Below, piece after piece: positions 1 to 64,000 of a stretch of 64,000 nt of DNA. Each line of letters starts with the position of its first letter. Within the stretch, counting starts at the first letter, position 1. Made by a program: the position numbers and the translations under genes. Source of the DNA: Sphaerolaimus hirsutus (taxonomy: Eukaryota > Nematoda > Chromadorea > Monhysterida > Sphaerolaimidae); contig OZ038452.1 in the NCBI GenBank assembly GCA_964036195.1, forward strand, positions 21,525,785 through 21,589,784, given 5' to 3'. The notes under the pieces are model-generated. The model was not told where the DNA came from, ran no database searches, and saw nothing but the letters and a program-made list of their open reading frames with translations.

Positions 1-270
1 TAAAGCAGTACTCTATTGTAACATATGGTTGGCTGGTTGAGAGCGCTATTATTCTAGACCGATATCGACATTTCACTGAAAAAAATTGTTTGTTTTAACT
101 GTTTATGTTTGTTCAGCTTGTATTTTTGCACTTATTTGAAGATCGGTACATAAATATTTTTGAACAGATAAATACCTACTAAACATAGGAACTTACTTTT
201 TTTAGAATTTCTACTCAGCTGTTTGTAGATTTTTTTAATGTAACATATTTTATCCACAGGTGGTATTTAT

Positions 271-726
271 CACAGTTGTTAAAACGTATTTACTTTTACT
301 CGATAAATACACGTTTCCTCTGAAAAAAGTTCTGGTACTCGCTTTTACGTATAATTTTTGAAAGTACTCGAGTACAGAAAACGTATTTTAGATTTTAAAG
401 AAAACGAGTACAGAAAACGGTTTTTAAAGGCATAAAAGGGAGAAATGTGCTAAAAATATGGGGAACTGGTCGAAAATGGGTATAGTACCAAATATATAGT
501 CAAAAATTGCGTAAAATAAACAGAAAGTTATGAAAATGAGTGATTTTGAGCGACATATCTCGAACATTTTGGCGAAATTTTTCAAAAGTACGTTTACTCA
601 CGTTTACTCATGAGTAAAAGTAAAACATTTTTACTTTACGTTTTCTGTACTCAAGGGGTGAGTAAAAAATAAATACTTTACGTTTATGTATACTTTGAAA
701 AAAGTTTGGTACTTTTAACAACCCTG
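271..726. mobile_element. hAT-like MITE, CAGAGTTG family (TTTACTCG-rich)
   Basis: The ends are inverted repeats: CACAGTTGTTAAAA on the left and TTTTAACAACCCTG on the right. They are flanked by GTATTTAT (263-270) and ATATTTAT (727-734), a 7-of-8 match consistent with an old 8-bp target duplication. The interior is built of variations on cgtttactcgagtaaa and codes for nothing. The 8-bp duplication and CAGRGTTG terminus suggest the hAT superfamily; no transposase is present, so it would need one in trans. Confidence 0.75.
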
Positions 727-875
727 ATATTTATCTATCAATTCATTCAGTTTTTTATTTATAATAATGAAATGAGTGAGAATGACATGAATTAGACATG
801 CATAAAAACTTCATATACCTAAACCTAAATAAAAAAACATTTATTTACCTGTGTATCAAATAGGTATATATTGAT

Positions 876-2171
876 AAGCATTGAAAAAATCTCTGAGAGA
901 TTTATATTTAAAAAATCTCAGAAAATCTCAGAAAATATAAGATTTTCTGAGATTTATACTTTTTCCATGATTTTCCAGAGAGATTTAATTATATTTTCTC
1001 CTGATTGAGAAAATCTCTCGAGAAAATCTCTCTATATTTGCCTATTTTCACCTTCAAATTCACTATTTCATGTGCTTTTTTACAAATTTTCATCTTATTT
1101 AAACGATATATTTGCTTATACCGTATTTCCTCGAAATACCCCCCCTCGAAATACCCCCCTCAAAATGGACACTATGAACTTATAAACCCCCCCCCCCCAA
1201 ATTAGTGTATAGAGAACGTAAATGACAAAGGCTGCGGTTTGTCATCCCGGCAATGCAAAACACACGTTAAAAACGATGACTCTGTTATGTGAGAACAGTG
1301 TTTGTACGTCTACACACTTATAAATGTCTTTAGAGTCTTATAAATGGCGATTTTTGTGGCCTTTTTCGACGTCTGCGTACGTTTCAGACGACATTTTAGT
1401 ACTGGGATTTCAAAAAATTTCTGGCGAAATAATAACCCCCCCCTCGAAATACCCCCCTCGCTTAACCCCCCCCTCAAAATTCTCACTCTGAAACAATAAA
1501 CCCCCCGGGGGTATTTCGAGTATACCCATTTTTGCTTATATACCCCTGAACCATACTGAACCCCTGCAGTCCCATGAAGACCCAGTGCTCAAGTACAGGG
1601 TTGTACCTAACCACTGGGTCTACATTGGCACTGGATGTTGCTACTTGTGCAACGGGTAAACTTATGCACTGGGTTCTAGCCGTTTTAACAACTAAAGAGT
1701 TGACAGCATGCTTTGGAAATATTGTTACCAAATTTTGGTGAAAAAGTCATCTGATAAATTCTGTGGGGATCATCACACGTGAACGTAATGTATTCTACTA
1801 TGAGGAAAAATGTGCCTAAACCATATTTTTGTTCATTATTCAGATACTAAATACAGGGTAGTACAAAGTGTGCCATCAGTAGATAATATGCTGTTATTAT
1901 ATCATATGAAATTGTGAATGAAAAAGTTAAACAATGCATAGTGTGCTTACTGTCTACTCTCAATGGTTCAAACATCTTGAAATATCAATGAAATCATACT
2001 TGAAGTTGAGAGATTTTATGAGATTTTTTTGAACTGCAAGAGATTTTCTCAGAGATTTAATTATATTTTCAAAAATGACCCAAGAGATTTAATTATATTT
2101 TTTTCTTGGGAGATTTTCTGAGATAATATTTAATTATATTTTCTCAAAATCGGTCGTTTTTTTCAATGCTA
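876..2171. mobile_element. hAT-like MITE with (ctcagagagattt)-type subterminal repeats, containing a nested element
   Basis: Terminal inverted repeats AGCATTGAAAAAA and TTTTTTCAATGCT are flanked by the exact 8-bp direct repeat ATATTGAT (868-875 and 2172-2179). About 150 bp at each end is made of degenerate agattttctcagaga repeats. The middle holds a separate CCGTATTTCCTCG element (about 1,119-1,523). No protein-coding capacity was seen. Confidence 0.8.
1119..1523. mobile_element. TA-flanked foldback element, CCGTATTTCCTCGAAATACCCCC family (nested)
   Basis: The left end reads TACCGTATTTCCTCGAAATACCCCCC. The right end is a decayed inverted copy ending in GGGGGTATTTCGAGTATA. It lies inside the hAT-like MITE at 876-2171, so it inserted later. 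The same termini recur at many places in the window. Confidence 0.6.
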
Positions 2172-2388
2172 ATATTGATATAAATCGATATATTTATCGG
2201 TGTATGTTTATTTATTTATCGCCTGCGTGCCTGCGTTATACTGTAGTTTCAACTTTAAACACGACACATAACAAAATTCACAGCACAGTCATCTCATTAA
2301 TTTAAGTGTGTTACCTATTTAAAAGTCTTATTTTTCAAAGAGCTTCTAATATTATAGGATGTAACCCAGCCCAGGCCCCAAAATAAGA

Positions 2389-2530
2389 TACCGTATTACC
2401 TCGAATTATCCCCGCTTGAATTACCCCCCCCCCTTTCAACAAATTAAACCCCCTCACCTCCAAAATGGGCTGAGGAAAAAATACCCCCCCTCGAAATATC
2501 CACCCCCTTGAAATACCCTCCCTTCCGGAA
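2389..2530. repeat. Fragment of the CCGTATTACCTCG foldback family
   Basis: Starts ataccgtattacctcgaatta and continues with runs of C interrupted by tcgaaata-like words, as in better preserved copies. No matching right end was found, so it is treated as truncated. Confidence 0.5.
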
Positions 2531-2838
2531 TGATGTACATCATGCATGCAATTTACATGATGTATTTATTACTGCTAATTTGCATTAGTGCTACACTAGT
2601 TTGTGTAGCTACCGTAAATTCTCTAATAATGCGACAGGTCACCAATAATGTGACATCTCCAATGGTGCGACACCCTGAGAAAAAAACATAAACGTAAAAA
2701 TGACCTAACGATTTGGCAATCTGCGGAAGCCTCGGACTTCGGATCTTCGGACAAGGCGGCGGGCAGTTCGCAAGAGCGCCAGCCGCCTCACTACCGCCAC
2801 TATTCACTGTTTATTGCTTTACAATGTCATGCCCACAC

Positions 2839-3521
2839 CACAGTTGTTCAAATGTACGTACATTTACTCGAAAAATACGCGTACGCGAGTACGCTGTAAA
2901 TACGTTTACATATACTTTTAACAAAGTAAAGTACTCACTTTTACGCGTACATTTTAAAAGTACACGCGAACGGGGAAAATGTATTTTTGTTGCCAAAATC
3001 CCAATTTTCTGTTGCTAGAATTAGAAAATTTTGAAGAAATCATATCATTTTTTTCTAAAAAGTTACTAAATTATCACTAAAAACGACCTCTATTGCGCGT
3101 GCACACATTAGTTTACTACCAGATCTTGGTAAACTCATAAATCGGCTTTGAACGCATTTGAGTTTACTGAAATTAGTTATTCGTAATCTCAATCCACTGC
3201 AGTTGACAGACACCTCATTTTGGTAAACTCAAATGCGTTCGAAGTCAATTTATGAGTTTACCAAAATCTGGCAGTAAACTAGTGTGCGCAGCGCCAATGT
3301 GTCTCACTGTATGCCTCACAGTGTAAAACTCACTCTCACATGTGAAACGTCGTAACTTTTACATTTTTCTGGGAAAAAAAGTAATTTACTCACATTTACG
3401 CATGAGTACGAGTAAAAAAAGTATTTTACATTTTCTATACTTTTTGGTGAGTAAAAAATAAATACTTACATTTACATGTACTTTTTAAAAAAGTTCTAAA
3501 ACAGTAATTCTAACAACTCTG
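2839..3521. mobile_element. hAT-like MITE, CAGAGTTG family, with a nested palindromic MITE
   Basis: Ends CACAGTTGTTCAAA and TCTAACAACTCTG are flanked by the exact 8-bp duplication GCCCACAC (2831-2838 and 3522-3529). Both flanks are rich in acgtacatttactcg-type repeats. A second palindromic element (3100-3290) sits in its centre. Confidence 0.82.
3100..3290. mobile_element. Palindromic MITE with TGCACACATTAGTTTACT ends
   Basis: An inverted repeat: the left arm (tgcacacattagtttacta, then a tggtaaactcataaatcgg stretch) is mirrored on the right and closes with agtaaactagtgtgcgca. It lies inside the hAT-like MITE at 2839-3521. The related termini GCACACGCTAGTTG occur at 38,114 and 41,972. I found no clear target duplication. 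Confidence 0.65.
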
Positions 3522-3779
3522 GCCCACACTTTAATTATGTGGTCAGTGGAGTTGTTGATTTGAGGCAAAATATAATGCGACACTCTCCAATAATGCGACA
3601 TCTCCAATAATGCGACCCCTAAAAATGTGCTGAAAACAATAGTACGACTGTCGTATTCTTATAGAATTTATGGTAAAATATCTATGTTTTTATGTCCAAA
3701 TATATCCTGTTTGAACACATTTATTACCTGTTTTGGGTACTCAACTGCCATCTATTTACTACGATCCTTATGAAAATCT

Positions 3780-3876
3780 CTGACGAAATGATACCCCCCC
3801 TCGAATAACCCCCTCGAATTAACCCCCTCAAATTTTACCGGCGAAATAATAAAAACCCCATAGGGGTATTTTGAGG
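3780..3876. repeat. Fragment of the TCGAAATACCCCC foldback family
   Basis: Contains tgataccccccctcgaataac and taggggtattttgaggta, the internal words of the CCGTATTTCCTCG family. It abuts the next element at 3,879. Confidence 0.45.
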
Positions 3877-3878
3877 TA

Positions 3879-3995
3879 CCGTATTTCGTCTAATAGAAGA
3901 GCGCCGTTCTGTTTTGATCGTCAACTTCTTTACCTGCCGTTCTATTGGAGGTGCCGTGCTATTGGATGTATGCCGTTCTATTAGAAGAAATACGG
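3879..3995. mobile_element. TA-flanked palindromic MITE (CCGTATTTC-TCTAATAGAA family)
   Basis: The left terminus CCGTATTTCGTCTAATAGAA is mirrored by the right terminus TTCTATTAGAAGAAATACGG. A TA precedes the left end. Internal words such as gccgttctattgga repeat. A longer copy of the same family is at 22,795-23,252. Confidence 0.75.
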
Positions 3996-4020
3996 TTATA
4001 CGTATTTTTTCAATTTAATT

Positions 4021-4073
4021 GACATCTTACACAACATTTGACACTTTACAAGGTGCGGGACTGCCCCCCCCAG
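4021..4073 (+). mobile_element. Broken right half of the introner-like palindromic element
   Basis: The stretch has gacat, acatttgacactttaca and then cgggactgccccccccag, matching the right arm and right terminus of the elements that form introns at 41,367-41,533 and 52,245-52,441. The left arm is absent; a different MITE lies just to the left. No exon is recognisable here, so this is a non-intronic or dead copy. Confidence 0.6.
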
Positions 4074-4521
4074 AATGGTGTATTTATGCATCCAACTTGC
4101 AATATGCACCCAAAAATGGCCAGTGCCCGCTTTCAATGTAATGATCTAAGGTTGCATAATCAGCGCGGAGTATCCAAATGTTCGGACCGGCCCGGCCCTC
4201 ATCTAAATAATGGAGCGACTTTCCGTGATGAGCCGCGGCCGCGCGGCAGCATTTCACAAAATTGAAAATAGGCTGCTATATATATGCCCCTCTCTCATCC
4301 AACGTTAAATCTACCTACCGATATGGATTCAGGTAGGTATTTATATTAAAACTGACGTTGGTTGACTTTATCGTGCTGATTGATTGGATCTAGGTAGGTT
4401 TCTCATAGATAGGTTGAATACAATTGATGAATTAGGTAATCGATTCATTGACATTAGAATTTTCAATTTCATTGATGAAAACTAAAGTTCAGGCCAATTC
4501 CGTGGCAGCATATAAGCCGCA

Positions 4522-4593
4522 GCCACTGTTGTCCATCAGTTAGAGCGCTCGTGTTTTATACGAGAGGCGCGGGTTCGATTCCCGCCTGTGGCA
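4522..4593 (+). tRNA. tRNA-Lys (anticodon UUU)
   Basis: A 72-nt cloverleaf can be drawn. The acceptor stem GCCACTG pairs with CTGTGGC with one U-U mismatch, and the discriminator is A. The anticodon stem CTCGT/ACGAG closes the loop GTTTTAT, placing TTT at positions 34-36. The T-arm GCGGG-TTCGATT-CCCGC contains a perfect B box (GGTTCGATTCC). The D arm is weak, so the A box is imperfect. A TATA-like tataagccgc lies just upstream and a TTTTT Pol III terminator about 7 nt downstream. This could be a true gene or a recent tRNA-derived copy. Confidence 0.75.
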
Positions 4594-4598
4594 GTGCA

Positions 4599-4604
4599 AT
4601 TTTT
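4599..4604 (+). terminator. Oligo-T Pol III terminator of the tRNA gene
   Basis: A run of T residues begins just after the tRNA 3' end, inside a small gtgcaatttttgcac palindrome. A run of four or more T on the coding strand is the usual Pol III stop. Confidence 0.6.
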
Positions 4605-4691
4605 GCACTCTTTCTGTAAGTATTCGCCTCTAACTGGTCCGAATAAATATGACAATGGAACATTCGAACGAATCTCTTCTGCAAGGGCAAC

Positions 4692-7337
4692 TGTCATGAA
4701 TTTTCACCGGCTACTTTTTACTCAACCAAATTCCACTATGGCAAACTGCCAAGTTTTACCGATCTCACACCTACTCGTTGGATGAGCGACAAAGTAAGGC
4801 AACGGAAAAGCGACTACCGATTGAATTCGCAACGCACAATGGTGAATTCACCGAAGTGAATATCACAGGTGTACGCTACGTCAATTAAGTTAGCTTTTTA
4901 GCGAATGGCGTTTTTATCAACGCACCAGCAATTAGTTGAATGTCTAATTTACACCAAGGGGTCCGAAGTTTTTAGAAGAGATTTTATTTTAGGCGATTGT
5001 TTAGACTCAGAATTCACACATTTAGATAAAACACAGGGAACACACTGAGAGCGAGCTTCTAACCAGCGGCACAAAACCTTCGAAAAAACTCCAAGAAAAT
5101 GAAACCGAAGCAATTTCGACTGAATCGACCCCTACTCTAAATTACGGTACGCTTTTATACGCAACAACATAAGCCAAGTCCAGACAACACTTCCACATAC
5201 CACGAGAAGCATGCTTACGAACGACTTTACAGACACACGGAATTTTAAAACGGGCATACCTAAAATTATTCACGGCGTCAGTTTACAGGATACGTCGATC
5301 AACTACACAAAAACACAAAGAATTCACGCGCCAAAAATCGGGTTGGGAACAAGAGCGAGGATAAAAATAGAAAATGAGAAAATGAACGAATGCGACAAGA
5401 ATAAAAAGAACAGGAAAAACACACGAGATACTGTAAAAACCTGTTTTAGCGCGAAAAAAATGGCGGGCGATTCAAATTTTACTCAGCGAATTCTACCGAA
5501 ATCCCAAAACCACCTCCACGAACGGGGAAACACACAGCAATTAGCGAAACAAATAGACACGCGAACAGTAATCCCATCAGCAAAAAGAGCGTATAATAAA
5601 CGAAAATGACGTTGATATCCAAAGCGTAAGAAGCACACGTATTATTAATGCACAACGAAAAAATGTCGTAAGCGGGATAATCCATGATAAAATTAGGATA
5701 CCGGTAAGGCGAATGGAACTAACTTTCACACTGACTGTCAAGGAAAAAATGAATTACGGTACCTTTTTAAAGACTCTTAGCGGAAATTCTATCAGAGTGA
5801 TTAAATAAATACGCACTCAAATCAGATCACCTTTACACTTATCAAAATATTCGGGGAAAAAACAGGAAAAACAAGCGGCTTATTATTTCATCTCTTTGTA
5901 TAATAAAGATCAACCACGAAATTTGCATAAATTCCTAAATATCCAAATGTCAAGTTATCAGTTTTCTAGGGGAAAGGGAAATACAAAAAAAAAATCAATC
6001 TAGGATTAGGTAGATAAAAAATAGCGAAGTTGCAAACGTAAAATCAGATAAAAATTAGCATACTCGAGTTTTACCTATTCCCTACCAAACCTAAAGTTAA
6101 AATGAATATGAAGCCGGTATAACGCTTAACAGAAATACGAACGCAAATGATTGGCAACTTGAAAGTTTATAAATTTCAATCTTTGTAGCTTAAATGCATG
6201 TTTGGATTGCATGACTTTTTGAAGTTTTAAAACTAAAACAAACTCAAGTGAATCCACTGCCACATGCCGAAACGCAACAGCCATTAACTACCGAAGGCAC
6301 TTATCACGAAAATGACCACTCTCGCTGCTACACCACTCATTCTGCTACCAGAATATTAATTAGTTAACCACGGCTTTTTGATCCCATACGCACTGTGCAA
6401 AAACCACACCCCGACAATACCGAACTGCTCAACTCACTCAAAAATAAGTACACTTGTCACTGTATGGGTGCTTGTTTCGATGAGATCGGCGGACTGGGCT
6501 GTTCTCACAACAAGCCAAGGGAGTAGGCATTTAGACATGCGATCATGCCTGTCGAGTTAGACTCGATTCTTTTAATTACCTCTCATTTTCAACACCAATC
6601 ATCATCGCACCTCTATAATCAGTGTACCTTTGTAAAATCGCGTGTAAATTAACTTTTTGTTTCCCAATCCGGAAATGCAGAAATGCACAGTACATACTAG
6701 ATCAATAGCCGCGACCCTCACGTAAAAAAAAAAATGCAACGAGAATTAGTCAAAATTCAACCTATGTGCCCTCAGTTATCACTGACCATTCACGCACTAC
6801 GACACGTAACTGCAGTGTCACTCTTTTTACTTAGAAAAAATAACTGAAAATTTGTTATGCAATCCAAACCGCTAGTAAAAAATTACTTTTAAATTAAACT
6901 GTCACAATTAAAATTGTTGCCAATTCACTTGTCTCACTTTCTTAAAAAAAAAAAAAAAACTACCTAATTAAAAAAAATCTAAACAAATAAAAACAACTAT
7001 TTACATCACAGCGTCAACTTTGTGTCAGATCCTCAATACCTCCAATCCTTTCCTTGGCCAGAAAAAACACACATAACACAATGGGGCACCGGAAAAACGG
7101 AAATGCACGTTGCCACGTTGCCAACGTAGCGCAGCGACGTAGCCGAAAACGTCAACGCCACGTTCGCCCACCGAATCGCCCAAAACCATCGTCGAAGTAG
7201 AACTGAAATGTTTAAATTGTTGTAAGCTCGGAAGTGTAAACAACCCTCTACATAAATTCATTAAGTGAACTATATATACATTTACACTTAAAATTTTTTG
7301 AAATTTTACAATTTTTGGACACCCACTTTTGCTCACA
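4692..7337 (-). repeat. 3' LTR of the helicase-bearing retrotransposon
   Basis: Direct repeat of 19974-22620 (2,646 against 2,647 bp). By eye I found only two substitutions (near 4,759 and 5,545) and one homopolymer length change near 6,940. It starts TGTCATGAATTTTCACC on the plus strand and ends TTTTGCTCACA. This is unusually long for a Ty3/gypsy LTR. Small ORFs inside it, including a hydrophobic 68-codon one in the element's sense strand (5479-5685), lack any recognisable family. Confidence 0.93.
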
Positions 7338-7643
7338 AACTCCACCAGCCATACATTTTACCTCCCGGCTAAAATCGAAGCACGGCAAAACTATTAAAGA
7401 AACGAATTGAACTAAATTCCCGTTTTTTGAGAACTATTTTAAACCAATTTTAAATTTGTTGACAACCATTACGTATTTTTCCACACTTTATTGAGAACAC
7501 AAAAAAAAAAAAACTTTTGAACCGGTAAAACTCAATGAAAATTCAATTTTCAATTCAACAAAAGCTCAATTCTACTGGTAAAACGTTCGCTCTAACAAAA
7601 ACAACCAAAACAAAAAAAAAATTCCTGTACACCTAAATTACCA
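7338..7643 (-). other. Non-coding spacer between helicase ORF and 3' LTR
   Basis: An AT-rich stretch with several A runs and no open frame. A weak purine-rich tract (ggctggtggag in element orientation) lies at the LTR edge, where the polypurine primer for plus-strand synthesis would be expected. Confidence 0.5.
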
Positions 7644-10600
7644 TTACTCCGCTTCCATCTCCTCCTCTGGCTCCAAACCTGCCAAAGTTGGAGTCACTGG
7701 CGGGGGCGGACTCTGTTCCTCTTGCGGTGGCGGTGACGCGCCAACTACAACAACCTGAACAGGTTGCTGCAGCTGCTGTGCGGCCACTTCCTCAGGCTGC
7801 TCCTGCTCATCTTCCTGCATGGGCTCAGCAGATTCATTGGCCTCCTCCTGGATGGCGTCCATTTCTCTTAGCATCTGCCGGTCTGGGCTCATGGACTGTT
7901 GCTGTCGCTCAGCGTCCAACTCGGTGTTCAACTCGCCAGCCATTTGAATTAACTCATCCAATTTTTCTCCAATAATTGCATTATTGGCCTCTTCAGTATC
8001 TGGCTCTGGTTCTTGCTCTTGCCGTTGACCTTCCATTGCCGGTTCCTGCTGTTGAGCACCTTGTTCACTTTGCTCCTGTTCCACCTCCATCACTTCCTCC
8101 TCCTGGTGCGTTTTTTGTTTGTGTGCCGGTACGGGCGGCGCGTGTTCAGACTCCGAGGCCGAATCGGTCTCACTCGATCCCGATTTTGACGAACCCGACG
8201 AAGAACTAGAGGAAGAGGAAGAACTCGACGAGGGAGAGCGACGACGACCGCGATACCGACGCCGAGACCGAGAACAACTCGCTTTTTCATCCGCGCGCGG
8301 CTGAACTTTCTCTGACTCCTCCTCCTGCTCTTCGGGCGGCAACATTTGCACGTCTGGGGAATCGGGAGCGGGAACGACATCGGCGTCTGGCTGAGGGGAC
8401 ACTCGCTGTTCGCTCACATCCACCTCCTGAACTTCCTCCTGCGGCGGCGGAACCTCATTTTCTTCTTCTTCTTGCACGGGCGGAGCGGGTTCTGGCAGAT
8501 CGACCGGGGCACTTCTCCAGTGGCCCAGAAACCTAGCCAACGGGTCACTCTCCCACAAATGTCGCTCGTGGTACGCAAAAACGTGTCCCTTCCCTAATTC
8601 CACCGCCACAAAACGCCAGAAAAATTCAGAATGCAGCACGGTAGCGGCGTTCATGATCACGACTCTGGCCGTTTTGGCGCGAGACGTGGCCACGTTGCAC
8701 CGCTCCGGCATCGCCAAAAAGCCAATTCTGTCCATCACATCGCGCTCGCGCTGCGACGGGTGTCCAGTAGCGTCTACGCGCGGCGCGCTACCCCTCACAC
8801 ATGACACAATCACCACGTGCGCTTCACGAGCTTGCGCTCGATCAGCAGTGATGACTTTTTTCCGCCAAAACGCTGGGGTCACCAAATAATCGGGGAACCC
8901 CTCACCCCCTAACAGCTGCGCCCAGCTCAATCGCACCAATTCGTCAATCACTCTTCTCTCCTGCGCTGAATAGAAACACACAATCAGCAGCGAATCGGCG
9001 CTTTCTAAATCACTCCACGGAACGACATTCTCGCCCTCGCTGTTCAGCGCCAAGATGACAAATTGCTGCACAACGCGCACCACAATGTCCACTTCCGTCA
9101 AATTTTTAACAGACACGCCCTCGCTCGTTTCGAAACCCATGTGCACGATCACAGAAGACAAAGGCACCTGATCGGCACCGCAAGCCATGAGCGGCAAAGT
9201 ATCTCGCCACTGACTGTATTCGTGGAACGCGCGCAATTGGCCATCGTACGCAGCGACTGAATTCGCTTGAATCAGCGCGTCGTGGCCGCGGAAGACAGTC
9301 TCGAGCTTCAGAATTGGGCACAACACACCTTCCACCAACCTATTGATCAGCGATGGATCAGGTTTCAGGATCGGAGCGATCCATGAATGCGGCCTGACCA
9401 TTCGGGTCAACTGCTTGCTATCGCCAAACAACAGCACCAAGCCATTGTGGGGGAGCCGAGCGTTTGAAACAGCGCCAAAAATCGCAGTTTCATCCGCCAA
9501 AGACGCCTCGTCCACAAATACCGCGGCATATTTCAAAACTTGCAGTCGCTTATCGCGCGATGAATCCAAGGTCACATGGACTTGGCCTGGCTGCAGCACA
9601 TTCAACACCACCTTATGCAACCTAGTAGCCACCCTAACGAGGCGTCGCATTTCGCGCTTGTAAATTTTGCCCCACACCTGGTTGTCATTGACAAAGCCAG
9701 CCGCGGCCCCCCACGCCTGCACGCCCTCCTCTTGACCATCGTCCAGTGGCACCAAATCATCCTCGTCGTCTTCGTCGATGGACAAACGAACCAAAGGCAA
9801 CTGCGACCGAATGGCTTCGAAAATGTCGGCGGGGTGCTGATTGTTCGCGATGATCTCGTTCAAAGTGTCACAAATATGGCGTTGAGCGGTAAAGCGTTCA
9901 TAGGCAGTTAGCCAGTGGTCATTCAATCGGATCACATGCATGGGCATGTTCTGCGCGATCAAATTCAGCAGCGGCAATTGCTGGAGCGTCATATCGACGT
10001 AGCGATCGTCAACTTCCAACAATGGACTCAGCACGCGAATCGCGAAAGCGGCGCGCACCTGACAAAAACGCGCATAGCCAGGTGTTTGAAAATTTGGCTT
10101 ATCATCCATCGCAGTCCACCTCTCCCTACTGCGCAGCAAAACTTCCACGACCGTTTCCAAATTAGGCAGACCAATGTTTGCCAAACTTTGCAACGATCGT
10201 CTGGCAGACTCATCAGCGGCCGAATTCACACTGCAAGTAGTCATTGTGGAGTGGTAAAGCGCATTTTTGTTTGCATCAGAGGGCAATTCCCTCTTCAGCG
10301 GGTTCGGCGGGTCATTTTTCTCGGTAAATTTGAACGCAACCGCGTACGCACACTGACTTTGCACAGTCGTTTTACCGGAACCGAACGGTGAATCACACAT
10401 CAACAATAGCGGCGCAGTTTTTCGCACAGACTTGATAACTGACGCAATCACACGCCCCTGCCCCTCCTGCGGCCGAAAATCACCCTGCTGCGCTTGCAAT
10501 AAATCTTCGCATGTGCCCCTGCGCACCTCGGCGTACAACCCGTCAGACTCAATTTTGTCGAGCGTGCGCTGCCAATCAGTCTCAACTTGGTTCAACTGCT

Positions 10601-12194
10601 TGTGCAGCACTACCGCCATTTTGACTTGGTCTTCCACAGCGAGCATTCCGGTGTTGCTCTCGGTTGGCCGGTAACCACTAGGCCCCATTATGCACAACCG
10701 CTCCAAAGTTTCCATGCGGCCATTGTAGCTAGGCGACAAAGCGGAACCGCGCACCATGTAATCGCAATTAGGCAGCAAATGCGGCGACAGCGCCTGCGGC
10801 ACCAACACATCCGGTTTGGCGACCAGCTGCACCGCCTCGGCAGTGATGTCGGCGCTGACCGTACGTAAATTTATTTGCGGGCGGCCAGTCAGAGCGCGCT
10901 CTTCCCCCCGGGGATCAGCTTCGACGATTTGTAGCGACGACATGGGCGAAGTAAAATTCAACATGTAGCCCTGCGCCTTATTCCTGTGCCACTCGGCCGT
11001 GTCGCGCATCGCAGCAGCTGGATTCAAATGCACGCGCTCCCACCTAATTATCGCAATTAATCCCCGCGGCCCATTTTGCCAAGTCACCTGCGCGCGCACC
11101 GCTTTCGCCCTAGTCGCAGTGTATCGCAAATGCGCTTCGTGACACACGTTAGCGGCGGCCAAAAAGATGGAACGAAGCTGCAGCTGAGAGGTGAGGTAAT
11201 TTCTATTCATTTCGCCCTTCCACTCCATACCAGCCTCAATTTGCCGCGCCGAGAAAATACGCACGCCATACGCATGACCCCAATAAAAGTTGTTGACTTT
11301 GCCGGCGTCATCAAAAGCGTGATATTCTACATGCGCCACACCTAATTGTCCGGCGTGCGGGTGTATGTCACTTTCCATGACATTTTCGCTGTGCGCAAAA
11401 ATTAACTTTTCAGGGCCCGGATCCCGCTCGTCGGCGCCTTTGAAGGGGGGTGCACTAATGTACCGCGAAGGGGTGAACGCTGCCCTCAAACGCAAGTATC
11501 TCCACTTGGCCGGATAAGGATGATATCCTTCGCGATTTTCCTGTCCTCTCTGTGAAATTTCCGATGCTGGCTCATCGACGGAGAGGTCAACCTGTCCTTG
11601 CGAAACGATAACAACAGGGCGGCCCAAAAACAATGGCATTTGAGCGTCATTTTTCATAATTGTGACGCCTCGCAATTCCCAATATTTCGGATTGGCGCTA
11701 ACCCTACTGATACCAGTCGCGACAAAATGCATGCCGTGGCGGACAAGCGGCAAAAACATGTCGTAAGCTTCGTTAGCCTCGCGATATTCCTTCAAAATTT
11801 TCTGCACCGACCGCTCACGAGCGCGCTCCGCTTTGTTGACCGAATAGGTGAAAAAGGGATAAGCCGTTTCCGCTTCCGACCACTCCGGATAACTTTCCAA
11901 AAGCGCCTGCGCATCGCCGTCGAAACGAATGTGGCATTGATAACTGGTAGGACGCGGCTCGTTACCGACGTGAACTCGATCCACTATTCCCGACAACTTC
12001 TGGTTGATGACAAATTCAGGACAAGTCGACCGGGCGTTTCGAGGAGGATTGTAGGGCAGCGGCGGAATAGTGTCACCGCCTTGTTTTCCATGAGAAGTCC
12101 ACGACTTGAGCGGCGCTTTGGCTATGCGCCCGCCACGATACGAACTGGAACTCGCTCCATACCCACCCATAGGTACGCCACCCGAACTAGTCAT
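7644..12194 (-). CDS. UPF1-like superfamily 1 helicase encoded by an LTR retrotransposon
   Basis: An uninterrupted 1,516-codon ORF starting at a true ATG. The helicase motifs appear in order. Motif I/Walker A is SPFGSGKTT near residue 605, and motif Ia TCSVNSAADES near 650. Motif II is VFVDEAS near 893, and motif III FGDSKQLTR near 925. A motif IV-like ETVFRGHD lies near 964, motif V AQAREAHVVIVSCVRG near 1,115, and motif VI NVATSRAK near 1,165. This set is characteristic of UPF1/SETX/ZNFX1-type RNA/DNA helicases. About 590 residues precede motif I with no family I recognise. The last 300 residues are acidic and Gln/Glu-rich with one Ser/Arg block. The position between integrase and the 3' LTR matches where some relatives carry env. 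A role in unwinding or protecting element RNA, or in evading decay, is inference only. Confidence 0.85.
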   Translation of the reverse strand: MTSSGGVPMGGYGASSSSYRGGRIAKAPLKSWTSHGKQGGDTIPPLPYNPPRNARSTCPEFVINQKLSGIVDRVHVGNEPRPTSYQCHIRFDGDAQALLESYPEWSEAETAYPFFTYSVNKAERARERSVQKILKEYREANEAYDMFLPLVRHGMHFVATGISRVSANPKYWELRGVTIMKNDAQMPLFLGRPVVIVSQGQVDLSVDEPASEISQRGQENREGYHPYPAKWRYLRLRAAFTPSRYISAPPFKGADERDPGPEKLIFAHSENVMESDIHPHAGQLGVAHVEYHAFDDAGKVNNFYWGHAYGVRIFSARQIEAGMEWKGEMNRNYLTSQLQLRSIFLAAANVCHEAHLRYTATRAKAVRAQVTWQNGPRGLIAIIRWERVHLNPAAAMRDTAEWHRNKAQGYMLNFTSPMSSLQIVEADPRGEERALTGRPQINLRTVSADITAEAVQLVAKPDVLVPQALSPHLLPNCDYMVRGSALSPSYNGRMETLERLCIMGPSGYRPTESNTGMLAVEDQVKMAVVLHKQLNQVETDWQRTLDKIESDGLYAEVRRGTCEDLLQAQQGDFRPQEGQGRVIASVIKSVRKTAPLLLMCDSPFGSGKTTVQSQCAYAVAFKFTEKNDPPNPLKRELPSDANKNALYHSTMTTCSVNSAADESARRSLQSLANIGLPNLETVVEVLLRSRERWTAMDDKPNFQTPGYARFCQVRAAFAIRVLSPLLEVDDRYVDMTLQQLPLLNLIAQNMPMHVIRLNDHWLTAYERFTAQRHICDTLNEIIANNQHPADIFEAIRSQLPLVRLSIDEDDEDDLVPLDDGQEEGVQAWGAAAGFVNDNQVWGKIYKREMRRLVRVATRLHKVVLNVLQPGQVHVTLDSSRDKRLQVLKYAAVFVDEASLADETAIFGAVSNARLPHNGLVLLFGDSKQLTRMVRPHSWIAPILKPDPSLINRLVEGVLCPILKLETVFRGHDALIQANSVAAYDGQLRAFHEYSQWRDTLPLMACGADQVPLSSVIVHMGFETSEGVSVKNLTEVDIVVRVVQQFVILALNSEGENVVPWSDLESADSLLIVCFYSAQERRVIDELVRLSWAQLLGGEGFPDYLVTPAFWRKKVITADRAQAREAHVVIVSCVRGSAPRVDATGHPSQRERDVMDRIGFLAMPERCNVATSRAKTARVVIMNAATVLHSEFFWRFVAVELGKGHVFAYHERHLWESDPLARFLGHWRSAPVDLPEPAPPVQEEEENEVPPPQEEVQEVDVSEQRVSPQPDADVVPAPDSPDVQMLPPEEQEEESEKVQPRADEKASCSRSRRRYRGRRRSPSSSSSSSSSSSSGSSKSGSSETDSASESEHAPPVPAHKQKTHQEEEVMEVEQEQSEQGAQQQEPAMEGQRQEQEPEPDTEEANNAIIGEKLDELIQMAGELNTELDAERQQQSMSPDRQMLREMDAIQEEANESAEPMQEDEQEQPEEVAAQQLQQPVQVVVVGASPPPQEEQSPPPPVTPTLAGLEPEEEMEAE

Positions 12195-12718
12195 ATTTCA
12201 CACTTCAAAGTAGAGTACCGGAAAACACAACTTATTGCTACTTAAAATGCGCCACCCAGAATGTCGGCACCGAAATGCACGAAGGTCTGAGCGACACCCT
12301 AATCGAAAAGTTGCGAATTATTTTCAACGCACTACGTTGAACGTATTGCGCCAAAAATAATTTTTATTTTGTTGCGAAATGGGCGAAAATGGGAACGAAA
12401 TTAAAGAACAAGTTTAGAACGAAATAAATGCGATGATATGAATAACTGGTGAATTAAAACTGCGACGACAATTAGGAACAAACAATTAATAACACTTATG
12501 AAATTTTCGCGCTTTACCTTTTTACATAAAAACCCAACTTTTTGCTACAAAATTATCTCGCGCACAACCAAAAACACAAAAATTGCAACCCCGAACTCAC
12601 CACGAATTGACGGCCGAAATTAAACGCGAATAATCCAAAAATAAATTTTAATTGAATTTTCGAACAGAATAATTGACTTGAAGCACTTTAGGTTGAAGAG
12701 CGGAAAATCTCGGGGTTT
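12195..12718 (-). other. Spacer between integrase and helicase ORFs with a leader-like motif
   Basis: AT-rich, no ORF. Just upstream of the helicase ATG, in element orientation, is ttgtgttttccggtactctac. It closely resembles the sequence just upstream of the gag ATG at 19,448. It may mark a splice acceptor, promoter or other RNA-processing site used by both ORFs. Confidence 0.45.
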
Positions 12719-15524
12719 TTAACCGAAAATCTGCGAATAAGTGGGATTAACTGGCTCATTTGTTAATTTAACGCGATCAGCATGAACGGTATAAGTTTTC
12801 TTAGACAACCTATTAAACACGGTCACAATGGGATGCACATAATCTAAACATTCATACGGGCCAATATAATGATGCGTGAATTTCTTAACGCGACCTAACT
12901 TTCGAAGAATTCGGGGCGAATAAACACGAACTGATTGACCGGGCTTCAAATTCAAGCGGCGCGCACTGCGATTTGCATAAAAACACTCTTTTTCTTGCGC
13001 GCGCTGTAAAGCCGAATGCGCGGCCGTGCGGACGTCCGAAAGTCGCGCGTCTAAATTTGACACAAAAGGACTGTACGCCGTCGGCTTATCGGTCTTATCG
13101 GTGCCATTTCCCGTCGGCTCGATCATACGCTCCCAAAGTGACGGAGAATTTGATCCAAATAGCAGCGCATATGGCGTCACTTTCATAGAGGGGTGCATAG
13201 ACGTATTATACGCATAGACAGCGGCGCCTAAGTGTTTGTCCCAATCTGAATGCGAGCCATTCACATAATGCGAAATTATTTCCATTAAGACGCCATTCCT
13301 ACGCTCAACCAAACCATTTCCCTTTGGCGTATAGTTAAAACACTTATGCTGCACTGTATTTAGATAACGTAGCAATTCCGCAAAAATGCCGCCAATGAAG
13401 CTTGGTGCATTGTCGGATAAGATTACAGCGGGCACACCAAAAATCGGTAACACATGTTGCAAAAACGCAATAGCCACAGTATCTTGCTTCAAATTAGGAA
13501 CAGGCACTGCTAAACCAAAACGCGTACATTGATCCACAAATACCAATACATGCACATTCCTTTTTTCGGTAATTGGCAATGGCCCTACTGCATCAATCGC
13601 AATAAAATCACCAGGAAACTTAGCGATTTTCCGGCTCTGAATTTGAGTTTTCATTGAGCGGCGCAATCCTTTCTTCGCGTTGCACGAAGGGCAAGTAGAA
13701 ACCCATCTAGCGCATTCTGGACGCATATTTGTAAACCAAGCAAATTCGCGCAATCTCTCAAACGTTTTCATCACACCTAAATGTCCAGCAGTGGGATGGT
13801 TATGAGCCAATTCTAACACAGTGACAACTAGTGACTGGGGAATGCACGCAGGGTCGTATTTCCTTTCACCCACTAATATTGACGGTTCTGCATCACGCCT
13901 GACAACATCAAATTGATCAATGAAAAACGGTGGGGCCCTACGCAAAGTAGATTCCTCGCACATACGACGAATTGTAATTATATACGGTTCTTCTTTTTGC
14001 AAACGCGACAACTCTTCAATTGGAGTAATGGGAGGAGGTAAAGCATCGAGTTTTTCCGGTTTCTTAATTAATTGAACAGAACGGCGGCCACCAGCCATTA
14101 ATTTAGGCGCATCGTCACTTTTGGGCGGCGATTTCAAAGCATTTTCAGAATTGGACTCCACCTTCTTTTTACTTCGCACACGCATTGTCATTGGATGCGG
14201 CGCCCGCACAGTAGCAACGCTTGCCACTGGCAGTTCAGTAGCTACCGTAACTGACGGTTCCAAAGACTTCATTTTCGCATGTTTCAGCCAATTTTGAGCA
14301 GAAGCCAATCGCGCCATGGCCTTAGCTACCGCTTGACAAGCCAAATGTTCCTCAGATGTTAACAACGCCATTTCCTCAGTCAAAATTCTCGCCAATTCAT
14401 CAACAGGTATATCAAATGCATATTCTTCAAACGCTTCGTCCAAATTAACACGCTCATCAAATTCAACGGGTGCATCACGCCGGCGCGACAAAGCATCAGC
14501 CAATTCGTTACTTTTCCCACGCAAATGCTTAAAAGTAACTTGATATGATTGAATAGCAAGCGCAAATCGGTGCAAACCCGTATGGGGATGGGTTTCCAAA
14601 TTTGGATTTTTCACCCATGAAATACTTTTCGCATCAGTCCAAACTTCAAACGGCCGGCCCGCTAAATAACAATGCCAATTGCGTATGCTCTCAAAAATAG
14701 CACATGCTTCTTGCGTAATTGCAGGCCATCGGGATTGCGCTTCAGAAAGTTTTCGACTATAAAATGAACACGCATGCAAAGCGGCGGCAGGTTCAGCGCG
14801 TTGTACTAAAATGCCAGCTAATGCAACTTTAGAAGCATCGGTAATAATTATGAACGGTTTACTGGGATCAGGATACTGTATACAGGGACTTTCAGCCACC
14901 ATCACTTTCAACTTATTAAAAGCTTCCAAAGCGGCGGGGTTCGCATTTAAATCTACGGGAGTACTTCCGCTATACTTTTCAGTTCCTAATTCAGTTTTTG
15001 TTCGAGTTAAATTAGACAAAGGAGCGGCATATTCAGCACATTTATGAATTAATCTCCGGAAAAACCCAACGGCACCCAAAAACGCTTTAACCTCACGCAC
15101 ACACACAGGTAGCGGCCAGTCACTCAAATACTTTCGCTTATCATCTGGTATACAAATCCCTTCACGCCCTACCATATAACCCAGGAATTTAACAGCAGTT
15201 GTGCGCGCGAAAAAACACTTTTTTGGGTGTATTTTAAAACTGCTACTTATCAAACGCGACAAAACCTGACTTATATCACTCAAATGATCTTCCCATGACC
15301 TACTGTAAATGAGCAAATCATCTATATATACCAACACATTTCGATGCAATAATCCAGCCATTGTAACTTCAAAACAGCGCTGCGCTAAAGCCGGGGAACA
15401 CTTTAATCCCATCGGCAAGCGTTTCATCTGAAATTGACCAAAACAATTACGAAACGACGTAATATGTCTATCATCCGGATGCAGCGCAATGTTGTAAAAC
15501 GCTTGATTGATATCGACACTGCTA
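12719..15524 (-). pseudogene. Pol C-terminal part: RT (3' half), RNaseH and integrase, separated from gag-pro by a frameshift
   Basis: The frame carries the RT palm motif VYIDDLL, then RNaseH (ITDAS, and later WTDAKS with LADALSRR). A linker of roughly 120 residues follows. The integrase has an HHCC zinc finger (H-H then CPSC) and a DDE core (IAIDAVG, ILSDNAP, GLVERRN). The C-terminal YIGPYECL is a GPY/F-type module. The longest ATG ORF begins at 15,427, but sense continues upstream to about 15,524. There it is out of frame by one nucleotide with the preceding ORF, inside a run of five T. This indel or an assembly error splits RT between the fingers and the catalytic YIDD. Confidence 0.85.
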
Positions 15525-18500
15525 AAAATATTTGCAACTGTGCAATGACTCTATTGTATCGTCTAATCTGGGCAGCGGAAATTGGGGAGCGTGAACTACT
15601 GCATTTAATCGTCGATAATCTATCACCATACGCTTGGCACCATCCGGCTTAGTAACAACTAATGTCGGCGCGCAGTACGGACTCGTACTGTGTTCAATGA
15701 CGTCATGCTCAAGCAGGCAACTTAAATGCTTTTCTAAGTACTGCTGGTCATCCAAACTCAACCTATACATTCGACACGCGACCGGAATTTTACTAGTCAA
15801 CTGAAGTCGATAATCAACCAATTCACTGTATCCCAAATCATACTTATCCCTGGCGAAAGCATCCTGATGAGTCAAAATTAACTCTTTTAATTGCTGGCGC
15901 TTAATTTCGTCCAATTCAACCGGTACTTCAAAATCCATTTCCCTCCCATCGGCACAAACCACTTTCATAGTCGTATTCGCCGCTTTTGAAGGTACGGTGC
16001 CCTTCGTTGGTACTTTTTCCTCACTAGCTTCAAGTATAGTATCGGTAAAACTCATATCACGCTCGCGGCACTCTCGTACCCACTCAGCAGGCGGATCGCC
16101 TCGTCGCACCTGTAAAACACACTCCACTGGCTCTACGATGGCAATTTTCTGGCCCACCTGCAACTTTACTGGCACCTCAGTCACATTAACACACCTCACC
16201 GGAAATAATTCACTCGCGCTTTCATAAACAGCATTAGCTGCAAACACACCCGTTTTCACATGAAATTCGTTCAAAGGCTCAATCGCAAACGTCAATTCAT
16301 CAATTGGTTCAGATAATTTCGCACTAATTATCGTTTCATGCCGCGGCTTAATTTCAGTCGGTTCAGTCACCACTGCATAAATATGCCGTTCTTGCACTAC
16401 AGGCGACGGGTTGTCAAAAGGCACAGTCAACTTTTTACGCGCATCGCCACTCTCAATTCGCAACTCACGCGCAGGCATATCAATAACCATATGCCTCAAT
16501 ACATCAGCGCCTAATAAAATGTCGTCCGACAAACCGCTAATCACCTGAAATACAATAGAAAACGCTTTCCCGGTAATCATCACTTGAAGTTCCAACTGAC
16601 CCTCAATTTGCAATTTGCATTGAGACGCGCTTTGCAATCCCCCCACAGGCGTGACCTCATCAAACGCTATGCAATTATTTCGATGCCTAGCCAACACCAG
16701 CGGGCTGCACAATGACCTCATCGCACCTGTGTCCAACAGACACCTTTTGTATTCATTCCCCTCAATTTCTACCGTAATCGACGGACTATAGTAAATTGGC
16801 ACGAGTTCTTTACGCTTAGCCGTAATACTTTTGATGTTCGCAATTTCTTCACTGGTCAGCGTGACTACATTCACCTTTTCCATGACGGCAGAACCTTTAG
16901 GAACGCGCAGCGGCGGCAAACGCTTAAATCTACTCACTGGCGTTTCTTCAATATCGGCACTATACCCTGAACTGTCAGCGCTAACTGGATTCAACCTTTG
17001 CGGTGGTGTCACGGGGGTCGCACCCCTTGCAGGATTGCGCCTATTTTCTATCGCTAACATGCGATTTAATTGAACCCGCAACACTCTCATTTTTATCCAA
17101 TCACACACTGTGAACACTAAATACAACACCAATTCACACAAAGCGGGCAGAATATATCTCAAAAACACGGAAGTGCACATTCCAGCGATAAATCCCTCAA
17201 GAAAATTTCGCACGGTCAAAATCCACTCATCTGACACTCCTTTTTTCTTAACAACGCCACCACTTGGAACACCCAGGGCGTCAGCACTTGCAAAAAACGT
17301 AAATAGACAGCACAGGAAAAACACACGGTTCAACACACTGGGCAACATACTCGGTTCCGACCACGTTCGGTACAAAGTTGGCACGCTCGCTTCACAATAA
17401 TCGGACAACACATACAATTCAGAGTCAGATGACGTTCGCGACAAACTAATGTCCGGCGGTTCACACATAAATGTATGCATGGTCAATTCTAGCAGCGCTT
17501 CTAACTTAACGTACGTCAACGTGTCCTCAGGGTCATCATGCGGATGCTCATCAGCATGCTCACAAAACCCGCTTATATTCAACCCCTGCAAACCCATGTG
17601 TTGCAATTGAGCCCACCACTTTGTTCGAAAAATCATGCTATCTAACGAACGCGCATAAACCCAAGGCATAATCCAAGCCTCTCTTTCGAGCATGAATTGA
17701 TGTTCTTGCGGCGTTATTTCAGGCGGATTGCATGGATCCTCTGCTTCCTCATCTGAACTTTCAAGACCCGGTACAACCCTAATCATGCGCACATATTCCT
17801 TACTTTCTTGCACGCTGCGTGCATGATTCACTGAGTTCGCAGACACGCGCGTCGGATTTAACGCAGTCAATTCAGTTGACGGAGGGGCCGCAATGGCCAT
17901 TTGCGATGATTGAACTTGTTGCACTGGAGACCAACTAGTAGTTGACACTTGCGCGGGAGGGGGATAATACAGGTAAGGCGGCGCTTGCATGGAATATACA
18001 GGTTGCTGTGCAGAGCGCATCATATTCGCTGGACCTCTGAAATTATTCATCGGTCGCTGCGGCGGCCCGCGCCGAAAATTTCTAAAGCGCGCTTTTTCCT
18101 CTTCTGTCAATTTAGGACAATCAGAGCGAAAGTGATCATCTGCCCCACATTCATAACAGCCCTCATCAAATTTACGCGGCCTAAATTTGGAAACTGGTTT
18201 CGCAGCATTGTTACCTATCAATTGCTTTTCCAAGTCAACTAAACGCTTATCCTTATCCTCTAACTGCCTAGAAAGTTCCTCCAATTTCACTCGCTGTTCC
18301 TCAAACTTTGGATTTTCCGCCGCCGCCGGAACGGGCGGGGAATTTCCGAAAGCTCCCGCACCCCCTAAAGCAAAAATTCGCTCGATTACCGAATTGGTGG
18401 CTTCTGAAACTAATTCAGCGTTGGATTTTGACTTTTTCTTACCACCCACTTTGTCCTTATCAATTTCCAGAAAACTTTCTTGCGTGCGCGCATTATTGAC

Positions 18501-19448
18501 TACGTCTTGAAACTTAGCCCCAGCAGTAATAGATACATTCCTACGAATGTCAGGATACAATCCACTGACAAATTTCGCCACAGCCATCTTTTCGCGTTCA
18601 ATTTTTGAAAGTTTCGGGAAAGCGCGTTTTATAATTTTCTCCAGCCGCACTGACCAATTTAACACATCTTCATCTTCGCCCTGCTCACTACTAATCACTT
18701 CCCTTTGCGCATGATGCTCCGAAATGGGGTTAGTATAATAACGTTCCAAAGTGTCCATAAACTCCTCATAATCTAAATTAATCAATTCACTCTTATGCGA
18801 CATGTAAATCGAACGCGCGCTGTCACGCAAATAAACCGGAAGCAGCGATTTTCGCTCATCCGTCGGAATTTGCAACGCCTCACAAACTGCGTCCCAATTT
18901 TTACGCCAATCAGCAAATTTATCATCAGCGCGCCCCTTAAAAGGTATCACCTGTCCAGTAAGCGCGGTCATGGCAGCAGCATAACCCTCCCTACTAGTAG
19001 CAATCATACTCACAGCAGGTATAGGTGGTGTGGTAGCGGTAGAGCACCCTCCCGAATTAGAAACAGCGCTAATTACAGAATTAATCGCTTGCATATCAGG
19101 CTTTTCTAAATGAATATACTCAGCAAATGCATTAATCGCGTCCGCAATTTGACTCACATCATTTCGCAAATTATAGCAGTCAACACCTAACTTTACTAAT
19201 GACACTAATTTTTCGTCATTATCACTCATGTTCCCATTTTCCAAAGAACTCATGGGTCGCTGATTATACAAATAAGCGGCAATACTCACCGTTTGGGTCA
19301 CAACCTGACTAAGGTTCCATTCCGACCCCTGAACCGAATTCCCCACTATCGACGAATTAATTTGATTCAAAGTCAAATTTTTCGCTTGGATCAACAATTG
19401 CACCACATCGGGACCCGTGTTCACACCACTACCGCTCGCATGCGCCAT
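15522..19448 (-). CDS. Gag-protease-RT (N-terminal part) of the LTR retrotransposon
   Basis: The open frame extends upstream to a stop near 19,939 but has no ATG there. The first credible ATG is at 19,448 (MAHASGSG). Domains, numbered from the longer frame at 19,913, begin with a capsid-like region (about 330-500), then a CCHC nucleocapsid knuckle CYECGADDHFRSDCP near 585. A roughly 250-residue insert follows with a signal-like hydrophobic stretch (RVFFLCCLFTFFASADA, near 860) and a longer one (near 905-935). A retropepsin-like protease (LLDTGA near 1,058, ILLGADVLR) and the N-terminal RT up to YRRLN...PLPRLDD complete it. It ends at a stop created by the frameshift near 15,525. Membrane-type segments between NC and PR are not usual for this family. 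Confidence 0.85.
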   Translation of the reverse strand: MAHASGSGVNTGPDVVQLLIQAKNLTLNQINSSIVGNSVQGSEWNLSQVVTQTVSIAAYLYNQRPMSSLENGNMSDNDEKLVSLVKLGVDCYNLRNDVSQIADAINAFAEYIHLEKPDMQAINSVISAVSNSGGCSTATTPPIPAVSMIATSREGYAAAMTALTGQVIPFKGRADDKFADWRKNWDAVCEALQIPTDERKSLLPVYLRDSARSIYMSHKSELINLDYEEFMDTLERYYTNPISEHHAQREVISSEQGEDEDVLNWSVRLEKIIKRAFPKLSKIEREKMAVAKFVSGLYPDIRRNVSITAGAKFQDVVNNARTQESFLEIDKDKVGGKKKSKSNAELVSEATNSVIERIFALGGAGAFGNSPPVPAAAENPKFEEQRVKLEELSRQLEDKDKRLVDLEKQLIGNNAAKPVSKFRPRKFDEGCYECGADDHFRSDCPKLTEEEKARFRNFRRGPPQRPMNNFRGPANMMRSAQQPVYSMQAPPYLYYPPPAQVSTTSWSPVQQVQSSQMAIAAPPSTELTALNPTRVSANSVNHARSVQESKEYVRMIRVVPGLESSDEEAEDPCNPPEITPQEHQFMLEREAWIMPWVYARSLDSMIFRTKWWAQLQHMGLQGLNISGFCEHADEHPHDDPEDTLTYVKLEALLELTMHTFMCEPPDISLSRTSSDSELYVLSDYCEASVPTLYRTWSEPSMLPSVLNRVFFLCCLFTFFASADALGVPSGGVVKKKGVSDEWILTVRNFLEGFIAGMCTSVFLRYILPALCELVLYLVFTVCDWIKMRVLRVQLNRMLAIENRRNPARGATPVTPPQRLNPVSADSSGYSADIEETPVSRFKRLPPLRVPKGSAVMEKVNVVTLTSEEIANIKSITAKRKELVPIYYSPSITVEIEGNEYKRCLLDTGAMRSLCSPLVLARHRNNCIAFDEVTPVGGLQSASQCKLQIEGQLELQVMITGKAFSIVFQVISGLSDDILLGADVLRHMVIDMPARELRIESGDARKKLTVPFDNPSPVVQERHIYAVVTEPTEIKPRHETIISAKLSEPIDELTFAIEPLNEFHVKTGVFAANAVYESASELFPVRCVNVTEVPVKLQVGQKIAIVEPVECVLQVRRGDPPAEWVRECRERDMSFTDTILEASEEKVPTKGTVPSKAANTTMKVVCADGREMDFEVPVELDEIKRQQLKELILTHQDAFARDKYDLGYSELVDYRLQLTSKIPVACRMYRLSLDDQQYLEKHLSCLLEHDVIEHSTSPYCAPTLVVTKPDGAKRMVIDYRRLNAVVHAPQFPLPRLDDTIESLHSCKYF

Positions 19449-19954
19449 ACTCAAGGTAGAATACCGGAAAAACACACACTCACTCGACGACTGGGTACTC
19501 GCGCTTCGGTACCCGGCACTCGCGCTTCGGTGCCCTAACTTACTTTGCCCTACGGTCGGGAATGGCACCTCCGCACCCGCACTTGGCTTGCCTTGCTCAC
19601 AGGTCGGGAATGACTCCTCCGCACCTCTTTCAGGGACCGGTCCTTCCGCGTCCACCCAGCAGTTGACGTCAAAGTCGTTAGGTTCGTCACTCAACTCAGC
19701 GGTTCCCGGTTCAGAACAGTGCGCGTCCGTACTGAACTGAACCGATTTCGGTTTTTTCTTACTTTTCCGCTTTTCCCTTTTTTGCCCACTAATAATTTCG
19801 TCAGTTTCGCGTCCCAAAACAAAAATATCCGTGCTTATCGGTTGCGTCGATCGGGTAGCCTTCCGTTCCTCCAGCCGGGCGGTGGTTCGTTTGTTCTCAC
19901 CAGCGATTGTCAAACGGTGATCAGTCGCCTGAACTCACTGGGAATATTGAACAA

Positions 19955-19971
19955 ACCACTCGCTGCTACCA
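19955..19971 (-). promoter_or_regulatory. Candidate primer-binding site
   Basis: Two nucleotides inside the 5' LTR edge, element orientation reads TGGTAGCAGCGAGTGG. TGG is the complement of a tRNA CCA tail. The first nine bases fit the 3' end of initiator tRNA-Met as I remember it, but the rest does not, so the primer tRNA is uncertain. Confidence 0.5.
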
Positions 19972-19973
19972 GT

Positions 19974-22620
19974 TGTCATGAATTTTCACCGGCTACTTTT
20001 TACTCAACCAAATTCCACTATGGCAAACTGCCAAGTTTTACGGATCTCACACCTACTCGTTGGATGAGCGACAAAGTAAGGCAACGGAAAAGCGACTACC
20101 GATTGAATTCGCAACGCACAATGGTGAATTCACCGAAGTGAATATCACAGGTGTACGCTACGTCAATTAAGTTAGCTTTTTAGCGAATGGCGTTTTTATC
20201 AACGCACCAGCAATTAGTTGAATGTCTAATTTACACCAAGGGGTCCGAAGTTTTTAGAAGAGATTTTATTTTAGGCGATTGTTTAGACTCAGAATTCACA
20301 CATTTAGATAAAACACAGGGAACACACTGAGAGCGAGCTTCTAACCAGCGGCACAAAACCTTCGAAAAAACTCCAAGAAAATGAAACCGAAGCAATTTCG
20401 ACTGAATCGACCCCTACTCTAAATTACGGTACGCTTTTATACGCAACAACATAAGCCAAGTCCAGACAACACTTCCACATACCACGAGAAGCATGCTTAC
20501 GAACGACTTTACAGACACACGGAATTTTAAAACGGGCATACCTAAAATTATTCACGGCGTCAGTTTACAGGATACGTCGATCAACTACACAAAAACACAA
20601 AGAATTCACGCGCCAAAAATCGGGTTGGGAACAAGAGCGAGGATAAAAATAGAAAATGAGAAAATGAACGAATGCGACAAGAATAAAAAGAACAGGAAAA
20701 ACACACGAGATACTGTAAAAACCTGTTTTAGCGCGAAAAAAATGGCGGGCGATTCAAATTTTACTCAGCGAATTCTACCGAAATCCCAAAACCACCTCCA
20801 CGAACGGGGAAACACACAGCAATTAGCAAAACAAATAGACACGCGAACAGTAATCCCATCAGCAAAAAGAGCGTATAATAAACGAAAATGACGTTGATAT
20901 CCAAAGCGTAAGAAGCACACGTATTATTAATGCACAACGAAAAAATGTCGTAAGCGGGATAATCCATGATAAAATTAGGATACCGGTAAGGCGAATGGAA
21001 CTAACTTTCACACTGACTGTCAAGGAAAAAATGAATTACGGTACCTTTTTAAAGACTCTTAGCGGAAATTCTATCAGAGTGATTAAATAAATACGCACTC
21101 AAATCAGATCACCTTTACACTTATCAAAATATTCGGGGAAAAAACAGGAAAAACAAGCGGCTTATTATTTCATCTCTTTGTATAATAAAGATCAACCACG
21201 AAATTTGCATAAATTCCTAAATATCCAAATGTCAAGTTATCAGTTTTCTAGGGGAAAGGGAAATACAAAAAAAAAATCAATCTAGGATTAGGTAGATAAA
21301 AAATAGCGAAGTTGCAAACGTAAAATCAGATAAAAATTAGCATACTCGAGTTTTACCTATTCCCTACCAAACCTAAAGTTAAAATGAATATGAAGCCGGT
21401 ATAACGCTTAACAGAAATACGAACGCAAATGATTGGCAACTTGAAAGTTTATAAATTTCAATCTTTGTAGCTTAAATGCATGTTTGGATTGCATGACTTT
21501 TTGAAGTTTTAAAACTAAAACAAACTCAAGTGAATCCACTGCCACATGCCGAAACGCAACAGCCATTAACTACCGAAGGCACTTATCACGAAAATGACCA
21601 CTCTCGCTGCTACACCACTCATTCTGCTACCAGAATATTAATTAGTTAACCACGGCTTTTTGATCCCATACGCACTGTGCAAAAACCACACCCCGACAAT
21701 ACCGAACTGCTCAACTCACTCAAAAATAAGTACACTTGTCACTGTATGGGTGCTTGTTTCGATGAGATCGGCGGACTGGGCTGTTCTCACAACAAGCCAA
21801 GGGAGTAGGCATTTAGACATGCGATCATGCCTGTCGAGTTAGACTCGATTCTTTTAATTACCTCTCATTTTCAACACCAATCATCATCGCACCTCTATAA
21901 TCAGTGTACCTTTGTAAAATCGCGTGTAAATTAACTTTTTGTTTCCCAATCCGGAAATGCAGAAATGCACAGTACATACTAGATCAATAGCCGCGACCCT
22001 CACGTAAAAAAAAAAATGCAACGAGAATTAGTCAAAATTCAACCTATGTGCCCTCAGTTATCACTGACCATTCACGCACTACGACACGTAACTGCAGTGT
22101 CACTCTTTTTACTTAGAAAAAATAACTGAAAATTTGTTATGCAATCCAAACCGCTAGTAAAAAATTACTTTTAAATTAAACTGTCACAATTAAAATTGTT
22201 GCCAATTCACTTGTCTCACTTTCTTAAAAAAAAAAAAAAAAACTACCTAATTAAAAAAAATCTAAACAAATAAAAACAACTATTTACATCACAGCGTCAA
22301 CTTTGTGTCAGATCCTCAATACCTCCAATCCTTTCCTTGGCCAGAAAAAACACACATAACACAATGGGGCACCGGAAAAACGGAAATGCACGTTGCCACG
22401 TTGCCAACGTAGCGCAGCGACGTAGCCGAAAACGTCAACGCCACGTTCGCCCACCGAATCGCCCAAAACCATCGTCGAAGTAGAACTGAAATGTTTAAAT
22501 TGTTGTAAGCTCGGAAGTGTAAACAACCCTCTACATAAATTCATTAAGTGAACTATATATACATTTACACTTAAAATTTTTTGAAATTTTACAATTTTTG
22601 GACACCCACTTTTGCTCACA
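19974..22620 (-). repeat. 5' LTR of the helicase-bearing retrotransposon
   Basis: Direct repeat of 4692-7337. In element orientation it begins TGTGAGCAAAAG and ends TTCATGACA. The target duplication CAAC follows at 22621-22624. A TATATATAG word at 22561-22553 on the element strand could be a core promoter, though it is only about 60 bp inside the LTR. Confidence 0.93.
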
Positions 22621-22624
22621 CAAC

Positions 22625-22794
22625 AACGCTTTTAGCGCCATTTGAATTTCACAACGCCCAACGGTTCAGCATCAAAAAATTGCTAAAATTCCATTTAAGC
22701 GAGCCAAACTAATTTCCCATCGGTACATGGAATTTAAAATTGGAGCCGGAATACAATCCCTAAGATATCTGCGAGAATAATAAATACATGCATA
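22625..22794. other. Unassigned flank of the LTR element
   Basis: No ORF, RNA gene or recognisable repeat was seen in this short stretch. Confidence 0.5.
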
Positions 22795-23252
22795 CCGTAT
22801 TTCATCTAATATAAGAGCGCCGTTTTATTTTTTCGTCAACTTTTATTACCGCCGTTCTATTAAAAGTCTGCCGTTCTATTTTTTCGACAATTTTTTTTAC
22901 CTGCCGTTCTTTTGGAAGCTGTCGTTCTATTTTTTCACCAATCTTTTTCACACATTTTTCCTTTGAACGTAGTGAATGTTTTTAATTAAACATGAGCAAC
23001 ATTTTAATATCAGAGCATTCAATTCAAGCAAAAAGAAATGGTAAAAAATCCCTGAATACTAATAGAACACCTAGGAACATCTGACCTCCCATTTTTCTAA
23101 TGTTTTTGGGTTTTGGCACTCCCCCAACGCAATTAGCCGTACTATTGGAACTGCCGTTCTATTGGAAGCTGCCGTTCTATTTTTTCCTGGGTAAAAAATG
23201 CCAAAACCTGCCGTTCTAATGGAGGTATGCCGTTCTATTAGAAGAAATACGG
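22795..23252. mobile_element. TA-flanked palindromic MITE (CCGTATTTC-TCTAATA family, longer copy)
   Basis: CCGTATTTCATCTAATATAA at the left is mirrored by TTCTATTAGAAGAAATACGG at the right, with TA on both sides. Internal words gccgttctattggaagctgcc repeat several times. It is non-coding. TA duplication suggests a Tc1/mariner-type donor; this is inference. Confidence 0.75.
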
Positions 23253-24213
23253 TATACTATCGCCTACAAAATTGAGAGGGACGCTGGCGCCATTTGCCAA
23301 ACGAATGAAATTGGGAATGTCGTTTTGTGACGCAACGCGTAGCTGCCCGGGCGTTTGTGCAAATTGCAAATCCCGCCTGGGGCCAATTTCACGCTCGGAT
23401 AAGTGACAGGCAGGGTAAGTGTAAAGTGGAGTTTTAAGTGGTAAGTTAGGTGGTGAGAAAATGAAGATGCCACTGTATTTTGGCAGCGAATTGCTTTGCC
23501 ACTTGCAAGTTTACTAGTCGCCTGACTAAGCACTTGTAATTTTACTTGTCATTCACCATTTTACTTGTCACTTGTCCAGCCGTGGAATTGGGCGCGTAAT
23601 TCAGATTTCCCGATTCCCGGAAATGGAATATGGTCGCGGCAAAAAAAGTGCGCCCGACGAACGCACGTCGGCCGATCTTTATTCATTGTTTATGATTGAC
23701 CGGTTTACGCGTATTTTTTGCGCCACGGTAGCAACAAAACTACAGAGTTTTTCTAGTCAAATTTCGAGTCCATTTTCACCCACAAATGGGTCGTGCAAGT
23801 TGAAAGAAGCGATATTAGATGGGTAATGTTCAAATTTTTCCACTAAAGCATGCGACATGATCGGGTTGAATCCGGCAAAACAATTTCTGCTGTGAAAAAT
23901 TGATTTATTAGACATCGGTACGTAATCAATGGGTGTTTCCCGATTTTATGAGTCTATAGATTTGAGCCTCAGCGCCGCAAACTTTTTTGTGTACGCGGCC
24001 GCGCGGCTTTTGAGTCGACATTTCTGTCGATAAAACCACTTACATGGAAGTCTCAATATCGATATCTGTTAATCCAATCAGTGTCATTTCTGCGCTGCGC
24101 ACATTTTTGCCGCGACACCGGCCAGACAATCATGTGACGGAAATTGTTTTGCAAAATGCCGCTTCATACGATATGCAGGCGCTGCGATCAAGCCGCGCCG
24201 CCACAGAGGCGTC
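23253..24213. other. Intergenic stretch without a recognised gene
   Basis: Short ORFs only. A stretch of diffuse aagtgacaagtaaaatgg-like words at 23,400-23,575 resembles the decayed palindromes seen at 38.5 and 53.4 kb. Nothing else could be supported. Confidence 0.4.
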
Positions 24214-24684
24214 AAGTACTCGAAAGTATTTTACTGAACTTTTTGATAAGTATATGTAGGTAAACGTATTTTGAATTTGAACTTCTAACTGCCAAAAAAG
24301 TGAAAATATTGAGGGAACAATTTTTTACAGTAAATGTAAATAAATGTACATATGATTACACGAAAAAAATGTAAAAAGAAATGTGTCTTTCAAAGTGTTT
24401 ACTCTCTTGACCCCGATAATTTATGAGGGTATCACACACCTCAAATTTTCCATTTTCTGCACAAAACAATAGTTTTAAACTCAACATTTTTGTCATCAGG
24501 ATAAAACCATGTGCACGCGGTGTAAAACAATATTTCTGCACTCAGAAATGTGAAAAAGTATGCGTAAACTCAAGACGAGTGCCTTTCTCAGAGGTATTCT
24601 CAGAATAAACGTATTCAAACGATACTCGAGTAAACGTAAATAAATACTCAAGTAAACGTAAATACGTTTTGCCAACTGTACCCG
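24214..24684. mobile_element. Truncated hAT-like MITE of the CAGAGTTG/TTTACTCG family
   Basis: The right end, read in reverse, is acagttggcaaaacgtatttacg followed by tttacttgag words, matching the ends at 271 and 2,839. The left end lacks the terminal repeat, so this copy is broken or strongly decayed. Confidence 0.5.
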
Positions 24685-25217
24685 GGCGCGCGTCCGGCAC
24701 CCTATGTGGCAAAATTCCATCCCTTCCTATTCCAATTGAAATGAAATTGGCTGCACGCGCGGCGCCTTGTGATGGCCGCCTATTTTGGCCCGAAAGTAAT
24801 AGGGGGGGGCATTTTAGGTGCCAAGAGTCAAGCCTATGGCTGCCTTGATTGGCTTCCAAATTGAGCTTGGAAATGGAATTCTATCTCAAATCGACTTTAC
24901 ATTGACATTTCTCTTGCCCATTCAATTCTGTTTTGAGATTTGCGATGTATTTATTTTGTGCCGCTTGCTTGATTTATATTGTGTTTTTCTTTGTTTTCTG
25001 CGGTTGCGATATTGTTAATGCCGCACGCAAACTTATTTTACCAGTGAACGTAACATCTCGTTGTTGGTTTGTATTTTTTATGCGTGTTATAAGCGCATGC
25101 ATTATTTGTGCATGTATTGCAAATATACATAACTGCATATATATAATTCACCACCCGTACTATGTGCAATTAAATCTACTATGTCGCATCTGTAACGTTG
25201 TGCAGTCTGTACATTTA

Positions 25218-25383
25218 CCGTATTTTTACCTGTCGTTCGGTTGGAAGTGCTGTTCTCTTTATTAGAGGCTGCCGTTCTATTTTTGACGATTTTTTTCCAC
25301 GTTTTTCCTTTGACCGTAGGTCTATTACAATTTCAATGAAGCTACAGCAATATTTTAATATAAGAGCATCAATTTGACATTAA
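25218..25383. repeat. Half-copy of the CCGTATTT/GCCGTTCTATT MITE
   Basis: Begins taccgtatttttacctgtcg and contains gctgccgttctatttttgacg and the ccacgtttttcctttga word seen in the 22,795-23,252 copy. The right half is missing. Confidence 0.5.
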
Positions 25384-25510
25384 ATACCGCATTTCCTAGA
25401 AATATCCCCAGGGGGTTTAGCAAATATTCCCAGAGTGCAAGTTTTGAGGGGTGTATTTCGAGGGGGGTCATTATTTCCCCAGAAATTTTCGAGACGGGTA
25501 ATAATAAAGA
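25384..25510. repeat. Fragment of the CCGTATTTCCTCG foldback family
   Basis: Reads taccgcatttcctagaaatatccccagggggttt and continues to gaggggtgtatttcgagggggg, the left arm and interior of this repeat family. No intact right terminus. Confidence 0.45.
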
Positions 25511-25784
25511 TGGGCTTTTACATACTCAAGTACATACTGTAGATTTACGTATCCAAATTAATTCTCACGTTTAATATGCGCTTTTCATTGTATATTGAAT
25601 TACACTTCAATTTGCGGTCGAGTATCCAAAAATGGCGCGGTGTTTATTACAAGTTAACACTTTTTCATCAAATGCACCCGAGAATACTCGGCGGACCGCA
25701 AACTATGCGTCAAAAATTACTTATATCTTACGCGTAAACGCACCAACGTGATCCTTATGCACGCACTTCAAGAAAAGAAACATA

Positions 25785-27375
25785 CCCTATTACCTCGAAA
25801 TACCCCCATGGGGCTTTATTATTTAGCCAGCAAAATTTGAGGAGGGGTTTATTCGAGGGTGGGTATTCATTTCGTCAGAAATTTTCGTAAGGATCATAGG
25901 AAATAGTGGGCATTTGTGTACCCAAACCGTGTAATAAATGTGTCCAAACAGGGTATATTTAGACATAAAAACATATATAGCTACACAAACTAAAGTGCGT
26001 ACACATATTTTGATGCGCATTGCCGCTCTGAGTAGGCTCCAGCCCCCTTTTGTGTTTTCGCCCGCGAGGGCTGTCCCTCGAAAATATCGAATCTTCCATC
26101 AGGCTTGCCTTGTTTGTGTGTGGGCTCAATAATGACAGTCAAATTTCTACATTTTTTAACATTTGACAGAGAACACACATAATTTAGCCCTCTGTGTGTA
26201 CGCTCCACCCACAATTCCCATTTTCAAGCGTGTGATGGGCCTCAAAAGTTTGTAAAAATCACAAGTTTGTATAGGGAAAACGACGCGCGCGGCCCAGCAA
26301 AATTTCGTGTAGTTTTATGATGTAGGCTGATGCAGAGTTGCGAAAGTGTATTTACACTTACCCGAAATACCCGGGTAAATGGGTATTTGTATTTACACTT
26401 ACACTTACACTTTCATAAAATACCCATACACTTTTTTTACACTTTCCTGAGCAAAATACCCGGGTACAGAAAGTGTATTTTTTTTCTTTCAGATGGCCCT
26501 GTTTTATGCTTTTGAGAAAGCATAAAATAGGGTCATGTACAAAAAATAACTGCACAGTGCACACATGCAGTTATGCATTGAATGTTGAAAATATGACAAA
26601 TGTACAAACTAGCCTTTGATCTCCAACCTTTGATCAGTACTTATGGTATTCTACAGTTCATCATACTTTTGTAAAAAAGGACAAGATCAATGGAAATTCA
26701 CCAGCTGGACACAAAGTCAACTGGCTTTTGCATTGACATTTGCTGCATGTCCATTCTTGCATTTAAACAGTGTGTATCGCATTGCTTAATCAGTAAAATA
26801 TCAACACTGAAAAAGTGCCATTATAAGGGAACTTCATACCACTACAGTATTTGTTACAGTCTGAAATGTTTTATAAAATGCAGTAAAATGTGAAATAATG
26901 CATGAAAATGACAAATAAAGTGATCTAAATGTGAAAACAGTGGTGTTTTTTAATGCTCAACAGTGAGAGCTCTTTCTAAAAAAATTTTTACACTTACACT
27001 TTTTTTTACACTTTCCTAGGTATTTTTAAAATACCTTACACTTTTGGTATCCATACTCAAAATTTGGAAAGTGTATTTACACTTACACTTACACTTTCCA
27101 AAAATACCGGTATTTTAACAACTCTGGGCTGATGCGAGTGCGCCGAGTAAGAGTGGCAAATGCGTCGGTGCCACTAGTGACACTACGCATAAGAATTTGT
27201 GCGCGCACTTTAGTCTATGTAATGTCAATTAGCGGTAACAAAATACGTCATGTACATTGCGTACATGATGTACATCATTTCCGGGGGGCATTTCGAGGGG
27301 GGTTTATACTTTCCCCAGCCAATTTTGAGGGGGGGGGGTTTATTCAAGGGGGGGGGGTAATTCAAGGTAATAAGG
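25785..27375. mobile_element. TA-flanked foldback element (CCCTATTACCTCGAA ends), middle layer of a nest
   Basis: Left terminus CCCTATTACCTCGAAATACCCCC and right terminus TTCAAGGTAATAAGG are inverted repeats with two mismatches, with TA on each side. The interior carries the G/C-run words of the CCGTATTTCCTCG family plus a later hAT-like insertion. Confidence 0.6.
26333..27126. mobile_element. hAT-like MITE, CAGAGTTG family with (tttacactt) subterminal repeats
   Basis: Ends CAGAGTTGCGAAA and TTTTAACAACTCTG with an exact 8-bp duplication GGCTGATG (26325-26332 and 27127-27134). Both flanks carry repeated acttacactttc words; the middle is unrelated AT-rich DNA. Non-coding. This is the innermost and therefore youngest layer of the nest at 25.7-27.5 kb. 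Confidence 0.85.
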
Positions 27376-27806
27376 TATTCAAAAAAGAAAACAGCGGAGT
27401 CGTGTATAGGCGCCGAATATGATTTCTTGAAACCTATTTTTCTTTTTGCGACAATTTTGATCTCATTAACGATGACGTCATGATGGTGTGTTTCCTTCAG
27501 AAAAATGCATAGCATGCGGTCCGCCGAGTTATATTTATAAATAGGTTTTCATTCCGTATGCAGTATCTCCGCCCCTAGATGAAATGTCTTCGATTTGACC
27601 CATTTCATTTTGTGAAATTAAAAGTAATTTCATTAGCACCCCTCTGTGCATGACTTGATAGGAGTTTTCATTAGCTGATATTTGAAATGAGAGTTCTATA
27701 TGGGATGTAGGTCAGTCTTGGGGTCTTCCTTATTTTGTCAAGTTACAAGGCAAGTGTCAATAATCAAGAAGAGTCTACTTTGTCAAGAACTTTGTCAAGT
27801 GCCAAC

Positions 27807-28283
27807 CATAGTTGTAAAGACGTGTTTACGTTTACTCGATAAATACGTATACTCGAGTACTGCGTAAATACGTCTAACTTTCCTCGCGAAAAAAATACCG
27901 CTGCTCAGTTACTATTCGGAAGACGTATTTTTAGGGGACAGAAAATGTCGTTTTGCCAAACACAAAATGACAAACGTAAGACATTTTCCTAAGAAATACT
28001 TATCAGGAGAGAAAAACACATATTTGATGTATACCAGATAAAAATTGAAAAAATACTCACTTTTACACTTTCTGTGAGAAAAAATGCCGATTTTTCCCAT
28101 TTTTCCCAAGAATAAATCTCGTTTTTACGTTTTCTCAGGAAAAAAGTATTTTACTCACGTTTTACCCAGTCTAAAAGTATTAAAAATACTTTACGTTTTT
28201 TTTGTACTCAGGGGTGAGTAAAATAAAAATACTTTACGCTTACGTTTACTTTAAAAAAAAGTTCATTACTTTTAACAACTCTG
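27807..28283. mobile_element. hAT-like MITE, CAGAGTTG family (TTTACTCG-rich)
   Basis: Ends CATAGTTGTAAA and TTTTAACAACTCTG, with the exact 8-bp duplication GTGCCAAC (27799-27806 and 28284-28291). The interior has repeated cgtttactcg and aaaaatactttacg words. Non-coding. Confidence 0.85.
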
Positions 28284-28291
28284 GTGCCAAC

Positions 28292-29309
28292 CGGCCATGA
28301 TTAGAGAATTTCTGATCAACACTTGACAGATAATTGCAAACTTTTTATTGTTGACACTTGACAAGTATTAGAATTGCATAAAGAAACTCTGTACAGGTTG
28401 GCACTTTCCAATCAAAATGGAGTACTTAGAATGTGTGGATGGAAATTCATTCATAATAATAACTAATGACATGGATGTTGACAAATGCACAGCATTTATA
28501 TTTGCATATTTATTCTAGCTACACGCTGAAGTTCTTGAAAGTAAATGCATGATGTATTAGAAAAACATTGAATTTTATTTAACTGTCTGTTTATTTAAAA
28601 TTGCATATCTATACCACTACAACTCACTGCAATTCACATATTTTACATTTATGAACTTATTGGCAAATATTTTGTTATTATGAATAAATACGTTTAATTT
28701 TTCATTTTACAAATGAATTTTTGTCATTATATTCATGACATTAAATCCAATAGAGTACCGATACAAGTGATACTTTAAAAAAGTGATACTTTGAAAAATT
28801 GAAAATACAAAAAATACTTTCCCAACACTAGATAGACACGCATATACATATGCTTCTAACCTAATTGGATGCTAGGTGGACACTGGCCCAAATTTATAGC
28901 CCATTTGAAACGGCACTTTCAAAATTATTGCCTCCTGGTTAAGGGGAATGCTGGCACTCATATTCATTAGCTGAATTTCAGTTGACAAATTTATAAATCA
29001 TTCATATTTATAATTAGAAGCCTTCATGTGTGCAGAATATGTATAACCTAGTCATGTTAAATAAATATTTTCTCACTGAACACTATGTAGGATTTTTGTC
29101 TGTTTTTACATTTATGTCTGTCTATCTGTCTGTCTTTTGTATTTTTGTACACATTTCCGACTTGAAATTTTCATTTTTGGAATTCTACACCGAAGCCGTA
29201 CACCGCTGATGTTTTTGTAGGATTAATTTCATTGCATTAAATACCGATTCGTGCATTTCCCATTCATAAATATTTACAATATATCGATCATGCTTTTTAC
29301 TAAGGAAAT
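28292..29309. other. AT-rich intergenic stretch without a recognised gene
   Basis: No ORF of interest. Short tgtctgtc-type runs occur near 29,100-29,135. Nothing else could be supported. Confidence 0.4.
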
Positions 29310-29613
29310 ATTCTGACGAAAAATAATACCTCCCCTCGAATTAAGTTCCCACTCAAAAAATTCTGACGAAAAATAACTCCTCCCCTCGAATTAAGTTCCC
29401 CTCAAAAAATTCTGACGAAAAATAACTCCTCCCCTCTAATAAAGTTCCCCTCAAAAAATTCTGACGAAAAAAAACTCCTCCCCTCGAATAAAGTTCCCCT
29501 CAAAAAAATTCTGACGAAAAAAATCTCCTCCCCTCGAATGAGTCCCCCTCAAAAATTCTGACGAAAAATAACTCCCCCTTCGAATAAAGTTCCCCTCAAA
29601 AGATTCTGACGAA
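29310..29613. repeat. Minisatellite, about 49-bp unit, about six copies
   Basis: Tandem units of the form ctcgaataaagttcccctca then aaaaattctgacgaaaaata and actcctccc. The array resumes at 35,734 beyond the DIRS element with the same unit, so the retroelement split a pre-existing array. The words resemble the interior of the CCGTATTTCCTCG family, from which it may have expanded. Confidence 0.85.
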
Positions 29614-29662
29614 TCTTGATTTGTGTGAGCAACTTGTTGCGATACACAAATTAATTTATGAG

Positions 29663-29814
29663 CAACAGCTCATTAACTAATAATAGAATGTAAGTGGAAT
29701 GACCATAAAAGCACTGCATCAAATGCATTGAAAATGCAATGACTTGCGGATAATCCGCAAGTGAAATGCGAGTGCGGCGCCTATAATAATGCGCCGTGAC
29801 CAGTGGTCAATATT
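29663..29814. repeat. Left inverted terminal repeat of the DIRS element
   Basis: About 152 bp that is the reverse complement of 35574-35726 with very few differences. It includes tgcggataatccgcaagtga and gcggcgcctataataatgcgcc, both able to form local hairpins. Confidence 0.9.
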
Positions 29815-30086
29815 CCACATTTTCTGAAGCGACGAGAAATAATAATTTGTGTATCGTGCAAGTGACTCAAAGTTCGTAAGTCCTCAAGTAGACATGTAGA
29901 TATTCATTCGTGGAAACCATCGACACGCATGAATAAAGAATTAAATGCAAAAAACCCGCATCGAATCTTCATCATAATCTGAACAGACAAATCAACATGT
30001 AAACAGATTTGTTTCAAATTACGAAATAAATTTTGGGAAATTAATATCAAAACCCAAAGTCGATGCCCCAGAGTCTGAATAAATAA

Positions 30087-30176
30087 CGGGGGGTTTGGGG
30101 GGCGGAGCCCCCCAAAATAAAGAAAACCTTTGGTATGTAAAAAAACCGGGGGGTTTGGGGGGCGGAGCCCCCCAAT
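30087..30176. repeat. Two G-rich hairpin repeats 60 bp apart
   Basis: The word cggggggtttggggggcgga, followed by gccccccaa, occurs at 30,087 and again at 30,147. Each copy contains a GGGGGGCGGAGCCCCCC stem-loop next to a further G6 run. It lies in the 3' non-coding part of the DIRS element; function unknown. Confidence 0.8.
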
Positions 30177-30288
30177 ATCAAGAAAAAATGAAAGCGTACT
30201 GATTGAAACAAAACTGTTTACAAATCACACCGCGCAATCATCCTAAATCAAACACTGACAAATCAACGCCAAAAATGAAACAACTCAG

Positions 30289-30419
30289 TCCTTTTTCTGG
30301 GCTTTCTGTTGCCTTTGGTTCTTCTTAAATGGCGGCCTGGAACCCGATCCTGACGTGGAGGGGCCTGGCTGATCTTGTTGCTGCTGCCTACGCTGCTGCT
30401 GTTGTAAGCCACCGAAGCT
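30289..30419 (-). CDS. Possible 3' exon within the DIRS element (Gln-rich basic tail)
   Basis: On the minus strand a good acceptor (ttatttttcag) is followed by an open frame of about 43 codons. It is rich in Gln, Arg and Lys (QQQQRRQQQQ...KKNQRQQK) and ends in TGA. It lies beyond the internal complementary region, downstream of the recombinase. It could be the last exon of an alternatively spliced element transcript. Without a donor of known phase this remains a suggestion. Confidence 0.35.
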
Positions 30420-30462
30420 GAAAAATAAAAGTCAGATGACATAGGGTAGGGTAGGGTGGGAA

Positions 30463-30563
30463 TTAGTTAATGAGCTGTTGCTCATAAATTAATTTGTGTA
30501 TTGCAACAAGTTGCTCACACAAATCAAGATTTATAACAACAGCTCATTCACTAATAATAGAAC
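30463..30563. repeat. Internal complementary region of the DIRS element
   Basis: Contains, fused head to head, the reverse complement of the left outer end (29614-29690) and that of the right outer end (35697-35733), meeting at about 30,529/30,530. DIRS elements use such a region as a template to complete their ends and form circles. Confidence 0.85.
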
Positions 30564-30566
30564 GAG

Positions 30567-31583
30567 TTATAAGACTGACTTTTGAGAAATCAGAGAAGGT
30601 TCAATTTCCTTGTGATAGTGTTTTGAAAAGGCACTTGACTTTGACGACCAATCCCCAGCAGATAAAATTTGAGTCAAAGGAGTTCCCATTTTAACAGCTT
30701 TAGAAGCCGAAGCGGCTCAAAAGCTATGAGCTGAAAAATTCACAATTCCAGCTAATTTGAGTGTTGACAATAACCATCTTCTAATTGTATCACTAGAAGC
30801 ATCTTTGTGAGGCTTTTTAGTAGTAATAAAAAGTGCTTTAGATGAAATGGGTCTAATGTTAGCAACTCTGGTTAAATAAACAGAAATGGTGTTAACAGGA
30901 CACAGATCTAAATCATTCCCAAAAGCCGGAATGGAATATGATTTAAGAGGTCCCGATTTTTGGGTTTTAGACAACGCTAAAGCTGAAAATTTAAAACACT
31001 GATTAATAATTGTCACTGAAGAAATATTAATTGAAGCAATTTCAGCTGCCCTAGAGGGCCTAGCCAAAGCTAGAAGGGCTACAGCCTTCTGAGATAAATT
31101 TATTAGGGAAATGACGTCATTCTCACGCCAGTTAACCTTAATATATCTCAGAACTTGATCAGGGTCCCAAATAGAAGAGTATCTAGCCATAGGTGGTGTA
31201 GCTTTGTACACACCCCCTAAAACTCTCTTAATGAGAAAATTATCCGCAATTGAATTTCCCAATTGTGGAGCAAGCATAGTTGATAGTGCTGACCTAGCAC
31301 CTGCAATTGTGCTATAAGCAAACCCCTGATGGTTTAAATTAGCCAAAAAATTGGCAACCTGAGATGGAGACGGGCGAATGGAATGTATATTCGCGGATTG
31401 AGCCCAAATTGACCAGCGGTCCCAGACAGCCTGGTACTGCGCCCAGGTGTTGTCAGTAAGTGAACCGCTGGCCAAAATGGTGGCCTGTTCAGAAAGGCCT
31501 CCCGCTCTGCAACCCGCCCGGAAACCCGCCAGGCCGCCAACTGCAGCCTCGACTTGACGAGGGGGTGCAGCGAGCTTTAGCAA
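30567..31583 (-). pseudogene. DIRS tyrosine recombinase, interrupted by an in-frame TGA
   Basis: The N-terminal SAM-like fold resembles phage-integrase core-binding domains (NTWAQYQAVWDRW...). The catalytic half follows, with a conserved Arg at LARPSRAAEI. Near the end, AHSF is followed by TGA at 30717-30719, where family members have the Arg of the H-x-x-R motif. The frame then continues (AASASKAV...WSSKSS...KHYHKE) with the expected Tyr, to a TAA at 30,567. A CGA-to-TGA transition would explain this. The ORF starts from a non-ATG codon; a ttattttag acceptor just upstream suggests it is reached by splicing. Confidence 0.8.
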
Positions 31584-31607
31584 GAAGAACTACACTAAAA
31601 TAATATT

Positions 31608-31680
31608 TAAAAAACAATTTATAAATAAATTTATAAATAAATAAATTTATAAATAAATTTATAAATAAATTTACAAATAA
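31608..31680. repeat. ataaataaattt minisatellite between DIRS ORFs
   Basis: Tandem ataaatttataaataaa words fill the gap between the RT ORF stop and the recombinase ORF. Probable intron sequence. Confidence 0.6.
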
Positions 31681-33927
31681 TCAAAATCTAAAATGAATTA
31701 ACGCACCATCTGGGCGAGAAATCAAATTAGGCACCTTCGGCAAAATAGTTGGAGGTGCAATTGAAAGTTCCAATAAATCCGGGAACCAATATTTGCGAGG
31801 CCACATAGGGGCCACCAAAATCAAGGATGCATGATCAACTCTAATTTTCTGCAAAATCCTGCCTATCAAACAAATAGGAGGATAAGCATAGAGAAGATCA
31901 AACCGAAACCACTGAATTGAGAAAGCGTCTTTCTCAAAAGCATCCGGATGAGCCCTAAGGCTACAAAACTTTTCAAGCTGAGAATTATGTGGTGCAGCGA
32001 ATAAATCCAATTCGGGTACACCATAAATCTCACAAATATCCCGAAAAATGTCAGGTCTGATCATCCAATCAGACGGCTCAAATCTCTTACGGGAAGCTCT
32101 ATCAGCAATAACATTGGTTACTCCAGCTATATGTTGAGCATGGAGAATAACTGAATGTTCCAGGCAAAAACGCCAAATAGCAGTGGACACTCGCGCCAAA
32201 TTTCTAGCGTGGGTGCCACCCCTTTTATTGACGTAGGAAACGGCGGTGCTATTGTCTGACTGAACCAAAACTACCTTGTTAACTATCATGGCTTTAAACG
32301 ACATTAAAGCTAGATAAATAGCTAACAATTCCTTATGGTTGATGTGCAAAAGCCTTTGGTCAACCGACCAATGCCCATGTACAACGACACCATCTAAAAC
32401 GGCACCCCAGCCCGAATTAGAAGCATCAACTTCAATAATTCTAGAAGGCATGGGTTCCACAATGGTACACCCATCAAAAGATTCCATCTCCCGTAACCAA
32501 AATCGAAGTTCCTCCCTTGCTTCAAAAGGGAGTGAAACTTGATGATTGTAGGAATCACTAGAAGCAAGGCCATCACATAGGGCAAACTGCAATTCTCTGC
32601 AGAAAGCTGCCCCAATGATGACGGCCTGAGTGATAAAGTTAACTTGCCCCAAGAAAGATGCCAAAGAACGAAGAGAATTGGTATCTGCGACCAAAATCTC
32701 CCTAGCCCTATCTTGTATAGATTTAATCTTTGATTGAGGCACATGAAAACATAAATCTGAAGAATTCACCACAAGCCCCAAATATTCCATCTCCCTAGAC
32801 GGGGAAAGTTGGCACTTATTTCTATTGACTTTAAAACCCAAAGCCTCTAGAGTTGCCAAAATGAACTCCAACTGCTTAACCATCAGTTGTGAGTCATCGC
32901 AAAAAATACCCAGGTCATCCAAATAAATCTGACAGCGGATGCCCTTAGACCGGAAAAAGGCAACAACTGGCGCCATAACCTTGGTAAATATGTATGGAGC
33001 CGTAGATAAACCGAAAGGGAGGCAGTTGAATTGATAAAGTGCCCCGCCCCAGAAAAACTGCAAATATTTACATTCCTCCGGACAGATAGGAATTGTAAAA
33101 TATGCATCGGAAAGATCAATTTTTGCCAGAAAATCCCCTTTCCTAATTATAGTGCGCAAAACATTCAAAGACTCCATCTTGAATTTGGGCGCGTCAATGA
33201 ATCTATTTAGAGGCGATAAATCATTGACTGGGCGAATTTTTCCCGAGGCTTGAAAAACCACAAAAATACGGCACACAAAAATAGCCTCTGAATGATCAAT
33301 TTCATGAATTGCACCTTTTTCTAACAATTCATCTACTTTCTCATCCAAAATTGGCGCAATATCTTCAGAAAAATGAAGCGGCATAATTGGCTTCAATTGA
33401 AGTGGAGTCCTGGCTAACATAAGTTTAGCACCCTGAACTGCGCTGAGCACCCAACTATCCGAAGTAATGACCTTCCAGTTTTCAAGAACAAACCGAATTC
33501 TACCGGAAACTTGCTCGGGAAAATCAATGTTTGAAAAAATTGACGTGTCATAAGAGTCAATACATTTGGGGGAAAATGTCATGCGAGACATTTTGCCACT
33601 TTTAAACACTTGACGCCTGACTCGAGGCTTGAACGTGGTGCGCGTCACGCGCAACGAAGGCCTAAAAACACACATGACATAACCTCCTTCAACCCCAAAC
33701 ACAAGACCAAGAACAAAAACCAACTTCTGATATCTGGTCTTGAATGCCCTGCGGCGGCCGTCCATGGACATTGTCCCGGGCAGCGAACGGGCCCTGCCCG
33801 AATTGAAGCGGTTTCCGGAGTTGGCGCCGGCGCCGGCACCGGACTTGCGCTTGTTGCCACCGTCGCCGTCTGCGGTAGCAAACGAGTTACGAATGCAAAT
33901 GACAAGTTGACATAAAATAAATACCAA
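31681..33927 (-). CDS. DIRS RT-RNaseH-MT-like polyprotein
   Basis: A 748-codon open frame. RT covers roughly residues 190-400, with LPFGLSTAP and the catalytic IYLDDLG. RNaseH follows (IEVDASNSGWG, HKELLAIYL, VQSDNSTAVSY). A C-terminal block LDLFAAPHNSQL...AYPPICLIGRIL...VAPMWPRKYWF matches the methyltransferase-like domain that DIRS1-group elements carry after RNaseH. The first codon is TTG and the first 50 residues are low-complexity, so the true start may be the internal ATG (MSMDGRRR) or a spliced exon. It is followed by the recombinase. Confidence 0.85.
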   Translation of the reverse strand: MVFILCQLVICIRNSFATADGDGGNKRKSGAGAGANSGNRFNSGRARSLPGTMSMDGRRRAFKTRYQKLVFVLGLVFGVEGGYVMCVFRPSLRVTRTTFKPRVRRQVFKSGKMSRMTFSPKCIDSYDTSIFSNIDFPEQVSGRIRFVLENWKVITSDSWVLSAVQGAKLMLARTPLQLKPIMPLHFSEDIAPILDEKVDELLEKGAIHEIDHSEAIFVCRIFVVFQASGKIRPVNDLSPLNRFIDAPKFKMESLNVLRTIIRKGDFLAKIDLSDAYFTIPICPEECKYLQFFWGGALYQFNCLPFGLSTAPYIFTKVMAPVVAFFRSKGIRCQIYLDDLGIFCDDSQLMVKQLEFILATLEALGFKVNRNKCQLSPSREMEYLGLVVNSSDLCFHVPQSKIKSIQDRAREILVADTNSLRSLASFLGQVNFITQAVIIGAAFCRELQFALCDGLASSDSYNHQVSLPFEAREELRFWLREMESFDGCTIVEPMPSRIIEVDASNSGWGAVLDGVVVHGHWSVDQRLLHINHKELLAIYLALMSFKAMIVNKVVLVQSDNSTAVSYVNKRGGTHARNLARVSTAIWRFCLEHSVILHAQHIAGVTNVIADRASRKRFEPSDWMIRPDIFRDICEIYGVPELDLFAAPHNSQLEKFCSLRAHPDAFEKDAFSIQWFRFDLLYAYPPICLIGRILQKIRVDHASLILVAPMWPRKYWFPDLLELSIAPPTILPKVPNLISRPDGALIHFRF

Positions 33928-34066
33928 AATTTTATGTCACGTGAACAAACACCACTTTTCAAATGAAAATATCTGAAAGCAGTTGAACATTTGGAAAATT
34001 AAAGTTCCAATCTCAAAAAAAAAACTTCTCAAAGTTCAGACTTGTACCAGGAAATTAAATGTCAAA

Positions 34067-35548
34067 TTAACCTCCAAATAATTCGTCCACAACTTTATCA
34101 GTCCGCTTCTTCTGCTTGATGCGGCGACGCATTTTCTTCAGCAGACCATGACCAAATAGAAGCGGCGGCGCAGACTCTTTGTCGGGATATTTGTTGTCTG
34201 AAAAGAGAACAAATAGAGTACAAGAAATATTGGAAAATGCGAGATTTAAATTTCAAAATAAAATTTCAAAATTCGCAAATAAAAGAAACTAGCCAGTTTC
34301 TTTGGAAGTCCGCTTTTTGACGCCCACGACAGTCAACTCCTTGAGCAACGACTTGATCTGGCACTTGGAAATGCTGCGGAAAAAGGGCGCCAGACACAGC
34401 ATGCGACGCATCCCGTGGATTAGCAGACGCGCCTGAAATTGACAGAAACATTCATTTAGAATTTCAAATGCAATTTCAAATAAACCAATCAAAAAAGGGA
34501 ATCAAAATTCAACACAACCAAAAGGTAGCGAAAATTTGACCCACCTGCAACAGTTTGGCCGCGAGCCACGACATGCCTTCAAAAGTGTCGCGCGCGAGCA
34601 CCCCGTAATTGTCGACCACAGACAGGTCGACGACGGCGCCTGGGGCGGGCTCGACGGAGTCGCCCGAGTCGGCGTTGGCGATGGCGTTGGCGGCGGCGAT
34701 GGACTGCATCGACGCCTCGGCCGAATTCTTGTGAATAGACGCCACGTCTCCTGAAAACACGCAACTCAATTTAAAGCGTGAAAAAGGACAAAATTCACAA
34801 GAACAAGACAAGAAAATGGTCACCTAACGCATACGGAATGCGATTGCACTCGGTGAGCACCTTGTCCAGCTCGAAGAGGTTGTCGCTAAACAACTTCAAG
34901 TGCTGGGCGTCCACCGCCGCCTTGGCAGGGGTCGCAAACTTGCCACCCTCCGAAAAGGGCTCATCCTTCCTTGGTACCAAGTCAAGGAGAGGATGATTTA
35001 AGGGCTTGTATTTATTCTTGAAGGCCACATTCAGCGCGGGTGACCAACGCACCCCGGCACCAAAATCGGCAATCCAAGCGACAACCTCTGGAGTGACAAT
35101 GGCCTCACTTTTCTTCTTGGCCAGCGACAACACCTCGGCGTGGCGCCAGTCTTGGCCGTGCCGTCCTTGGCGGACTCGTCGACGGGGGCGGGCTCGTCCA
35201 GCAACGCGTCGTCATCCAAATCCTTGCTGAAAAGAATAGAACTTCACAGCGAGCGCACGAAAAGTCAAAGAAAGACAAAAAACTAGATTTAACTGACTTT
35301 GGGTCAGCTAAATCCAGATCATTGTCGATCACGCCACCCCCAGGTTCAGCATTTGCCACTACGGGCAGTGCATTAAGAACCGGTGCAGCGTTCACAGTCC
35401 CACTGGAAGATGACTTGTGACCGCGATGCTTTCGTGAACTAGTTGACGACGAACTAGATTCACTAGAGCTACTAGAATCCGAACTAGAAGAACGCGAGTC
35501 ACTTCCAGATGAAGAACGGGAGCGAGATCGCGCGCGTCGCCGAGCCAT
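34067..35548 (-). CDS. DIRS ORF1 (gag-like), five exons
   Basis: The proposed exons are 35548-35298 (ATG start, Ser/Arg-rich), 35226-34824, 34750-34545, 34432-34294 and 34197-34067 (ending DELFGG and a stop). Introns begin GTCAGT, GTGACC and GTGGGT and end in TTCAG-type acceptors; the fourth appears to use a GC donor (GCTAGT). Phases agree except for a 1-nt discrepancy in exon 2 near 35,160, where the frame shifts between ...AKDGTAK and ...HAEVLSLAKKK. About 375 residues in total; no domain recognised beyond the position and basic Ser/Arg N-terminus typical of DIRS ORF1. Confidence 0.65.
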
Positions 35549-35573
35549 TTAGTCGAGTCGCTGCAGAAAATAA

Positions 35574-35726
35574 GAATATTGACCACTGGTCACGGCGCAT
35601 TATTATAGGCGCCGCACTCGCATTTCACTTGCGGATTATCCGCAAGTCATTGCATTTTCAATGCATTTGATGCAGTGCTTTTATGGTCATTCCACTTACG
35701 TTCTATTATTAGTGAATGAGCTGTTG
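35574..35726. repeat. Right inverted terminal repeat of the DIRS element
   Basis: Reverse complement of 29663-29814. Beyond it the element continues for seven bases (ending ttataaa) to 35,733. Confidence 0.9.
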
Positions 35727-35733
35727 TTATAAA

Positions 35734-35800
35734 AAATAACTCCTCCCCTCGAATAAGTGCCCTCAAAAATTCTGACGAAAAAAATACCCTCCTGGGGACT
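35734..35800. repeat. Continuation of the 49-bp minisatellite right of the DIRS insertion
   Basis: Reads aaataactcctcccctcgaa then taagtgccctcaaaaattct, the same unit as 29310-29613, and then degrades into ggggacttattcgaggatatacgg-type repeat sequence. Confidence 0.8.
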
Positions 35801-36516
35801 TATTCGAGGATATACGGTGTACAGAATCGTTGAAAGGAAATGAATCTAGATGACCAGAAGATTTCCAAAAGGGGGGTATTACGAGGATATACGGTATTGA
35901 TATTTTAGATTGACCCACTGATGTCACTGTATATTTTGTGTGTGCATGCGCGTGTGTGTATGATAATAAATAGTTTCGTTGCGTGGCATTCGATTTATTT
36001 AAGATCAGTGAAGTTTCCGAAAATCTGGGGCCAAATTCAATTGGACAGCGAATTGGAATGGGGCCCACGCCTGACAAATCTTCACGGCACCACCAGAAGT
36101 AACGCGTAGAGAACAAAACCATTCATTAAATACGTAATAAAGGTGTCCAATTACTCAATATTTAATGATTTTCCAAAATTTTCATTAAAATTTAGCCTTT
36201 TGTTTAATATAATTTGCTCTCGGTATCGTTGTTACCGTATTTCTGTTGTTGAAGTGGTATCCATTTTGTTTATCGTCTCAAAAATCAACATGAATAGCCC
36301 ATGCTTTTTCCGGTGATTTCAGTCAATTTTATGCCATAATTCACAATGTAAAATTGATTCAGAGCACCCGAAAAATCGGTATCTCTACGGTATAAATTTA
36401 CACTCCGGGAAAAATGTCTTTTTGTTTTTTTTGGTTCAGTTGCGTACCAATCATCAAATATCGGTTCATTCGGGGTGACACTTATTTTTAGGGATGGTTA
36501 TAGTGTCGACATAGTA

Positions 36517-37432
36517 CATGGTCGGGCTGAAAAGTCGCCGGGCAGTGCTCGCCATTCGCGCTAGGGGTAAGCTACGGTTATAAAATTTTAACACGTTAAT
36601 ATATCAGGTGTTTTGAGTTTTCACCCAAAATTTCACCCTTCTAGCTCCACCCACTGCGGAACTGCGGGGGTTACAATTTCGGTCATTTTGTACTGATGTA
36701 CAAATGGTGCTCTAGCTCAATGCTGCTTTAAGTTGTGATCATGAAACTTTGGCTAGTGTAAGCAACCAGTGTTGGCAATGGCCAGCACTAACCAACATTA
36801 GCTATTATATCATAAGCCTAGTCATATTGCCATTACTGTCACTACTCTCACTACCAAATTCATCATTCTGCCTCTACGGTTGGTCAATACAGGTTAATAC
36901 AGGATGCATTTTGCATGCACACTGCTGTTGAACACAGGTAATGTGTCCACTACAGATGAGTAATGAAACACAAATGAAATGAAATTGACATAATAATTTA
37001 CTGCACATTTTCAAAACAACATTAAAATCACTGCAATACAACATGATCTCAGATGATCACCAAAAACATCCATCACAGTTCCCACGTTTCTTGCACATCA
37101 CCCTGATTTGCATATTAATTTTACCTCAATAGCAATGATGTTGATGAAAGTGTTGAATACTATCAGCACATTGCCAACACTGGTGACTTACACTAGCCAA
37201 AGTTTCATGATCACAACTTAAAGCAGCGTTGAGCTAGAGCACCATTTGTACATCAGTACAAAATGACCGAAATTGTAACCCCCACAGTTCCGCAGTGGGT
37301 GGAGCTAGAGGGGTGAAATTTTGGGTGAAAACTCAAAACACCTGATATATTAACGTGTTAAAATTTTATAACCGTAGCTTACCCCTAGCGCGAATGGCGA
37401 GCACTGCCCTGGGACTTTTCAGCCCGACCATG
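36517..37432. mobile_element. Mariner-like MITE with about 255-bp terminal inverted repeats
   Basis: The left arm (36,517-36,775) beginning CATGGTCGGGCTGAAAAGTC is mirrored by the right arm (37,178-37,432) ending GACTTTTCAGCCCGACCATG with few differences. TA flanks both ends. The GGGCTGAAAAGTC terminus and TA target fit mariner-type elements. The centre has no transposase. Confidence 0.85.
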
Positions 37433-37523
37433 TACATGTCTGTAGGAGTAGGAATTGTCAATTTGTCTGGTTGTAGATAAATTATTAACTCGTGTGCACG
37501 AGTTTATACGCAACAATTGAATG

Positions 37524-37754
37524 CCGTATTTACTCGATTTATTTTTCCGGGAAGAATTTTTTTTGGGGGGGGGGGCTACTCAAAGGGGGGGTATTTATTG
37601 TCAATATTTTCAAGGATGTTTCTATCAACTCACTTCATGAAATATGCATAATAAACAACATAATATCCTATAATATACCTAAAATGGGGAATTATTCGAG
37701 GGGGTATTTTTTCCCTCACTCGTTTTACATGGGGAATTATTCGAGTAAATACTG
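37524..37754. mobile_element. Foldback element, CCGTATTTACTCGA variant
   Basis: CCGTATTTACTCGATTTATTT at the left and GGGGAATTATTCGAGTAAATACTG at the right are inverted repeats. It is a member of the CCGTATTTCCTCG group with TTACTCGA ends. It lies just upstream of the MFS gene's first exon. Confidence 0.6.
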
Positions 37755-37829
37755 TATTTGTAAATGTGACCGATTGTAAGAAACCGCAAAAACGTGTCAC
37801 TTGTGCGTGCACTGTCGCCAGACGACGCG

Positions 37830-40800
37830 ATGGTGGCGCCGCTGGAGCCGCTGTGCGTCCGGCTCGGCGTCGACCACGCCGCCCTGTCGGTGGTGCTGCT
37901 CGAGGTGGGCACCGGCACCATGAGCTACGTGTTCGGCTTCTACTACGTCAAGGTGTTCCTCAACCACTACCACATCACCGAGCCCTGGTTCCAGTTCGCC
38001 CAGGCGCTCTTCATGGTGTGGAACGCCGTCAACGACCCGCTGTTCGGCTACATGCAGGTGGGCGCCTCCGCTGTGTGGGTAGATGTGCTAGTTGCTCAGG
38101 TGGAGGGCGAGGCTGCGCACTAGTTGACATCAAAATTCGTGTCAACTAAATTCAAAGTATGATGCTTTTTAAATTTTTGTATGTTTTTAGTTGACACGAA
38201 TGTGCGCTGTCAACTAGCGTGTGTCAATGGGTACACTGTCCACTAGGACATGCCCGGCTGGGGCTGGTCGTGGATGCGCAGCCGCCGCAAGTCGATCCTT
38301 TACTCGTCGCCGCTGTACGTGGCCTCGTTCCTGATGTTCTGGTTCCCCTGGGCGGACTACGGCGCGACGCCCCAGCCGCCCGCCTGGGTGGCCGGCATGC
38401 ACCTGCTCGTCGCGCTGTTCTGCTTCGACGGCGTCCTCAGGTGCGTGCTCAGGGACTGTTTGAAACGAATGCAAGTTGGCTGCACGGTCAGGTGTCGATT
38501 CCGCAAGTGGAGAAGTAAAAAAGTAAAAAGTGAAGTAAAAAGTAAAACGTGAAGTAAGGAATTAAAAGCGAAGTAAATTTTTTATCTTTTCACTTTATTC
38601 GCTTTTCCAAATTTACTTCACTTTTTACTTCAAATTTCACTTTTCAATTCACTTCGCTTTTAACTCTTTACTTCTCCCGAATTGTCATCAAATCCATTTT
38701 TCACCCTCGTCTATCACAGTTTGCATGCGTGTACATGCGCAGCTTCGCTCTGCTGGCGTGGAGTGCCCTGTTCGCTGAATTGACAGTGGACCCGGTGCGG
38801 CGCGTCCGCCTGCTCAAGTACCACCAGGTGGTCGCGCTCTTTTCCGTCAATTCCATCGGCTTCATCGAGTGGTCGTCCGACAGTCTCCGGGTTAATATGT
38901 TTCGTTTTCATGGTCCACCTGTCGCATGCGTGTGGCAATTAAGGGGTATCCTAGATTTTGACCGCCCGGGGGGTTGGATAGATGGTTGGTGGGTCACCCC
39001 CTCCTAGGGTTCAAACGGGATTGACTTTTCGGGATCGGGATCGGGATCGGGATTCACTTTTTGAGATTTCGGGATGGGGATCGGGATCGGGATTGGGGTT
39101 TCGGGATCGGGATCGGGATCGGGATTGGTTTTTTGAGATTTCGGGATCGGGATCGGGATCGGGATTGGCCGGGATTGGGGTCACGGGATCGGGATCGGGA
39201 TTGGGATAGGCATTTTTCCGGGATCGGGATTGGGTTCTAGGGAAAGAGATTTTGGCCATTTTTCTGGCATTCACAGTTCTTCATAAAGGTCTCAAAACAC
39301 TGTTGGATGCCAGAAAAGTGGCATAAAATTGACGCTGGGGGTTTGCATCCACTTTTTTGCATGCAAAAACGTCATTATTTCACTTTCTATAATTTCCACT
39401 AATTTTTCCGGGATCGGGATCCCGGACTTGGGAGTTTCTCGGGATCGGGATCGGGATTTGAAAACTTTCGGGATCGGGATCGGGATCGGGATTGGTATTT
39501 TTGAGATTTCGGGATCGGGATCGGGATCGGGATTGGGGTTTCGGGATCGGGATCGGGATCGGGACTGGTAAATCCCGGAATTTCACGGGATCCGGGATCG
39601 GGATCGGGATCCCGTTTGAACCCTACCCCCTCCCCAACACCTCATTGGATACCCCTGTAGCAACTACTGACTACTGCCCCTCCATACTCAGAACTATGGT
39701 CTGTTCCAAGCGGTGAACATCCTGATCGGCGTGATAGCGCTGTTCGCGATGAGCTACACTGGGCTGTACGCGCCCGACGACGCGGCCCAGTCGGTGCAGC
39801 AGCAACAAGGTGGATCTGATAAACTCAAACCGCCCAGTGCAGATGCCCAAGCTAGGTGAGCAGCGTGTACAAATACTTGTGTCTGGAGCAGGGTTTTCAT
39901 AATCCCAGAAAAAAATAGAAAAAAATGGAAAATTGAAGAATAAAATGAAACATAAGCAAAATTAAAATAAAATAAAAATTTTATTCAATTTTAGAAAAAA
40001 GAATGTTACTAAAACCAATACTGGTCTGGAGTGTAGACTTTAACCCGAATTTTTTTGCTTCGAAATACAAAAGTACCTTGTCAACGTTATTTAACTCCTC
40101 AATTTATAAAGATTGGGGCACTAAGAATGGGGTCATTTATGGAGTTTGAATCTTTGGTGAAATGAATGAATGATTTAAATGAAATGAACGTTTATTTTGC
40201 TTCCCAGCTGGGGGTCTGTGGGGCGAACGACCTGCGAGATAATGGGCTCTGCCGATTTCCACCGCGTCACCTGGTGCAATTTTCTGCACATCAGCCGCGG
40301 CGCCGCTCTGGGCAGTTTCGCAGCCATTTTCACCGAGGCGCTGATCAGCCGCTCCGTGCTGCCGCTCGGATCCTGGCAAATCTCAGTCTTCTATTGGCTG
40401 TGTTCCGTTGTGCCACAGGTGGGGGATAAATTGAAGTGTACAACCTGAAGATTGGCGTGTAATTTCGAGCGTCGAGAACTAGGATGGCAGAAGCGTTTTT
40501 TCAACGACCCGGTTTAAAAAAGCGTTTTTTAAAAACACCTTTAAAAAAACCCGACCATCCCTAGTGAGAAAATTCGAAACAATGCCCACTGGTGCTTGTC
40601 GCAGATCGCGGTGATCGCCACCTCCTCGCTGATCGTGCGCCACGGCAGCCAGCGCTACTTCGTGTTCGGCTTGTGGGCCACGGTGGCGTGCTCGCTGGGC
40701 GTGGCGCTGCTGGGCAGGCACGACCCCTACGTGGTGCTCGGCTACATGTTCCTGTGCAGCGTGTTCACCCGCTTCGCCTCGTCCCTCTTCAACGTGCTCT

Positions 40801-41725
40801 TCTCCGAGCTGGTCGACGCGGACACGCGCCAGTTCCAGCGAGCCGCGCCCGTCTCGTCGCTCATATTCTCGCTGAATGCGTTGTGCACCAAGCCGGTCGG
40901 ATTTTTTTCGATCACTGATATTTATATTTTGTGGGGGTGGTTTAATTATATTTTTTCTTTTTGATGAATATTCTGAGATTATTTTTAATTATAAAAATCC
41001 AAGCGGGCAAGCTTCAAATTTCAGGTGAAGTGTTGACGATCATCTGAAAATTCACCTATTTTGACAGCGCATGTTAACTTTCTTCATGTCAGTTTACTGG
41101 AAATTTTAAAAATCGTCCGAAAATAGTCACTTGAAGTGCATTTATTAGAATTGCCCTGAATTATACCCACGCTCAACCACGACGTGATAACGTGCTAACC
41201 GCAGGCGCACTCGATCGCCCCGATGTTCGTGACGCACGCGCTGGTCAGCTACGGCTACAACGAGTACAAACTGCTGGCGCAGGCGTCCGGCGCCCTCGGC
41301 TCCAGCGCCAGGAACGCCAGCAGCCTGGCCGACCCCGCTGCCCTGGACGACACCTTGGACAGTCAGGTGCCAGTCCCAGACCTCGTAAAATGTCAAATGT
41401 CATGCAAAGTGTCAAAAGTCATGGAAAGAGCCCTGCAAAATGGCGACTCGGTTGCCATTTTGCAGGGCATTTGACATGACTTTTGACACTTTCTATGACA
41501 TTTGACATTTACAGGGTCTGGGACTGCCCCCAGTTCGCGCCGCTCAAGGACGTCATGTTCACGCTGCTGTGGTCCGTGCCGCTGGTGCTCGCCTTGGGCG
41601 AGTATCTGCTGCTGCGCGGCTACACTCTCAAAGATAAGTACAGGGAAGGGCCGATTGGCGAGAAGGGCGCCAGGCCGGACGAAATTGAATCTCTGCTGAA
41701 GATGACCGAGGACCAGATTTTGTGA
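37830..41725 (+). CDS. MFSD13A: MFS transporter, MFSD13A/TMEM180 family (8 exons)
   Basis: Exons: 37830-38057, 38247-38440, 38743-38890, 39692-39855, 40208-40418, 40605-40895, 41205-41366 and 41534-41725. All phases agree and give 529 residues, close to human TMEM180 as I recall it. The N-terminal signature FYYVKVFL...LFMVWNAVNDPLFGYMQ matches the family's membrane helices and NDPLFG loop. Further hydrophobic blocks include SPLYVASFLMFWFPWADYG, and ALCTKP precedes HSIAPMF. It is probably a polytopic membrane protein with sodium-sugar-symporter-like fold; the substrate is unknown. The ATG at 37,830 follows a possible acceptor (cgccag), so an upstream non-coding exon is possible. Introns are full of MITEs, and intron 7 is an introner-like element. 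Confidence 0.85.
38114..38226. mobile_element. Palindromic MITE (GCGCACTAGTTGACA ends) in intron 1 of the MFS gene
   Basis: TGCGCACTAGTTGACATC with cgtgtcaactaaa is mirrored by ttagttgacacgaatg and CTGTCAACTAGCGTGTGT. Same terminal family as 41,972-42,123 and 3,100-3,290. It occupies most of the 189-bp intron. Confidence 0.65.
38495..38690. mobile_element. Palindromic GAAGTAAAA element in intron 2 of the MFS gene
   Basis: The left arm gattccgcaagtggagaagt, then aaaaaagtaaaaagtgaag, is mirrored by cacttcgcttttaactcttt and acttctcccgaattgtcatc. The arms resemble the cleaner palindrome at 53,389-53,556. Confidence 0.6.
39005..39625. mobile_element. hAT-like MITE with (cgggat)n arrays in intron 3 of the MFS gene
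   Basis: The perfect 17-bp inverted ends TAGGGTTCAAACGGGAT and ATCCCGTTTGAACCCTA are flanked by the exact 8-bp duplication CCCCCTCC (38997-39004 and 39626-39633). Two long blocks of tandem cgggat units (about 39,030-39,240 and 39,410-39,610) flank a short unique core. Non-coding. Confidence 0.9.
40480..40562. mobile_element. Possible very short hAT-like MITE in intron 5 of the MFS gene
   Basis: TAGGATGGCAGAAGCG and ACCCGACCATCCCTA are approximate inverted repeats around an A-rich core with gcgttttttaaa words. The flanking octamers match at only five of eight positions. Confidence 0.35.
41367..41533 (+). mobile_element. Introner-like element forming all of intron 7 of the MFS gene
   Basis: The whole 167-bp intron is one palindrome. 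The left arm starts GTGCCAGTCCCAGACC and runs through gtaaaatgtcaaatgtcatg to gccctgcaaaatgg. The right arm mirrors it (ccattttgcagggc...gacatttacag) and ends TCTGGGACTGCCCCCAG. The terminal inverted repeats provide both the GT donor and the pyrimidine-rich CAG acceptor. CAG ends the upstream exon and also ends the intron, consistent with a 3-bp target duplication. Removal joins ...DTLDSQ to FAPLKDV in frame. It is nearly the same sequence as 52,245-52,441 in a different gene. Confidence 0.85.
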
Positions 41726-41854
41726 ATGTACTATATTGAGGGTTTACAGCTATTTAAGTAGGTATATAGGTACAGGGGCTAAATTCAATTGGCCTGGCTC
41801 TGCAGATTTGTCGCGCCATGCGCTACTATCGACAAATCTCCATCGTGCCACAAG

Positions 41855-41860
41855 AATAAA
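41855..41860 (+). terminator. Candidate polyadenylation signal of the MFS gene
   Basis: AATAAA about 130 bp after the stop codon at 41,725. No other signal lies closer. Confidence 0.5.
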
Positions 41861-41971
41861 AACGAGAATCGAGTTTGCTGTTGCCAAGAATTGATTTTAT
41901 CGGCTTTAATGTTAGGGAAAAAGTTTTACAGTTCTGTACTGATAGTTTTTAGATCCATGTTTTAATGGCCT

Positions 41972-42123
41972 GCACACGCTAGTTGGCAACGACACTAAAT
42001 ATCAACTGGTACCGATCCCGATTCAAAGCTTGCTGACGAGCCGACGAACGACGTTCAAACGGAAGCTTTGAATTGGGATCGGAACCAGTTGACATTTGGT
42101 GTCGATGTCAACTAGCGTGTGTG
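41972..42123. mobile_element. Palindromic MITE with CACACGCTAGTTG ends
   Basis: GCACACGCTAGTTGGCAACGACAC at the left is mirrored by GTGTCGATGTCAACTAGCGTGTG at the right. The inner arms (accgatcccgattcaaagct and agctttgaattgggatcgg) also pair. It lies between the MFS and exchanger genes. Confidence 0.75.
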
Positions 42124-43569
42124 GGCCCAATGAATTTAATTGATGACCCTACTCAGCATGCGTGACTGTATTTAGCTTGTGGCATGATATTAATATTCGG
42201 CGACAATCGCACTGCAGGAACTGCTGTAAGTACACGTAAATATTTGGACTGTAATAAATTATATTTGTATTTAAAAAGTTGTTGTTGCATTCCATGTTGG
42301 GGTGGTGAACACGTTTGACTTTGCATTTGACGTTTCATTTGGGGTGGTTGCATTTCATGTTTCTTCTGTATAGCCCCTGGTTCGGGTCACTGTTCAAGCA
42401 CGTTCAAGGGGGAGTATTTCCTAAAAAAAATCAGGAAAATCCGCCATTTAGAAATCTGTTAAAAACTGTATGCGTGTAGAAAAAATTGTCGTCTTACGTA
42501 TTGTATACATTGCTCTCTCAGTGCTGGATTGGCATAATTATTCGCGGAAATACTGTAAATTTTATACTGCTACTGTGCATTCGTTAGCGTGCTGCTCTAC
42601 AGTGGCCAATCCTGTCTGTGATCATTTTATGCACGGTTTTTTTCGATGCTTTATTTACTTGCACGGGAAATATATACCGATTTATATTCAATATTTATAC
42701 GTGTTTTATTGAATACTATCCAAACTGTACATAGGTATTCCTTACATAAATATACCAGTGGGATTTATAAAATGCCGTTATTAAAAAAATTCATTTAGAC
42801 AGTGGATGCAGGACATGGTTGATTTCTGCATTTGGTTCTTCAAATGCGGAAAATCAATGACACGTAAGTACAACGCCATTTCAGCCGCAGTTTTCCACTT
42901 TTCTTTATCGTTTATTCAATATGATAAAATATTATGGATGAGTGGATGGTAGCGTTGTGGATGTGTGTGAGGACATACAAAAAAAATTTAAGCACTGCAT
43001 TCTACATTTTTACAGCACTACTAATTTAAGCGCATGTGGTTCTGAGCATTTCTGTCCGTATGCGCGCGGTAAAATCCTGAATAATAAGTCTGTTCAGACA
43101 ACATTTATCAGTTCTCCAAGCGCCACAATGCCGCAAAGCGACATTTCCCAGTAACCAAAAAATTTCGTTTAGAACTACGGATCGATCACGATTGAAGATG
43201 GCCCGGTAAGGTAGCTCACACCCACACCAAAAAATGGGGATGTGGATGCGCGGTGAAGTGTCTTCATGCTGACGCTTCCCAGCGCTTCAGCAGCACGCTA
43301 CCACATTCACCACGAAAATCTGCGTGAAGACACTTCACGCTTTTTAATATGGCGCTGGCATTCAGATGTATATTTTAGTGAAGCATATGGAAGCGCCAGT
43401 GCTGTGAAGTGTCTTCCACATGTTTGGATGAGCATGAAGCGCATGGTGAAGGTAGGTGAAACGTGTTGAAGGCACTTCGCCCAGAATATCGTGATGTTGG
43501 TGGAAGCGCGACGCTTCCACGCGCTTCACGAGCCCAGTTTTTGCTCTGACCGTTGTCCAGAATTGGCAC
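42124..43569. other. Intergenic stretch without a confident gene
   Basis: Mostly AT-rich with short ORFs. From about 43,230 to 43,500 the words gaagtgtcttc, gaagacacttcac and gcgcttc recur in both orientations, which looks like a decayed inverted repeat. No exon could be assigned. Confidence 0.4.
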
Positions 43570-43763
43570 TTTGCCAGCGCGGGCGTGCACGCAGCGCTAA
43601 CGCGTCGGTGGCCTACCACATCGACTGGTACTCTGTGCAGTGGGCGCGCGTGGCTGGCCAGCCGTGGCCCACCAGGGTCTCCGACGCGGACCTGTGCCAG
43701 GAGCGCCGCGGAATCGAGTTGTTGGAGCATGGAGTTCGTTGCGCGGTCGAGTGTTCCAATTAA
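43570..43763 (+). other. Possible GC-rich exon of unknown identity
   Basis: After ttggcactttgccag the sequence becomes GC-rich like the exons of the flanking genes. It stays open for about 60 codons (including VAYHIDWYSVQWARVAG and DLCQERRGIELLEHG) to a TAA. It could be an exon of an unrecognised gene or a 5' exon of the exchanger; no family is recognised. Confidence 0.25.
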
Positions 43764-43910
43764 TCTGCTTCCGATGTGCTTCAATTAGGCATATAAAATG
43801 GGAAATCTCCGCGATGGAACCCCAATCTTTTGTAATCTACCGGGCTCTATTGAGCAAATTGCGAGCGCGTTTACAAGCTTTAGTCCCCGAAAGTGGTCAC
43901 TAGTTCAGAA

Positions 43911-44331
43911 CCAAGGGGCCAGTCCACCAAGCTGACAAGTATACTCGGCGGACCGCACGCTATGCATTTTTCTGAAGGAAACACCCCATCATGACGTCAT
44001 CGTAATAAATGGAAAAATTATTTAAGCAAAAAAAAGAAATAACGTTTCGGGGAAAAACATTCGTCGCTTGTACGCCACTCTGCCTTTTCCTTTTAAGAAT
44101 ATTTTTCCTTTGTGAGAAGTGGGTACATAAATATCCTGCTTGCGTGTTATCAACAAAAACAGAAGTAATTTTGGGCGCATACTTTGCGGTCCGCCGAGTA
44201 TACTTTACTCTTGACTCTTCACTTTACTCTGGACTTTGCTCTTGTGTTTGAACTTGACGCTTAACTTTGCCACTTGCGGAATTAGCGCCAGGGGGCAGTC
44301 CCAAAAACACTTGCCGAACTGGCCCCTGCAT
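43911..44331. mobile_element. Possible decayed element with AGGGGCCAGT ends, containing a nested MITE
   Basis: AAGGGGCCAGTCC at the left and GGCAAGTG-type sequence ending ACTGGCCCCTG at the right (inverted) bracket the TACTCGG MITE at 43,942-44,200. The right part contains gccacttgcggaattagcgc and agggggcagtccca, words shared with the introner and GAAGTAAAA palindromes. Confidence 0.35.
43942..44200. mobile_element. MITE with TACTCGGCGGACCGCA ends (orientation A)
   Basis: 259 bp, TACTCGGCGGACCGCACGCTATGC to GCATACTTTGCGGTCCGCCGAGTA, flanked by TA on both sides. It shares its interior (tgacgtcatcatgatgg-type words) with 45,003-45,260 but lies in the opposite orientation. Confidence 0.85.
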
Positions 44332-44573
44332 TGCCTAGATCACAATCTGTAGCTTTTGTTACCTACGTTCTCTTTACACTCAGGTGTATTTCGAGGTGGG
44401 AAGGGGGGCTAACAAATTCATAGTGTCCATTTTGAGAGAGGTTTTTTGAGGGAGGAAATACGGTACATGCAAAATTGATCTGATGGCCTTATTCATCAAG
44501 AATACGCGACATCTAGTGTAAAGCGTTCAGCCCCTCAGTAGCTGCCCAAGCCAGCGTTGTCAACCAGTTGGCA

Positions 44574-47500
44574 ATGCGCGTGTCGCAGTTCGCCAAAGAG
44601 GCCACGTCGATGCTGCCCGAGCCGGTGCTGTTCTTCCCCATGTTGGCGCTGGCGCTCGGCCTCACCTTCGACGTGTTCGGCAAGAAGGCGGTCATCGGCA
44701 AGATCCGCTTCCCCAGCTCCGTGTTCCAATTCACCACCACCATGCTCCTGTCGGCGCTAGTGTTTGCCGTCGTCTCAAAGTGCCAGCAGGTGTGTATGAA
44801 TTTCTTAACCTGGCGAGATTATTGCACTGCCCGACTTCCTGGAGTCGTGCACTGTCTGACACATTTATATACCGTATTTATTACCTCGAATTACCCCCCG
44901 GGTGATTGATTTTTTATAAATTTTGAGAAATGGAAAATTTCGAGAGTGGAAATTTTGAGGGGGTATTTCGAGGAAATTCTTTATTGGCAGGCTTTGCTTG
45001 TATACTCGGCGGACCGCAAAGTATGCGCCCAAAATTTTTTATGTCTTGGTCTATAATGCGCGAGCTGGATAATTATGTATGCACTTTCACAAAAAGAAAA
45101 ATATTTTCAGAAAAGAAAAGGCGGAGTCGCGTACAAACGAGGAATATTTTTTCCCGAAATGTTTTTCTTTTTTTGCTGGAATGATTTTTATTTTTTTGAT
45201 GATGACGTCATGATGGAGTGTTTACTTCAGAAAAATGCATAGAATGCGGTCCGCCGAGTATTATTAGATCTCGACAAATTTGGACAGTGGTACTTTCAAA
45301 CAATACAATCTGTCGGACGTCGCAGAATTTCTTCCCATGTATGCAGTCTCGTCAAATCGAAACTTATTTAGTTACCATATTTACTTTTATTACTTATTAC
45401 CAAATTATTTTTTGCCAGACCAGAGTGGATTATTCAAGGGGGGAATTTTTTCTCGTCAAAATTTTCAAGCATGTTTCTATCGATTTATTTAATGAAATAT
45501 GGTCTATAAAAATAATTCATCGACTGTTTTGAAAGGCATAATATGGGCAGAAATTTTCTTCCATCGGTGGGGGGGATTATTCGAGGGGGAATTATTTTTT
45601 CCTCACTCGTCTGACAGGGGGAATTATTCGAGTAAATACGACATATCACTGCACTTTTGCCACAGGACCTACCTAGATACATGTTCTAGTAATTGAATAT
45701 ACTCGCCATTGCGTAGAAAAGTAAAAAATTCAGTCAACTGCCGCGCTATTTGCGAACGCGCAGCTGCGATTCGAGAAGACGTTCGCGGCCTGGGCGGACA
45801 GCCAGATCCTGTCGCCCGACCTGCTCATGATCATGCTGCTGCCCGTGCTCATCTTCGAGAGCGCCTTCAAGATGTCCGCGCACGCGTTCAGAACCAACAT
45901 GTCCACCATCATCACCGTGGCGTTCTCGTGCTACGTGTTCACCACCGCCTTCCAAGGTTGGTTTTCCTGCAGGGGTAGGCCTAGGGCTCGAAACTCGATT
46001 TATTTCAAACTCGAGTTCGAGTCGCAACCCAAAAAAATTTCCGGTCGAGTTGGCGAGTCGAGTCGGATGAGCCAGTGAAAATTCGAGTCGAGTCAGGCAA
46101 AAATGTCGAGTCTCGAGTCGAGTCAGAAGCGTTACTTTTTGGCATGATGCTTGCAGAAATTTCAGATACTTGTTTCTCATCTACCATTCTTTTCACACAC
46201 ACTTAATGGAGTCTAAATGCCAACAGTTTATTTCACTATAAAAATAAAGTGTAAATATAACTTACATGTTCACTTTCTTGATGTTGCACAAATAAAGTTG
46301 CAAAAATAAAACCAGTCTAGCAATGGAAATACAACATCTTTTTATGATCTGGTTTTTATGATAAAAACAACAATATTTTTAATAGAAAAACCATTGAAAA
46401 ATGCCATCCGTTAACCACCAGGTAAATCACACATAAAGCCAATGTCAGGCAATGATTGGAAAGTCCCTTGTCAGAAACAAGTACTTTTTATATTCACAAA
46501 AGATGGGGGTACTTATCATATGAAGATGTTTAACTACAACCAGGGATTTATCTAGTATTTTTTAATGGGAGTGTTTGTTTACCCTCTGTAATGGTGAATA
46601 AATGGTGGGGGCTTACTTACCACACACAGAAATTTTATCTACACAAACGGATTCATGCCATTACACTGGCCCTTTCATAGGCACCACAACATGGCACTAT
46701 TGGCAATAAGAAACTTGAGCTTTAACATCATTCAATACATCCCAAGCCAATCAATGATATATCATGCATATTGTGTGGAAGTGTGCACTCATGCGCAAAT
46801 TTTTTGAAAAGTATGGCAAAAAATTCATATCAAAATTGGATATTTTGGACATTATTCAATGGGAAACCGGACTCGAAATTTGCCAAAATTTCGAGTCGAG
46901 TCGGGCAAAAACCTCGAGTCTCGAGTCAGGGCCATATTTTTCCGGTCGAGTCTTTCGAGTCGAGTCGGTACCCTATTTTACCCTCGAGTCACGAGTCGAG
47001 TCGAGTCGAGTCGAGTTCGAGCCCTAGGTAGGCCACTAAATAAATACAATGAAATCTAATTGCGAAATTGCGCACTTGCGCGCAAAATTTTTACAAAACG
47101 TTGCTAAGTTTTTAGCTAAAGGGGCACCTTCCTGTACTTTTCTAGTCTGACCCCGGGAGCCCCCCCCGCCCCCCCCTGGATACGGCCCTTGTGCTATACC
47201 TGAACATCGAACACTTGTTCATGCAAAGTTTTGTATCGTCATGTATTTCTTTCGGTGTATTGCTCATCCATCGCCATCAGTTACTGATTTCTGCCTCAAA
47301 TACATTATGCCTGTCAGTATCAAACGCTATCAAGCGGGAAAAAATACATGCTTGCGAACCAAAATCTAAAGTACATAAGAAATTATTGAGTGACATAAGT
47401 ATCACAGTATCTACACCGAACAAGTTTACCTATTTGAATACAAAGCTTGCACTCAGGCGGGCTGACCTACGTGGCGCTGTGGGCGGCGGGCGTGCGCCTC

Positions 47501-50500
47501 TCTGAGTCGTTTCTGTTCGCGTTGATGGTGTCGGCCACGGACCCGGTGGCGGTGGTCGCCCTGCTCGAGGACATCGGCGCGCCCTTCGGCATGCGCACCG
47601 TCATCGAGGGCGAGTCGCTGCTCAACGACGGCATCGCCATCGTCGGCTTCAAGGTGAGCTCCGAGACCTCGCCAATGGAGATGACGTGGAAATTGTCAAA
47701 ATTCCCTGTAAAATGTGAAATGTTATACAACGTGCCAAAAGTCGTGTAAAATGGCAAACTAAGTTTGACATTTTACCGGGCATTTTGCATGATTTTGGAC
47801 ACTTTCTTTGTACTATTGTCGTGCCTGTCGTTTACTACACAGGTGTGCCGCTTGGCGCTGCGGACTGAACTCGATCTTTTGGAATGCTGGTCAGAATGGT
47901 ACCTCCCATTAAAGCTCGTGGCTGGTGTATCCGGTAATTTCGTAATTGAGATATTTTTTTAACTAAATGGCTTGAGAATTCCTCCTTTTTAAGGTTCAAT
48001 GGTGCTGGGTGTTGTCTGCGGCTACGTATTTGTGTTTTTCATCCCGCAACTTCTGTTGCTGCACAAACAGCAGCACTGCGCCAACATTCTGATTGTATAC
48101 AGCGTTTTCTTCGTGGCCGACCGCGTGAGTTATACATATTGTGCATACGCACACTAGTTTACAACCGTAATTTTTTTAAATTTGTAAATTCGTTGTAATT
48201 CGTTGTTTTTTTATTGTAATTTTGAAGTTACTGAAATGAGCTATTTTTAATGTCTGTCAACTTTAGTTGTGAACAGCTCAGTCCAGAAAACTAAAATGCT
48301 TTGAAGCTGATCTTTGAGATTCCTAAATTTTTGGTTTAGTTGTTGTCAATTGTGTAGGGGTCAGTTATAATAGACCTACTTGCGTCCAAAGCACATTCAA
48401 ATTCATCTCATAGGTCATATCTGGCTCTGGCGTGCTGGCAGTGGTCTCTTTTGGACTGACCATGAATTACTTCCAACACTATCTAAACCCGGGCATGGTG
48501 GAGAAAACGAAGGAGGTGTGGGAATTTCTTGGCTACTGGGCTAATTGTATAATCTTTGTCTTGGCTGGATATTCAGTTGGCAAAGTTCGTTTTGAAGGCT
48601 GCGAAATTTTATTGCAATGATGCACCTAGGGCTCGACACTCGATTTTTTTAAACTCGATTTCGAGTCACTGCCCCCGAATTGTTCCGGTCGAGTCGGCGA
48701 GTCGAGTCGGCCGAGCCGAGTCAGTGAGTCAGTTGGCCGAGTCTCGAGCAAAAAACCTCGAGTCTCTAGTATGAGACCCTCGAGTCACGAGTCAGTCGAG
48801 TCGAGTCGAGTCGAGTCGAGTGCCCTAATGCACCACTAGGCAGTGACAATGTATGATAAACTCGGCAGACATTATGCGAGTCAATGGTCTAACGAATTTT
48901 TGTACAAGTGCCATTCTAACCCAATTTCATTGTTATTGACACTCGTATTTCATGCGTAGGGATGACCATCAACAAATTTTTCAATTAGATAAGTGAACGT
49001 CACCGTCGAAATTTGAATTTAAGATCTACACTTGATAAATATACGATAATTTCTTATTATTACGAACATAGTGAGCATTTTATGTTATTCAGAGCAATTT
49101 TTAGATTTTCAAAACGATCCAGATTTAGCTAGTGGTGTACAGTGTACAGGGTCGTTCTTCCCTTGTTCTATCGCACGCACACATACGTACTTTTTTGTTG
49201 GAATTTGTCCGGGCTGTTACAATAAAATACCTTGTTATCTGCTTTCATATGACAATATGCGTGTTCAGTTTATCCTGTTCTCGCATAAAACGTCGGATTG
49301 AATAAGATTTACCATGAATCGATTGGAATGCATTCATTCAAATTCAAAATTAACTTAACAATTTTAACGAAATTTAAAATTGGTACATAAGGGCCGAATC
49401 ACTGATTCCTTTCATGTCTGCCGAGTTTACCAAACTGCTGCCCGGCGCAGGTACTGGGCAAGGGGTCATTCGACATGATCGTCACCAGCTTGCTGATGGC
49501 GCCGGTGAGCGTGGCCGGCCGCGCCGCTTTCATGGCCATATTCTTTCTGATCAATCAATGGCTGCGTGGGCTCGAAGGGCGGTCCGAGAAGATCACCGAC
49601 TACCTTTGTTACACTTGGGGTGGGCTGCGCGGCGCATTGCCGCTGTTGCTTAGGTGGGTGATTACCACCACGTGGTGCGTATCTTTGTTTAGGCTATAAT
49701 TTTGAAGGAAAAGCTGTACTGTATACCATTGAAGTCGGATAACTTCATACTCCAAGAACTGCAAAACGGCTCTAGAGTAGTGATGGAATGGCGCCATTGG
49801 CGCCTGGCGCCATTTTCTCTGGCGCCCTCTTGGCGCTGGCGCCATCATTTCGAATGGCGCCATGGCGCCCTTGGCGCTTGGCGCCACTTTTGCTGGCGCC
49901 AATTTGGCGCCCGGCGCCATTGTTTTTCATGGCGCCAGAAATGGCGCCAAAATGCCGCGATGAGTGCTGACATTATTCCGTATACAAGTACCTTATCTGC
50001 TGAGTGACATCATTTTATTATTTAGCATATTGAACCATGTCATTTTTTTGCTAGAATTACAAGTTTGGCTTGCTGTTCATTGTTTTTATTCCACATAAAC
50101 AGCAACACTATGCCCCCACGCTGAGATTAGCACCAGAATGTTTTCATTTGACATGGCAAAAAATGACACTAATGCATTTACACAAGTTTTGTTACACTCT
50201 AGTGTGATAACGTCCATCTATGCTTGCTAGCATGTGATAATCTGTGATTATGGTAGCAGATATAACAACTAGTCAATTTCCTTCTTTACAAAATACAAAA
50301 TATGAGACATCATTCTCAATGCATTCTTATTGTCTTCTGTCCTATTCTAAACACTACCCTATCTAAATTCATTTTTATATGTCACAAAATTTTCATTTGT
50401 AGGTGGTATAAATATGTGGCAACTCAACATAAACTAGATTTTCTGTACAAATCACCAATTCAATGCTGTCTCATGTCACTTCAAGGTCAGTTGTAAATTG

Positions 50501-53500
50501 TTTATAACCACAAATGACAATTGACTTGATGAATGCATTATATCCTTGATTATGATGTTGTAGTGTTTTTTAATTATCAGGTAACTGTTATAACATATTG
50601 CCCTTAACAAATAAATGCTTCTGTTAGAATATACATGCTAAAATGGTGACTTTTATCCTTGGCGCCATTTTGGCACCTGGCGCCATTGTTTCTGGCGCCC
50701 TTTGGCGCCTGGCGCCATTTTCTCTGGCGCCATCTTGGCGCTGGCGCCATGGCGCCATTTTTCCTGGCGCTTTTCCATCACTACTCTAGAGTATGGCATG
50801 CACAAAGCCATGATGTCATATTCATGGAATATTCTATATATTGGTTAATTTAATATGTGGAATGCTGTTCGATTGAGCTCCTATGCAATACTTTAATCTG
50901 ATAAGTTGAATCATGGTTGATCCATTGTGTCATTTCCATTTGTCATGAACAGAAATACAACCAAACAACTCCCTCATGATTTTTTGTTACAAATTAAAAG
51001 GAAATTAATTCCATTTATTTAATCACCCAAATTAATTCAAGCATATCCAAATTCATAGAAAACTATCGCAGTTGGGAATTGCGCGAGATGCGCCAAGAAC
51101 TGGCGGAGTCGGGCATGGCGCCGCAGCCACTGGTGGACATCGTGGGGCACATCTGCCTGCGCAACCTTGTACTCACCTGCGGCACTGTGTTCGGCAGTCT
51201 CTTCATTCAAGGTGATGTCATTTTTAACCAAAAGTGTATTTAAGTAAGCTACGTTTTTGTTTGTTGGCACTGCCCCAAACCGAAGTATTTGCAGGGTTGA
51301 CCTTCGAGCTGCTCTGCACAAAAGTGGGCTTAAAGCGTCGCAGCGAATACAAAAATGAACTGGAACGACAAATGATGACAGAAGTGCGCACACAAAAAGT
51401 TGAGGAACTACTGCAGAAGTGGAAATCTGACTGGACAGGCGCGTATACAGGGGTAAACTGGACAAAAATCAGAACGATTCTCAATGAACTATTCGAAGCG
51501 CGCCGCAAGCAGACAAATCCCAAGCGATCGCAAGAGAAGATGAAAATATCCCCCGAGAACCCCGGGGAGGAGCATGATAATCTACTGGTATGGGCCTTGC
51601 TTATACTGTGACGTCAATATACTGTATTACCTCGAATTAACCCCCTTCGAAATGACCGCCCCCCCCTTGAAATACCCCCAGGTCTGAGCGACCTGGGGAA
51701 ATAATTAGCATCGCAGTTGTCCCCCGTCTTGAATTATGTAATACATCATGTATGTACATGATGTTCAAATTGCCAATTAGCATCGCAGCTACACATATGT
51801 TTTGTGTGGATATTTATTTACCTAGTTAAATGTATAGGTATGTCCAAATATATATTCTTTTGTCACAATTATTACCAGTTTTGGTATGTAAAAGCCTATT
51901 ATTTACTATGATCCTTCACGAAAATTTCTGACAAAATAATATAAAAAAACCTTGAATAACCAACCTCCCTTTCGAATTAACCCCCCTTAAAATTAACCGG
52001 CGAAAAAAACACCCCTGGCGGTAACTCGAGGAAATACGGTAGGAAACTTTCCACCACCAAAAGCGCCCCCACTCAGGACATGTCCACCGGCTCGGCGGGC
52101 GAGCAGAGCGTGGGCGCCGCGTCGCAGTTCTACGTGCACGGCACCTCAAGCGCCGGGGGGCCGGGCGAGTCGTCTGCGGGCGGGGCCGGCGTCAGCACCA
52201 CGGGCACCGGCGAATCGGTGGGCGACTCGGCTTGGCAGCACCAGGTGCCAGTCCCAGAGCCTGTAAAATGCCCTGTAAAATGTCAATTGTCATGCAAAGT
52301 GTCGAGAGTCATGTAAAATGCCCTGCAAAATGGCAAACGGGGGACGGATGCCATTTTGCAGGGCATTTTACATGACTCTTGACACTTTGCATGATATTTG
52401 ACATTTACAGGGCGTTTTACAGAATCTGGGACTGCCCCCAGGAGGTGGACTACCGCGAGACACCGAAGGCCTACTACCGCATCATGAAGGCAGAGGTTTG
52501 GCAGCTGTGGCAGCAGGGCATCCTGTCGCCCAGCAGCGTGCAGCACCTTATCAATGCGTTCAACCACGCCATCGACGTGGGCACGCATCAGCACTATCTG
52601 TTTTGGAAGTGCATCCTCACTGAACGGTAATTTTCATTTTTCACATTCATGTAAAAGAATTTCTTGTGATCCATCACCTTCAGCGGAATCTTCGACAAGA
52701 TTGAGCGACATGTGGCCATTTTTTGTCAGAAATTGGCACGTTTCTTTATAAAATACAAACTGCTCCAGCAGCGGCCGCGCGACCACTCAGTGAGCGAGGA
52801 TTGGTTCACAATCCTTCTCACGGTAGCTGCGATTATTGAGGCGGTCAGTTCTTTTGCCATGCTCAGATTTCGGCAATGCATAATATCGTATTTCCTTGAA
52901 TTGTACCCCATCGAATAAATTTTTATCAAAATTGTGAGACAAAAATAACTCCTGCGGAATTATTCAAGTGTATACGGTACATGTATACATGGCCATATTT
53001 TTTAAATGATTAAACATAAATGTTTTTTTCAGGCACTATCCACAATTACCGTAACGCAACACATGACTGAACCAGAATCTGAATGGTACATCGTGATTGA
53101 AACGATGATCTGCACCATCTTTTTCATGGAGCAGTTTTTCCAATTGGTCAATCGACACATGAGAAAACGGCAGATGAGGACCAAGCGCGGAAGGGTGCGT
53201 CTATCAGGCGCATAAATTCCTAAACGAAGCGTCCATTTGCCACAGAATGGCGGATTGAATTAGCCTGACACTCTTTTCGGGCAGTACGGTTCATTCCACC
53301 TGATAAAATATGCTGCCAGATTCAATGGCCACATCAATTCCACCACAACAGAGTGGTTGACAATGACATCAGGGGAGGGTACAACAGGGGGGCAGTTCTG
53401 CAAATTGAGAAGTGAGAAGTAAAATGGCAAAAGCGAAGTGAATTGATAAGTAAAATGGCAAAAACAAAGAGAAATTGCTTCTTTTTTTTCTTCGCTTTTG

Positions 53501-54557
53501 CCAATTTACTTCGCATTTGCCATTTTACTTCTCACTTCTTAATTTGCGGAACTGCCACTGGGTCGACTGGTACCCATCCAGATTTCAGTTGATGGGTCGC
53601 TGAATAATGTTCAAATGCACATGCGAATAATAATTCATTTTCCACATTTTGACATTTTGACCAATCGACACAGCACTCTGGGAAATATAATCTCCAAAAT
53701 ATCATCCAAATCCAAAATAGCAAAATATCAGGGTAATTAAATTCCGCGTCTTGTAGCAGTGTGTATATACTGACCCGTTTTCAGATGGTCATGGTGATCA
53801 GCTGCTGCATGTCAGCTGCCTATCTACTGATTGTGATTACGCTGGCCATAGCAATTTGGCCCAAGCAATCGCACCACCTTCACCCGACCCGGAAGTGCAT
53901 GAAATCGTTTGTTTCTGTTGTTGAATCGGCACCAGGAGAAAACAAGTGGAGACATAAAAAAAACAATTTACCGTATTTCCTCGAAATACCCCCCTGGGGG
54001 TTTATTTTTTCAGAGTGAGAATTTTGAGGGGGATTAAACGAGGGGAGGTATTATGAGGGAAGCTTATTATTTAATCAGACATTTGTTGAACTGCCATTAC
54101 TAATTTGTTGTTTGTATGTAACGTTACGCAAACGTAGAAAACGCAACAATAAGCACCATATATAAGAGTCTATAGACTTATTTATATAAAAGTAGATGGT
54201 ATTATGTAACCCTGTTCTAACGTAACACAGTCATTGATTTTAACGTGTGTTCTGCATTGCCCGGACCACAAACCGCAGTTTTTGTCATTTAGACTCAATT
54301 TGAGGGGTATTTCGAGGGGTGTTATAAATTTTGAAGGGGGGGTATTTCGAGGAAATACGGTATAAGTGATAAGTAATTTCTAAAGTGGCTGAAAGAGCAC
54401 GCTTTATATTGCCGTGCCCCTCTCGCATGTGCAGAGCGGGGCGATACGATCACAAGCAGCTGTGGCGCAACGGGCCCGACGACCCCGCCTTCTGCCACCT
54501 GGTGCGCTGGCTGCTGCTCGTCGTGCCCGCCGCCAACGCCATCATCAAGATGATCCT
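44574..54557 (+). CDS. Na+/H+ exchanger of the sperm-NHE (SLC9C) type, 15 exons, partial
   Basis: Exons: 44574-44789, 45764-45956, 47457-47653, 47843-47933, 47994-48124, 48414-48584, 49451-49653, 51072-51211, 51295-51587, 52077-52244, 52442-52626, 52684-52843, 53033-53194, 53785-53894 and 54435-about 54557. All junction phases agree. The exchanger domain shows PDLLMIMLLPVLIFESAF, SATDPVAVVALLEDIGAP, the ion-binding GESLLNDG (Asn-Asp at 47624-47629) and TWGGLRGALPLLL. After FGSLFIQGLTFELL a charged cytoplasmic region follows. The last exons carry hydrophobic segments resembling a voltage-sensor module, as in SLC9C proteins. The cyclic-nucleotide domain and stop are not seen, so the gene may continue past the retroelement at 56.3 kb. 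The N-terminus may extend upstream. Predicted role: voltage-tuned proton/sodium exchange at the plasma membrane. Confidence 0.75.
44872..44975. repeat. CCGTATTT...ACCTCG foldback fragment in the first seen intron of the exchanger
   Basis: Left end ataccgtatttattacctcg and right end gggggtatttcgaggaaatt are inverted repeats of the CCGTATTTCCTCG family. Confidence 0.6.
45003..45260. mobile_element. MITE with TACTCGGCGGACCGCA ends (orientation B)
   Basis: 258 bp, TACTCGGCGGACCGCAAAGTATGC to GCATAGAATGCGGTCCGCCGAGTA. Inverted relative to the copy at 43,942-44,200 and about 800 bp away from it. It lies within the first seen intron of the exchanger gene. Confidence 0.85.
45375..45640. mobile_element. 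Foldback element, CCATATTTACT/AGTAAATACG variant
   Basis: The right arm gggggaattattcgagtaaa matches the 37,524-37,754 element, with a decayed inverted left arm starting ccatatttacttttatta. Intronic. Confidence 0.45.
45982..47026. mobile_element. hAT-like MITE with (cgagt)n arrays in an exchanger intron
   Basis: Ends TAGGGCTCGAA and TTCGAGCCCTA with the exact 8-bp duplication GGTAGGCC (45974-45981 and 47027-47034). Blocks of gtcgagtcga-type tandem units lie at 45,995-46,125 and 46,880-47,020 around about 750 bp of AT-rich, non-coding core. Confidence 0.9.
47654..47842 (+). mobile_element. Older introner-derived intron in the exchanger gene
   Basis: The 189-bp intron contains ccctgtaaaatgtgaaatgt, caaaagtcgtgtaaaatggc and the mirrored gacattttaccgggcatttt and ggacactttctttg. 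This is the interior of the introner-like elements at 41,367 and 52,245. Its 5' end GTGAGCTCCGAGACCTCG is alignable with GTGCCAGTCCCAGACCTCG, although the donor is now a standard GTGAGC. The acceptor end has diverged (ctacacag). Confidence 0.6.
48627..48827. mobile_element. Short hAT-like MITE with (cgagt)n array in an exchanger intron
   Basis: TAGGGCTCGACACTCG and CGAGTGCCCTA are inverted ends. ATGCACC precedes and follows them, seven of eight expected duplicated bases. It is a 201-bp relative of the element at 45,982-47,026. Confidence 0.75.
49778..50783. mobile_element. hAT-like MITE with (ggcgcc)n arrays in an exchanger intron
   Basis: TAGTGATGGAATGGCGCCA at the left and GGCGCTTTTCCATCACTA at the right, flanked by the exact 8-bp duplication CTCTAGAG (49770-49777 and 50784-50791). 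Both ends contain about 120-190 bp of repeated tggcgcc words; the core is AT-rich and non-coding. Confidence 0.9.
51622..52039. mobile_element. TA-flanked CCGTATT-CCTCG foldback element in an exchanger intron
   Basis: CTGTATTACCTCGAATTAACCCCC at the left mirrors GGCGGTAACTCGAGGAAATACGG at the right, with TA on both sides. It fills most of the 489-bp intron before the exon at 52,077. Confidence 0.75.
52245..52441 (+). mobile_element. Introner-like element forming an entire exchanger intron
   Basis: The 197-bp intron is a single palindrome beginning GTGCCAGTCCCAGAGCCTG and ending TCTGGGACTGCCCCCAG. The arms gtcatgcaaagtgtcgagag and catgtaaaatgccctgcaaa are mirrored around a short gggggacgg loop. 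The flanking exons end in CAG and resume GAGGTGGAC, in frame without any change (phase 0). Terminal sequences and most of the arms are the same as in intron 7 of the MFS gene, yet the two genes are unrelated. This indicates transposition of a unit that carries its own splice sites. Confidence 0.88.
52886..52978. repeat. Short foldback fragment (CGTATTTCCTTGAA ends)
   Basis: atcgtatttccttgaattgt at the left and attattcaagtgtatacggt at the right; decayed member of the CCGTATTTCCTCG family in an exchanger intron. Confidence 0.5.
53389..53556. mobile_element. Palindromic MITE with GGCAGTTCYGCAAATT ends in an exchanger intron
   Basis: GGCAGTTCTGCAAATTGAGA then agtgagaagtaaaatggc is mirrored by gccattttacttctcact and TTAATTTGCGGAACTGCC. 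The extreme termini share the GGCAGTYC core with the introner-like elements, and aaaatggc also occurs in both. This copy lies inside a longer intron, not at splice sites. Confidence 0.75.
53971..54360. mobile_element. TA-flanked CCGTATTTCCTCG foldback element in an exchanger intron
   Basis: The best-preserved copy of the family: CCGTATTTCCTCGAAATACC at the left and GGTATTTCGAGGAAATACGG at the right, perfect inverted repeats, with TA at 53969-53970 and 54361-54362. The 390-bp interior has no ORF. Confidence 0.85.
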
Positions 54558-54798
54558 GTTAGCTGATGCACTTGCCACCGATCAAACCGAGGCCATGCCA
54601 CTTTACATTCTGGACAGTTCACATTCTAGCAAAAAATGTTTACATTCTTCCACAATGCGACACTTTTCATTCTATAATGCGTCAGTTTACATTCTGTCTG
54701 AACATGGGTCACCCTCTACCTTAGCGACACTTTACATTCCACAGGTACAACTATAGTTTACATTTTACTGTCATATGGTGACACATTTATGTCAGATG

Positions 54799-55643
54799 TA
54801 GTGATGGAATGGCGCCATGGCGCTGGCGCCATTTGAGGGCGCCAAAGGGCGCTGCGCCATGACGCCATTGGCGCTTGGCGCCCTTTTTCTGTGGCGCCTG
54901 GCGCCCACTTTCTGAAAGGCGCCATGGCGCCCTTGGCGCTTGGCGCCCTTTTTCCGTGGCGCCCTTGGCGCCTGGCGCCCGGCCTTAAAAGGGCGCTAAA
55001 ATGGCGCCAGCAGGGTTTCGAGGTGAGTGCTGCATAAATGCAAAAAAAATGAAAAAGCGAGCTGTACATGAACGAAATTCGCTGGAAAATGACGAACTGG
55101 TGCGATTAGATGAAAATCTTTTGTACAACAGTTCGTCAGACGCTTCTGACGGATCAAACGCTGAGAATGATTGACCGTGTAACATGCAAACCCGTAAATC
55201 AACGGGATCAAATCGCTGCAATTCCGTTTTTGTCCATTTGAAAAAAAACATTTGTGAACAGAAAACATAATTGAAGTGAATACTTTTTTGTCAAATGACA
55301 ATTTTCATCGTGTTGTAATTCAACGTGGGTATGACTTTATCCAAAAATCGTTGCTAGTCTCCTTTTGTTCACTACATCCTGGAGAACGTGGATAACGAAG
55401 TGAATGTGTGCATGACAGTTATAGGGAAATAACACACACAGTGTGTTGTTTGCACGTTTTGAGCATGGCGCCCTTGGCGCCTGGCGCCCTATTTTTTAAA
55501 TGGCGCCATGGCGCTTGGCGCCCTCTTTCCGTGGCGCCCTTGGCGCCTGGCGCCCATTTTCTGCGCTTGGCGCCCAGTTTCCGAATGGCGCCATGGCGCC
55601 ATTGGCGCCTGGCGCCCTTTTTTCTGGCGCTTTTCCATCACTA
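54799..55643. mobile_element. hAT-like MITE with (ggcgcc)n arrays, second copy
   Basis: TAGTGATGGAATGGCGCCA and GGCGCTTTTCCATCACTA with the exact 8-bp duplication GTCAGATG (54791-54798 and 55644-55651). Same termini as 49,778-50,783 but a different core, so the two copies share ends and arrays only. Confidence 0.9.
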
Positions 55644-55651
55644 GTCAGATG

Positions 55652-56332
55652 CCATACCATAAATGCCACATTTCCATTGCTGATACATTTGTATAGAGTA
55701 CCAATAATATTTTACATTGGTGCACTTTTTCATTGGTATATTGCACATAAAAAATTGCAACTGTATGATTTCAAACATACATAATATTAAATGATAAATA
55801 AATAGTGTTTATAAATATGTATTAGTAATAATTATGAATACATCTTAGAGCATTTCTTAAATCAGTCGAAAGGTCACGTACCTCAACATGTGCAAACATT
55901 TGAATGACAACTACGGTTCCACTCAAAATAGCAAGCATCGAGTCTGTTGCAAATATTTCATGCTTTTTGATTTCAATCACAGGGCTTGCACACAAACTTA
56001 ATCCAAGTTCATGCTTTTACTTTTCCGCAGCATGCCATGCCAATAATTTTAATAAATTTTAATTTTGAGAATAATAATAATGGAGAGTCAATTTTTACTT
56101 CTCTTGTCTGAACGATTTTTTTGTAAATGCCAACACAAACACACCACTTGTATGACAAGTACATATTTTGATGCACAGCTGTTTGCTGTAGCTATCTCAT
56201 GGTGTAATTGGCTGATCGCAGCCAATTGAAGAGATTTCTTGGTGGGGGTTTGTTTAGATGAATTGATTAGCGGCGGCTCTAATTACACTCAAGTAAAGGT
56301 GCGAGCAAGTGCCAAAGTGAAGCCCAAGTCCG
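55652..56332. other. AT-rich stretch without a recognised gene
   Basis: Degenerate tttacattc words continue here from 54,600-54,790. No exon, RNA gene or element boundary could be supported. Confidence 0.4.
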
Positions 56333-56838
56333 TGTAAACCAACGCGAATTTATTGAGGCGATTTGAGTTTACAAAATAGGAAATTTGGGCGACAAATATA
56401 GAAAATCAAAGCATCAGAATTTTAGGAAAATATTCAACAGAAAAACGTCAAAAACGACAACTAACTGCCAATCCAAAAACGGCAGTACACACAGAAAATA
56501 TGCATAAGTGCGATGGCGCAATACAGGGGGGATACACCTAAAAATGTCACAACAGAACGGCGCCAAACTGTCTACTACACGGCGCCAAGTACCTAACACA
56601 TACATGAATACTTAAGCCACGCAAAATAGAACACCTAAAAACCGCCGCGACGCAACCGTTCCGCGGCGCGAGTACATAGTGAATACATAAATACCTAGGG
56701 TGCATGGAAAGTATAGGAAGGCGCGTGGGGGGAAATCTACTCGCAGGCATACACTTACAGTTTGCATTTGAATGCTTACCATAAGACAATGAATTGAAAT
56801 ATATGAAAAACAAATGCCTAACATACGATGGCATAACA
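56333..56838 (-). repeat. Probable 3' LTR of the second Ty3/gypsy-type element (inner edge supported, outer edge guessed)
   Basis: In element orientation a polypurine tract GGGAGGGGC (56,847-56,839) is followed directly by TGTTATGCC at 56,838, a typical PPT-LTR junction. The outer end is unproven: a TGTAAACC word at 56,333 would give TG...CA ends. The partner LTR lies outside the window, so neither length nor target duplication can be checked. Confidence 0.5.
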
Positions 56839-56848
56839 GCCCCTCCCA
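56839..56848 (-). promoter_or_regulatory. Polypurine tract of the second Ty3/gypsy-type element
   Basis: TGGGAGGGGC in element orientation, just before the putative LTR start. Such tracts prime plus-strand DNA synthesis. Confidence 0.6.
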
Positions 56849-57155
56849 TGACAACAGTTACACTACCTACAAAAGAAACACTAGTGGAACTGGAAGTCAG
56901 ACAACAGCTTACATAAAGAAGCTACAAAAGTTTCAGCCACACTACACTGTGAACAGAATCTTTGAAGTTACCCAATAGGATTTGACCAGTGATTGAATAA
57001 AAAACCAGTACTTCTACAATCACACTCTGATCAGACCTGAGATGAGTTTATTTGTTGTTGCACATAGATTGAAGTGAAGTTACCAGTGAAATACACATTG
57101 TAATGAGAAAAAACCTAAAGCGCAAAACAACAATATAACAGTGCAGAACTACAGG

Positions 57156-60100
57156 CTAAAACGGGCGCCAAACAGATGAATCTTTGGCGCGGCCAATGCA
57201 CAGGTTGAGGGCCATGCTCTGATCGGTAATCTCGTGCACTTCCACAGTAGGCTCGCTCGACTTGGCCACCGAATCAGGCAGTGGCTTCTTGGCAGGTGGA
57301 GATGCGCGTGCAAGCTCGGGGTCGGAATCGGGCTCAGAGATGGGCTCGGACCCAGGCACGACAACGGGCTCGGACACGACCACGGTGGCGGGCTCGGACA
57401 CGACAGGAGGCTCGGTGACAGTAGGTGGGAAAGACAGGCCGTGCAGGCAATCCAGCTCGAAATAGTCCCCTCCAGAGGGGCACGAAAAACTGCGGGCCAT
57501 CTTCTGCTGAATAGTGCGCACGCGTAGGGACGGTGGGCCTGTATCAGGGCCGACGGAATTAGGGGCGGCCTTAGCAAATGTGCGGTGCTCGATGGACCAA
57601 TCACGGATGAGGCCTTCAGCCATGTTCTTCAAATCTTCATACTCGACTTGGCGCTGAGCGTGAGCAGATTCTAATTTAGAGTAGCGGTCAGTGCTCAGGC
57701 GCAGCTGCTCCTTGAGGGATGCAATTTTCTTCTGGTAGTCAGCAGCCATGACTTTGCTTTCGGCTTGGGAAGTAGTGTAGCGATTCTTGTAATCATTTTG
57801 CTCAGTATTCAGGCGCGTGATCTCCTCGATTTTCACAGCATACTGAGATAGCAGATCCCGCTCTTTGTGCAGAGTGAGATCGTCGACGGTGCGCTGCCAA
57901 TGATCGACGGCTTGATAGAGCAGATGGGTGCAATGCCGCTCATCGAGAATATTGCGAATGTAGCGGACGTCGAATAGTAGCTGGCGCTCGGGAACCTGAC
58001 CGCTAACGGCGGCCATAGCAGCAGAATAAGCCTCGGAAGCCGGCGTGGTAGCAGTGATAGTAGGCTGCGGTGGCGGCACATAGACCGGGCGAGAAGGCTG
58101 CTTGGAACCAGGCGCGGGCTGACTTGCGGGCGGCGTAGGCGGGCGATAGAGCTCCTCAGCTACAGCGCGGGCTGACAGGGAGGCAGACGAATGCCTCGCA
58201 GGAAGAACCGGGTCATTATCAATGGGGACCCGATCCTTATGGTGGATGTTGTCGTAGCGGCGCTTGCCAAAGATATGGCGCTGTTCGTCCCGATCCTTGT
58301 GATTGACGCCTTTGCGGATAGGAGACACGTCGTCCAAGCGCGGTGGAGGGCGACGGTCAGTGGCCCCGGTGCGCCTCGCAGGATCACGGTCCTGAGGCAC
58401 GCGATTAGAATTGTGTTTAGCAGTGGATTCATTTTTCGAGTGCATGAGAGAATTGGAGTGTTGACCAACCGCACGCCAGAAACCAGAACGAGAGCGGCTC
58501 TCAGCCGCCAAATCGCGTCGGTGCCTCGATGGTGACCGACTATGCTGATGCTGGGGCTGGTCGTGATCGCCCACGTGCCAGACGGAGTCGTCGCTGCCCG
58601 CGCGAACAGGCTGGCGGGCCAATCTCTCACGGAAATCATCCATACTGCCAGAATAAAGAGACCCCCTATTAGAGGAGGGGGCCTTATCACCCTTTTTAGA
58701 TTTGCCGGATTTGCTCATGACGTGATTTTGGATAGTGGATTTTAATAATAATAAATCGGTAGGCACTCTGCGAATTTGGGTGCCAGTGTCGATTAGGGCG
58801 ACAGATTTATCTATTCCAACCACTTCGAATGGGCTGGAGTAAAGCAGTTCAATTTTCTTATCAACCGAAATGCCAAAGTTTTTACGGAGATAAACCAAAT
58901 CGCCAATTTTAAGCGTGCGGCCAGCGTGTTTGTCGAATGCGGCTTTATAGCGGACTTGGGCTCGCTTAAGGCACTCGCGCGCTTTACGCCAGAGATGTAC
59001 GTGCTTGCCAGAAGTTTGGTGGGCACGATCTCGCACAATGGTAGCCACGCTATGCAGCGTTTTTGCAAATTTGGTTTTATAGGTGGTTTTAGTTTTGTTA
59101 ACAGCAGGGCGCTGAACTGGCCCATCGTCATCGCTGTCACTATCCCCACTCTCAGCTTGCAGATTAGGATCGACTGTTGCAGGGTCAGCCAATTTTTTCT
59201 TAGAATTTTCAAGCAATGCTTCCCCAGCCCCTCCCAAGAACGATGGCACGTAACCAAACAGTAGCTCAAAGGGAGGGTGCGCGACATCGTGATTATAAGC
59301 CACATTCATTCTAAATGCAACTTCGGGCAATGCAGTGGGCCAATTAGAGGAGTTGCTGTTGTGCGCCGACCACTGGCGCACCAACTGCTCGACACTGCGG
59401 ATAGCGCGTTCAGCTAGACCATTTGCACGTGAATGATACGGGGTCGTTTTCCGATGGGTAAAACCCCACTTGTCAGCAAGAGCAGCTAAGTCCTGATTTG
59501 CAAACTCAGGCCCATTATCGCTGATCAACGTTGTGGGAGACCCGAAACGGTGAATGACTTCCCGCTCCAGTGCAGCACAGACACTTTTCCCATTGGCGCT
59601 CCGCAATGGAGCCAGGGCGACAGCACGCGTCATGTAATCCACAATAACCAAGATGTGACGATAGCCATTGAAATTAGGCATTGGAGTTGTGTCGGCAGCA
59701 ATCTTAGCAAAAGGCCGGGTGCCCGGGGTCACGGGGAATAATGGGCTCACACAAGTGCGCTGGGCATCCTTGGTAAGTCGGCAGACTTCACACTGGGCAA
59801 CATATGCCTGGACGTCACGGCGAATTTGTGGCCAATGTCCAGCAGTGTAAAGTTGATGCAGGGTACGTTCCACACCGCCGTGGGCGCCAGTCAGCCCCAA
59901 ATGGGCCAACTTGATGAACTGCTGTCGCAATGCAGCAGGCACGAATGGCACGAAACCACGGGGGCAATTTGTGTACAAGACACCATTGCGTTTGACAAAT
60001 TGGGCTTTGTTAATTTGGCCCGCGTCAAGTGCAGTTAGAATTTTCTGCGATTCAGGATCAGTAGATTGTGCCTTGGCCCAGTCCAAAGGGCTTGTATTTG

Positions 60101-63100
60101 ACACATGAGGACAAATTTTGTCGAGAGGCAGCTTGATAGCTTCACTGGCCCGTTCGAATGCAGCAGAGTCAATGTCGTCAACTGGCGCACGACTTAGCGC
60201 ATCGGCGACAACATTCTGCTCACCGGGCACATACTCAATCTCCAAATTTTGCAGGGAAAGGCGCATGGCCCAACGCTGGGTCCAGCGCTCGATTTTCCCT
60301 TTGGAGGGTTTAGTGAGTGCATTCACCAAAGCCTTGTGGTCAGTGCGAACTTTGACATGGCCACCATCGATGTAACTGCCGAGTCGATCAAGGGCCCAGG
60401 TTACGGCGAGGGCTTCCTTTTCAATCACCGACCAATTTTTATGAGTAGTCGGCAGACACTTGGACACAAAAGCAACAGGGCGCAAATTGCCCTGACCGTC
60501 CTCTTGCATTAGGACAGCACCCAAACCGATGTCTGATGCGTCGCTGTAGAGGTAAAACGGCTTGTCGCGGTCCACGTGCACCAGAAGAGGGGCGGTACTT
60601 AGCCTCTGCTTCAATACGTCGTAGGCCTGCTGGGCGACAGCGGGCCATTCCAAAAATGAAGGGATTGGGTCAGCGCCTTTTGCAGTATATGTCCCTTTAC
60701 ATAGAGCATGCAATGGAGATTGATAGCGGTGGAAGCCGGGAATGTGGGCGCTAAAGTAGCCCACTTGGCCTAGGAACCGTCGCAGCTCTTGTTTAGTAGT
60801 AGGCACGGGCTGTTCCAGAATCGCAGCCACATTACTTTGCTTTGGAGCAATGCCACGGGTGCTGACCTCGAATCCGAGAAATTGCACCTTTTCTTTAAAA
60901 AAATGGCATTTCTCCGGCTTGAGCCGAATCCCGGCCCACCGGAGGCGCGCAAAGAATTGTGCCAAATGCATGCAATGCTCCTTAGGGCTATCGCTGGCCA
61001 CCAGTGCGTCATCGATGTATGCAAAAAAATTAGGTCGCTCGGGCTCTCGATTCAGCCCGGTGAGCACACAATCCATGAGCCGTTGGAAACTGGCGCCAGA
61101 GTTGACCAAACCCAGAGGCATGCGCTTGAAGCTATACTGGCCCCGGCTGCACACGAAAGTCACCATGTCGCGTGTGTCTGGGTCAGTGATGGCCACATTA
61201 TAGTAGCCAAAGCTGGCATCCATAACCGAAAATAGAGATCGGCCCGATAGCTGCAATAGCATGTCGGTGATGCGCGGCAAAGGATATGCATCCCGCACAG
61301 TAACTTCATTTAGTCGGCGGAAATCAATGCATAGACGGTAGTCGTCCTTTCCCTTGGGCACTATGACAACAGGGAAAGCCCATGGCGATGAAGAGGGCTC
61401 AATGAGGCCCCGCTGAATCATCTCTTCCACCGTGCGCCACATGAAAGCGCGCTTTGGTGGAGTTTCGAATCTCACAGCGCACTTGACGGGCTGCGCGTCT
61501 GGAACCAGCGAAATCTTATGGTCCAGAATATGCGTTTTCCCAATATCATATTCAGACAGGCTGAATAGGCCTGACTGGTGCGCCAAAAGTTTTCGAAAAT
61601 TTTTCCGGAATGTGGCCGGTAGGGCTTCGAAGCCGTCGCTTGGCAAGCGAGCCCAAACTTCACGGACATAGTCTTCCTGCTCACTAGTGAGTGGCAGTGA
61701 CAAGTCTGGAAGTTTGGCCAGATCGGGCGGAGAGGGCAGAGAAATGGCCTTGTTCACCGACGGCGGCTCGCTTTCAACCAGTATTCTGTTGGCTGTGAAA
61801 ATTTCGGCCACCGGTGTATCAGCTCGGAGTCGCACATTGTCGCCAGACTGATTTGTCAGGCATAAGGGGAATGAAGGCTCATCTAGAATAGCCCGTTCGG
61901 TATGCAATGCAGTATCGCACACCAGACCCGGCGAAAATTCAACCAAGTTATTTGAATCGGAATCACGGTAGCGGCTGTCGATAATGTAGGCCGCCTTACC
62001 GCAACCAAGGTCGCCCTCCAAAGGAACGCCCTTGTCAGCAGCAGCCAAAATTTGTCGCTGGCAACCTGCTGGAATGCACACATCAGCCACTGAGCGTACC
62101 GGGATAGACCGCCTAGCCTGAGGCAATGGGCTTGCAAAAGTGCCCATGGCGACCGGTACATAATTTTGCTCCAAGCGCTGGTGTTCCGCAATAGAAGTGC
62201 GGTTCATTTTCAATGGGCCATAAAGAGCTTCATGGCCAAACAGCAATGGGTCGGATGATGGCCGGCAGAATTCTTTCAATTTAACTACCGCTGTGACTTT
62301 TGCGGATTGACGCCGATTGTCGGGCGTGGTGTGCTGCAGATGCATATCATACAATGCTAGGTGCTGGCTGGGAATCGGTTCACCCGTCGTGCCTAAATGC
62401 GGATATGGGTAGGGCCGGTACTTGGCCTTTTCTGCCGATATGTCCCGTTTTGCTGTATTCCACGCGTTCTCCAAAAGGCGCTCCTCGATCACAATACCGA
62501 CATCGCACCCGCTGTCGAGTAGGCCAGTTAGTGTACAGCCCATGAATTTGACTTTAGCGACTGCCCGATTACAGAATTCGTTGTCAGCCCGTTGGGCGGC
62601 AACTGGGCGGGCAGACTCGCTATGTGGAAACCACGAGTCCAACTGCTCAGAGTCAGAGGTTGGTTCCGAGGCTTGTGCAGGCGGAGCAGTAGTCCTGGCT
62701 TTCAGATTCCGTTTGCCACTTCTACTGGATTTAGCGCTCGGGGTCGACCATTTGTTCATATTCAGATTTAGTTTCTTGCATTCAGCTAGCATATTTCGCT
62801 TTGCATCCTCCTGAGATTTGTTAGCCCTTTCGAGGTTAGCTTTGACCTTTTCAGCTTGGTCAGCCCGGTAGGCAGGAGAAGCAGGGTTCAAATAGCATTT
62901 TTCTGGCTCGTGCGGCATGGGAGCACGATGCAAAAAATAGGTGCACCATGGACCCTGGTGCGTCGTTGGGTCAAATTTCGACTGCCTATCCCAGCTGCCC
63001 TTCTGACCATCCGATCGGCCTGAGGCATTTGGCGATGCAGCCGCAGCCGATGGAGCGTTGCCCCACCCGGCATTTCCACCCCGCGACGGCTTTGGTTTCC

Positions 63101-63999
63101 GATTAGCATTACGTCGTTCGTTCTGCTCAGCACGGAAATGTAAATTTTCCTCGCGCGATATGTCGAGGCGACCAACAACATCAGCCAGTCGATATCGACC
63201 TTCACGCCATTCATCGCGCCACCGACACCAAAGCGACATCGGCATCATACTGCCAATCTCGAGGAATAGTTTATCCCCAATCATTTTTTCATGCTGTGAG
63301 TCGTCGATCTGCTCGCTGATGTAGTGGAATGAATTGCACAACTTGTTGTACAGGGAGACCACGGTGTCAGATTTGTTAGCAGAAATTCTGTACCACTCAG
63401 CTACAGAATGCGCTTTGCGGTCCACACGATATACACATGCCAACTGGTCCAAAACGTAAAGTATAGAATTGCGTTTGTCGAGGCGGATAGAAGTATAATG
63501 TGCCTGCGCACTGCCTTTCAGGCACTGTTGGAAGACATTGGTCCAAAACAAGTGTTGGTATGCCGGCGGGACGTTCAGAGCCTGCAGCGCCACATTGTGA
63601 AGCCAAAATTTAAACGGCCCCGACGGTGCGCTCGAATCCCCATTGAATGGCGTTTGTTTGCTGGCTACGTTGGCCACATGGCCGCCACCCATGCGATCGT
63701 GAGACGACATTTGTCCCAGAGTATCCACAAGTGACGGAAAACCATCGGCCGGTACCATGACGTATTGGTCGATGTAGGCGGCAATTTGACCGATCAAACC
63801 GCCAGGTGACGAAGAGACGGCTTGCAATCTAGCTTCAGTGGAGTCAATTAGCTGGTCCGTGGAAGCAGAAGGGGTCGCTGATGAACAGCGGTTGACTGTG
63901 CCAGGTGCCGGTACCGATTGCAAATTTGCAGGCGCATTTTGAACTGGTGCCGTGTGCGCCGGCACTGATTGTGAAGTCAATTGTTGGACGAATGTTGGA
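57156..63999 (-). CDS. Intact Gag-Pol polyprotein of a second Ty3/gypsy-type element, 5' end outside the window
   Basis: At least 2,274 codons with no stop. The frame is still open at the window edge and no ATG is seen before about residue 74. Order: Gag (about 90-290), a CHHC-like cysteine/histidine cluster (WCTYFLHRAPMPHEPEKC) instead of CCHC, and aspartic protease (LLDSGCDVG near 487). RT follows with FAYIDDALV near 987, then RNaseH (YLYSDAS near 1,143). Integrase has an HHCC finger near 1,365 and a DDE core (AADTTP, ISDNGPEF, GLAERAIR). After integrase comes a roughly 500-residue extension: Arg/Ser/His-rich, then Pro-rich, then a coiled coil (about 2,000-2,110), ending in an acidic Pro/Val tail. 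The long intact frame implies recent activity. Confidence 0.88.
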   Translation of the reverse strand, partial: PTFVQQLTSQSVPAHTAPVQNAPANLQSVPAPGTVNRCSSATPSASTDQLIDSTEARLQAVSSSPGGLIGQIAAYIDQYVMVPADGFPSLVDTLGQMSSHDRMGGGHVANVASKQTPFNGDSSAPSGPFKFWLHNVALQALNVPPAYQHLFWTNVFQQCLKGSAQAHYTSIRLDKRNSILYVLDQLACVYRVDRKAHSVAEWYRISANKSDTVVSLYNKLCNSFHYISEQIDDSQHEKMIGDKLFLEIGSMMPMSLWCRWRDEWREGRYRLADVVGRLDISREENLHFRAEQNERRNANRKPKPSRGGNAGWGNAPSAAAASPNASGRSDGQKGSWDRQSKFDPTTHQGPWCTYFLHRAPMPHEPEKCYLNPASPAYRADQAEKVKANLERANKSQEDAKRNMLAECKKLNLNMNKWSTPSAKSSRSGKRNLKARTTAPPAQASEPTSDSEQLDSWFPHSESARPVAAQRADNEFCNRAVAKVKFMGCTLTGLLDSGCDVGIVIEERLLENAWNTAKRDISAEKAKYRPYPYPHLGTTGEPIPSQHLALYDMHLQHTTPDNRRQSAKVTAVVKLKEFCRPSSDPLLFGHEALYGPLKMNRTSIAEHQRLEQNYVPVAMGTFASPLPQARRSIPVRSVADVCIPAGCQRQILAAADKGVPLEGDLGCGKAAYIIDSRYRDSDSNNLVEFSPGLVCDTALHTERAILDEPSFPLCLTNQSGDNVRLRADTPVAEIFTANRILVESEPPSVNKAISLPSPPDLAKLPDLSLPLTSEQEDYVREVWARLPSDGFEALPATFRKNFRKLLAHQSGLFSLSEYDIGKTHILDHKISLVPDAQPVKCAVRFETPPKRAFMWRTVEEMIQRGLIEPSSSPWAFPVVIVPKGKDDYRLCIDFRRLNEVTVRDAYPLPRITDMLLQLSGRSLFSVMDASFGYYNVAITDPDTRDMVTFVCSRGQYSFKRMPLGLVNSGASFQRLMDCVLTGLNREPERPNFFAYIDDALVASDSPKEHCMHLAQFFARLRWAGIRLKPEKCHFFKEKVQFLGFEVSTRGIAPKQSNVAAILEQPVPTTKQELRRFLGQVGYFSAHIPGFHRYQSPLHALCKGTYTAKGADPIPSFLEWPAVAQQAYDVLKQRLSTAPLLVHVDRDKPFYLYSDASDIGLGAVLMQEDGQGNLRPVAFVSKCLPTTHKNWSVIEKEALAVTWALDRLGSYIDGGHVKVRTDHKALVNALTKPSKGKIERWTQRWAMRLSLQNLEIEYVPGEQNVVADALSRAPVDDIDSAAFERASEAIKLPLDKICPHVSNTSPLDWAKAQSTDPESQKILTALDAGQINKAQFVKRNGVLYTNCPRGFVPFVPAALRQQFIKLAHLGLTGAHGGVERTLHQLYTAGHWPQIRRDVQAYVAQCEVCRLTKDAQRTCVSPLFPVTPGTRPFAKIAADTTPMPNFNGYRHILVIVDYMTRAVALAPLRSANGKSVCAALEREVIHRFGSPTTLISDNGPEFANQDLAALADKWGFTHRKTTPYHSRANGLAERAIRSVEQLVRQWSAHNSNSSNWPTALPEVAFRMNVAYNHDVAHPPFELLFGYVPSFLGGAGEALLENSKKKLADPATVDPNLQAESGDSDSDDDGPVQRPAVNKTKTTYKTKFAKTLHSVATIVRDRAHQTSGKHVHLWRKARECLKRAQVRYKAAFDKHAGRTLKIGDLVYLRKNFGISVDKKIELLYSSPFEVVGIDKSVALIDTGTQIRRVPTDLLLLKSTIQNHVMSKSGKSKKGDKAPSSNRGSLYSGSMDDFRERLARQPVRAGSDDSVWHVGDHDQPQHQHSRSPSRHRRDLAAESRSRSGFWRAVGQHSNSLMHSKNESTAKHNSNRVPQDRDPARRTGATDRRPPPRLDDVSPIRKGVNHKDRDEQRHIFGKRRYDNIHHKDRVPIDNDPVLPARHSSASLSARAVAEELYRPPTPPASQPAPGSKQPSRPVYVPPPQPTITATTPASEAYSAAMAAVSGQVPERQLLFDVRYIRNILDERHCTHLLYQAVDHWQRTVDDLTLHKERDLLSQYAVKIEEITRLNTEQNDYKNRYTTSQAESKVMAADYQKKIASLKEQLRLSTDRYSKLESAHAQRQVEYEDLKNMAEGLIRDWSIEHRTFAKAAPNSVGPDTGPPSLRVRTIQQKMARSFSCPSGGDYFELDCLHGLSFPPTVTEPPVVSEPATVVVSEPVVVPGSEPISEPDSDPELARASPPAKKPLPDSVAKSSEPTVEVHEITDQSMALNLCIGRAKDSSVWRPF

Positions 64000-64000
64000 T

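Follow-up and report, generated by a model that had tools for sequence, protein, structure and literature searches.

How can two unrelated genes come to hold almost the same intron? The window analyzed here, a stretch of 64,000 nucleotides from the nematode Sphaerolaimus hirsutus, raises this question on its plus strand, which carries a TMEM180-like MFS gene (37830..41725, 8 exons, 529 aa) and a partial model of a Na+/H+ exchanger of the SLC9C/sperm NHE-like type (NHE; 44517..53194, 13 exons). The tenth intron of the NHE model (52245..52441, plus strand) comprises 197 bp and runs from GT, with its first G at 52245, to AG, with its last G at 52441. Intron 7 of the MFS gene (41367..41533, plus strand) measures 167 bp. 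According to an earlier reading of the sequence alone, both introns follow a CAG codon in phase 0, and the open-frame models of the two genes agree on this. The same sequence-only reading ascribed common ends and arms to the introns and proposed to align them. This alignment, run end to end, yields 152 matches, 12 mismatches, and 36 gap columns, with 152/164 aligned bases equal; the first 14 nt and the last 17 nt are identical, both introns starting with GTGCCAGTCCCAGA and ending with TCTGGGACTGCCCCCAG. An nhmmer search using the NHE intron as sole query returned the MFS intron at an E-value of 5.4e-32.

The frame of the MFS gene runs without interruption through its 8 exons, and a previous version of the gene model could be aligned with homologues both upstream and downstream of the intron 7 junction. 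The NHE gene seems to extend downstream of the 13 modelled exons; here, homologues can be aligned on the downstream side of the intron only, the upstream side being a Gly/Ser-rich linker absent from them. The shared intron directly follows a low-complexity linker in both genes (41205-41366 and 52077-52244), one that the aligned homologues do not have. Closest solved relatives of the exchanger are sperm-specific, and the best match with a eukaryote name in the protein search, ranked behind three proteins without organism name, is from the nematode Steinernema. The MFS protein sits on a long branch of its tree and adjoins 14 sequences, 13 of them named nematode (100/99 support), a position that would suit a nematode beyond the sampled group or a close relative of nematodes. 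RNA folding sets the two introns apart: at -0.69 and -0.77 kcal/mol per nt they fold nearly end to end and have by far the lowest energies among the 19 introns of both models, the other 17 ranging from -0.06 to -0.39 kcal/mol per nt.

An element and its duplicated target make up both introns

Alignment of the ends divides the NHE intron into an element copy (52245-52438) and a 3-nt remainder (52439..52441). All parts described here read on the plus strand. The 5′ terminal inverted repeat, GTGCCAGTCCCAGA (52245..52258), supplies the GT donor and is matched by a 3′ terminal inverted repeat, TCTGGGACTGCCCC (52425..52438). Between them lies a fold-back whose left arm (52278..52335, 58 nt) is 95% complementary to the right arm (52349..52406). 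Within the 14-nt ends, the 5′ end equals the reverse complement of the 3′ end at 12/14 positions, and the two differences include the T of the GT donor on the 5′ side. The repeat core common to both introns is separated from the 5′ end of the intron by 4 nt and from its 3′ end by 7 nt. If the element ends are symmetric, the 3 nt left over on the 3′ side are CAG, the same 3 nt that precede the intron, and thus constitute a 3-bp target duplication. The first target copy (52242..52244) stays exonic and forms the codon directly upstream of the intron, and the second (52439..52441) supplies the AG acceptor. MFS intron 7 has the same composition, a second full element copy (41367-41530) followed by the 3′ target copy CAG (41531-41533), with the 5′ target copy CAG at 41364..41366. 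The earlier claim that the element is the entire intron needs one amendment, as the final CAG is duplicated target and lies outside the element. A window-wide search for inverted repeats flanked by CWG gave four candidates, of which these two copies score best. It is confirmed that the NHE intron and MFS intron 7 are two copies of one transposable element.

The window contains further repeats. Another fold-back element (53391-53556, arms of 55 nt, 93% complementary) has ends GGCAGTTC.../...GAACTGCC that recall those of the element described above, but it lacks a GT start. Inverted pairs with TATACTCGGCGGACCGC-like ends (43941-44203 and 45000-45261) flank an NHE exon and look like another MITE family, and clusters of GGCGCC-rich units occupy 49794-50750 and 54829-55650. 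Direct repeats of 2.65 kb (4692-7337 and 19974-22620), 99.9% identical, enclose roughly 18 kb resembling an LTR element. Within it, long frames on the minus strand (12719-19934) appear gag-pol-like by eye, with one weak PNMA match, and an extra frame of 1517 aa (7644-12197) bears an AAA_12 domain and is helicase-like; none of 7999 scored candidates matched this helicase-like frame at E 0.001.

Copies of the element across the genome

We searched the 348-Mb assembly that holds the window. The exact 5′ end GTGCCAGTCCCAGA occurs 2225 times, its backward control not once. It is preceded by CAG in 1013 and by CTG in 868 cases, together 84.5%, triplets that make up 2.9% of the trinucleotides in the window (1.4-1.5% each). 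At the other end, TCTGGGACTGCCCC is found 1218 times with CAG and 1020 times with CTG, and an AGTG variant of the 3′ end 818 and 474 times, respectively. Both ends were joined for the exact places listed on contig C1 below 25.2 Mb, where 48 of the 161 exact 5′ ends found a partner among the listed 3′ ends. Target pairs were CAG/CAG in 26, CTG/CTG in 16, CTG/CAG in 4, and CAG/CTG in 2 cases (Fisher p 2.5e-7), with CTG/CTG undercounted because the list of AGTG-CTG ends was not included. Pair counts and triplet preference therefore define the target as CWG, which is duplicated upon insertion. The sequence-only reading had missed CTG, although it is nearly as common as CAG. Its proposal that sense insertion of one mobile unit explains both window introns is supported by the number of exact 5′ ends and by the 3-bp target duplication.

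Scanned viral contigs contained no copy of the element. Transposase genes of the DDE_Tnp_4 (PIF/Harbinger) type gave at least 163 matches genome-wide, with 150 of 306 candidates scored; many copies reach nearly equal scores, and most of the listed alignments contain stops, possibly introns. At the one PIF-type locus that was fetched (L117), no transposase with the ends of the element was found.

Element copies interrupt coding exons

A positional sample was drawn from the first 70 listed exact 5′ ends at the start of contig C1 (L047-L116). A recognizable 3′ end was present in 57 of these and missing in 13; targets were CTG/CTG in 16, CAG/CAG in 15, and other or unequal in 26. Relaxing the ends and adding loci chosen by similarity (L001-L046) raised the set to 122 copies, from which 33 CAG/CAG and 28 CTG/CTG copies entered a frame test, the remaining 61 with unequal or other targets being left out. 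With codon scores for which the MFS and NHE genes served as training set, the best frame of the left flank was compared with that of the right flank after removal of the element and one target copy. The frame continues across the junction in 24/33 CAG and 17/28 CTG copies, against one third expected, and when the right flank is shifted by 1, 2, 4, or 5 nt continuity drops to 5 or 6 copies. A strong coding signal (score over 10) was obtained for 11/33 CAG and 9/28 CTG copies, among which continuity rises to 10/11 and 8/9; some copies look non-coding. The NHE copy (L001) belongs to the training set, and without it continuity amounts to 23/32 for CAG. With flank lengths between 45 and 120 nt, the counts range from 16 to 24/32 for CAG and from 15 to 18/28 for CTG. 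A first, stricter coding test (continuity 8/18 and 7/19) was too weak and was replaced by the one with shifted-frame controls.

Lack of a match between copies and intron boundaries, which would speak against the earlier claim of insertion, was sought in this set; what was found is the exact continuity described above. In-frame flanks establish insertion into an exon only and not thereby removal. The flanks of 37 positional copies have a GC content of 0.548, compared with 0.466 at CWG sites of the window and 0.442 at CWG sites of the same loci away from the element. The element lies in sense orientation in 15/18 strongly coding, frame-continuous copies. Orientation varies with flank length, CAG copies at 45 nt counting 11 sense vs 9 antisense, and CTG copies taken alone show 12 sense vs 5 antisense (p 0.07). 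Retention of the element would introduce a stop or a frameshift in every frame in 32/33 CAG and 26/28 CTG copies, and the predicted RNA fold pairs the two ends with each other in 32/33 and 27/28 copies, respectively.

Protein homology across the junctions

Thirty joined flanks, selected by eye and by score as the most coding-like and including two antisense frames, were compared with Pfam, and 17 of these 30 had no match at E 0.1. CAG junctions are spanned by laminin EGF (L033, 8e-16) and PAN (L089, 1e-4) domains and weakly by VWD (L087, 0.013), CTG junctions by 7tm_1 (L113, 4.2e-5) and short-chain dehydrogenase (L003, 1.1e-6), with weaker matches to PDEase (L017, 0.003) and tetraspanin (L106, 0.08). 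Only laminin EGF, PAN, and dehydrogenase exceed Pfam's own cut-off. Alignments with PDE1B and with protochlorophyllide reductase pass the CTG junctions of L017 and L003, respectively, without a gap. The CTG copy L005 interrupts a gene whose sequence we read as Patched-like, Pfam giving no match; a paralogue with 31% identity shows residues 5-58 as one unbroken stretch of 54 codons across the junction. L107, also a CTG copy, codes in antisense by score and fits the model proposed below poorly. Element copies thus interrupt coding exons.

The phosphodiesterase gene of L017 is present twice, and the second gene (L118) carries the element at the same CTG. In both, exons are open over the matched part, and the exons compared are nearly unchanged. 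In L118 (G000:C14:4207020-4207820) a further mobile element sits exactly over the 5′ splice site of the inserted copy and has duplicated the donor; it has perfect 11-nt inverted repeats CATAGGCGGCG and an 8-bp duplication ACCTGGTG, a hallmark by which we presume it to be hAT-like.

A model for intron creation

The ends, the inverted repeats, the 3-bp duplication, the roughly two thousand exact 5′ ends, and the insertion into coding exons are established. We consider it very probable that the shared intron is an introner, that is, a non-autonomous, almost fully palindromic, MITE-like DNA transposon that targets CWG and duplicates 3 bp. Sense insertion at a CAG would give a pre-mRNA reading CAG/GTGCC...CCCC CAG/, in which the spliceosome would use the GT of the 5′ repeat together with the AG of the second target copy. 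Since the element brings the GT and the second CAG serves as acceptor, splicing would restore the exon and mRNA as they were before insertion. At a CTG the same removal would proceed with a TG acceptor (GT-TG), perhaps aided by the hairpin that joins both ends, and a later T-to-A change would turn the CTG acceptor into CAG. According to the predicted folds, the paired ends may bring donor and acceptor together. We infer splicing for every copy of either class from their sequences.

CTG copies and the acceptor question

Excision of a CTG copy would take out GT...CCCCCTG. Within the element, the final AG usually lies 19 nt before the end of this excised piece, and its use would shift the frame. 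Removal of CTG copies as GT-TG introns is less certain than the other parts of the model. With a slight preference, we favor the reading that one family gives rise to two kinds of intron, GT-AG at CAG and GT-TG at CTG, in comparable numbers and depending on one base of the CWG target; TG acceptors would then be accepted on a large scale, probably via the fold-back, and CTG would mature to CAG by selection. Copies that landed without the usual acceptor signal seem to be tolerated as well. If this reading is true, intron birth and splice-site optimization are visible within one family.

Alternatively, CTG copies might stay in the RNA as recent or harmful gene-breaking insertions, and introns would be confined to the CAG class. 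GT...CTG breaks the AG rule, and any recent insertion would also have in-frame flanks. We nevertheless judge this rather unlikely, as the positional sample contains CTG and CAG copies in about equal number (16 vs 15) and divergence from the family consensus is alike, with medians of 7.1% for 23 CTG copies and 6.9% for 28 CAG copies (copy lengths 140-215 nt). Moreover, several CTG copies lie in conserved motifs of open frames, and the phosphodiesterase gene occurs in two places, each time with the CTG copy and with open exons throughout the matched part. Unequal targets fit either reading: CTG...CAG outnumbers CAG...CTG by 12 to 2 (p 0.013), or by 10 to 2 (p 0.039) when the palindromic copy L061, which is counted in two rows, is set aside, and by 4 to 2 in the exact-end join. 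Such an excess is expected if the 3′ target copy is an acceptor under selection, but it also fits selection against CTG.

That CTG copies are spliced at a canonical AG close by, with a small number of codons gained, appears quite improbable to us. GGGAG/TGCCCCCTG, present in some CTG copies, would extend the frame by three codons, and a first sample had this variant in 5/19 CTG vs 1/18 CAG copies. AGTG as a rescue acceptor of CTG copies was dropped, as the genome counts run the opposite way, the variant being rarer at CTG ends (474/1494, 31.7%) than at CAG ends (818/2036, 40.2%; p 2.9e-7). Such a deficit might arise if an AG ahead of a weak TG acceptor did harm, but the history of the subfamilies may also have produced it. 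No in-frame AG is present between 60 nt inside and ~45 nt beyond the element in L113, L106, L110, L059, L083, and the 124-nt copy of L075. In L017, extra codons would hit a conserved phosphodiesterase motif, and its paralogue L118 has ACTG.

Alternative origins of the introns

For the two window introns, an ordinary old intron might have received the element later. An example of such nesting may be present in the NHE gene itself, where the intron at 47654..47842 (plus strand) harbors an eroded family copy (match 47698-47810). The beginning of the intron is similar to that of the family at a level reached by 4/1992 GTG sites, namely the two full copies, this intron, and one other, but its 3′ end is unrelated, 342/923 CAG sites scoring as high. 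In both full copies, by contrast, element boundaries and splice sites agree to the nucleotide, and the two target copies serve as the last codon of the exon and as the acceptor; the CTG copy L005 breaks an exon that is continuous in the paralogue. Nested insertion is therefore very improbable as a general account; we reject it for the two full copies and regard it as possible for 47698-47810.

RNA-based propagation, by which an intron, once spliced out, would enter other transcripts through reverse splicing and return to DNA as a copy, has been proposed for fungal introners (PMC9860276), and both window copies are indeed entire introns in sense orientation. It is hardly credible here in view of the inverted repeats, the duplicated 3-bp CWG, and the existence of CTG copies, for which excision of a canonical intron is impossible. 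Somatic DNA excision in the manner of ciliate internal eliminated sequences, which by exact removal leaving one CWG would suit CAG and CTG copies alike and render splicing unneeded, has similarly slim prospects, as the assembly contains the copies and orientation should be irrelevant, yet sense prevails in the strongly coding, frame-continuous copies (15/18). Insertion of a DNA transposon that becomes an intron remains the preferred origin.

Comparison with known systems

The origin of spliceosomal introns is an old open question. Introners are known from algae, dinoflagellates, fungi, and few animals; they are rare in the latter, with two animal groups in the 2022 survey by Gozashti et al. 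(PMC9860276, as excerpted). Marks of transposition, that is inverted repeats and target duplication, accompany most but not all introner families. The roughly two thousand exact 5′ ends of the present family, its defined target, and the internal control of CAG vs CTG would make intron birth directly testable, including the sufficiency of a TG acceptor at birth and later improvement of the acceptor.

Like the introners of that survey, as far as its excerpt describes them, the present family shows similar introns in unrelated genes, inverted repeats, target duplications, and a donor carried by the element with the acceptor taken from the duplicate, a type described for Chrysochromulina in the legend of Fig. 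2C (PMC9860276). Unlike these, it combines an animal genome with CWG targets, and a CTG class does not feature in the excerpted description of the survey. The predicted GT-TG splice sites are shared with the introners IE-B and IE-D of the alga Micromonas (PMC3879977, excerpt), which have 25 and 6 members and prefer phase 2. Those are GT-TG throughout, whereas here one family ends in CAG or CTG according to its target. In human genes, TG serves as acceptor of U2 introns at alternative sites in 36 genes (PMC2374985, in part), which are not a transposon-made class. Hairpin introns are also formed by the introner elements of the dinoflagellate Amoebophrya (PMC7789003), for which the available text reports direct repeats of 3-5 nt at exon borders, many non-canonical introns, variable splice motifs, and no detectable family-specific inverted repeats. 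A search of the open-access literature found no introner tied to a CWG-targeting animal transposon and no single introner family split between CAG and CTG acceptors.

The target itself recalls that of NuwaI transposons of the PHIS superfamily, which likewise duplicate CWG (PMC4482050, excerpt) and are mobilized by a DDE transposase and a Myb/SANT protein. NuwaI inverted repeats usually start with GGG (PMC4482050); here the 3′ side reads GGGGCAGTCCC (GGGG) and the 5′ side GTGC, the GTG start of the 5′ repeat providing a splice donor. NuwaI is reported only from animals, namely fish, beetle, crustacean, mollusc, and anthozoan, with no nematode in the excerpted account (PMC4482050). The present family would thus link intron creation to a CWG-targeting type of transposon reported only from animals.
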